35,867 bases of DNA from a virus. Numbering within the stretch: the stretch's first letter is position 1; every line of letters starts with the position of its first letter. Shown here in pieces: positions 1 through 35,867 of the stretch. The stretch is taken from positions 1 through 35,867 of the IMG/VR virus record IMGVR_UViG_3300032313_000342; one strand, written 5' to 3'. The notes beneath the pieces are model-generated. The model was not told the origin of the DNA. It saw only the letters and a list, made by a program, of their open reading frames with translations, and did not search any database. Both the position numbers and the translations under genes were made by a program.

Positions 1-442
1 CAGTGCCAGCGAGCCAACGAGTGGCGACACCGGCCTCTTGCATCATCTGCTCCGCCATCGCGATGTCGCGTTCCCATCGCTCAGGCGTTGCCGCTCGAAG
101 CGACGCAAGGCCGACGACCTCTGCGATTCCGGCACAGATGATCCCTCTTGCACAGTCTGCACATGAGAACCACGGGGCGTAAAGAGTCGCCTCGTGCGTG
201 CAGATGCCAGCCGCAGCAGCCGCGTAGATCGCGTTCCTCTCGGCGTGTTCCATGTACTTGTACTTGCGTGGCGGCTCCAGTCGCGAGAGCGTGCGAAACA
301 CTCCCGGCGGGAGTTGATTCGCAGCGTAGATCGGGACGCCACGCTTCGACACGAGGATCGCACCGACGTGCGTGCGAGGGTCGTGCGACTCTTGTCTGGC
401 GATCCGGCAGGCTTGCTTCAGGTAGTCAAGTTCTGGCGTCAT
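1..442 (-). CDS. dCMP/cytidine deaminase family protein, 3' end cut by window edge
   Basis: A zinc-dependent deaminase that would convert dCMP to dUMP and feed dTTP or modified-pyrimidine synthesis in the cytoplasm. I translated it from the ATG at 442; the frame is open to the window edge (147 codons). The zinc-site signature is complete: HAERNAI at residues 66-72 (H66 ligand, E68 proton shuttle), then SCADC at 93-97, with C94 and C97 as ligands. The usual family form is PCxxC, so the Pro is replaced by Ser. The N-terminal part has the THVGAILV-type strand expected for deoxycytidylate deaminases. It overlaps the upstream diphosphohydrolase gene by 17 bases, suggesting translational coupling; no strong Shine-Dalgarno site is visible. 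A cytidine or guanine deaminase of the same fold cannot be excluded. The family call is firm, the substrate is inferred. Confidence 0.85.
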   Translation of the reverse strand, partial: MTPELDYLKQACRIARQESHDPRTHVGAILVSKRGVPIYAANQLPPGVFRTLSRLEPPRKYKYMEHAERNAIYAAAAAGICTHEATLYAPWFSCADCARGIICAGIAEVVGLASLRAATPERWERDIAMAEQMMQEAGVATRWLAGT

Positions 443-1034
443 AGTGCGTCGGAGACTTGTCGGAGTGCAACTCTCGCAGCCGCTTCACGTGAGGCGTGAG
501 CGAGTCGATCAGCTTGCGGTGACCGCCGGGAAACTGACGATCGTCCTTGAGCTTCCCGGCAGCTTGGCAGTCGACGATGATCGCGAGGCAGGCGAGAGCC
601 GCCGACAGGTGGGGCACGCCTTCCTCGTCTTCGTTCTCGCCCTCGAACCACGCCGCCAGATGCCTCTGGCACGCGTCCACGTAGACGCTGGAGCGGACTC
701 CGGTGTGTCGCCAGTTGCTGCGGCCATACTTCAGGGCACCGTTCAGGAGAGCGATACAGCCCATTGCTGACGCCGTCGTCGGCCAGAGGTGCAGCGGCAG
801 CTTGTCGGTGCCGACGACGTCCTTGGGGTTGTCAGGCTCTGGAGAGGCCTGTCGCGACGCGTAGACCGCCGCCGAGGTCTCGGTCATGGTCTTCCAAGCT
901 TCGATGACGCCGCTGCTCACAGAGAACACGCCCGGCAGCGGAGTCGCGCAGTCCATGTCGACCGACGCTTCGAGGTCGTCGGCGATCTCGTCGTCGTCAT
1001 CACTGGCAATAGTATCCGTACTTTCGTTGATCAC
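426..1034 (-). CDS. dATP/dGTP diphosphohydrolase-like protein
   Basis: Likely hydrolyses purine deoxynucleoside triphosphates, as proposed for the phage dATP/dGTP diphosphohydrolase N-terminal family (all-alpha, MazG-like). The protein is 202 residues. Residues 1-75 are acidic and low complexity. Residues 78-170 carry the family pattern: KLPLHLWP at 78-85, KYGRSNWR at 102-109, a Y-x-D-A-x-x-RHL-x-AW-x-EGE stretch at 118-133, then an acidic pair with GVPHL at 139-143 and ALACLAIIVD at 146-155. I chose the GTG at 1034 because AGGAGG lies seven bases upstream and the GTGA overlaps the previous stop; a TTG further upstream at 1070 lacks such a site. It is followed by a deaminase gene, so the pair looks like a nucleotide-pool module. 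Substrate preference is inferred from the family. Confidence 0.75.
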   Translation of the reverse strand: MINESTDTIASDDDDEIADDLEASVDMDCATPLPGVFSVSSGVIEAWKTMTETSAAVYASRQASPEPDNPKDVVGTDKLPLHLWPTTASAMGCIALLNGALKYGRSNWRHTGVRSSVYVDACQRHLAAWFEGENEDEEGVPHLSAALACLAIIVDCQAAGKLKDDRQFPGGHRKLIDSLTPHVKRLRELHSDKSPTHYDART

Positions 1035-1378
1035 TGAGATTCCTCCTGAATCCTGTACCCGAGACTCCAAAGAATCTTAGCCAGATCGCGGCCAGTCTGC
1101 GTGACAGACTCCTCCGAGATCGTGGGGCCAAGGGCGGCGTGGAGTCCCTCGTGCAACTCGATTTCGAGTCTCTTTCTACCCTCAAGCTTGGAATGGATCA
1201 ACACTTTTCTCTTGTCGAACTCAGTCCAGCCGTCTGCCGTGCCCTTGAGCGGCGAATAACGCCAGAGCCATTTCTGGCTGTCGATTTGGAAGTGGTGGTC
1301 GCTCAAGTCGTGTCCCTTTTGCCACAGACGTCCATTGACCCACTGTTTCCATAGTTGTTCGAGAACAAGTCGCTCCAC
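1031..1378 (-). CDS. small HExxH putative metallopeptidase-like protein
   Basis: A 115-residue protein of unknown substrate. The visible motif is LHEGLHA (HExxH) near residues 76-82, followed by an acidic residue in ISEESV and a helix ending LWSLGYR, an arrangement common in small phage proteins annotated as peptidase-like. Residues around 35-60 are Trp-rich (WLWRYSPL). The GTG at 1378 gives a 76-base overlap with the end of the adhesin gene and has no obvious Shine-Dalgarno site, so a shorter form is possible. The stop overlaps the GTG of the next gene as GTGA. It sits between the tail adhesin and the nucleotide-metabolism genes. I see no secretion signal, so an endolysin-type role is not indicated. 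Enzymatic activity is inferred from the motif alone. Confidence 0.6.
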   Translation of the reverse strand: MERLVLEQLWKQWVNGRLWQKGHDLSDHHFQIDSQKWLWRYSPLKGTADGWTEFDKRKVLIHSKLEGRKRLEIELHEGLHAALGPTISEESVTQTGRDLAKILWSLGYRIQEESQ

Positions 1379-4300
1379 TTAATAACTTGCGAAGAAACTG
1401 ACAAGCTTCGATCACAGTCGCCGCTGACTGAAACTGAAGGCGGGCTAGAGTACGGACGTGTATTCAGATGACCTGACTCAATCCATCTGTTGCAAGTTAA
1501 GTTTGTGACCTCAGATAGTCGCCCAAATGTGTCGGAATTAGTTTCACCACCCCAAGAAAGCACAAAGTTTACGTCCTGTCGCCGGGTAGGCGGCGAGTAT
1601 TCCGTCTGGTATGAATCCCACTTGATTGGGTATTGCGTTGCATTCCACTGGGTAAATGATTCCGCTAGTCCGCTCCTGAATGCCAACCCAACGACAGACT
1701 CAGAGAAGTAACCGGAAGTCTCGTAAACCAGAACCAAAGGAGGGCGAGACGATGAGTATCCAGACCCGCCGCTGATTACCGAAATACTTTGAACTACTCC
1801 ACCGGAGCATACCGCTGTAGCTAAAGCACCTTCCCCGTATCCGTCGTGGATGATGACCGCCGGAGAGATGTAGCCACTGCCGCCGCCTGATATGGCGACC
1901 GACGTCACTCTTCCGCTTTCAGAAACAATGCAGGACGCAACGCATGGCACGTGCCTTAGAATCCCACCCGAGACGTCAATCTTTGTTCCTCGGACGTTGT
2001 AGCCGCTCGCTGCGTTTGTTATTGAAACTGACTGCACAGCACCTGAGCCGTCGAGAGCGGCGGACGCCGTCATGCCAACGCCAGACTCGCTGTTGAAAAT
2101 GACCTCTGGGAACCTGCCCTGCTCAAATCGAAGACCAGACCAACCGAATCTGTTTGATCCAGAGAGTGGATCAGTCCAGCTAACGATCAGGTTGTTCGTT
2201 AGCCGTGGGCTTAGGCCTGAGTAGCCAAAATCTCCGAACGTGGTTGCGGCCGGGAGCGTCTTGACCTCGCGAGTTCCGACAGACGTTTTAGTGGCCTGCT
2301 TGAATTCTTGAACATCGACGTCCAGCGAGTTTGAAAAAATAACCTTGGGCTTCTGGAAGAACTTCTCCGTCGGCATTACCAGAGGCTGGGATATTGGACC
2401 GCCGGGATAGCTAGTAGGTGCGTTAAATTTGACGCCTACTCGCCTGTTGCCGACAATATGCGCCACTGAAGGCACGCAAGTGATGTCCACTTTGACAGCG
2501 GGCAATCCGTAGCCGACCTCCTCGAAATTGCTTGAATAGAAATTGCCGGGATTGATGATGTCGAAGCGTGAAATCGCCCCCTCGATGCGAGACTGGATTC
2601 TCCCGAAGGCGTCTTTCACGAGATCGTTTCGCTCATCAGAAGAGATCAGTCCGTCCCTGAACTTCGACTCCGCCTCAGCGGCGTCTGCATTGCCTCCCCC
2701 GGAGATAGAGACCTTGGGCGAAAACTGATATCCGCTGCCGGAGCTTTTGACTTTCGCGTAAAGGATGGAGGCATTGAGGCGACACGACGCAGAAGCTCCA
2801 GAGCCGGACTTTTCAACACTTGCAGACGCCGTCGCGCCGCTCCCCCCGCCGCCGACGAAAACAACGGTCGGCGGGTAGTCGACGTCATACCCTCTGCCCA
2901 CGGACGTCACCACAACTCCAGTAATGACGCCGCTCTTGCTGATTCTGCAAACCCCACTGCCGCCGTCGCCAAGCCCTCTACTGTCGACGACAACCACTCG
3001 TGGAGGTGTTTTATATCCACTCCCCCCCGAGTTTAGGGAAATTGACTGCAACGTCCCCGTTGGCTCGAAGGAAATTGAAGGCGGCGATCTGTATTGCCCC
3101 GGCAATGAAAGCTCTACCTTGTCAACGCTCATGGAAAGCATCGCGAAAACTTTAGCCTGCGAGTTGCTCTGCCCGGTCAGCACAACACCCGGAGCGGACG
3201 TGTAGCTGCCGCCTTGGCTCTGGAGAATCACCGACGAGACATACTGATCCATGACAGCAGACGCAGACACAGAGGCCACCTCGCCGTCTTCGTAGGTCTC
3301 CTCAGCAACTCTCACATCCGGCTCGCCGCTGTATCCCTCCCCCTTGTAGTTAACTCGTATCGAAGAAACGTAATATCGATCGAGCGATTCGATGTACTGG
3401 CAGATCGCCTCTGCTTCCGCAGTCTCTGTCGCGCCGCCGCCGACAAAGGAAACTGCGGGCGGGGATGTAAACAAGCCTGATCGTCCTGTGATTCTTATGA
3501 AAGCAACTCTCTTCAGCATCACTGCTTCGGCAGTTGCTCCCGAGCCGCCTCCTCCAGTAATCAAAACAGAAGGCTTGCCTTGGTAGCCGTCGCCGCCATC
3601 TGCGAGAACGAGCGACGAAACAAACCCAGAGGCAGTAGCCGTCGCAGAAGCTCGCGATCCCCTGTTTTCAAAAACAACCTTGGGTGCAGCTTTGTATCCC
3701 CCCCCACCGCCGTTCAGAGAGATATCTTTGATTGGCCCCGAAACTATTGCCTCGGCCTCCGCCCCGCTGCCGCCACCGCCCGACAGGGTTAGCACGGGCG
3801 CGGATGTGTACCCGTGGCCCGGATCGTCGACGCCGAGAGACACAAGCTTCCCATCTATGACGGCGTCAACCACGGCGACGTCTGGCGAGGGCTGCTGGGT
3901 CTTTACTAGGGGCCAGAGCGTGTAGTTGCTTCCGGGGTCTTCTATCGCGTATTCGACGTTCTGTACAGCAATCGGCTTGTGCAGATTAGTGTTGTTTACA
4001 GCATGGCCGAGGAAGTAGGCGTCGCCGCTTTGCGTAAGGCCCATATTGCACTCTGCCTTACTAAACCCGTGAGCGTAGCCTGCCGGGGTTGCGGCCAGAG
4101 GATTGTCGTAGCTTCGGAGCGAGCCGTCCGTGGTGATTCCATAATGAATCGAACAGTCCCTGAGTGCAACGTCTAGGTTCTTCAATCCATCATTCAGGCG
4201 GTACGGACGCCACATGAGGTCAAAGTTATAAGTGCCTTGGAATCCGGAAGAGGGATGTGACGCCGGTAGAAGAACCGCCTTAGCTCCTGATCCAGAACCA

Positions 4301-7300
4301 CCAGATATGACTACTTCAGGAATGCTAGTGAAAAAAGGAAGAGTCATTATGTTCGGGTTCATAACGCGATCCACAAGCACAGTGTTAGGAATGGCAACAC
4401 TGTCATCCATGTAGATGCCACCACCGCGTATGCAAATTTGCCTGAACTGCGGCCACGTCTCCAAGTTGAAGTCAGGCTGCGTGCTGTGCTGAACTGTAAA
4501 TCCATCTGTGAGGCGTGCAGAGAGTGAGCTTGTGTATGTCGCGGAACTGTCTCGCGTTGAGAATTCTGGATCGACGAGGCTACCCCAACTTGTTGTATAC
4601 AAAGGCTTCGCGTAAGGCTTATTCGATAGCGTGATGGTTCGCGACTGGTTTGAATCTAAAGCACCATACCCCGGACCTAGTATAATCGATGACGTTCTGT
4701 TGAATGGGTGAAATGGACTTGTCGAACTAACGACAGGTTCCTTTACGGAAATCGTCTTGGTTTCGTGAGTCGTGTACGAAAAGACTGGGCTTTGCCTTAC
4801 GATCGAAACAAATCCTGCGTTTCGTAGTGTAAAGGTAATTCCATCAGTGTCTTTATAGCCCTGTCCGGGGTCGGTAATTACGATCTTGTACGAAGTGGCG
4901 GGATACACGGAAGCCGCGTCGTCATATTCTTGATTGATCGTCACGTCCTCTTCTGGCGGAAGAAGATAGGTGTGCTGATACGAACCAATAGAAAATACTT
5001 CCGACGTGGGATTTCCTAGCAAGCCAGAGTTACTTGCCATAATCGTGACTTCTGCTTCGTCGGTTTCCCAACTCCAAGTCACGTCGCATTCGGCTTTCCA
5101 CGCCTTGATCGTGACTTTGTCTTGCTCGCTTAAAGCTGCCCCTGCTGGGTGCGTAAGTGGAGATGATCCGACGGCAGAGAGCCGCCATAGGTCGTTTTCA
5201 TTTGAGATGCCGTGAAGAAGCCCCTGATAGTAGAAGAGCTTTCTAAAAGACGAAGGCGCGTCGAGAAGTGCCTTCCGACCGCCGCCGATGTCACCCAACG
5301 ATCTCGTGTAGCAAGCTCCAGATGGGATGAAACTGCCCGAGAATGCCCTGTCGGCTCCTTTTGACTTTTGCCTGACAGGAGAAAGTAAGTCTCGACTGTA
5401 TTCAAATGGGACGAAGACTTGATAGCCATTTACGAAAAACTGGCCCATTGAATCGAAGAACAGTTTGTCTCGGACGGCTTGCGGAATTGATAAATGGTTG
5501 AGGGTGTAAATGCCTCTTGTCATGCCGAAATGATTTGACCAGATGGCCTCTCTGAATCTATTGGTGCGAGGGCTTGCAATCTCGTAAGAAGGAAACGTAA
5601 GGGCAGCGGATAGCGACAGAGCTTCACGAGCGGTGGGGAAGAAGGCGTAGATGAGGTAATCCACTGTCGAATAAAAATAATCTGACGATGTTGAAAAGAA
5701 ATAGCCACCTTGATTCGCAATGTCTGCCCTGTTAAATGCGCCGAACGTGTGAGGCTTGAGCATCGAGCTAGTGCTACTGATCTCGCCATAGAGTCGCTTT
5801 GAGTTATCAAACCGAGATTCGTCTGAAGAGTCGACTATTGTTAACCCGAACCCGACAGGAGCAGGGGGGGTGCGGGCGGGTTGCAGAGAGCCGCTGTCTG
5901 ATGACTGAAGACCCCAAGTGTAAGGCCAGCCTCCGGCTATGCCGCTGGACTGACCTTCTTTGCAGCATACATCAGTCCAGTCGCTTCTGTCTCCGACGCG
6001 GCGCGGGGTAAGTATTTCATCACTTATAAAGACTGATGGCTCGTATGTGTAACCCGCACCGCCTTCCATTACAGTGCAGGAAAGCTGATAAGTGTCCTGT
6101 GAATAGCTGGAACTCTTGTACGACCAACTGGTTGACAACTCTAGTCCGCCGCCTCCGACATTGTTGCTGTAACAAAGAACAGCAAGCGGCGGTGGGGACT
6201 CTGGCCTGTGATGTTCGGTAACTAACGGGCTTATCCACTGCGTTTGCTCAGGAACAGTTCTTGAGAACAGGTACTCAGGCGCATAGAAATCTGCACCCAA
6301 CCCGCCAATGCCGGTCTTCTCGTCGACTGAGCCCCTGAGTGTGCCAAAAGAAATGCTTTTTGTGAGCGGTCGAAGTGGCGGGCCAGACTGGTAGACACCC
6401 CAAGGCGTGTACGGCTTGTCCTTATAGATGCTGTTATTCAGCAAAGGATCGTTGGCGTAGTCGACATAATTCTCAAGAGTTGGGGAGTTGCAAACAAACG
6501 CCGCCCCCCCCGCGAATCGGTCAACTTCAGTCCATCTCCCAGACGGCTCATACGGGCTTGGAACTCCGTCGAGGTATACGTATGGGGAATCCACTGTGCG
6601 AGGTGACTTGCTTGCCTGCGAAGGAGCGACTATTGCAAAGTTCGGCCTAAAGGGAGCGACTTGTGGGTATGTGTAAGAAGGCCAAGTGACCTGAATAACG
6701 CCCGGCGACTTTCTTACGGGGGGTGTGTCTGGAAAAAGTATTGTCCAGTCACCATTGCGTGAATTGAATGGCTCAACCAAGAGCGGCAGATCGTCATCCT
6801 CGTGGCTTACTAATTTGACGGACGGCCTGATCGTTGAATAATCGATGTCGCCAAGGATCGATCTGTTGTCGCCCCCTGAATACGGAACAGAGTTCGAGTA
6901 CAGGTAAGAGCAAGTCGTTGCCCCCGCGTGCATTTTGCCGTTGCCTACAGTAATGGTGTCTAAGCCGAGGTCGTCAATCCTTGAAACGGACGACGGCGAT
7001 AGATTCACAATCGCTGCTGTAAGGTCTGTCTTGTAGGGCAACGAAATGACCACCCGTGCGGGTGAATTAACTCGGTGGCTGTATCCAGAGCCGCCATTTA
7101 CGACCTTCATGTCAACCTGCGTTGAAATAACACCAAACCTAATGTTCTGCGAAAACGCGGCTCCGCCCGTTAGGGTTCCGGATAGCACCACAGAGGGGAG
7201 GTACATGTACTCTCCACCAAAAGTGCAGGAGACCGAGGCAATCACGCCCCCCTCGCCTAGCGTGACCTCAAACGTGGCCGCTTTCGAGTTTGTGTCTCTG

Positions 7301-8046
7301 GCGTCGGCGGTCACAATGACGGAGGGTGGGGAAGAAAAGGACGGGGCCGGATATATGTAGCGGTATAGCTGGGCGTTGTCGTTAAAAGTTAAGCTATACA
7401 ATATTGAGCAGGAAACTGACGCGCCTTGCCCGTAGTAGTCTCTCTGAACAGTCACAGACGAAGGCTGTATCGAAGTGACTAGGCCAAGGTAGATCAAATA
7501 AAAATCGTATTCCACAGTGAAGTCGAGTACATCCAGTGACTCAACACTGGAGTTCAGAACGGCACGAGGCGTTCTGCTACCGAAATCGGCTTCGTCGAAC
7601 CCTGTGTTGACTCCCCAAGTCCAGACGGTTCCGTCTCGCTTCAGTGCCACCGCATGCCCACCGCTCGCAGAAACCTTCTTCCAAGGCCCGGAAGAAATCT
7701 TCTTCGGAAATATGCTCGAATTGAGAGTTCCGTCTCCAAGAGGGCCGTCCCCCCATCCCCAAAGGCTTCCGTCAGCAAGTATGCCGTAACCCCTTGCGTC
7801 TGCTTGGCTCAGGCTCACCCAGTCGCCTTGGCGTGGTATCGTTGTGCCACCAGTTCCAAGCAGAGGCGGGTTCAGGGGGTACTGAACTGCATACTTGCCG
7901 CGACCGAGTGCTGCCGACTTTATGTCGCTCCGGTTTATGTAATCCAACCGGTAGAAGCCGTTGCTTGTGCTATACACAGACAGCGACAAGGCGTAGCTCG
8001 ACCATGAATACGCTAGATTCGTTGGGCAGCAGCATCTCATAGTCAC
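1303..8046 (-). CDS. giant tail adhesin / receptor-binding protein with RCC1-like and GGSGY repeats
   Basis: A protein of about 2,247 residues, the last large tail gene, placed where siphophages encode host-binding fibres. Near residues 70-150 are RCC1-like blade motifs (GILADGSLWGWGDG and HAVALKRDGTVWTWGVNTG), and a weaker pair follows near residues 1300-1350. Residues about 1390-1795 form some ten repeats of roughly 35-40 residues built on hydrophobic strand / GGxGYxxxPxVxxxGGGGSGA; two more lie near residues 2030-2100. Such strand-plus-glycine-loop arrays are frequent in environmental phage tail proteins. No protease or glycosidase site is recognisable. The GTG at 8046 overlaps the previous stop; ATG at 8040 is equally plausible. 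Its base composition looks more A+T-rich than the head genes, and it contains several C/G runs of 7-8. Role is inferred from size, position and repeats. Confidence 0.75.
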   Translation of the reverse strand: MTMRCCCPTNLAYSWSSYALSLSVYSTSNGFYRLDYINRSDIKSAALGRGKYAVQYPLNPPLLGTGGTTIPRQGDWVSLSQADARGYGILADGSLWGWGDGPLGDGTLNSSIFPKKISSGPWKKVSASGGHAVALKRDGTVWTWGVNTGFDEADFGSRTPRAVLNSSVESLDVLDFTVEYDFYLIYLGLVTSIQPSSVTVQRDYYGQGASVSCSILYSLTFNDNAQLYRYIYPAPSFSSPPSVIVTADARDTNSKAATFEVTLGEGGVIASVSCTFGGEYMYLPSVVLSGTLTGGAAFSQNIRFGVISTQVDMKVVNGGSGYSHRVNSPARVVISLPYKTDLTAAIVNLSPSSVSRIDDLGLDTITVGNGKMHAGATTCSYLYSNSVPYSGGDNRSILGDIDYSTIRPSVKLVSHEDDDLPLLVEPFNSRNGDWTILFPDTPPVRKSPGVIQVTWPSYTYPQVAPFRPNFAIVAPSQASKSPRTVDSPYVYLDGVPSPYEPSGRWTEVDRFAGGAAFVCNSPTLENYVDYANDPLLNNSIYKDKPYTPWGVYQSGPPLRPLTKSISFGTLRGSVDEKTGIGGLGADFYAPEYLFSRTVPEQTQWISPLVTEHHRPESPPPLAVLCYSNNVGGGGLELSTSWSYKSSSYSQDTYQLSCTVMEGGAGYTYEPSVFISDEILTPRRVGDRSDWTDVCCKEGQSSGIAGGWPYTWGLQSSDSGSLQPARTPPAPVGFGLTIVDSSDESRFDNSKRLYGEISSTSSMLKPHTFGAFNRADIANQGGYFFSTSSDYFYSTVDYLIYAFFPTAREALSLSAALTFPSYEIASPRTNRFREAIWSNHFGMTRGIYTLNHLSIPQAVRDKLFFDSMGQFFVNGYQVFVPFEYSRDLLSPVRQKSKGADRAFSGSFIPSGACYTRSLGDIGGGRKALLDAPSSFRKLFYYQGLLHGISNENDLWRLSAVGSSPLTHPAGAALSEQDKVTIKAWKAECDVTWSWETDEAEVTIMASNSGLLGNPTSEVFSIGSYQHTYLLPPEEDVTINQEYDDAASVYPATSYKIVITDPGQGYKDTDGITFTLRNAGFVSIVRQSPVFSYTTHETKTISVKEPVVSSTSPFHPFNRTSSIILGPGYGALDSNQSRTITLSNKPYAKPLYTTSWGSLVDPEFSTRDSSATYTSSLSARLTDGFTVQHSTQPDFNLETWPQFRQICIRGGGIYMDDSVAIPNTVLVDRVMNPNIMTLPFFTSIPEVVISGGSGSGAKAVLLPASHPSSGFQGTYNFDLMWRPYRLNDGLKNLDVALRDCSIHYGITTDGSLRSYDNPLAATPAGYAHGFSKAECNMGLTQSGDAYFLGHAVNNTNLHKPIAVQNVEYAIEDPGSNYTLWPLVKTQQPSPDVAVVDAVIDGKLVSLGVDDPGHGYTSAPVLTLSGGGGSGAEAEAIVSGPIKDISLNGGGGGYKAAPKVVFENRGSRASATATASGFVSSLVLADGGDGYQGKPSVLITGGGGSGATAEAVMLKRVAFIRITGRSGLFTSPPAVSFVGGGATETAEAEAICQYIESLDRYYVSSIRVNYKGEGYSGEPDVRVAEETYEDGEVASVSASAVMDQYVSSVILQSQGGSYTSAPGVVLTGQSNSQAKVFAMLSMSVDKVELSLPGQYRSPPSISFEPTGTLQSISLNSGGSGYKTPPRVVVVDSRGLGDGGSGVCRISKSGVITGVVVTSVGRGYDVDYPPTVVFVGGGGSGATASASVEKSGSGASASCRLNASILYAKVKSSGSGYQFSPKVSISGGGNADAAEAESKFRDGLISSDERNDLVKDAFGRIQSRIEGAISRFDIINPGNFYSSNFEEVGYGLPAVKVDITCVPSVAHIVGNRRVGVKFNAPTSYPGGPISQPLVMPTEKFFQKPKVIFSNSLDVDVQEFKQATKTSVGTREVKTLPAATTFGDFGYSGLSPRLTNNLIVSWTDPLSGSNRFGWSGLRFEQGRFPEVIFNSESGVGMTASAALDGSGAVQSVSITNAASGYNVRGTKIDVSGGILRHVPCVASCIVSESGRVTSVAISGGGSGYISPAVIIHDGYGEGALATAVCSGGVVQSISVISGGSGYSSSRPPLVLVYETSGYFSESVVGLAFRSGLAESFTQWNATQYPIKWDSYQTEYSPPTRRQDVNFVLSWGGETNSDTFGRLSEVTNLTCNRWIESGHLNTRPYSSPPSVSVSGDCDRSLSVSSQVIKWSDLFSNNYGNSGSMDVCGKRDTT
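1740..3860 (-). repeat. GGSGY-type protein repeat array within the adhesin gene
   Basis: About ten degenerate coding repeats between 2660 and 3860 and two more between 1740 and 1960. Each unit reads strand, then G-x-GY-x-x-x-P, then strand, then GGGGSGA, and a short alanine-rich strand. Typical cores are DGGDGYQGKPSVLI and NSGGSGYKTPPRVVVV. The units differ too much at DNA level to be a recent tandem expansion. They probably form stacked beta modules in a fibre shaft. Confidence 0.7.
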
Positions 8047-8402
8047 TCACAGGCAGACGTTAGCAGCACGTAGTTTCCATCGAGCATTGTCACGAAACAC
8101 AGTCGCGTGTTTCCGGAATAGAGAATGTCGGAGCTAATGTTTTTCACTTCGGCGGTGGTGCCAGAAACAGAGAGAGTCTTGAAAGAACCTTTCAGCCAGT
8201 TCCCCGCGAAGGTCGCAGTAGCGATCGCCCCGCCTCCTCCCCCCGCCGCCCTCGGCAGCGTCGATCCCTTCCGCCCTCGCCGTGCCCCCTCGACCGTGCC
8301 GACGACGTTCGCAATACGCTGGGCGTCAGCCAGCTTGAACTGAACAGGCTGCTCGCCAGAGTTGCCAGCACCACGGTCTTGCCTCGACGGGCCATAGCCC
8401 AT
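8043..8402 (-). CDS. small tail-module protein of unknown function
   Basis: A 119-residue protein between a tail-tip-like protein and the adhesin. The first 35 residues include a short helix (KLADAQRIANVVGTVEG) that I recognise from many uncharacterised phage proteins just before tail fibres. A glycine run (about residues 54-58) then links to a C-terminal beta-rich domain that includes NWLKGSFKTLSVSG. No enzymatic motif is visible. The ATG at 8402 has GAGGTG upstream, supporting the start, and the stop overlaps the next start as GTGA. It may be a minor tail-tip or fibre-attachment subunit, judged only from position. Confidence 0.6.
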   Translation of the reverse strand: MGYGPSRQDRGAGNSGEQPVQFKLADAQRIANVVGTVEGARRGRKGSTLPRAAGGGGGAIATATFAGNWLKGSFKTLSVSGTTAEVKNISSDILYSGNTRLCFVTMLDGNYVLLTSACE

Positions 8403-8410
8403 AACTCACC

Positions 8411-9268
8411 TCACGATGGCAGGATCGGGAACGTGCCGGTGAACGGCAGCATCCGATAGATGCGAAACGACAGAAGGTCTGGGGGCTGGCCGGGAGTCTT
8501 GGCACGACCGGCACTCAATGCAGCCGGTTCGCTGACAGGCTCAGAGCCAGCCATGATCTTCTTGCGTGCCCCGCCGACGATCTCATTAAAGCCGACGTCC
8601 CACGTTTGCAAGTCCCAGCCCGTGCCCCGGTACGCGAGAGTGGTGCTGGTCTCCCAGTACAAATACTTCGTCTCGTTGACTTCCTCGATCTTCCGGTTGC
8701 CCGTGATCGACATACACTTCCACGTCTTCGGGGCACCTCCGCTCCACGTGTCAGAATTGATCGCGCCGACATACGCCTGAGCCTTTGCGTAGTTGAAAGG
8801 CGGAGGAGTGTTGATCGTGATCGACACCGTGAACTCACCCTCGTCCCGGTCGAGACCTCCGATCGGGTCTCCCGCCGTGTTGATGATGATCCGCTTCGTG
8901 TTGTTGTCATTGCTGTTTGGGTAGTACCAGAACGCCGGAGCCGACGCGAGACCCCCGCTGAACGAGAACTGAGCCGGGCGGTCGAGCGGGTTCTCGTCAA
9001 GGTCTTCAGCAGCCTTGTACGTGAACGTGAGCTTGTAATGAAACGGCGAGTCGCCGTCCTGCTGGATGTTCGAGTCAATGAGGAGCGCGTTCGCGTCCTC
9101 TGGGTGCGGGTCTAGCCAGTTGATGCCCGGCTGAGCAGAGATCGCCTGAAGGTCTGTATTCGGATCATCGACACGTACAAGAAAGATGCGAGTGAATACA
9201 GGCACGTCGCCGTAGGTTGTCTGGCGACCTCGGCCACGGAACATCTCTCTGGAATCTACTACTGCCAT
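8411..9268 (-). CDS. putative tail tip / baseplate structural protein
   Basis: A 285-residue protein directly downstream of the tape measure gene, where distal-tail and hub proteins are usually encoded. It is beta-rich throughout. Recognisable segments are INTAGDPIGGLDRDEG near residues 128-143, a region of the type found in many siphophage genomes (INTPPPFNYAKAQAYVGAIN near 152-171), and a C-terminal GARKKIMAGSEPVSEPAAL stretch also common in this protein type. I know no biochemical function for the family. The ATG at 9268 lies two bases after the tape measure stop; only a weak Shine-Dalgarno site is visible, so translation may be coupled. Alternatives are distal tail protein or another tail-tip subunit. 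Confidence 0.55.
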   Translation of the reverse strand: MAVVDSREMFRGRGRQTTYGDVPVFTRIFLVRVDDPNTDLQAISAQPGINWLDPHPEDANALLIDSNIQQDGDSPFHYKLTFTYKAAEDLDENPLDRPAQFSFSGGLASAPAFWYYPNSNDNNTKRIIINTAGDPIGGLDRDEGEFTVSITINTPPPFNYAKAQAYVGAINSDTWSGGAPKTWKCMSITGNRKIEEVNETKYLYWETSTTLAYRGTGWDLQTWDVGFNEIVGGARKKIMAGSEPVSEPAALSAGRAKTPGQPPDLLSFRIYRMLPFTGTFPILPS

Positions 9269-9270
9269 GA

Positions 9271-12200
9271 TTACCGTGGTGCTGAGAGTTGGGCGATGAC
9301 TGGGGCAGCGTCCTTGTTCTTGGACGCCTCGGCGAGAATCTTCGTATTGCGTGCGACTTCAAGCTGAGCCTTGAGGGACGGGTTGTCGTTGCCGCGAAGT
9401 ATGCGGAAGAACGTGTCGATGCCCCCCTTGCTGCGAGAGTCAGAGGCATCGACGCCTCTACGGTCCTGCTTCGTTGAGTCGAGTGCTGGCTTCAAGTCCT
9501 CTTGGAGTTGGGCTTGGAGGTTTTTCTTGCCCTGCTCGAACTCTGGGGTGCCCTCGCCGAAAGCGGACTTCAGCTTTTCGAGGTCTTCTTGGAACTTCTG
9601 GACTGGGCTTTGCTGCTCAGCACCGGGGATCGACTCGTTGAGCTTCCGCATGGCGGACTTGAACTTCTCCGGGTCGCTCGCGCCGCCCTTGCCGTATGCT
9701 TCTTCGATCTTTGCCCTCTGCTCTTTAATCTTGCCGCCGAAGTCGCTGGCACTCTCACCGCCGAGAGCCTCGTCTCGCTTGCGTCTTGCGTTAGCCCTCG
9801 CCTGATCTGCCTGATCTTTCGTGATCCTCTTCTCGGGATCAGTCGAGTTTGCAGCTTCTTCGATCTTCTTCATCTGCTCTTGGAAGACTTGCTGAGGAGT
9901 CTTCTCAATGCCGAGAGACGAGAGGAGATTGTCGCGAGCCGTCTTGACTGCACGGTCGAATAGGGCAAGCTGATCAGCATTGCCCTTGAGCTTCTCTCGC
10001 ACCGCGTCGAGAGGCTGGCCTGCCATGTCGAACTGGTCTGCAATGTTGTCGATTGCACCGGAAAACTCCTCGAACGGAGTCTTGGCGACGCCAAGCGACG
10101 ACATAAAGTCGTCTCGAAGCTTTCTGGCCGCAGAGCCAGCCTGCTCCTGAGAGATGACGTTCTCGCCTACGGCGTCGGCAAGCTTGTCTTGAGCCTCTTG
10201 CAACTTCACGATCGAAGGCTTTTGAACACCAAGCGACTCCTCGATGGCGGTCTTGCTCTTCTTGATCGCCTCCTGATACTCCCTGAACGCATCCGGCGAC
10301 AGCGACGCCTGAATCTCAGCCATCGACTTGCCCGTCACGCCAAACGCGTCGTTGACCTTGTCGACACCAGCCTTCAACGCCTGAGCGGGCGTTGCGTCGA
10401 GACCGGCGGCGGATCGCCTGTCCATGTCGAGCTTATTCTGTGCCACTGCGAGCTTGGCCGGGTCTTTGCCGCCGCCGAAAGCCTCGTCGATCTTCGCCTG
10501 ACGTTCACGTAGCTGACCTCCGACGTCGGCACCGGCACCGAGAGCCTCGTCTCGCTTTCGCGTGGCGACGGTCTTCGCCCGATCGGCCTGCTCTTGCGTG
10601 ATCCTCTTGTTGGGGTCCGTGGCGTTCACCGCGTCGTCGATTTTCCTAATCTGTTCGTCAAACACTTCCTGCGGAGTCTTCTCGATGCCAAGAGAGGCAA
10701 GAAGGTTGTCACGAGACTCCTTCACCGCCCGGTCGAACGCCGCAAGTTGCTCGGCGTTGCCCTTGAGCTTCTCACGAACGACGTCGATCGGCTGGCCTGC
10801 GAAGCCGAACTGCTTTGCGATATTGTCGAGCGACGACGAGAACGTCTCGAAAGGAGTCTTACTTACGCCGACGGCAGAAGCGAAGTCCTCTGCGGCCTTC
10901 TTGAGTTCCGCATTCATCTCGTCGGTGTTTATCAGGCCAGACTCGGCAGCTTTCTGGACGTCACGGCTCCGCTCCTGAAGCTGAGACTGAGCAGATTTTC
11001 CGACGAGGGTCTCGCGGGTTTTCTTGCTGAGGTCCGCCCTCGCTAGAATCTTCTCGGAATCGGTCAGCGACTTATTATTGTTGATCTTCTCCAGTTCCTT
11101 CTCGAACTTCTGAACTGGACTCAAGAATGCGTCGTCGAGTGCCTTGCGAATTCCCTCTGCGAATGAAGTATCAAGCTCGATTTCGATCTTGTTCTTGCGA
11201 TCGAACTCCCTCTTAACCTCCTCAGCCGCGATGGACGCCTGCTCTTGAGCGTTGGTCGAGTCGAGTTCCAGCTTGACTGTCTCGAATTGGTCTCTTGAGA
11301 TCAGGTTCGCGTCGAAATCTGACTGATTCTTCTCCTTCTTTTGCTTAATCTCCGTAGCGAAAAAACCTTCCTGCTGCTTCTTTTTGATCTCTTCAAGAGC
11401 CTTTATGTACTCAGACTTGTACTCAGCAGCCTTGGCCTTGATCGCGTCAGAGGTTGGAAAGAACTTGTCGTCGATGACAGTTCCGGCACCGATGTCTCTG
11501 GTTGATTTCGTTGCAGCTTTCGCCGCGTCGTCGAGTTGCTTGTAGAGTTCGAGATTCTTCTTCAGAGCGATTGCTGGACTGTCGTCCTTGTATGACTTCA
11601 GGTTTTCTCTAAGGTTCTCGGAGTTTTTCTTGGTTTGTTCGTTGAAATCTTCGAGCGTTATCCGTCCCTCTGACAGTTTCTTCTGAAGTTCCCCGAAGCC
11701 CTCCTGAGCAGCCTTCGCCGCAGCCGCACCCTCTGATCCATACCTTGCAGATTCAATAATAAGTCCGTTGATCTCTTCCCTTGCTTCTGTTACCGACTCC
11801 TTAATCTCCTCAAACGCAGGAGCCTTCGCGCCTTTGAACTCGGCGGCAGCACGCGAAGCCTCGGCAAGCTCTTCTACCGATGCACGGGCTGAGTCGATCG
11901 ATTCCGGTGCGTCTTTGAACCCAAGGAAAGACTTCGCCAGTCCGTATGCCCACTTGCCAGCCCTGACGAGTACCGTCGCCAAGTACGTGATCGCCGCGCC
12001 AACAACAGCGAGCACCCCGACAGCGATGGCGATCGGACCCAACGCCGCAGCCCACGCTCTTGCAAAATTAACAGCGGCTATCAGCGAAGTCGCACTGGCT
12101 AGCGAAATCGCAGACGTATAGACTCCCCACGCGGCGGCACCTGCCGCGACATAGATTACAAGCTGTGCGAGTCCTGCCAGAACATAGCCAACTGCCGCCC

Positions 12201-14535
12201 CGAAACCCCGGACTGCAACACCGGACAGGCTCAAGAGTCCAGTAAATTCTTCCGCTGGTCGCATAGCCGCCGCGAGGCCTGACGCGAGACTCGCTGCGCC
12301 CGCGATAAAATCCTCAAGCGGCTTCATCGCCGCGTCGAAGCCAGCCTTGATGCTATCAAAGATAGCAGCGAACAAAGCAAATGCCTGTACGGCAGCGGCA
12401 ACCTGAATGACCACCGCGACCATGCGGAGGAAGATGTTGATCACTCTTCCAACCATCTCAATGATGATCGCAAGCGGCTTGCTGACGTCGGCGAGCATAC
12501 TCGCAAGAGGTGCCAAGGCAGAAGAAACGCCGCCCTTCACATCTGCTGCGAAGTTGTTGAACGCCTTCTGTAGCTCTACGAACGGAATGAGAAGAGTCCT
12601 TTTGAGGCTCTTTCCTGCAAACGCCAGCCTGTCGAACGAGGCCTCGACGTCGAGCAGCCTCTGAGTATCAAGGGAGTTCAAGGCTCCGCCAATTCTCGCG
12701 AAGTCCTGCTCGATCTCTTCAAGCTCCTTCAAGGCTGGAAGGATCATTCCTCCTGTTCGCCCGAACAAGTCCATCGCGATCGATGTTCGTTTCGCTGCGT
12801 CTTCGACCTTAGACAACTCTTCGGCAACAAGTCGGAATGCCTCGTCAGGTCTTTTTTCCTTGATCTCTTCCGCCGATATTCCAAGCTTGTCAAACGCGAT
12901 CTTTGCTTCTCGGACGCTCTCCGTGTTGAACTGTCCGGACTTAATCTTGCTCAGGTTCTGATAGAAAGACTGCTGAGCCTTGCCGAGCATTCTCATGCTC
13001 ACCTGAGTATTGTCGGCGGCGAGCTTTAGCTTCTCCATCTCCTGAGTCGTCGTCCCGAACCGCTCAGCCATCTGGTCGAGAGACTGAGTGGCAACGCTAA
13101 GATGCTCAAGTTCGTGGAAGAACTTCCCAGTCGCGACCGCTGCTGCCATCGCACCGACGGCGGCGAGCGGGAACGTAGCCGCGAGACCAGCGATCGCCGT
13201 GGACGCTCCGCCTGTCACTCCTGCTGCAACGGCAGTCCCGGCGGCATAAGCCCTCACGCCGCCAGCAAGCGCGCCGAACATCACTGAGGTTACAGCAACG
13301 CGGGCCGCGAGTGCTGCAAAGCCGACGCCTGTCGTTTTCTCATTTGAAGCTGCGGTAACCAAACTGAGAACGGTCTGAATTCGCGTAAGCCTGTCAATCA
13401 AGCTGGCAGAATTTGAGACGATCGAAGTGATGCCTTGGCCGAGCCCCTGAAGCACCATCTGGAAGAACTGCGTGGCAGTTGATGAGCTATACAATGCTCC
13501 TGCAACAAGCCTGTAGGCCGACGTCGTGGCCGTCGCACCTGCGGCAACACCGGCAAGAGCCCCTACGTATTCAGCCCCTCTTTCAACATAAGCCTGAGCC
13601 TCTTCGCTCATTCCGGAGGAGGCAACCTTCGCCGCAGTCACAACGGCAGCGTATACGCCGATCGAGGTTGCCGCCGATGCGAAAGCACTCGCGAGGCTCC
13701 CTACCGTTACGGCAGTAGCCGCCGCGCTGCCTCCTGCGGCGCGGGAGAGCGTGCCGATGCCCCCAAGCTGAGTAACGAACGCCCGGAAGCCAGCAACTGA
13801 CGCCGACGCTGCGGCAGGAAGAGATTCTCTATACGTTTTAACGAGAGTCTCGGCAGCGTCATACGATCTGCCGACGGCAACAACTGTTGCCTCCGCCGCG
13901 TTCGAGATTCCCTTAAACCCATCCTGACCAGCCTTTGATATCGCGGTTGCGGCGTCGCCTATCGCATTCACCGCGTTAGCGGTCTGGTTTGACGCGCTCT
14001 TGATTTCGGCATATGCCTTCGTCACGCCGCCAACCATTGCGGAGGCGGAAGAGCGAAACTGATCGAAACGCTCAGCACCTTCGACAACTTCCTCGCCGGA
14101 GCGAGAGAACAACTCCCTAGAGGTGCTTGCGAACTGCTTCACTACGCCAGTCGCCGTAGAGAGGTCCGTGGTGTCGGCCTTTACCTCAATCTCGGCAGGC
14201 TTGTCTTTAGAAATCTCTTCGACGGCTGATGATACGGCAGACGTGTCTGCCGTGAATGACACCGAGGCGAGCTTGTCTGCCTCGTCAATCGCCGTCTTCA
14301 AGTCGGTCACGTCTGCGTCGATGCGTATCGACTTCTCGACGTCAAGCTTGTTGAGAGCCGCGTTAGCTACAGCAACCTGCGCGGACAGGACTGAGTTGAA
14401 CTGCCTTATGTCTTCAGTCGCCCCAGTAATCTGCTCACGAAGGCTCTGGAAGAAGCTGATCGCATCTTCCACGCCCTTCTGGAGACCGCCCGTGTCGGCA
14501 GTGAACTGGGCGACAATGCTGCCAACAGTTGCCAT
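9271..14535 (-). CDS. tail tape measure protein
   Basis: A 1754-residue protein that would span the tail lumen, set tail length and take part in DNA ejection. The N-terminus (VGSIVAQFTADTGGLQKGV) is typical of tape measures. A TP901-type core lies at about residues 485-665, with LKLAADNTQVSMRMLGKAQQ and FGRTGGMILPALKEL. Residues about 665-930 contain long hydrophobic Ala/Gly-rich segments expected to cross or disturb a membrane. From about 950 onward the protein is charged, Lys/Glu-rich coiled coil with a large internal duplication. The start has GAGGGG seven bases upstream and follows the GT chaperone stop by three bases. Using the common rule of about 1.5 angstrom per residue, the tail would be near 260 nm (inference). 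Confidence 0.93.
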   Translation of the reverse strand: MATVGSIVAQFTADTGGLQKGVEDAISFFQSLREQITGATEDIRQFNSVLSAQVAVANAALNKLDVEKSIRIDADVTDLKTAIDEADKLASVSFTADTSAVSSAVEEISKDKPAEIEVKADTTDLSTATGVVKQFASTSRELFSRSGEEVVEGAERFDQFRSSASAMVGGVTKAYAEIKSASNQTANAVNAIGDAATAISKAGQDGFKGISNAAEATVVAVGRSYDAAETLVKTYRESLPAAASASVAGFRAFVTQLGGIGTLSRAAGGSAAATAVTVGSLASAFASAATSIGVYAAVVTAAKVASSGMSEEAQAYVERGAEYVGALAGVAAGATATTSAYRLVAGALYSSSTATQFFQMVLQGLGQGITSIVSNSASLIDRLTRIQTVLSLVTAASNEKTTGVGFAALAARVAVTSVMFGALAGGVRAYAAGTAVAAGVTGGASTAIAGLAATFPLAAVGAMAAAVATGKFFHELEHLSVATQSLDQMAERFGTTTQEMEKLKLAADNTQVSMRMLGKAQQSFYQNLSKIKSGQFNTESVREAKIAFDKLGISAEEIKEKRPDEAFRLVAEELSKVEDAAKRTSIAMDLFGRTGGMILPALKELEEIEQDFARIGGALNSLDTQRLLDVEASFDRLAFAGKSLKRTLLIPFVELQKAFNNFAADVKGGVSSALAPLASMLADVSKPLAIIIEMVGRVINIFLRMVAVVIQVAAAVQAFALFAAIFDSIKAGFDAAMKPLEDFIAGAASLASGLAAAMRPAEEFTGLLSLSGVAVRGFGAAVGYVLAGLAQLVIYVAAGAAAWGVYTSAISLASATSLIAAVNFARAWAAALGPIAIAVGVLAVVGAAITYLATVLVRAGKWAYGLAKSFLGFKDAPESIDSARASVEELAEASRAAAEFKGAKAPAFEEIKESVTEAREEINGLIIESARYGSEGAAAAKAAQEGFGELQKKLSEGRITLEDFNEQTKKNSENLRENLKSYKDDSPAIALKKNLELYKQLDDAAKAATKSTRDIGAGTVIDDKFFPTSDAIKAKAAEYKSEYIKALEEIKKKQQEGFFATEIKQKKEKNQSDFDANLISRDQFETVKLELDSTNAQEQASIAAEEVKREFDRKNKIEIELDTSFAEGIRKALDDAFLSPVQKFEKELEKINNNKSLTDSEKILARADLSKKTRETLVGKSAQSQLQERSRDVQKAAESGLINTDEMNAELKKAAEDFASAVGVSKTPFETFSSSLDNIAKQFGFAGQPIDVVREKLKGNAEQLAAFDRAVKESRDNLLASLGIEKTPQEVFDEQIRKIDDAVNATDPNKRITQEQADRAKTVATRKRDEALGAGADVGGQLRERQAKIDEAFGGGKDPAKLAVAQNKLDMDRRSAAGLDATPAQALKAGVDKVNDAFGVTGKSMAEIQASLSPDAFREYQEAIKKSKTAIEESLGVQKPSIVKLQEAQDKLADAVGENVISQEQAGSAARKLRDDFMSSLGVAKTPFEEFSGAIDNIADQFDMAGQPLDAVREKLKGNADQLALFDRAVKTARDNLLSSLGIEKTPQQVFQEQMKKIEEAANSTDPEKRITKDQADQARANARRKRDEALGGESASDFGGKIKEQRAKIEEAYGKGGASDPEKFKSAMRKLNESIPGAEQQSPVQKFQEDLEKLKSAFGEGTPEFEQGKKNLQAQLQEDLKPALDSTKQDRRGVDASDSRSKGGIDTFFRILRGNDNPSLKAQLEVARNTKILAEASKNKDAAPVIAQLSAPR
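9640..10893 (-). repeat. internal duplication in the tape measure gene
   Basis: Two related blocks of about 155 codons lie at roughly 10430-10893 and 9640-10113. Shared landmarks are AGQP[IL]D-x-VREKLKGNA, FDRAVK-x-x-RDNLL-x-SLGIEKTPQ-x-VF, and TDP-x-KRIT-x-[ED]QAD followed by RKRDEALG. They are about 260 residues apart and clearly paralogous but not identical, so the duplication is old or the copies are under selection. Confidence 0.8.
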
Positions 14536-14538
14536 CGC

Positions 14539-15167
14539 TTAGCCCCTCAACTTCATGAGTTCGCCAAGCATCTGCCCTGAGGTCTGCTGTGGCTTCCGGC
14601 TCGACGGCATGATCATCTCCTCTTCGAGGTTCTTACTGCCCCATGCCGTGCAAAGAGCCGTGGCAAGTCGAGCGGTCTGTCGCCACTCATCTCCCCACGG
14701 CTCTATGAGCCAAAAGCTCTCCCATTCCGCCAACTCTTCGGCGTCGCAAGACTCCAAGAGTTGCCTGTGCGTCATCCCGAGGGCCAGTGCCAGTCGAAAC
14801 TCGAAACGCCGCCTCGGACGGCTTAGGAGTTTCCCGCCATCTCCTCGACGTCGTCCTTCGTGAACCGATTCAATTTCATGCAAGCCGTGAAGAGCTTGTC
14901 GAGGACAGCCGCCGACTTCTCGCCAAGCTGAGGAATCTCAGCCTCAGTGAAAAGACGATTGCCTTCCTCGTCACACAAGCACTTAGCCACGAGCTTCGCG
15001 CGGACCATATCGACCGACTTGTTGCCGCCGACGAACTCTGCCTCGAAACGGTCACGCTCGGTGCCGCTCATCACCCTGATCTTCACGGAGCCGCTCCACT
15101 CAGGAACTTCCATGTCGATCATCTTCTTGTCGTCCGCCGCCAGAATCGCTGCCTTGCTGAGAGCCAT
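14539..15167 (-). CDS. GT tail assembly chaperone, made by -1 ribosomal frameshift
   Basis: Frameshifted product of the G gene, predicted 209 residues: 113 from the G frame, then 96 from the -1 frame ending at 14539. In lambda, gpGT bridges tape measure and tail tube subunits during assembly and is absent from the virion. The T part contains GMTHRQLLESCDAEELAEW followed by a short aromatic segment with IEPWG, the pattern of phage minor-tail T/DUF4035-type proteins. The -1 frame is open from 14883, but its first codons lie inside the G gene and read as noise, so independent initiation is unlikely. The slippery heptamer GGGAAAC sits in the correct phase three codons before the G stop. The tape measure gene follows immediately, which is the conserved order. 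Efficiency of frameshifting cannot be judged from sequence. Confidence 0.88.
14808..14835 (-). promoter_or_regulatory. programmed -1 frameshift signal (slippery heptamer plus hairpin)
   Basis: The minus strand reads G GGA AAC in the G-gene frame at 14835-14829, a canonical X XXY YYZ heptamer. A spacer of six bases follows, then a hairpin at 14822-14808 with stem GCCGTC / GGCGGC (one T-G wobble) and loop CGA. The zero-frame TAA lies in the spacer. Heptamer, short spacer and compact stem match the lambda-type G/GT arrangement. Confidence 0.9.
14823..15167 (-). CDS. tail assembly chaperone G
   Basis: A 114-residue protein, the unshifted product of the G/GT locus, expected to coat the tape measure protein in the cytoplasm until tail tube polymerisation. 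It contains a beta-rich first half (MEVPEWSGSVKIRVMSG) and a helical second half ending KLNRFTKDDVEEMAGNS, common in tail assembly chaperones. The ATG at 15167 has AAGGAG five bases upstream, and that Shine-Dalgarno site overlaps the stop of the tube-like gene. It sits between tube-like genes and the tape measure gene. The call rests mainly on context plus the frameshift signal, since G proteins diverge strongly. Confidence 0.85.
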   Translation of the reverse strand: MALSKAAILAADDKKMIDMEVPEWSGSVKIRVMSGTERDRFEAEFVGGNKSVDMVRAKLVAKCLCDEEGNRLFTEAEIPQLGEKSAAVLDKLFTACMKLNRFTKDDVEEMAGNS

Positions 15168-15169
15168 GC

Positions 15170-15598
15170 CTACTCCTTGTATCCAGACAATTTAAACGTG
15201 ACACTTCCCCTCACGTATTCACCGACGCTCGCATCGAGATCGACCCTAGTCAGAATAGCCTGATACGAGACAAGCACATCCCCAGTATCTCTTCCGCTGA
15301 AGTCTCTCTCTCGAACAGTTAACAACTTTTTCAAGCCGATCGCGTCTGGCAGTGCGTGCATCTGCCTGCTGATCGCGAAGAACTCAATGGTGAGTTCTCC
15401 GGGGTCAGCGACGCATGAATCCACCTCCCTCCAGATCATCTTCCGGTCCGTGTTTTCCGGATCGGAAGTGAACTGCGAGTCCATGCTCGTCAAATCGACC
15501 TCGACAGCAGACGAAGCACTCCTCTTAAGGCTAGTCACAGCGAAGGCGTTGCTGCCCCAGCTAATACTTAGGCAATGAGAAGAGAATGGCTCTGCCAT
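15170..15598 (-). CDS. tail tube-like protein, second of two tandem paralogues
   Basis: A 142-residue beta-rich protein. It aligns by eye with its upstream neighbour: a start of type I-x-[WF]-G-x-x-x-F-x-x-T, then a block E[IV]D[LV]TS[LM], a central ELTIEFF / QLNVEFI strand, and an end of type VGE-[LY]-[IV]-[KR]-GS-[MV]-[ST]-[LF]. Major tail proteins of siphophages have this size and place, right before the G/GT chaperones. Its extra loop near residues 45-60 (DPENTDRKMIWREVDS) is absent from the neighbour. Only four bases separate it from the upstream stop and no clear Shine-Dalgarno site is seen, so it may be translationally coupled. Which paralogue forms the tube is not resolved. Confidence 0.65.
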   Translation of the reverse strand: MAEPFSSHCLSISWGSNAFAVTSLKRSASSAVEVDLTSMDSQFTSDPENTDRKMIWREVDSCVADPGELTIEFFAISRQMHALPDAIGLKKLLTVRERDFSGRDTGDVLVSYQAILTRVDLDASVGEYVRGSVTFKLSGYKE

Positions 15599-15602
15599 TT
15601 CA

Positions 15603-15974
15603 CTAGTTCTGAGTCAGACGCAGCGACATGGAACCCTTGATCAACTCGCCGACCTGAGCCGTCACGTCCGCAGAGGTGCAGAGAGCGGCGGTAGGCAGGC
15701 CAGCCGTGAAAGCCGCGTTACTGCCAGTGCCGTCGATCGACCACGTAATCGAAGCCGTGGAGGTCATGTTGGGCAGAGTCAGGCCGATGAATTCGACATT
15801 CAACTGATCTCCGTCGCGGATCGAGCCGAGGCGGTACGAACGGAACGAACCGTGGGCACTCTCAAGCGACGTGACGTCGATTTCGGGAGTCGCCTTTTGC
15901 ACAGCGATCTGGGTCGCGGTGAACTTGGTGCCGCCAAACGAGAAACCAATACCCTGCGAAGATTCAAATGGCAT
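15603..15974 (-). CDS. tail tube-like protein, first of two tandem paralogues
   Basis: A 123-residue beta-rich protein with a near-ideal ribosome site (AAGGAGGG eight bases before the ATG), the strongest in the tail block, which fits a highly produced tail tube subunit. Landmarks are GIGFSFGGTKFTATQ near residues 8-22, EIDVTSLESAHGSF near 31-44, QLNVEFIGL near 58-66 and a C-terminal VGELIKGSMSLRL. It resembles the next gene in layout and in several short blocks. It follows the tail-terminator-like gene and precedes the G/GT chaperones, the usual slot for the major tail protein. Alternative: one paralogue is the tube and the other a tube-decoration or initiator subunit. Confidence 0.7.
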   Translation of the reverse strand: MPFESSQGIGFSFGGTKFTATQIAVQKATPEIDVTSLESAHGSFRSYRLGSIRDGDQLNVEFIGLTLPNMTSTASITWSIDGTGSNAAFTAGLPTAALCTSADVTAQVGELIKGSMSLRLTQN

Positions 15975-15995
15975 TTTATCGTCCCTCCTTGGACG

Positions 15996-16391
15996 TCAGA
16001 CAGTTTCGGTGAAACGGACCTCGTAGACCTGATCAACCCTGTACAGTGGTTTGGCCTGTCCATCGAACGGACGTTCCATGTTGTCCTGCTCGGAGACGAG
16101 GGCCGTCGTGACTATTTTCACGCCCTGAGAGTCGCCCGTAAAGTTGTCGCAAGCGATGCGAATCGAGTCGGCGATGTCTTTTGCTTGGCTATAAGTCTCT
16201 GACACGATTGCGACAGAGAACGTCGCAATTGGGACTCCAAAATTCCCGGTCAGTCCACGCTCACGGCGGGTGCCGGTTCGCCTGTAGACGACAAGAGGGA
16301 AGGGGGCATTCTGGACGGCCAGCACCGGATAGATGCCAGCCGTCGTCGCCGAGTCGAGCCTCTCCCGAAGCCACTTTTCAGGTGCCGCCAT
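15996..16391 (-). CDS. DUF3168-like tail terminator / tail completion protein
   Basis: A 131-residue protein, expected to cap the tail tube and join it to the head connector. The family pattern is visible: PFPLVVYRRTGTRRERGLTG in the first half, then a strand (IATFSVAIVSETYSQAKDIA) and helix DSIRIACDNF, a GVKI strand, an acidic SEQDN turn and a final LYRVDQVYEVRF strand. I placed the start at the ATG at 16391, which has GGAG seven bases upstream and overlaps the previous gene by 14 bases; an upstream extension in the same frame reads as Arg/Ser-rich noise. Position between the gp10-like protein and the tube genes agrees with the call. Confidence 0.8.
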   Translation of the reverse strand: MAAPEKWLRERLDSATTAGIYPVLAVQNAPFPLVVYRRTGTRRERGLTGNFGVPIATFSVAIVSETYSQAKDIADSIRIACDNFTGDSQGVKIVTTALVSEQDNMERPFDGQAKPLYRVDQVYEVRFTETV

Positions 16392-16782
16392 TGATCTGCT
16401 CCGCGAGCCGCTCTTCCATGAACAAAACGCCTTCCGACGCGTAGGCGTCGAAGGTCTCTTCGAGGACCGCCTCAAGCTCTTCTTCGGAGACCCACCTCAG
16501 GACGCTGCGGCCTCGCGTCCGGGGGCGGATCACACTGTCGAGGGCTGGGTTGCCAGCGGTCTCGACCTCCTGCTCGTAGCCGACAGAAGCAACGTCTTCG
16601 GATGACTCGTATATCACCGAATCCTTCAGCTTTCCGCTGTAGCCGAGAGGCGTAGCTGCCCTGAGCCGGGCTGCGAAGACTTCTGCCGCCTCGTCGAGGA
16701 CGAGGGCACGATCGATCGACGAGGAGAGCTTTTTTATCTCCGCGATAACCTCGCTCAGTCCAGTTACCTTCACTCCATTCAC
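16378..16782 (-). CDS. HK97 gp10-like head-tail protein
   Basis: A 134-residue protein of the HK97 gp10 / neck type, which helps join head and tail. The pattern is an amphipathic helix at the start (GLSEVIAEIKKLSSSIDRAL), a helix with EAAEVFAARLRAATPLGYSGKL (family form A-x(3)-TP-x-x-[TS]G-x-L), and a beta segment with SVIYESSEDVASVGYEQEVE. The GTG at 16782 overlaps the previous stop as GTGA and has AAGGAG eleven bases upstream. An upstream extension in frame reads as noise. Gene order (connector, joiner, gp10-like, DUF3168-like, tube) is the standard siphophage neck order, which strengthens the call. Confidence 0.78.
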   Translation of the reverse strand: MNGVKVTGLSEVIAEIKKLSSSIDRALVLDEAAEVFAARLRAATPLGYSGKLKDSVIYESSEDVASVGYEQEVETAGNPALDSVIRPRTRGRSVLRWVSEEELEAVLEETFDAYASEGVLFMEERLAEQINGGT

Positions 16783-17117
16783 GTCGTCACCCGCTCCTTG
16801 CACACGAGTGAGTGTTCCTCGCGATTGTTCTTCTCCGTGACCGAGACGATGTCGAGCGTGCGGGCGGGGCTGCGGCTCGTCCACAGGACACGCATTCCAG
16901 ACGTCAGGCCGGGAACGTATCGGAATCGCACCGTATGAGTCGCGATCGTGGCAAGCTCTTGGCTGAGCATCGCTTCGCTCGCCGTCAGTCCCTCGACGGC
17001 GGCTCGTCGCGTGGCGAAAGAGGCCCACGTGGCAGTCGACTCGCCGTAGGCGTTTGTCGCTTGAGTCGCGACCTGAATGGTCACAGCCTCTCGCAAGTCT
17101 CCTGCCCGGAGCGTCAT
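16779..17117 (-). CDS. phage head-tail joining protein (SPP1 gp16 / HK97 type)
   Basis: A 112-residue head-closure protein that would seal the connector after DNA packaging. It shows the compact beta-barrel pattern of the family: LREAVTIQVATQATNAYGES at the start, a WASFATRRAAVEGL strand, then THTVRFRYVPGLTSGMRVLW and TLDIVSV. Normal family length is about 100-120. The ATG at 17117 overlaps the previous stop as ATGA, and GGGGG lies eight bases upstream. A much longer in-frame extension exists upstream but is Arg/Ser/Pro-rich shadow of the connector gene. Context is between the gp6-like connector and the gp10-like protein. Confidence 0.85.
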   Translation of the reverse strand: MTLRAGDLREAVTIQVATQATNAYGESTATWASFATRRAAVEGLTASEAMLSQELATIATHTVRFRYVPGLTSGMRVLWTSRSPARTLDIVSVTEKNNREEHSLVCKERVTT

Positions 17118-17740
17118 CGGTACTGCCCCCAGTTGATCGAGCCGAGGAGCATATCCACGGCCATCGGGACCGGGTTCAACGCGCCCTGAACGATCGACTC
17201 GCGATTTGCGTACCATCCGCCGACAAGCAGGAGAATCGCGTGACGTGCCGGTGGTGGCACTGAGCGTCCACTGTCGCCGTACCCCGCCCAGTAGGTGATC
17301 GTGACGTCGTTCTCCGCACCACGGCACGGGGGCCACGTCCTGTTCCACTGGGGACGGATCACGGCAGGCGTCGAGTCCCTGTCCTGACGGAAGTCGGTGA
17401 AAGGCACAGGAGAGTAGACGCCGTCGCTGGGAACGTATGTCACGACAATGTCGCCAGTCGTGATCGGAGGGCGGGGAAGCTCGATGTCCCAGCTTGGGAA
17501 CGCGTCCAGCTTGATCTGCCACTGCGAACGAATAAGCGTCCTGTCCGACACGGTCTCGACGTGATACCTCGCCGCAGAGATTAGCCCCACTATGTACAGA
17601 TCGTCGGCGTCGAAGTCCGGGTCGATGCGAAGGTGAGACTTGGCTTCGGCCAACGAGACAGGCTCGACGACCGGCTCCGTGATTCTGCGGATGGACCGGT
17701 ATCGGAGACTCCTACGCTGGACTAGCTCGTAGTATTTCAC
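17114..17740 (-). CDS. gp6-like head-tail connector protein
   Basis: A 208-residue protein of the HK97 gp6 / phage connector type, which docks on the portal ring. The family opening is clear: EPVVEPVSLAEAKSHLRID (about residues 21-40), then DFDADDLYIVGLISAARYHVE, the typical pair of helices. After these come QWQIKLDAFPSWDIELP (the W-x(5)-FP...I-LP turn) and a C-terminal PPARHAILLLVGGWYANRE helix, also typical. The start codon is GTG at 17740 overlapping the previous stop as GTGA. It opens the neck cluster. Confidence 0.87.
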   Translation of the reverse strand: MKYYELVQRRSLRYRSIRRITEPVVEPVSLAEAKSHLRIDPDFDADDLYIVGLISAARYHVETVSDRTLIRSQWQIKLDAFPSWDIELPRPPITTGDIVVTYVPSDGVYSPVPFTDFRQDRDSTPAVIRPQWNRTWPPCRGAENDVTITYWAGYGDSGRSVPPPARHAILLLVGGWYANRESIVQGALNPVPMAVDMLLGSINWGQYR

Positions 17741-17919
17741 GGCTTCGCTTTCCGCCTTTCGACAGTCATCGTCGCCTGCTCGACCTTGATCGACCTCGAC
17801 TCTTCAGTGATGGGCTTGGCAATGCCGTCGGAAATCCAACCCTTAGCAGTGACGTCGAAGATTTCGACGACGTCGCCCTCCTTGTGCCAGCCCCAGTCCT
17901 TCAGCATCTTGATCTTCAT
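17737..17919 (-). CDS. 60-residue conserved phage protein
   Basis: A small basic protein beginning MKIKMLKDWGWHKEGDVVEI, with a predicted SH3-like beta barrel pattern (short strands with GW and GDVVEIFD turns). I have seen small proteins of this layout between capsid and connector genes of many phages, but know no function. The ATG at 17919 has GAGG eight bases upstream and overlaps the glycosyltransferase-like stop as ATGA. The stop overlaps the connector GTG. A head-fibre or capsid-stabilising role is possible but unsupported. Confidence 0.65.
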   Translation of the reverse strand: MKIKMLKDWGWHKEGDVVEIFDVTAKGWISDGIAKPITEESRSIKVEQATMTVERRKAKP

Positions 17920-18674
17920 TTCGATGACCTCTCTGCGTGTTCCTGCGATCCCCATGCCTCCGGTGGTCGCCGTCCGTCGTTATTCCAAAAGTGCGTCGGA
18001 TACTGATGAATTGCCTTGAGCCGCTGGTCAGGCCACGTGATCACGAGTTCCGCGTGACCGATTGCGACTTGAGGGCAGACCGCCAGCTTGTTGCCGCACT
18101 CTCGGAACTTGTGCCAGAAGAAGATGTCAGGGTCTTGCCGGTCGGCACCCCAGTCGCCGTCCTCGCCGGGGACGCCAAGGAACCACGGCTTCGCCATCCT
18201 GCGAAGAGCCGCCGTCCGAATAAGAGTCAGACCGAAGTGAGCCGTATCGACGATCTGAGCAGGCTTCTCCCACCAGTCGGCTGGCATCGTGACAGTCTGC
18301 TCGCCCTTGCCGCCGAGGCCTTCGGGCGTAAACATGAGTTGCTTATCGTCTCGCTTCATTTGAAGCGGAGCGATCGCGTCGACGCCTGAGATCAGGATCG
18401 CCGACAACAGACGGGGCAGGCACTCAGGCTCGAAGACGCTGTCGTAGTCAAGAGTGCAGATGAACTCGTTGCCAGTCTCTTCCTTAGACAGGTCCGTGAG
18501 AATCCGGGTCATTGTCTGATCCCAGAAAGCCCCAGTCCCTTTCACGACCTGAATGCCATAAGGGGCAAACGTGCTGGTGACCGTGAAGAAGTTGTCTGTA
18601 AAAGCAAGTCGCGGCATGCTTAAGCACGCCGCGACTTTTACATCATGTTCCACGTTGCCGACGAGAATCCGCAT
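17916..18674 (-). CDS. GT-A-fold glycosyltransferase-like protein
   Basis: A 252-residue protein. Residues 60-80 (LTDLSKEETGNEFICTLDYD) end in D76-Y-D78, a DxD-type nucleotide-sugar/metal motif after a hydrophobic strand, as in GT-A glycosyltransferases. Residues near 143-155 (TAHFGLTLIRTAAL) match the acceptor-region strand/helix seen in family 2-like enzymes, and PDIFFWHKFRECG near residue 182 gives the late acidic/aromatic motif. GAGGTG precedes the ATG at 18674; an upstream in-frame extension is noise. It lies between capsid and neck genes. It could glycosylate a capsid or tail protein, the host surface, or DNA; the sequence does not decide. Confidence 0.7.
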   Translation of the reverse strand: MRILVGNVEHDVKVAACLSMPRLAFTDNFFTVTSTFAPYGIQVVKGTGAFWDQTMTRILTDLSKEETGNEFICTLDYDSVFEPECLPRLLSAILISGVDAIAPLQMKRDDKQLMFTPEGLGGKGEQTVTMPADWWEKPAQIVDTAHFGLTLIRTAALRRMAKPWFLGVPGEDGDWGADRQDPDIFFWHKFRECGNKLAVCPQVAIGHAELVITWPDQRLKAIHQYPTHFWNNDGRRPPEAWGSQEHAERSSK

Positions 18675-18744
18675 CGAACACCTCAAGCCCCTCCTGAAGT
18701 GAAAATAGGCTTGGGCATCCTTGCCCGTCGTGTCCGTCCGTGGA

Positions 18745-19203
18745 CTAGTAGGTCTGGAACTGCCGGTTGATCGTGACCGACGGGACGACGTCGTTGACGC
18801 CCATCGCGGCGGCGGCGATCGGCATATCCTCAAGCTTGCTCAGGCGAGCAACCGTCGAGATCGTGGCAGCGTTGCCGGGGGTCGCGACGACCGTCAGGTA
18901 ACGCTTCTTGCCACGCATGTCCACGTTGAAACGAGCGATGGCACCCGTGCCGCCGGTCGTCGAGCCCGCGCCAGCGGTGATGCTGAAGCCGCTCACGTCG
19001 GCCTGACCACTGCCAGACGAATCCGACTGCTGGAGCTTCAGGACGCTGGCGTAGCTCGTGGTCGCAGCCGTGAACTGGCTGAACACCACGTCGATGCTCG
19101 CGTAGTCCGCGCCGAGAGTGTCGATCTCGTGCGAGTGGGTGCCGCTGGTGGCGACAGCCACGCTCACCTTAGCAACCGTCTTCGTACCTTCGATGTGATT
19201 CAC
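18745..19203 (-). CDS. putative capsid decoration / minor head protein
   Basis: A 152-residue beta-rich protein directly after the major capsid gene. It starts at a GTG with AAGGA eight bases upstream. It contains SHEIDTLGADYASIDVVFSQ near residues 24-43, SVLKLQQSDSSG near 53-64 and ARFNVDMRGKKRYLTVVATPG near 90-110, a pattern I recognise from uncharacterised proteins following the capsid gene in several phages. No enzymatic motif is present. The position and size suggest a decoration protein that binds the outside of the capsid. Confidence 0.6.
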   Translation of the reverse strand: MNHIEGTKTVAKVSVAVATSGTHSHEIDTLGADYASIDVVFSQFTAATTSYASVLKLQQSDSSGSGQADVSGFSITAGAGSTTGGTGAIARFNVDMRGKKRYLTVVATPGNAATISTVARLSKLEDMPIAAAAMGVNDVVPSVTINRQFQTY

Positions 19204-19252
19204 GTTCTAAGTCCTTGTAAAGAAGGGTTGAGAGTAAGAGTGTCCGTACAAA

Positions 19253-20713
19253 TCAGGAGGCAGCGGTCCGGAGAGCCACGAGCGGGCCAGCGCGGTTGGC
19301 GTCGCCGAGATCGTGCGTGAGAGCGTCGAATCGCATCGTGGAGTAGAGCAGCGTCTGATCCAGTTCCGCGTAGCGTTCCGTGGACTGCTTGATGGTCAAG
19401 CCACGACGAGTCGCGTAGAAGCTCGACAGCGACAGGTCGCCGAAGAGGAACTTCACCACGCCGGGGTCAGCCGACACGTTGTTGGAAAGTGTGTGACAGA
19501 AAACCACCGGATATCCCAGCAAACGCATCTCAGCACCGGCCGACACGGTGGCAGGCGTGTTGCCGCCAGCGATTCCGACGTTGTTCACGAGGCCGAGACG
19601 CTGCACGCTGGCGGCGAAAACGGCAGGATTCACGAACCACTTGGCCTGTGCCCTCGCGTAGAGCGGGAGTCGGCCAGCGACGGCGATGAGCGATTCGAGC
19701 TTCAGGGTCGAAGCACCGGTCTCGCCGCTACCGGCAGTGATCAGGCCAGCACCGTGAGTGCCGTCGGCGATCTTCACCGCAGCACCGACGATACCACCGT
19801 GTTCGCCGCTGCCCGTCCCGACGAACGCACAGACGTCGACGAGTTCCGCGATGGCACGAGCCACCTCACCCGTCAAATAATCAGCCAAATTCAGCACGGA
19901 CGAGTCTTCCAAAATCTCCGAAGAGATGCGGCTCGCAACCGCAGCCTTTTTGGCTACAAGCTGCACCCGGTCCCACGCGGCGTCGGATTCGCTGATGCTG
20001 GAATTTTCTCCGACGAAGTAGGCCTTCAGACCGCCGACGCGACGAGGAACGATGAGCGTGTCGCTCTTCATGCTGAGGTTCCGGGCATTCGCTGGGAACG
20101 CTCCGAATTCCTCAACTAAGACGATCACCTCATTAAGCACCTCCTCATTTACAAAAATTCCGCCCTGAGCGTTGATGCCTTCATTGAGGGCACGCGACTC
20201 GGTCACGCCGTTGTCCTTGCACCACCGCTGGGCTTCGTTGTCCTTCAGGAGGGTCGCACGGAAGAACTGACCGGCACGGTAGGCACGCTCTTCGGCATTC
20301 GGACCCTTGAAATTCTTGAGTCGGCCTGCGCCCGGAAGGGCAATGGGGGAAATCTTCACGGGGCTCTCCTTGGAGTTGCGGGTTTCGATCTTGGCTGGGG
20401 TCGACTTGTCGAGGACCGCCCGGAGTTCAAGCTCCTTGGCAGCGACCGACTCGTAGAAGGTGATCTGATCGCGGAGCTTCTCGGCACGCTCGCACAGGCA
20501 GCGAAGCTTCTTCTGCTTCTCGCCTTCGACTTCCTGAGTGTCCTCGACCTCGTCCGATTCCTTGTCGGCAGCGGCGTGATCCATGCCGTTCTGCTCGACC
20601 ATTTCGTCGCCGTGATCGGCGGTCTCGGTGTCGGTCTCCTGAACCGCGCCCATCTCTGCGAGGACGGCGGCGAGTTCGTCGAGGAGCTTCTTGACTTTGG
20701 CCGAGGCTTCCAT
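19253..20713 (-). CDS. major capsid protein, HK97 fold, with N-terminal scaffold domain
   Basis: A 486-residue capsid precursor. Residues 1-100 are charged and helical with a long acidic stretch, the delta or scaffolding domain expected to be removed by the prohead protease. The mature part probably starts between residues 120 and 165. HK97-fold landmarks include GINAQGGIFVNEEVLNEVI, ARNLSMKSDTLIVPR, a KKAAVASRISSEILEDSS strand-helix, the E-loop/P-domain region with AFVGTGSGEHGGIVG, and a final LGYPVVFCHTL...FGDLSLSSFY...LLYSTMRFDA. I chose the ATG at 20713, with AAGGA nine bases upstream, over a GTG at 20752 lacking such a site. It follows a terminator, so it probably heads its own transcript. 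Confidence 0.93.
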   Translation of the reverse strand: MEASAKVKKLLDELAAVLAEMGAVQETDTETADHGDEMVEQNGMDHAAADKESDEVEDTQEVEGEKQKKLRCLCERAEKLRDQITFYESVAAKELELRAVLDKSTPAKIETRNSKESPVKISPIALPGAGRLKNFKGPNAEERAYRAGQFFRATLLKDNEAQRWCKDNGVTESRALNEGINAQGGIFVNEEVLNEVIVLVEEFGAFPANARNLSMKSDTLIVPRRVGGLKAYFVGENSSISESDAAWDRVQLVAKKAAVASRISSEILEDSSVLNLADYLTGEVARAIAELVDVCAFVGTGSGEHGGIVGAAVKIADGTHGAGLITAGSGETGASTLKLESLIAVAGRLPLYARAQAKWFVNPAVFAASVQRLGLVNNVGIAGGNTPATVSAGAEMRLLGYPVVFCHTLSNNVSADPGVVKFLFGDLSLSSFYATRRGLTIKQSTERYAELDQTLLYSTMRFDALTHDLGDANRAGPLVALRTAAS

Positions 20714-20747
20714 GCTCAGTGTTCCTTGCTTGTGGTTTGACGATGCG

Positions 20748-20764
20748 GCCACGCGATGCGTGGC
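20748..20764. other. perfect 7-bp inverted repeat in the capsid 5' leader
   Basis: GCCACGC and GCGTGGC flank a three-base loop. It lies between the terminator and the capsid start, 35 bases upstream of the ATG. It could be an operator or a stabilising 5' hairpin of the capsid mRNA. I find no convincing sigma70 promoter in the 100 bases between terminator and capsid gene. Confidence 0.5.
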
Positions 20765-20813
20765 GACACGTTCAAGCTACGGGCAAAGAACGAGCGACCC
20801 GAAGAGGAGGGTC

Positions 20814-20840
20814 AAAAAAAGTGTTGTATGAAACAACACT
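20814..20840 (-). terminator. rho-independent terminator after the tagged-protein block
   Basis: On the minus strand AGTGTTGT, loop TTCAT, ACAACACT, then a run of seven T. The eight-base stem is perfect. It overlaps the stop codon of the zinc-ribbon gene and separates the upstream multidomain-protein block from the capsid operon. Confidence 0.88.
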
Positions 20841-21024
20841 ATTTGGGGGCGGTGCGACGCCAGCAAATGGATCGCACGTCGTTGGCAGCAACGATACAGC
20901 GGTCCTGACGACCGCAGACTTGGCAGCGGAGATACCTCACCTGAAGGTCGCCGCTCTGGCGACTGCTTCGAGTGATCATCCGACCGCTGCACCCTGCACA
21001 GCTACACTTATCACCGCTTTGCAT
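20839..21024 (-). CDS. small zinc-ribbon protein
   Basis: A 61-residue protein starting at the ATG at 21024, with AGGAAG about four to six bases upstream and a 14-base overlap with the previous gene. Cysteines are arranged as C-x-C-x-x-C near residues 6-11 and C-x-x-C-x(4)-C near 33-41, separated by TRSSRQSGDLQVRYLRC, the pattern of small phage zinc-ribbon proteins where the second pair follows a YLRC strand. Likely binds nucleic acid or acts as a structural knuckle; the Mu Com type of translational regulator is one precedent, but no specific homology is claimed. It is the last gene before the terminator. Confidence 0.6.
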   Translation of the reverse strand: MQSGDKCSCAGCSGRMITRSSRQSGDLQVRYLRCQVCGRQDRCIVAANDVRSICWRRTAPK

Positions 21025-21895
21025 TTGGCTTCCTATAAAAAGAGTCCGTGAAATGCGTATCGAACACGAGGTCCGCAGTCCCCAAGACTGCATCGGGAAC
21101 GGACGGCGCGACGCCAGCAACGACGGCGGTCGCAATCACGAGGCCAGCCTTATTGGCTGCTACCTCGAACCCGTTTCGTGCGATCCGTTTTGCGTATGAC
21201 AGCGAGTCTGATTTTACCGCAAACTTCGTCTGCTTGGGGGCATTCGCCGAGGCAATATCCTTCACCGCCTGAAGCTCAGAGTCGGTCAGTTCCTTGCTGG
21301 CTTTCTTCGGGTAGATCGTCACGGTTTTCTTCGTGAAGTCGACGACGTGAGTGACCTTGCCAGACTTGTCCTTGATCCTGAGCGTCAGCCGGGCGCGTCC
21401 GGTTGTGCTTGCCACCGACTTGTTGCTGCCGCTCAGAGACTTGACGATCTTGGCGACCCCTTTGTCCGTCAGGCCGAGGGACGTGATCCGCTCAGACACC
21501 CGCGTCGGTCGCATTTTATTGTCGTAAATTCCTTTGACAGCACCGGCGACAGCACCGTAAGCGGCACTGGTTGCCGCCGCCTGCGGCAGGAATGTCTTGA
21601 AGAATCCGGACGTGGCACCCAACGCCGCCCCGGCGGCTGCACCCTTGGCGGCGTCGGCAGCGAGACCGCCTGCGCACGTGTTGCCCTTCGAGAATTTGCC
21701 GTCCTTCTCTTGGCCGCAGTCTCGGGCTTCGGCGAATGCGAGCAGGCTGGCGTAGCGGGCGTCGAGCGACGGCGAGTCTCCTCGACGCTTTTTCTTGCGA
21801 TTGGCAATAGCGTCAAGCAGATGCTGGGGCTTCTTCCAGTCAGGACTGCCAAGTGAGTCTTGGTCGCCTACGAGGCGTTCTAAGAGTGTCGACAT
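21011..21895 (-). CDS. tagged polyvalent-block protein with CX13C motif
   Basis: A 294-residue protein with no recognised enzymatic domain. Residues 45-58 (DARYASLLAFAEAR) form the helix that precedes a tag, then the CX13C tag C60 to C74 (DCGQEKDGKFSKGNTC). Residues 77-125 are Gly/Ala-rich with alternating small residues, a glycine-zipper-like segment that could insert in a membrane. Residues about 128-212 resemble residues 658-745 of the adjacent 1166-residue protein (shared DK-x-G, VDF, YP, LT/S-x-x-E landmarks). Residues 247-278 form a second hydrophobic stretch. Start ATG at 21895 shares bases with the previous stop (TAATG) and has AAGGGGG upstream. Could be a pore-like internal virion protein. 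Confidence 0.65.
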   Translation of the reverse strand: MSTLLERLVGDQDSLGSPDWKKPQHLLDAIANRKKKRRGDSPSLDARYASLLAFAEARDCGQEKDGKFSKGNTCAGGLAADAAKGAAAGAALGATSGFFKTFLPQAAATSAAYGAVAGAVKGIYDNKMRPTRVSERITSLGLTDKGVAKIVKSLSGSNKSVASTTGRARLTLRIKDKSGKVTHVVDFTKKTVTIYPKKASKELTDSELQAVKDIASANAPKQTKFAVKSDSLSYAKRIARNGFEVAANKAGLVIATAVVAGVAPSVPDAVLGTADLVFDTHFTDSFYRKPNAKR

Positions 21896-24800
21896 TACGC
21901 CCCCTTGTAGTCCTCGTCCTCATCGACGTGCAGGACGGTGCCAGTGCTTGTACGAACCACGCCAAGAATCCGCATTCGCGACGGCGGGCGAACAACCTCC
22001 ATCTCGCTGTGCGCGTTGGATGAAAGAATGTGTCCCACTCGTGGTTTTCTTGTGACGAGAAGAAGCTTGCTCGCTCCGAAACTTCGCGAGACGTCGCGAG
22101 ACGTCGTCCAGCTATTGACGTTTTCGTGAACCACATATCCACTGGAGATCATCCTGTCGACCTCAGCCGGGTCGACTCTCAGGCCACGATAGAGTTGCAG
22201 GCAGCACTCGATCGTGTCTCCGGCCACCGCTGACTCAAGCTCTTTTGCCATCTGCTTGACGGCATTCTTTCTGGCCTCCTCTCGCATCGCATTGATGGAC
22301 TCTTCGATGTCGTAGGTGTTATCGTCCATCCACTGCTTTTTGCCAGCCTCTCGAAGGGCAACGACGTCATCCTCGTCCGACGGTGGTGCGTCTACGCCGT
22401 AGAGCAACTTCATTGAGGCCACGTTCTTCTCGTCGTCGCTCATTTCGTCCCACTCCTTCTCGACCTCTTTCTGCTTCTCGGCCAGAAGGTCGGAGGCGTA
22501 ATAGTCATCGATGGTTCCGTAGTCAGCCCCGTGATAGTCAATGCTGCCATCAGCGTTTTCGCCGAGGCTACCGTCATAGCCAGTGAAGTAACCGGCCCCC
22601 GGCCCAACATAAGCGTCGAGAGGACTCCAGTCGTCTTCGATATCACTGTCTGGTTGTAGTTGCTTCGCTAGCTGAAACGTAACTTCGAGGCCACAGTTGC
22701 GTCCGTGGCATTCGATCTCGTCGAGATATTCCGGGGTACTGATCCCAGTCCTGTCGACGACCGTGACCTCGCCGTCTCCGCTTTTCATCTTTGCCTGCGG
22801 AGCTTCGGCATCTCTCTCGGCGAGGAGGTGCAGTGCGGGTGGTGGTTCGTCTGCCTCTGGCTCAGGTGCGGAAGACCCCTTCGACGAACAAGTGTTGGTG
22901 ACGCCGTTGCCCTCGCCGTTAGGACAGAAGCCACGAGACTGAACGAACGCGAGCAGCGACGCGTGCTTTGCGTCGACCGAACGCTCCCACTTCTTCGGCC
23001 TTTGATGCGGCGGGAGCAGCGTCGAGAACGCGTACTTGTCTTCCCACTTCTTGAGCTTGGCAGCGTTCTCCGAGTCCCACCTCTTCATGTCAGCAGCCTT
23101 GCTGAAGACCTTTATCGTAGGGTCTTCCTGACGTCCGCCAAACGCTTTGCCAGCGGCTTCCTTGATCTTCTTGGCCTCAGCCGGGCTCAAGTCTTTAGCG
23201 GGATAGAGCCTCGCTCTTCCGTTCTCAAAGTCGACGTGGAAGAGCTTATTTCCATCCTTGTCGGCGACGGAGATATTCAGGCTAGGCGGGTTGATATCGA
23301 CTCGCGTGCTTTTTGGATCGCCGCCCATCACGTCAACGAGACTCTTCAGTCTCTTCTCTGACGATCCCATCTGGTACAGCTTCCGGGCGGCGTCCGTCTG
23401 CACGCCGTTGTCGTATCTCATACGGCCACGAGGGTCTTCCTTCGGCATATCGACAGAGCCGCCACACTTGTTGCCAGATGCGAACTTGCCGTCGTCTTCG
23501 CGACCGCAGTCGGCGGAGCGGGCCTCTTTGCTGTGCTTCGGGTGGTCTGAATGGAGAAGGTCGTTGTCGGTCGTGTACTTCGCGTTCTCTGGCCTGCCTC
23601 TCCGGGCAAGAGTCAGGAACGCATTCACTCTCGCCATTGCCCATTGGTCGCGAGCCATGCCCGGACGATGGCTAGTCGAGAAAGCACCAGCACCACGGCG
23701 AAATACGGCCTTCAGTGACGGCAGGCGAACGTGAGTCCAGTCTGGCTTACCGGCCTCCCGCATCGCAGCGTTGTGTTCCTCGACCTTTTTCTTCAGCGAC
23801 GAGATCGTGCTTTCGTCTAGCGAGATGTCGCCAGACTTGTTCTTGGCAGAGCCTTCCTTGTTGACGTCGCTGCCTTTGACTTGATCCTTCTTCGGGGCGG
23901 GAGCGTCCCCGCGAGCCTCCGTATTCGGCTCCTCTGGCGATTCTGCATCAAGATCGAACTCGACAAGCAAATCACGCGTCCTCACCTTTTTGGCAATCAC
24001 GCGAGCCACGCGACCCTGCGAGCTAAGCACGCGAGGCTTCACCGGCTTCACCTCGGAGAGAGGGTATCCGTACTTGCCCTCTGGGCCGATGTAGTGGACT
24101 GAGTCTTTGCCAACACGGTGCTTGTCGAAGTCGGCGTCAAACTCTTTGCGAGTCTTGTAGAACTTCGGCTCACCTACCTTCATGACGCCGACGAGCGTAG
24201 CTTTGCCCTTGCCTGTCCGGACGATGCCGACTGTCTTGCCGATGTATGGCTTGAGCGAGTTTGGCCGACGAGTCTCCATCGTCTTTTCACCAGCGAGAAT
24301 CTGTCCGGTGAAGTCCTGATCTGCGTCGTTGATTCCGATGCCCTTGCCGCACGTGTTGGTGACGCCGCCGCCGGAGCCGTTGGGGCAGAACGCCCGCTGC
24401 TCGACAAGCGACTTGAGTAGCGACGGCCGCGACTTAATGTGCTGGTATCCAAGCGGCTCGTCGCCGTCGTCCTTAGCTGCCCGGCTGCTCTTGTTCCGCT
24501 TCTTCAACTCGCTGCGAATGATCTCCGGGCCGACCTTCGAGGCGTAGGCGTTCTGAGGCGCGTAGTTCTTCGTCTTCTCGTAGACGGCGTTCTGGCCGAA
24601 CGTCTCTGCGAACAGAGCGGGCCACGCCTCTTCAGGGAGCGTAGACGCGTGAGTCAACATTCCGTTGTATTCGCCGTTCGTCGAGAACGAGTAGCCGCCT
24701 CGCACGTGCGCGACCATGTCGTGGACGACCCGGAACAAGTCGTTCGCGATCATCGGCTCGCCGTCGGCAGTCTTGAACTTCGTCTCGCGAAGCATCGGGT

Positions 24801-25395
24801 GGTTGGGCGTGGCATCCCCGATTCCGAACCCCTTGTCGGTCATGAAGAAGGAGAACTCGCCAGTCTTGGCGACCTCTTGGCGCATCTTGTCCGAGTTGGG
24901 CTTCGTGCTGCCCGGCGGGTCGCCGTATGGCTCGCCCTCTCCTCGCCACGCTCTGGCCTTCAGCCCGGCGGCGGTGAGTGCCTCGTACTGCCTGCCGATC
25001 TCATCGACGAGCGATCCGTAGGACGCTTCCGCCTCGGGCGTGAGAGCGACACCTGAGTGGCTCGTCTGCTCGTTGGCGATGTCGTCCATCTGCTTAGGGG
25101 CAGGAGTCTCAGCCAAGCCCTTCGAGCGATCCCAGACTTGCTCCGGGGCAGGGGCCACCGAATCGACGGCGTCCCTGAGATTCTGAGAGCCTTCTGGGAA
25201 TGACTTGGCGGTCTGGCCGGGGCCGCAGTTGTTGGTGACTCCGTTGCCTTCGCCGTTGGGACAGAAGGCACGGGCCTCAGCCTTGTCGCTGAACATCTCA
25301 GCCCACTCGGCAGACACAGGGAATCCACGAATGGCTTCGTTGATCTTCCTCGCGGTCTGCACGCCGCCGTCCGGACGCCTGACGAAATATGTCAC
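21895..25395 (-). CDS. multidomain tagged protein with ASCH-like domain and C-terminal ADP-ribosyltransferase
   Basis: A 1166-residue protein with four tags (C45-C57, C337-C349, C630-C644, C824-C836). Domains: residues 120-300, an unnamed phage domain with FRVVHDMVAH at 221-230 and FAETFGQN at 262-269; 355-460, an ASCH/PUA-like domain (ILAGEKTMETRR then GIVRTGKGKATLVGVMKVGE); 530-620, an unnamed domain with RRGAGAFSTSHRPG and WAMARVNAFL; 658-745, shared with the next protein; 1050-1166, an R-S-E ADP-ribosyltransferase with YRG (R1070), SWTTS (1095-1099) and EME (1131-1133). GTG at 25395 has GGAGG eight bases upstream and overlaps the previous stop; a GTG at 25437 is less likely. Probably modifies a host target if delivered; that is inference. 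Confidence 0.8.
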   Translation of the reverse strand: MTYFVRRPDGGVQTARKINEAIRGFPVSAEWAEMFSDKAEARAFCPNGEGNGVTNNCGPGQTAKSFPEGSQNLRDAVDSVAPAPEQVWDRSKGLAETPAPKQMDDIANEQTSHSGVALTPEAEASYGSLVDEIGRQYEALTAAGLKARAWRGEGEPYGDPPGSTKPNSDKMRQEVAKTGEFSFFMTDKGFGIGDATPNHPMLRETKFKTADGEPMIANDLFRVVHDMVAHVRGGYSFSTNGEYNGMLTHASTLPEEAWPALFAETFGQNAVYEKTKNYAPQNAYASKVGPEIIRSELKKRNKSSRAAKDDGDEPLGYQHIKSRPSLLKSLVEQRAFCPNGSGGGVTNTCGKGIGINDADQDFTGQILAGEKTMETRRPNSLKPYIGKTVGIVRTGKGKATLVGVMKVGEPKFYKTRKEFDADFDKHRVGKDSVHYIGPEGKYGYPLSEVKPVKPRVLSSQGRVARVIAKKVRTRDLLVEFDLDAESPEEPNTEARGDAPAPKKDQVKGSDVNKEGSAKNKSGDISLDESTISSLKKKVEEHNAAMREAGKPDWTHVRLPSLKAVFRRGAGAFSTSHRPGMARDQWAMARVNAFLTLARRGRPENAKYTTDNDLLHSDHPKHSKEARSADCGREDDGKFASGNKCGGSVDMPKEDPRGRMRYDNGVQTDAARKLYQMGSSEKRLKSLVDVMGGDPKSTRVDINPPSLNISVADKDGNKLFHVDFENGRARLYPAKDLSPAEAKKIKEAAGKAFGGRQEDPTIKVFSKAADMKRWDSENAAKLKKWEDKYAFSTLLPPHQRPKKWERSVDAKHASLLAFVQSRGFCPNGEGNGVTNTCSSKGSSAPEPEADEPPPALHLLAERDAEAPQAKMKSGDGEVTVVDRTGISTPEYLDEIECHGRNCGLEVTFQLAKQLQPDSDIEDDWSPLDAYVGPGAGYFTGYDGSLGENADGSIDYHGADYGTIDDYYASDLLAEKQKEVEKEWDEMSDDEKNVASMKLLYGVDAPPSDEDDVVALREAGKKQWMDDNTYDIEESINAMREEARKNAVKQMAKELESAVAGDTIECCLQLYRGLRVDPAEVDRMISSGYVVHENVNSWTTSRDVSRSFGASKLLLVTRKPRVGHILSSNAHSEMEVVRPPSRMRILGVVRTSTGTVLHVDEDEDYKGA

Positions 25396-26288
25396 TTTGC
25401 AATCCTCCGTGGTGGCTTGGCACCGACGGCCTTGCACAGCCTGTCGAGGTCTTTGTCGCTCTTCATCTCCCCCATCGCGACGCCGGTCGTGTACTCTGCG
25501 ACAAACTCGAACACGTCTGCGGTCGCGTACTCGGAGACTGACTTCACTTTCTCCCTAAGAGACTTGTCCGACTTGAGTAGCTCGTTCCCGGCGTCCTCGG
25601 CGGTGGTTAGCGAGTAATCGATGTGAGAAACGCCCGGAAGCTCCCTTTCGCCCGGATGCGGAAACTCAGAGAGAGCGTTTTTGTAATGATCGAGATGAGC
25701 CAGTTCGTGAATGATTGGCGAAGCGCGACTAGTGCTTGAGTTGAACCCCTTCCTGTACTCACTCTCGTCGTACTCGTCGTCGTCGGTAAAAACTGCGAGA
25801 GTGCCTGACTCGGCATCGGCGGCGGCTCCAAGAACTCCTCCTCCGCCTCCGAGTTCTTTCAACTGGTCGATGACCTCCGGAGAGTTCTTAAAAATCTCCT
25901 TGGCAGGCCCAACGCGAATCGGGGTGTTCGCGAGTCGGCCGTCGATCTTGATCGCCTCGGCAAGCGTGTCGAGGTCGGCGAGAATTCGCTGCCTCTGCGT
26001 CTTGTCGGCAGACTTGAGAGCTTTATCGATGTCGGTGAAGTTCATCTTCCGGAAGCCAAGCTCTTGCAGAACCTTGCTCGACTTCTCGCCAGAGGCGAAC
26101 CTCTTCGACACCTCTCCTGACGCAGCAAACTTCGGCCCGTCAGGCTTACTCGTGGAGGCTTTCACGCTGACTCCGCTACTGCCAGAGCCTCCGCCGCAAC
26201 TGTTGTCGATGCCTCCGCCGACGCCCGTCGAGCAAAAGGCACGGGCATGCGCAAACGCAACCAGCGACGCGTATCGTGCCGCAATCAT
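25392..26288 (-). CDS. tagged HExxH metallopeptidase-like protein
   Basis: A 298-residue protein. It starts with the tag helix and tag itself (MIAARYASLVAFAHAR, then C19-C31). Residues 190-200 hold IIHELAHLDHY (HELAH at 194-198), a zincin active site. About 65 residues later VFEFVAEY supplies a candidate third zinc ligand (E261 or E265), giving a gluzincin-like HExxH...E arrangement, as in phage-encoded relatives of the lethal-factor/ImmA-type peptidases. Residues 60-160 are helical without a recognised fold. ATG at 26288 overlaps the protease stop as ATGA and has AAGGA about nine bases upstream. The substrate is unknown: host proteins, virion proteins or the tagged neighbours are all possible. 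Confidence 0.75.
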   Translation of the reverse strand: MIAARYASLVAFAHARAFCSTGVGGGIDNSCGGGSGSSGVSVKASTSKPDGPKFAASGEVSKRFASGEKSSKVLQELGFRKMNFTDIDKALKSADKTQRQRILADLDTLAEAIKIDGRLANTPIRVGPAKEIFKNSPEVIDQLKELGGGGGVLGAAADAESGTLAVFTDDDEYDESEYRKGFNSSTSRASPIIHELAHLDHYKNALSEFPHPGERELPGVSHIDYSLTTAEDAGNELLKSDKSLREKVKSVSEYATADVFEFVAEYTTGVAMGEMKSDKDLDRLCKAVGAKPPRRIAK

Positions 26289-28711
26289 GCACGGCGATCC
26301 TTGAGGAACTTGAGAGTGTCGGCCACGACCTGATCGGCACGCGATCCCTTGCGACGCTTGATCTCGTCGGCGACCTTCTTCAGTGCGTCGGAAGTCTTGC
26401 CGCCCTCGAACGGGTACTTCTCAGTCTTGCTGCCGTCCGGGTGCTGACCTTGGACGTGGCCGTCGGTGTCTCCGACTTGCTTGACCGTCCACGGGAAGCT
26501 ATCGCCCTTGCTCCATGTCTGGACGCCGCCGCCGTCATCCGACTTGCCTCCGTCTTTGCCAGCGGCGAGCGTCTGATCCTTACGAGCCTTGTCGATGAAG
26601 TCCTGAGCTTCCTTGTCCTTGCCCTTACTCCACTCCATGTAGCCGCCTTGGGCTTTGCTCGCGGGCGGTCTCGCATCAACGACCAACCCCGTCGCCTTGC
26701 CCTTGGCGGAGCCAATCGACGGAGGTCTCGCGTCGACGACCAAGCCTGTCGCCTTGCCCTTGGCGGAGCCAATCGACGGAGGTCTCGCATCGACGACCAA
26801 CCCCGTCGCCTTGCCCTTGGCGGAGCCAATCGACGGAGGTCTCGCGTCGATAACTATGCCTTTGCGAGCCCCCCCGCCGACGTCTGTTGGCTTGCTCGTA
26901 TTGCCACCGCCGCACGAGTTGTCCACTCCACCGCCGGAGCCAGTGGGGCAGAAGCCACGGCTCTCGTAGAACTTCATCAGTTCTTCGTAGGAGCGGCGAG
27001 ACTTGGACTTCGGGATGTCCTTGGTGAGCGTGACTTCAGTAGCGTCGTTGCTCAGCGAGTATGAGTAGCCAGCGTCTTGAAAGGCACCGACATTCTGGCC
27101 GTCCGTGGCACCGTCTACGTTGACGATCACCATGTCAACGCCCATCTGCTTGGCAGCTTTAGTGACAGAAGCGGCGAGCCTCCCGGCACTCTCGGTTCCT
27201 TTTCCGCCGATCGCACTGCCAACGCCCTTCAGTACCATGTACTTCGGAACGCCGGTCTCTTTCTCGCCGGGGTGTACCTCGACCGTAACGCCGCCGCCCG
27301 TCATCACGAGCGAGCCGTCGCTGCCTGCCGATACAACCATCGGCTTGTCAAGAATCTTCGCGACCTTGTCTGCTTTTGCGAGAGACGTGCCGGTAGCCCT
27401 GTAAGCGTCTTCGAGAGGCTTCTGAGACTGTGTGCCGAACAGGCCAGCGACGGCACCTGTCACGGCACCGATCGCGGCACCGGCACCAATGCCAGCAGCA
27501 CCACCGATCGTGCCAACAGCAGCACCAATCACGGCACCAACCTTGCCGCCCTCACGCCACGCCGAGTCTTCCTTGTTCGACGCGCCTGACGCGCCGCCGC
27601 ACGAGTTGTCGATCCCGCCGCCCGGCCCAGTGGCACAGAAGCCACGTCGCTCGTCGAGGAACGCACGAGTCTTCTCGATCTCACTGGAGACGTTCGAGCG
27701 AACCTCGACGACCTTCTTCTTTTCAGAAGAGAAGACCTCGTAGCTACGCTTCGCGATTGCAACAGTGGCATCGTCATACGCGGGGTACGTTACTGGCGAC
27801 ACGTCCAGTAATGACTTGATGCGGGTCACGGTCCTGATTGACTGACCGTCCTCGTTCGACCACCGCTCGCCGCCCTCTGCGCAGACAAAACTGAAGCTTG
27901 ACCCACGCAAATCACCTCTGGCGATCATTTCGGCGATGTCTTTGCGAGACTCTGGCAGCAGGCACTCGTACCGCAGGCCGATCTTGTCGACCGTCATCTT
28001 CATCGTCGTTGGAAAACGACCGAGGAGGTGGTTGGGGTCGTGATTGAAGAGGCAGCGAGTGTTGAGCGGCTTGCCCTTCTCGTCCTTGCCAGCCTTCACG
28101 ATGTCGAAAGCAGAAGGAGCCAGCCTCTCGATGAAATCCCCAAGCAGCAACGAGTCGGTACCGAACTTTGCCGCATAGCCGACGATGTAAGTTCGCTTGA
28201 CGCCAGTCGACGGGTCAGCCCGATGCTCGACCGTGAGCGAGTTATCGTCTGGCTTATCGAACGAACCGAAGTACCGACGCTCAACGCCCTGCATTTCTGC
28301 ACTCCTTTGCGACACAGCCTCCTCGTCGAGGATAGCGGTCTCCATATCCAGACTATAAGTGCGTTCGTCGGCGGCATTCATCTGACGAACGACCTTGTTT
28401 GCCCACGACTCGCCGCTGCGACCGCCCCACAGGAGGTCCGCAATTTTACCATTTGACGGAAAACCTTTTTCGCCAGCGCGGAAACCCTCCGCCTTACTGT
28501 CAGAAGCATGGCGATCGAAGAACGCTTTCATGCGTCGCAGCGTGGAAGGAGACAATTCAGCACCGTTCGACAGGTCGCGTGCCCTAGCGATGCCGATCGC
28601 CGTGCCTCCACGACCGTGTTCACGCCTCATTGCGAGGCCGCGAGCCGCTTCACGCTTCACACCGGCCGGTGGAAAGAACGAAATGTGCGAATACTTCTCA
28701 GGAGTTGCCAT
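26285..28711 (-). CDS. HK97-type prohead protease fused to tagged C-terminal modules
   Basis: An 808-residue protein; simple prohead proteases are about 200. Residues 5-115 form an accessory domain common in phage head genes (AARGLAMRREHGRGG, ARARDLSNGAELSP, LLWGGRSGESWANK). Residues 160-320 are the serine protease: YIVGYAAKFG, ERLAPSAF, LFNHD (H224), LRGSSFSF (Ser about 272), and SPVTYPAYDDA. Tag C359-C371 follows, then a glycine-zipper stretch (390-426), a GNAT-like region (440-565), tag C588-C600, a 19-residue tandem repeat (619-690) and a charged C-terminal domain. ATG at 28711 overlaps the upstream gene by 14 bases; a longer frame from 28915 is noise. It should process capsid and possibly tagged proteins. 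Confidence 0.88.
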   Translation of the reverse strand: MATPEKYSHISFFPPAGVKREAARGLAMRREHGRGGTAIGIARARDLSNGAELSPSTLRRMKAFFDRHASDSKAEGFRAGEKGFPSNGKIADLLWGGRSGESWANKVVRQMNAADERTYSLDMETAILDEEAVSQRSAEMQGVERRYFGSFDKPDDNSLTVEHRADPSTGVKRTYIVGYAAKFGTDSLLLGDFIERLAPSAFDIVKAGKDEKGKPLNTRCLFNHDPNHLLGRFPTTMKMTVDKIGLRYECLLPESRKDIAEMIARGDLRGSSFSFVCAEGGERWSNEDGQSIRTVTRIKSLLDVSPVTYPAYDDATVAIAKRSYEVFSSEKKKVVEVRSNVSSEIEKTRAFLDERRGFCATGPGGGIDNSCGGASGASNKEDSAWREGGKVGAVIGAAVGTIGGAAGIGAGAAIGAVTGAVAGLFGTQSQKPLEDAYRATGTSLAKADKVAKILDKPMVVSAGSDGSLVMTGGGVTVEVHPGEKETGVPKYMVLKGVGSAIGGKGTESAGRLAASVTKAAKQMGVDMVIVNVDGATDGQNVGAFQDAGYSYSLSNDATEVTLTKDIPKSKSRRSYEELMKFYESRGFCPTGSGGGVDNSCGGGNTSKPTDVGGGARKGIVIDARPPSIGSAKGKATGLVVDARPPSIGSAKGKATGLVVDARPPSIGSAKGKATGLVVDARPPASKAQGGYMEWSKGKDKEAQDFIDKARKDQTLAAGKDGGKSDDGGGVQTWSKGDSFPWTVKQVGDTDGHVQGQHPDGSKTEKYPFEGGKTSDALKKVADEIKRRKGSRADQVVADTLKFLKDRRA
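26664..26861 (-). repeat. 57-bp tandem repeat inside the protease gene
   Basis: Three nearly identical 57-base units (26691-26747, 26748-26804, 26805-26861) and a partial unit at 26664-26690. Each encodes LVVDARPPSIGSAKGKATG. The near-identity at DNA level indicates recent expansion, and copy number may vary between relatives. There are no spacers, so this is not a CRISPR array. Confidence 0.95.
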
Positions 28712-31700
28712 AGTCGTCGAGAATTCCTTCCTCAATGATGTCTTCCCACCGCTTCCCTGCGGTGAAACTGTCGAAAATCTGTCCCTGAACGCCGTCGAGG
28801 GCGATAGAGACGTCGATGTCACGTCCGTTTTCCTTCCACCACTCCTGTCCCTCGCTCGAAACGTGCAGATCGAGCAGCGTTTGGCAGTGCGAGAGCGACT
28901 CTGGGAGCATTTCAACGAGGTCTGACGGGATTTCAGCGTCGAAACCCATCACATGGAGGCCGTCGAGGCCTGCTTTCGGCATCTCGACCCTCGTTAGGCC
29001 GACTGCACGCAGATCGTCGACGGTGTTCTTCGCGAATTCGAGGGCGTCGGCAGAGTCTTCTGCGTTTCGGCGGAGCAAAGACACGGCTAGTTCGACGAAA
29101 ACATCGTCGTCCATCTCAGAGAGCATGACGTCGAACAGTGCTTGCTCGATCCCGCCGGGCTGATCAGACAAGTAGCGAAGTTCGCCGTCGCCTTCTTGCT
29201 CGATGTACGCGCGAACCTCTCTCCTTTTGATCTGACCGCTCGCGATTTGTTTCATCACGTCGGAATACAGCGAAGGAACACCCACCTCTGTCGATGTTCT
29301 CGTGCCGAGAGTCCCCCACGCATCTTGTTCGTCCTGCCACAGGACGTCCTGCATATAGGCGATCGGCATCTTAGCTCTTGCTGACGCCTCGCGCATGACT
29401 TTGATCATATTTCTACGCATCATGCCATTCTGTGGAGCTTCCAGAGCCTTCGTTTCGTTGTTGAGAATCGCAACCGCGAGCCTGTCAATCTTGTATCGCG
29501 ACTCCGTCCCTGTGCCGTACTTCGGGTTTGGATGACCATCCTTTGCGTACTGCTTCACTCGACGCTCCGCCCAGTCAATTACGGTAGACGGAACGACTCC
29601 CGTCTTCTTCATGCCAGAGACGATCGTGCGAAACTGCCTGCCGTCAATGCCAAGCTCAGATAATTCTTTTCGCTTAATGTCCTTAGTCGACTCCATGAGC
29701 GAAGTGGCGTGCTTTTTGGCTGTTTCTGGGCTGCGGTCTTTGATCAACTCGCCGGAGAGCCTGCCCCAAGTCCTTGAAAACCAAAGGTCAGCAGTCAACG
29801 GGTCGTGGTCGCCCATATTGTTTGCGAAGAACGGTCCGACCTTTGGGCCAAAGATGGAAAAAAGAGGCACGACCTCATCTGCGTAATAGTCAGCAGTAAA
29901 CTTTTCCCCCTCACTGCCGGGTATCTTCGACTCGAAATACTTCTGGAAGTCCCTGACAGGCATAGGAGGCTGGCTGAAAAGCTTGCGAGTCTCTTCCATC
30001 CCAATTGTGTCAATGATTCCTTGGAGTCGAGCAAACTTCTTCGCTGTTTCTTTGCCACCAAGGCCCGGCATGCTCAGGCCGTTCCCAAGAGTTGCGGTGC
30101 TTGGGTTAGGATCAGTGAAGTATCGAGTTATGACTTGGTCCGCGAGCAGCATATTGTTCTTTGGAGTTGCCATCGGAGACGTCAACGCCTGCGCGGCTCG
30201 GAAAAGAAACTCAGCGTGAGGAGAGATTCCCTCACTCGGCTCGCACTCGCCATTCGGACCCTCTTCACCGATGCAGCGACCCGAAGCAGTCCTACCGCCA
30301 CGCATCAGCGGCTGAATCTTCGCGTACTCATCAAGTTGCTTTTGCCTGTCTTCCGGGCTGTAGAAGTTGGGTGCCACGCCGCGAGCGGTTGCGGACTGAA
30401 TCTGAGAAACGATGCCTGTAACCATGTACTCGAAGTCATCCCCTTCGAGCGGCTTGCCTTCCGTTGCCGTGTCGATAACACGACCACGATGCTCTGACTG
30501 CTTTTCGGCCAGATACCTTCCAACAGTTACGGGATCGATCTCTGGTTGCCCCGCAAAGCCCGGAGATATGACAGCACCGGGGATCGTTGTGCTTTCAATC
30601 TTTCCGTCAGCACTTCTTGTCACGACGTTGCTCGACACCGCCTCGGCGAACAGGTCTGGGTGCGGCTCGCCAGCCCTCCAGACAAGCGGCTCAGCCGGTG
30701 CCGAGTCTCCGCCGCCGCCTTTCTTCTGCTTAGTCGCTGATGGAGATCGCTCGAAGCCGCCGACACTCCCACCAAACGCATCTGTCGGACCGCCATCGTC
30801 GTTACCGCAAGTGTTCAGGATGCCGCCGCCTTCGCCGGTCGGACAGAAGCCTCTCTCCTCAACGAACGCATCGAAGAACGACCGAGTCTGGTTCCGCTCT
30901 CGCAGGGCGGGCAGTCGATCCTTCACCTCGGACCACTTCTTGTAGCCAAGGCTGCTCTTGTCAGTCAGGTCGAGCTTCAACTCGATGTCGTCGCCGTTGT
31001 CGTCCCACCACCGCTTGCCCTCGCGAGTCTTGATCAACTCTTGGATAGTCATGTCGCGGTTCTGGGACGCGAGGCTCTTAACCACGAGGTGGTGCGGAAT
31101 GCTCGTCGAGCCGGGCGGCGGGATCGCGATGCCCTTAGACTTCAGGACGATCTCAGGAGGGACACGCTTCGCCAAGTCTCTGGGCAGATCGGCGTCAAAA
31201 CCGAACTGCGGCCAGAGCCTGTAGCCCTTGTACTGGTTGTTGGCGTCACCGACGGCAAACGTGGTCACAGCGACAAACCCGTTCTCCTCTGCCGATTCGA
31301 TCGATTCAGCAACCTTCTCCGAGATGATCGAAATGACCTTCTGTTGGTCAGCACCAGAAGAGATGGAGCCACCAGACGGGCCAAACGCCTCGAAGCCAAG
31401 CACCTTGCCTTCTGGCGTATTCGCCATCGACACTTCGGTGAAGACCTTGCCGCCACCATCCGGGTCTTCCTTGTCGATAGGCCAGAGGGCACTGACCTTC
31501 GTGAAACCACTGGGGTCCGCGTAGACGTCGACCTTCGCGCCGCGAACATTGGCACCACTAATCTTCACGACGTCGTCAACGCCACCCAGACCAAGAACAG
31601 ATGCCGCCTTATCGAGACTGTCTTGAGACTCAACAGTTACGCTGGCTGGCTTCCCTGCACCAACGCTGGAACCGGCAACACTGCCGCCGCCTCCATCCCT

Positions 31701-33830
31701 GTCTGGTGCCATCTTGCCACCGGAGCCGCATGAGTTGTCGACGCCGTTTCCTTCGCCGGTCGGGCAGAAGCCACGCTCCTCGGCCTCGCCGCGAATAGCT
31801 CGCCACTCAACGTCAATGACGTCGATGATGTCACGGTCAGAGACCTTGCCGCTGATTCTCTTGAATCGCTGCCAGCCAGAGTCTTCGTTGTCGCCGATGC
31901 GAAGGAACATCGGCATCGCGCCGCCGTTCTCTTCCCACCAACGCTGACCTTCCTTCGTGTCGTAAAGGCTCTGGATCGTCAGGGCACCTTCGCTCTTCTC
32001 CTGCTTCGCCCGGTCGGACAGAATCTCGTCGGGGAGATTACTTCCGTACTTCTCGAAGAAGCCAAGCCTGATCGAGTACGTGGGGGTGATCTTGTTTCGA
32101 GGGATGATGCCGTCGAACCCAAGGCGAGGCCAAATGCGGTAGCCCTTGAACTCATCGTTCGAGTCGCTGCCTGCTGCGAGCATACCCACTTCTTCAACGC
32201 CAACCTTCTCCGCCTCGTTGATGCTCTTCACGACTCCAGAGTAGAGACCGCGAGCAACGGCGATCGGGTTATCCCTCTGTGCTTCAGGGGCGACGCTGAA
32301 CATCACGTAAGAGAGGAGTAGCTCGTCGTCGTCGGTGCGAGAGAGAGTTGCCGCAGTGCCGATGGCATCCTCGACGCCTCCGAATGGCTGCTTCGATACG
32401 ACAGTCACGCTTGACTCTGGATCAGTCGCCCTGTCAGGGTTGTCAATCCAGTTAGTGATCTCCTTGAGAGTGCCGTGAGCGACCACTACGTTCGACTCTG
32501 GCGACAAGTTCCCGCACACCTTGGCCGCTTGGTCAAGGGTGACGCCGACTTCCTTGAGCGATGCAGAGAGAGTCCTGCCATTGAGGATGGCGACGGTGTT
32601 CACCTCGGACAGCGATGGTGCTGGCGGGTCGATCTTGAGCCTCTCGGCGTCATAGACCGAAGGCGTGTCGAGCTTCTTCCATGAGGTTCCTGAGCCGCCG
32701 CCGCCCATCGTCGAAGACGGTGAACGCATGGCACCGTCGATGGCATTACCAAATGCGTCCGACGGAGAGCCTTCGTCTTGGCACTTGTTGCCGGGGCCGA
32801 AGATTCCGCCGGGGCCGCGACCGCAGTCTACGGACGCTTCTCGATGCTCGCGAGAACTTCTGGCTGATCCTTCCACAGGTGAGGCAATGCTTCCGGGCCG
32901 TCGTCGTACCACGCTGGGTCGAGCTTCCTGCCCTTCGACTCGGCCACTCTCTCGAAATACGTTCGCATTGCGCGAAACGTCTCGATGATCGTGGCCTTGC
33001 CCTTCACGTCGAATCGCTGAATTGGTTTGGTCATTGTTTTCGTCCTCCTCGGACTGATGATTATACGCCCTGACAGTGGTTTTTCCATGCGCAGACAAGT
33101 CTTTTGCCCAGTCTTCATCCTGAATCGCAGGAGTATCTGGGTCGTACACTTGTTTCTCTTGCGATTCCTTTCTTGCCTTGGCGAATTTCTTGTCGTAGCC
33201 AGCGGGCTTGCGGTCGTCGCCGCGATCGTAATGAACCCAAGTCTCCTTGACTGTTCCAAGGTTGAACACGGCAAGCTGGCCTGACTTCCTGCCTGATTCG
33301 AGTGCTTCTGCGGCTTTCTCAGGAGGGAATCTCGTGGAGACGTCGATGTAGAAGTCTTCACCCGCCCTCCAGCCGCCGATAAACCTGTCCGCCTGACCGA
33401 CAAGAAGGTCTGCATTATTCGAGACCCACTCAGAAAGCTTCTTCACTCCTCGCGGTGATTCTATATCCGAAGCCTTTATCGTAACGGAGCGAACAGTGTC
33501 GTTCTGAAACTCACTGACCATAATCCCGTCCGGAGGAGATTCGGCGGAGAGTGGATCGAGCGTGAACCCGTCAGGATTGCTGGCAATCTTCTCGACAAGC
33601 TTCTCGATTGAAAGCACTGGCGAGCCGGATGCCCCCCCCGAACCGCCACATGAGTTATCGAGTCCGCCGCCCGGCCCGGTCGCACACCAAGCCCGCTCCT
33701 CCTCGACAGCATCCTCCCAGCGATCCTCTTTATCAGCCGGGAGCTTGACCGCCATCTTGCGTGCGGCGTCTGCCATCTTGTTGATGCGATCGGCGTCCTC
33801 GTCCCACCACTGCGACAGATCGTCGGCCAT
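28698..33830 (-). CDS. giant tagged polyvalent protein with GNAT-like cassettes
   Basis: A 1710-codon frame with tags at C49-C61, C336-C350, C689-C701 and C996-C1008. Segments: 70-220, an unnamed phage domain (GGWRAGEDFYIDVS, GQLAVFNLG); 390-660 and 725-970, two GNAT-like cassettes, each with GYR[IL]WP-x-x-GFD and a trailing WW[ED][ED]NG module; 1050-1600, an unnamed helical domain with LTADLWFSRTWGRLSG near 1346 and a final AYMQDVLWQDEQ; 1615-1690, a truncated cassette (MGFDAEIP, WWKENGRDID). ATG at 33830 has AAAGGA upstream and follows the previous stop as TAATG. The interval 33033-32830 does not look coding in this frame (see the nested gene), so the true protein may be two products or contain a frameshift. 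Confidence 0.7.
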   Translation of the reverse strand: MADDLSQWWDEDADRINKMADAARKMAVKLPADKEDRWEDAVEEERAWCATGPGGGLDNSCGGSGGASGSPVLSIEKLVEKIASNPDGFTLDPLSAESPPDGIMVSEFQNDTVRSVTIKASDIESPRGVKKLSEWVSNNADLLVGQADRFIGGWRAGEDFYIDVSTRFPPEKAAEALESGRKSGQLAVFNLGTVKETWVHYDRGDDRKPAGYDKKFAKARKESQEKQVYDPDTPAIQDEDWAKDLSAHGKTTVRAYNHQSEEDENNDQTNSAIRREGQGHDHRDVSRNANVFRESGRVEGQEARPSVVRRRPGSIASPVEGSARSSREHREASVDCGRGPGGIFGPGNKCQDEGSPSDAFGNAIDGAMRSPSSTMGGGGSGTSWKKLDTPSVYDAERLKIDPPAPSLSEVNTVAILNGRTLSASLKEVGVTLDQAAKVCGNLSPESNVVVAHGTLKEITNWIDNPDRATDPESSVTVVSKQPFGGVEDAIGTAATLSRTDDDELLLSYVMFSVAPEAQRDNPIAVARGLYSGVVKSINEAEKVGVEEVGMLAAGSDSNDEFKGYRIWPRLGFDGIIPRNKITPTYSIRLGFFEKYGSNLPDEILSDRAKQEKSEGALTIQSLYDTKEGQRWWEENGGAMPMFLRIGDNEDSGWQRFKRISGKVSDRDIIDVIDVEWRAIRGEAEERGFCPTGEGNGVDNSCGSGGKMAPDRDGGGGSVAGSSVGAGKPASVTVESQDSLDKAASVLGLGGVDDVVKISGANVRGAKVDVYADPSGFTKVSALWPIDKEDPDGGGKVFTEVSMANTPEGKVLGFEAFGPSGGSISSGADQQKVISIISEKVAESIESAEENGFVAVTTFAVGDANNQYKGYRLWPQFGFDADLPRDLAKRVPPEIVLKSKGIAIPPPGSTSIPHHLVVKSLASQNRDMTIQELIKTREGKRWWDDNGDDIELKLDLTDKSSLGYKKWSEVKDRLPALRERNQTRSFFDAFVEERGFCPTGEGGGILNTCGNDDGGPTDAFGGSVGGFERSPSATKQKKGGGGDSAPAEPLVWRAGEPHPDLFAEAVSSNVVTRSADGKIESTTIPGAVISPGFAGQPEIDPVTVGRYLAEKQSEHRGRVIDTATEGKPLEGDDFEYMVTGIVSQIQSATARGVAPNFYSPEDRQKQLDEYAKIQPLMRGGRTASGRCIGEEGPNGECEPSEGISPHAEFLFRAAQALTSPMATPKNNMLLADQVITRYFTDPNPSTATLGNGLSMPGLGGKETAKKFARLQGIIDTIGMEETRKLFSQPPMPVRDFQKYFESKIPGSEGEKFTADYYADEVVPLFSIFGPKVGPFFANNMGDHDPLTADLWFSRTWGRLSGELIKDRSPETAKKHATSLMESTKDIKRKELSELGIDGRQFRTIVSGMKKTGVVPSTVIDWAERRVKQYAKDGHPNPKYGTGTESRYKIDRLAVAILNNETKALEAPQNGMMRRNMIKVMREASARAKMPIAYMQDVLWQDEQDAWGTLGTRTSTEVGVPSLYSDVMKQIASGQIKRREVRAYIEQEGDGELRYLSDQPGGIEQALFDVMLSEMDDDVFVELAVSLLRRNAEDSADALEFAKNTVDDLRAVGLTRVEMPKAGLDGLHVMGFDAEIPSDLVEMLPESLSHCQTLLDLHVSSEGQEWWKENGRDIDVSIALDGVQGQIFDSFTAGKRWEDIIEEGILDDYGNS
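32828..33034 (-). CDS. 68-residue protein nested in another frame of the giant gene
   Basis: The ATG at 33034 has AGGAGG nine bases upstream. The product starts MTKPIQRFDVKGKATI and includes TFRAMRTYFERVAESKGRK and DPAWYDDGPEALPHLW. By hand count, third-position G+C is 50 of 68 codons in this frame but only 29 of 69 in the frame of the surrounding giant gene, whose translation here is Arg/Ser-rich. So this frame is the coding one in this interval. Either it is a true separate gene embedded between two parts of the giant gene, or the giant protein is read through it with compensating +1 and -1 shifts, or the sequence contains indels. The stop TAG at 32830 is immediately followed by the next tag (DCGRGPG) in the other frame. 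No domain is recognised. Confidence 0.65.
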   Translation of the reverse strand: MTKPIQRFDVKGKATIIETFRAMRTYFERVAESKGRKLDPAWYDDGPEALPHLWKDQPEVLASIEKRP

Positions 33831-35867
33831 TACTTGTCCTTTCGTTTCCAGATGCGAGTGCCTATCAACGCACCTGACTTCACACGTTCTGGTGCAGATG
33901 ACTCTTTGACCTTTGACTGAGCGAACTCGGCCAGACTGGCGGAGTCGAGTTCCAGTGCTTCCTTGGGCACGCCATCAATCTGCTTAGGCTTTCCCGTGTT
34001 GTCGAGGAAGACGAACGACGCGGACGGGTTGTCCTTGTTGGCCTGATGGAACGCGTGGTGGTTCTTCGCGCCGATCGCGTAGCTATCGGCAAACACCATC
34101 GCGTCTACCATGCGGCCGTCCTTCGGATCGGCTGCTCGCTTCACAACACCGCGATCAGGGTCGGCCCACTGCACCTTCGGGTCGGCGTGAACGAAGACAT
34201 AGTTCACCTTCAGTCCACGGTCCTCGGCCTCTTTCAGAATCCACGGGTTCTCAGTGGCGTTCTGATCACCGGCACTGTCCCACACAGCCGCAGCCTTTGA
34301 CTTCATCGCCAACGCGTCTGGGTTGTTTTTCAGTGCGAACCCCTTGCCAGCACCGCAGCCGCCGACAGTCACGAGAATCTCGTCGCCCTTCGAGAGCGTG
34401 TCGAGGTGCTGAACGAATGCACGCTTCGCGATCGCGTTAGCGGTCTGGTGCAGGGCGACGTTGAGAGTAGCCCGATTCTGTGCGCGAGTGTCTGGGTCTG
34501 GGTGCGACCACGCGTCGGTAAGACACTTGGCGTCGTCCGTGCCAAACGTCGGCGGATCACCCATGCTCTTGACGAGTTCAAGGAACTGGGAAGATACGCC
34601 GTCTGGGTCTGACTGGAAGTGCTTCATGAACGCGTCCTCGACAGACCGCTCGTGAGGAGTGAGATTCGGAACTCGACTCACGTTTGGCGGAGGCGGAACC
34701 TCCATCGCTGGCACGCCCACGCGAGCAGCATCAGTCACGCCGTCTTTGTTCTTGTCAGACGTGACGTCAATGGTCGGGCACGGGGCAGGGCAGGAGCCAC
34801 CGCCTCCGGATGTGGTCTTATCGGCGTCCGGGCCTGCCTTGCTGCCGTCTTGTGAACTGCAAGTGTTCTCGATGCCGCCGCCTTCGCCGGTCGGGCAGAA
34901 GCCACGCGACTCAAGCCCCCACGAGCCGGTGGCGAACATCTCGTCGGCAGATCGGTAGTGCGTCTTGGCGTTGCGAGTGCCGTACTCGGGGATGCGAGTG
35001 AAGACAGTGTTGCCGACGCTCAAAGAGTCTGTGCCTCCGATGACTTCCTCACCGGTTCGCTTGTTGTAAAAGTACGCAGCCTTCTTTGGGTCGAACCCAA
35101 CAGGGGTCCACGAGTCAATGTCTTTTGGAATCTCTCGGCTTGGGTCAAAGGCACCCTTCACTGTCGCGAGCGGTGTCTTCGTTGTCTCTCCTGTGGCTAC
35201 CCGAATCGCTTCGGTTTCTTTTGATGCGAACACGACACTTCCAGACAGGCGAGCCATCGTCTCGTATCCGATCGGGCTTCCAAACCCCTTGCCGCCCTTA
35301 CTCTCGTGAACAGTTACCGCATAAACGCTCTTGCCCATCTGCTTGGTTGATTCGTTGAAGGCCGGTATGTCGATCCGAATGGCGACCGGAGTCCCTTCAG
35401 GAAGCTCTCTCGCCTTTCCAATCTTCGACACCTTGTCCTTGTTCGATATGAGGATCGCCTTCGTGAGGTCGTCTTCTGATGGAGGGACCGCAAAGACAGA
35501 ATTGTTTGTTCCGACAGAAGGACGAAACTCAACGTACTCCCTCATGGACTCATTTGCTTGCTCGACTGAAACTGACTGAGGCATTGAGTCGGCTACAGGG
35601 AACTTGCTCTTGCTTGCAGCACCGCCGCCCGAATCCTTATCCGGGCCAGCCATCACCTTCGATCCGCACGAGTTGTCGATGCCGCCGCCGGGGCCGGTGG
35701 AGCAGAACGCTCGGTACTCAGGAAACAGGACGTCGAACAGAGAGCGGCCTTCGTTTCGCTTCTTGAGTCGCTTCGAGAGTTCAGCCATCTTCTTGTACTG
35801 CTTATACCCGTCGCTCTTCTTGTCTTTCAGGTCGAGCTTCAGGGCAATCGACTCGCCGTTTTCGTTC
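33830..35867 (-). CDS. tagged protein with zeta-toxin-like kinase domain; 5' end beyond window
   Basis: The frame is open to the right edge, so the true start lies outside; the ATG at 35788 is internal, because codons before it read NGESIALKLDLKDKKSDGY, matching the trailing part of GNAT cassettes in the next gene. Numbering from 35788: tag C29-C41; residues 75-285, an unnamed polyvalent-protein domain with PVAIRIDIPAFN, IGYETMARLSG and SWTPVGFDPKKAAYFY; tag C298-C310; residues 440-610, a zeta-like P-loop kinase, ILVTVGGCGAGKGFALK at 471-487, then VWDSAGDQN and VNYVFVHADP. Zeta toxins phosphorylate UDP-N-acetylglucosamine or related nucleotide sugars. The P-loop ends GKG, not GKS/T, so activity is uncertain. 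A likely internal virion effector. Confidence 0.75.
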   Translation of the reverse strand, partial: NENGESIALKLDLKDKKSDGYKQYKKMAELSKRLKKRNEGRSLFDVLFPEYRAFCSTGPGGGIDNSCGSKVMAGPDKDSGGGAASKSKFPVADSMPQSVSVEQANESMREYVEFRPSVGTNNSVFAVPPSEDDLTKAILISNKDKVSKIGKARELPEGTPVAIRIDIPAFNESTKQMGKSVYAVTVHESKGGKGFGSPIGYETMARLSGSVVFASKETEAIRVATGETTKTPLATVKGAFDPSREIPKDIDSWTPVGFDPKKAAYFYNKRTGEEVIGGTDSLSVGNTVFTRIPEYGTRNAKTHYRSADEMFATGSWGLESRGFCPTGEGGGIENTCSSQDGSKAGPDADKTTSGGGGSCPAPCPTIDVTSDKNKDGVTDAARVGVPAMEVPPPPNVSRVPNLTPHERSVEDAFMKHFQSDPDGVSSQFLELVKSMGDPPTFGTDDAKCLTDAWSHPDPDTRAQNRATLNVALHQTANAIAKRAFVQHLDTLSKGDEILVTVGGCGAGKGFALKNNPDALAMKSKAAAVWDSAGDQNATENPWILKEAEDRGLKVNYVFVHADPKVQWADPDRGVVKRAADPKDGRMVDAMVFADSYAIGAKNHHAFHQANKDNPSASFVFLDNTGKPKQIDGVPKEALELDSASLAEFAQSKVKESSAPERVKSGALIGTRIWKRKDK

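Follow-up and report, generated by a model that had tools for sequence, protein, structure and literature searches.

Six consecutive ORFs upstream of the major capsid gene of a virus carry, again and again, a short glycine-rich tag bounded by two cysteines. Judging from sequence comparison, we think it probable that these tags are processing joints, set between the cargo modules of polyproteins that associate with the head and are incorporated into the prohead. The window that we analysed is 35,867 nucleotides long and is the entire IMG/VR record IMGVR_UViG_3300032313_000342. A first-pass annotation of this DNA had offered several candidate meanings for the tag—a cleavage site for virion processing, a capsid-targeting signal, a redox or metal-bound clasp, or a DNA-level junction for domain shuffling—and as a whole, that list is partly supported by what follows.

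Results

The Tag Block

All 14 tags of that annotation were found again (11 of a CX11C form and three of a CX13C form), every one of them on the minus strand, upstream of the capsid gene and, as had been described, within six consecutive ORFs (Table 1). The tagged prohead protease was also correctly recognized: the product of 28711-26285 (-) holds a Peptidase S78 catalytic domain (PF04586 in Pfam, E 2.1e-32), and in a fold search, the model of this chain matched the T4 prohead protease gp21 (5jbl, E 1.2e-4) and GNAT (E 1.1e-3). The model of the 1180-residue polyprotein had no match at E <= 0.001. With residues 743-1410 of a 1410-residue ORF at the locus L027, the product of the first tagged ORF shares 81% identity. 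Residues 42-475 of the L027 ORF match portal, so we read the window's product as the C-terminal end of a portal-fused polyprotein that the window edge truncates. Two other statements fared less well. A SLLAF-type helix, said usually to precede the tag, does so at only 3 of the 14 window tags, and of the tags, said to sit at domain boundaries, several come after a short N-terminal peptide and not between two domains.

Table 1. Tagged ORFs, tags, and capsid gene of the window, in gene order. CX11C coordinates are counted from the residue preceding the first Cys; a slash marks the predicted cut.
Feature	Position	Strand	Basis
C-terminal part of portal-fused polyprotein, two tags, 5' end past window edge	33833..35866	-	homology to L027 ORF
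CX11C tag, EYR/AFC...	35666..35707	-	pattern match
CX11C tag, ESR/GFC...	34859..34900	-	pattern match
1710-residue putative cargo polyprotein, short N-terminal peptide, four tags	28698..33830	-	ORF, tag pattern, module families
CX11C tag, EER/AWC..., after N-terminal peptide	33648..33689	-	pattern match
CX13C tag	32781..32825	-	pattern match
CX11C tag, EER/GFC...	31728..31769	-	pattern match
CX11C tag, EER/GFC...	30807..30848	-	pattern match
Prohead protease chain: N-domain, linker (two ExR sites), S78 domain, tag, GNAT-like module, tag, C-module	26285..28711	-	Pfam, alignment, model
CX11C tag, ERR/GFC..., about at end point of untagged S78 proteases	27599..27640	-	pattern match, alignment
CX11C tag, ESR/GFC...	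26912..26953	-	pattern match, alignment
298-residue protein: 16-residue N-terminal peptide, tag, putative cargo with HExxH motif (by eye)	25392..26288	-	ORF reading
CX11C tag, HAR/AFC..., without E	26196..26237	-	pattern match
1180-residue polyprotein, four tags, DUF5824 match	21895..25437	-	Pfam, model
CX11C tag, EAR/AFC...	25225..25266	-	pattern match
CX11C tag, EQR/AFC...	24349..24390	-	pattern match
CX13C tag, EARSADCG...	23464..23508	-	pattern match
CX11C tag, QSR/GFC..., Q replacing E	22888..22929	-	pattern match
294-residue protein: N-terminal peptide, tag, Ala/Gly-rich stretch	21011..21895	-	ORF reading
CX13C tag, EARDCG...	21674..21718	-	pattern match
Major capsid protein, gene directly after tag block	19253..20752	-	Phage_capsid, E 1.8e-32 (Pfam)

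Where the Tag Occurs

A degenerate DNA pattern of the CX11C tag found 67 stretches in IMG/VR, and the same pattern read backwards found one, so the tags are above chance. When 28 of the matching records were searched whole, each had all of its matches on one strand (backward control, 0), and in the three of 94-97 kb among them, the tags are gathered in a single cluster of about 8-11 kb. Where portal and capsid genes were found as markers of a locus, its tags extend from the one to the other. For loci selected without the tag, we used a capsid search (83 loci, being three from MAGs and the best 80 of 487 viral ones): of the 56 loci whose sequence extends over 3 kb beyond the capsid gene on its upstream side, 46 have tags there, and within the stretch examined, none of the 83 has a tag anywhere else. 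The other 10 of the 56 capsid relatives have no upstream tag, so this type of head does not require it. Tag-selected and capsid-selected loci overlap in part, and the 249 ORFs and 555 tags gathered from them are thus not independent; with the broadened patterns used for the 249 ORFs, some matches overlap (the shortest inner module has 0 residues).

Outside these loci, the tag is hard to find. A broad presence in cellular proteins would have spoken against a phage-specific role, and in genome_contigs (described as one genome per 84,980 species), a single pattern fitting 111 of the 165 unique viral CX11C tags had no exact match. A cellular origin was rejected on that search together with the three MAG loci, two labeled Planctomycetota and one Gammaproteobacteria, all of which are tagless; the labels hint weakly that the host is possibly a member of the Planctomycetota. 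Among 50,697 phage records, a 29-residue tag query returned nothing at E 10 (the low-complexity filter was on, and the query is Gly-rich), and capsid relatives numbered 24, each below 60% identity, with a best E of 7e-9. The tag strings had no match in the literature searched.

The Tag and Its Flank

The consensus of 165 unique CX11C tags is E-x-R-[AG]-[FY]-C-[PA]-[TN]-G-x-G-[GN]-G-[IV]-x-N-[STD]-C-[GS]. The Cys, Gly, and Asn positions were set by the search patterns, which imposes their invariance, so it is the other positions and the flanks that are informative. Here, the conserved element is the upstream E-x-R-[AG]-[FY], with E in 126, R in 157, A or G in 156, and F or Y in 159 of the 165; in the form [ED]xR[AG][FY], it precedes 140 of 187 unique CX11C tags vs. 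26 occurrences in 203,001 positions outside tags. The CX13C consensus is C-G-[RQ]-x3-G-x-F-x2-[GK]-N-x-C, and a 14-residue form, CGTGxGGFxxGNTC, is intermediate between the two. Just upstream of the CX13C-type tags, [ED]x[RK] is present in 94 of 136 unique cases, and an [EDQ]x[RK] within 8 residues is absent from 29 of 139. (Unique totals vary with duplicate removal: 187 or 198 for CX11C and 136, 143, or 139 for CX13C.) The E of ExR is missing from two of the 11 CX11C tags of the window (HAR and QSR), from the L147 tag (preceded by VAKR), and from an L006-type S78 phage (where FLRGF precedes the tag).

Two familiar kinds of element were set aside. A zinc knuckle or zinc ribbon needs four Cys/His ligands, and the tag has two Cys and no conserved His; an intein or 2A-like element presumably differs in size and motif.

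One Motif in Capsid, Protease, and Joints

What might the flanking ExR be for? In the capsid protein of the window, E185-S186-R187/A188 aligns with the HK97 maturation cut, and [ED]xR/A is found in 80 of the 83 capsid-selected loci at the alignment column of HK97 K103/S104 (in 1ohg, residue 104 is the first of the mature HK97 chain). Of 58 unique sequences, 52 have at least two [ED]xR within 60 residues ahead of the S78 fold, in the linker; the three that have no site are incomplete. Two pairs of residues in this linker (E144 with R146 and E162 with R164) are invariant across 17 aligned proteases, six of them untagged. Within 8 residues of the Cys, [ED]xR occurs in 256 of 341 unique joint ends vs. 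26 of 139 true chain ends (Fisher test), and module families 0 and 7, which are found both inside chains and at ends, have chain ends shown without it. Joint ends being rich and true chain ends poor in the motif, the site goes with the joint more than with the preceding domain. We infer that ExR is a cleavage site common to tags, capsid, and protease linker, and because ExR/A is common to the capsid maturation position and that linker, cleavage during virion processing is the best supported of the meanings first proposed, as far as sequence can tell.

The sites in the capsid and in the protease linker have no Cys loop. Cutting there would not need a tag, which counts against our reading, and the capsid ExR/A could be inherited, its match with the tag being a coincidence.

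A plainer idea is that the tag is a flexible linker closed by its cysteines (a disulfide or metal clasp) in proteins that stay whole. Two Cys around a stretch rich in Gly, with Gly and Ser often coming after, would suit such a linker, and so would the models, in which six of six tags lie in coil, in ten-residue blocks with a mean pLDDT of 24-45. Both models are of low confidence (mean pLDDT 55.3 for the protease chain, which has a helix directly before both of its tags, and 52.0 for the 1180-residue polyprotein), and with 17-18 sequences per alignment, coil at the tags argues only weakly for a disordered joint. We consider the linker unlikely, because it leaves unexplained the ExR before the tag, the match with capsid maturation, and the rarity of the motif at true chain ends and because some tags follow a short N-terminal peptide, where there are no two domains to join.

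Short Peptides Before the First Tag

Those N-terminal peptides have something in common. Among 79 tagged ORFs (repeats included) that have a short first part with no portal or protease in it, we found 27 unique helical peptides of the kind M..RYASLxAFxxxR, standing ahead of eight module families and running 18-59 residues from M to tag (26 of the 27 were measurable). We propose that they may act like the capsid-targeting sequences of T4.

Could the tag itself be the head-targeting signal, read by portal or scaffold, with any cut incidental? Tagged proteins are indeed head-associated or encoded among head genes, and some chains consist of one cargo and one tag. Cargo fused to portal or protease should need no extra signal, yet it is tagged, and the up to seven tags per ORF would be redundant, so we judge this very unlikely: capsid targeting, which the first reading had also suggested, fits the short peptides and fits the tag less well.

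Modules Added and Exchanged

The chains of relatives suggest what such joints would separate. In six untagged S78 proteases, the chain stops at [FWY]L..[HR]G..R; at that point, tagged ones have FL.ERR/GFC and run on into the tag. Similarly, L150 has an untagged portal whose end lies no more than about 16 residues from the tag point in its relative L147, where the portal continues with the tag, a linker rich in Gly, and a domain resembling a metallopeptidase (HExxH by eye). Because untagged ends fall at about the tag points, the tag would seem to mark added cargo. Pfam searches of 84 of the 156 listed modules identified ART-PolyVal (best match E 2e-24), GNAT, zeta toxin, glycine zipper, DUF5824, and L5_gp82, with one to five members each.

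These modules also change partners. Centroid clustering, used because single linkage chained into one cluster of 479, gave 149 module clusters, and family 0 is preceded by 23 families and followed by 14, counting itself. Of the ends of homology between polyproteins, 36.1% lie no more than 5 residues from the tag zone, which was masked, vs. 7.2% at random, in HSP-end tests that draw on many related pairs. It might follow that the tag is a recombination joint at the level of DNA, a place for swapping modules whose peptide has no role of its own, and identical codons between window tags are in excess (305 of 488 vs. 218.2 expected). The excess is mild, however, and nearly equal within loci (1.24-fold) and to far lineages (1.12-fold); amino acids are kept while codons vary; and CX11C and CX13C occupy like joints in relatives (e.g., L067 and other proteases), which shared DNA would not easily allow. 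We find this idea highly improbable. Modules do shuffle at tags, as the first-pass annotation had surmised, but a junction acting on DNA would be no more than a by-product.

Other Head Lineages

A few tagged records have heads of another kind. L049, L057, and L022 (L174 is a longer stretch of the L022 record) match Phage_portal_2, Phage_Mu_F, or Phage_capsid_4; L016 gave no match to a head family, and the examined stretches of all four yielded no S78 gene. Their tags have Glu three residues before the first Cys in eight of nine cases, four of the eight reading EVR-C and hence containing ExR as well; in tags overall, Arg has that position in 157 of 165. For their protease, Pfam gave nothing useful, and PHROG 207 (head maturation protease) matched only at E 0.29-0.8. 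With numbers this small and matches this weak, the cut residue could perhaps switch with the protease.

Discussion

How would such a system work? We imagine cargo modules (GNAT, ART, kinase-like, metallopeptidase-like, glycine-zipper, and further domains) that are appended at the C terminus of the portal, appended at the C terminus of the S78 protease, or strung together in separate ORFs, the last of these starting with a short peptide that would play the part of a T4-type targeting sequence. As the head matures, the S78 protease would cut after E-x-R, right before [AG][FY]C, and the same enzyme would cut the delta domain of the capsid protein and its own linker. Each freed module would keep the cysteine-bounded glycine loop near its new N terminus, and the freed cargo would be ejected together with the DNA into the next host. 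Because the capsid and the protease linker have the site and not the loop, the loop would serve the cargo rather than the cut, and here, we are guessing: it might be an N-terminal cap closed by a disulfide or a metal, or it might be a signal for ejection or retention.

One can go a step further, although we do so tentatively and with more doubt than conviction. The tag might be an exchangeable "cut here and cap" code for joints, with the loop as a signal for cargo at the ejection stage, and the joint might have reached other head lineages. Portals, proteases, and targeted ORFs could then each take up any module that has a protease site upstream and a loop, and in the lineages where no S78 gene was detected, the residue in front of the loop may suit a different protease.

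If processing joints are what these tags are, they would reveal how a phage can make do with a few polyproteins when it assembles, packages, and releases entire sets of proteins for injection. They would also provide a sequence rule by which injected cargo can be found and split in uncultivated phages, and they would amount to a modular system, provided by nature, with which proteins can be loaded into phage heads.

Comparison with Known Systems

The nearest known kind is that of the phage polyvalent and ejection proteins. Both polyvalent proteins and processing by prohead proteases are already known; a standard tag at every joint was not met in the literature searched, some of it available in part.

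In HK97, the gp4 protease matures gp5, and the capsid cut that we predict falls in the same alignment column. HK97 has FNK/S at the cut, whereas the phages here have ExR/A, and its portal and protease genes are of ordinary length.

T4 offers the closest parallel to the N-terminal peptides. In the portions of PMC9026906 and PMC5694885 available to us, its capsid-targeting sequences are 10-20-residue propeptides of internal proteins that the prohead protease cuts. They and the propeptides of giant phages resemble our peptides in being common to different head proteins and, as we predict for ours, in ending with a cleavage motif, and the 27 peptides found here likewise precede unrelated mature parts (8 families). 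In those same portions, the T4 and giant-phage sites end in Glu (ALE, AVE, LIE), unlike ExR, and the peptide differs; here, moreover, the site and its Cys loop repeat many times within one chain. The Glu before the loop in the lineages where no S78 gene was detected recalls these xxE sites.

Polyvalent proteins, as far as the available part of PMC5512222 describes them, are alike in being giant and multidomain, in adjoining portal and head genes, in including portal fusions, and in their ART, GNAT, and metallopeptidase domains. By domain makeup and gene context, the tagged ORFs belong in their company: one chain has both prohead-protease and GNAT fold matches, hence at least two distinct domains; ART-PolyVal and GNAT occur among the 84 sampled modules; and portal and head genes adjoin the tagged ORFs. 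We did not meet a recurrent joint tag or a prohead-protease site in that part of the account, in which the words "linker" and "cysteine" have 0 occurrences. It likens polyvalent proteins to polyproteins freed by embedded peptidases, whereas the releasing enzyme that we propose is the co-encoded S78 prohead protease, and if we are right, the tags would explain concretely how some polyvalent proteins set their fused domains free.

Tagged modules and their relatives

The cargo module that closes the portal-fused chain shares 316 of 325 residues with its counterpart in L027, a relative's locus with a fuller ORF, while the module preceding it has diverged from that relative clearly further; either a recent exchange or a strong constraint could account for this.

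The tags, the cysteine-bounded, glycine-rich joints between cargo modules, occur also in phages with no detected gene for an S78 prohead protease (L016, L057, L049 and L174); there, a glutamate stands three residues ahead of the first cysteine in eight of the nine. The tandem repeat of the protease chain (units like VVDARPPSIGSAKGKATGL) has no equivalent in the 10 aligned tagged relatives.

Features noted in the window
Feature	Position	Strand
Putative glycosyltransferase ORF downstream of capsid gene (resemblance by eye)	17916-18833	-
294-residue ORF, Ala/Gly-rich stretch shortly past tag	21011-21895	
Tandem repeat, last module of protease chain	26654-26857	-
Ala/Gly-rich stretch shortly past tag	27434-27538	
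Kinase-like cargo module at the end of the portal-fused chain, with a GxGAGKG motif (both by eye)	33833-34807	-

Among the relatives' modules that we sampled, some are matched by Pfam glycine-zipper models, and the Ala/Gly-rich stretches that follow tags could be membrane-inserting cargo.
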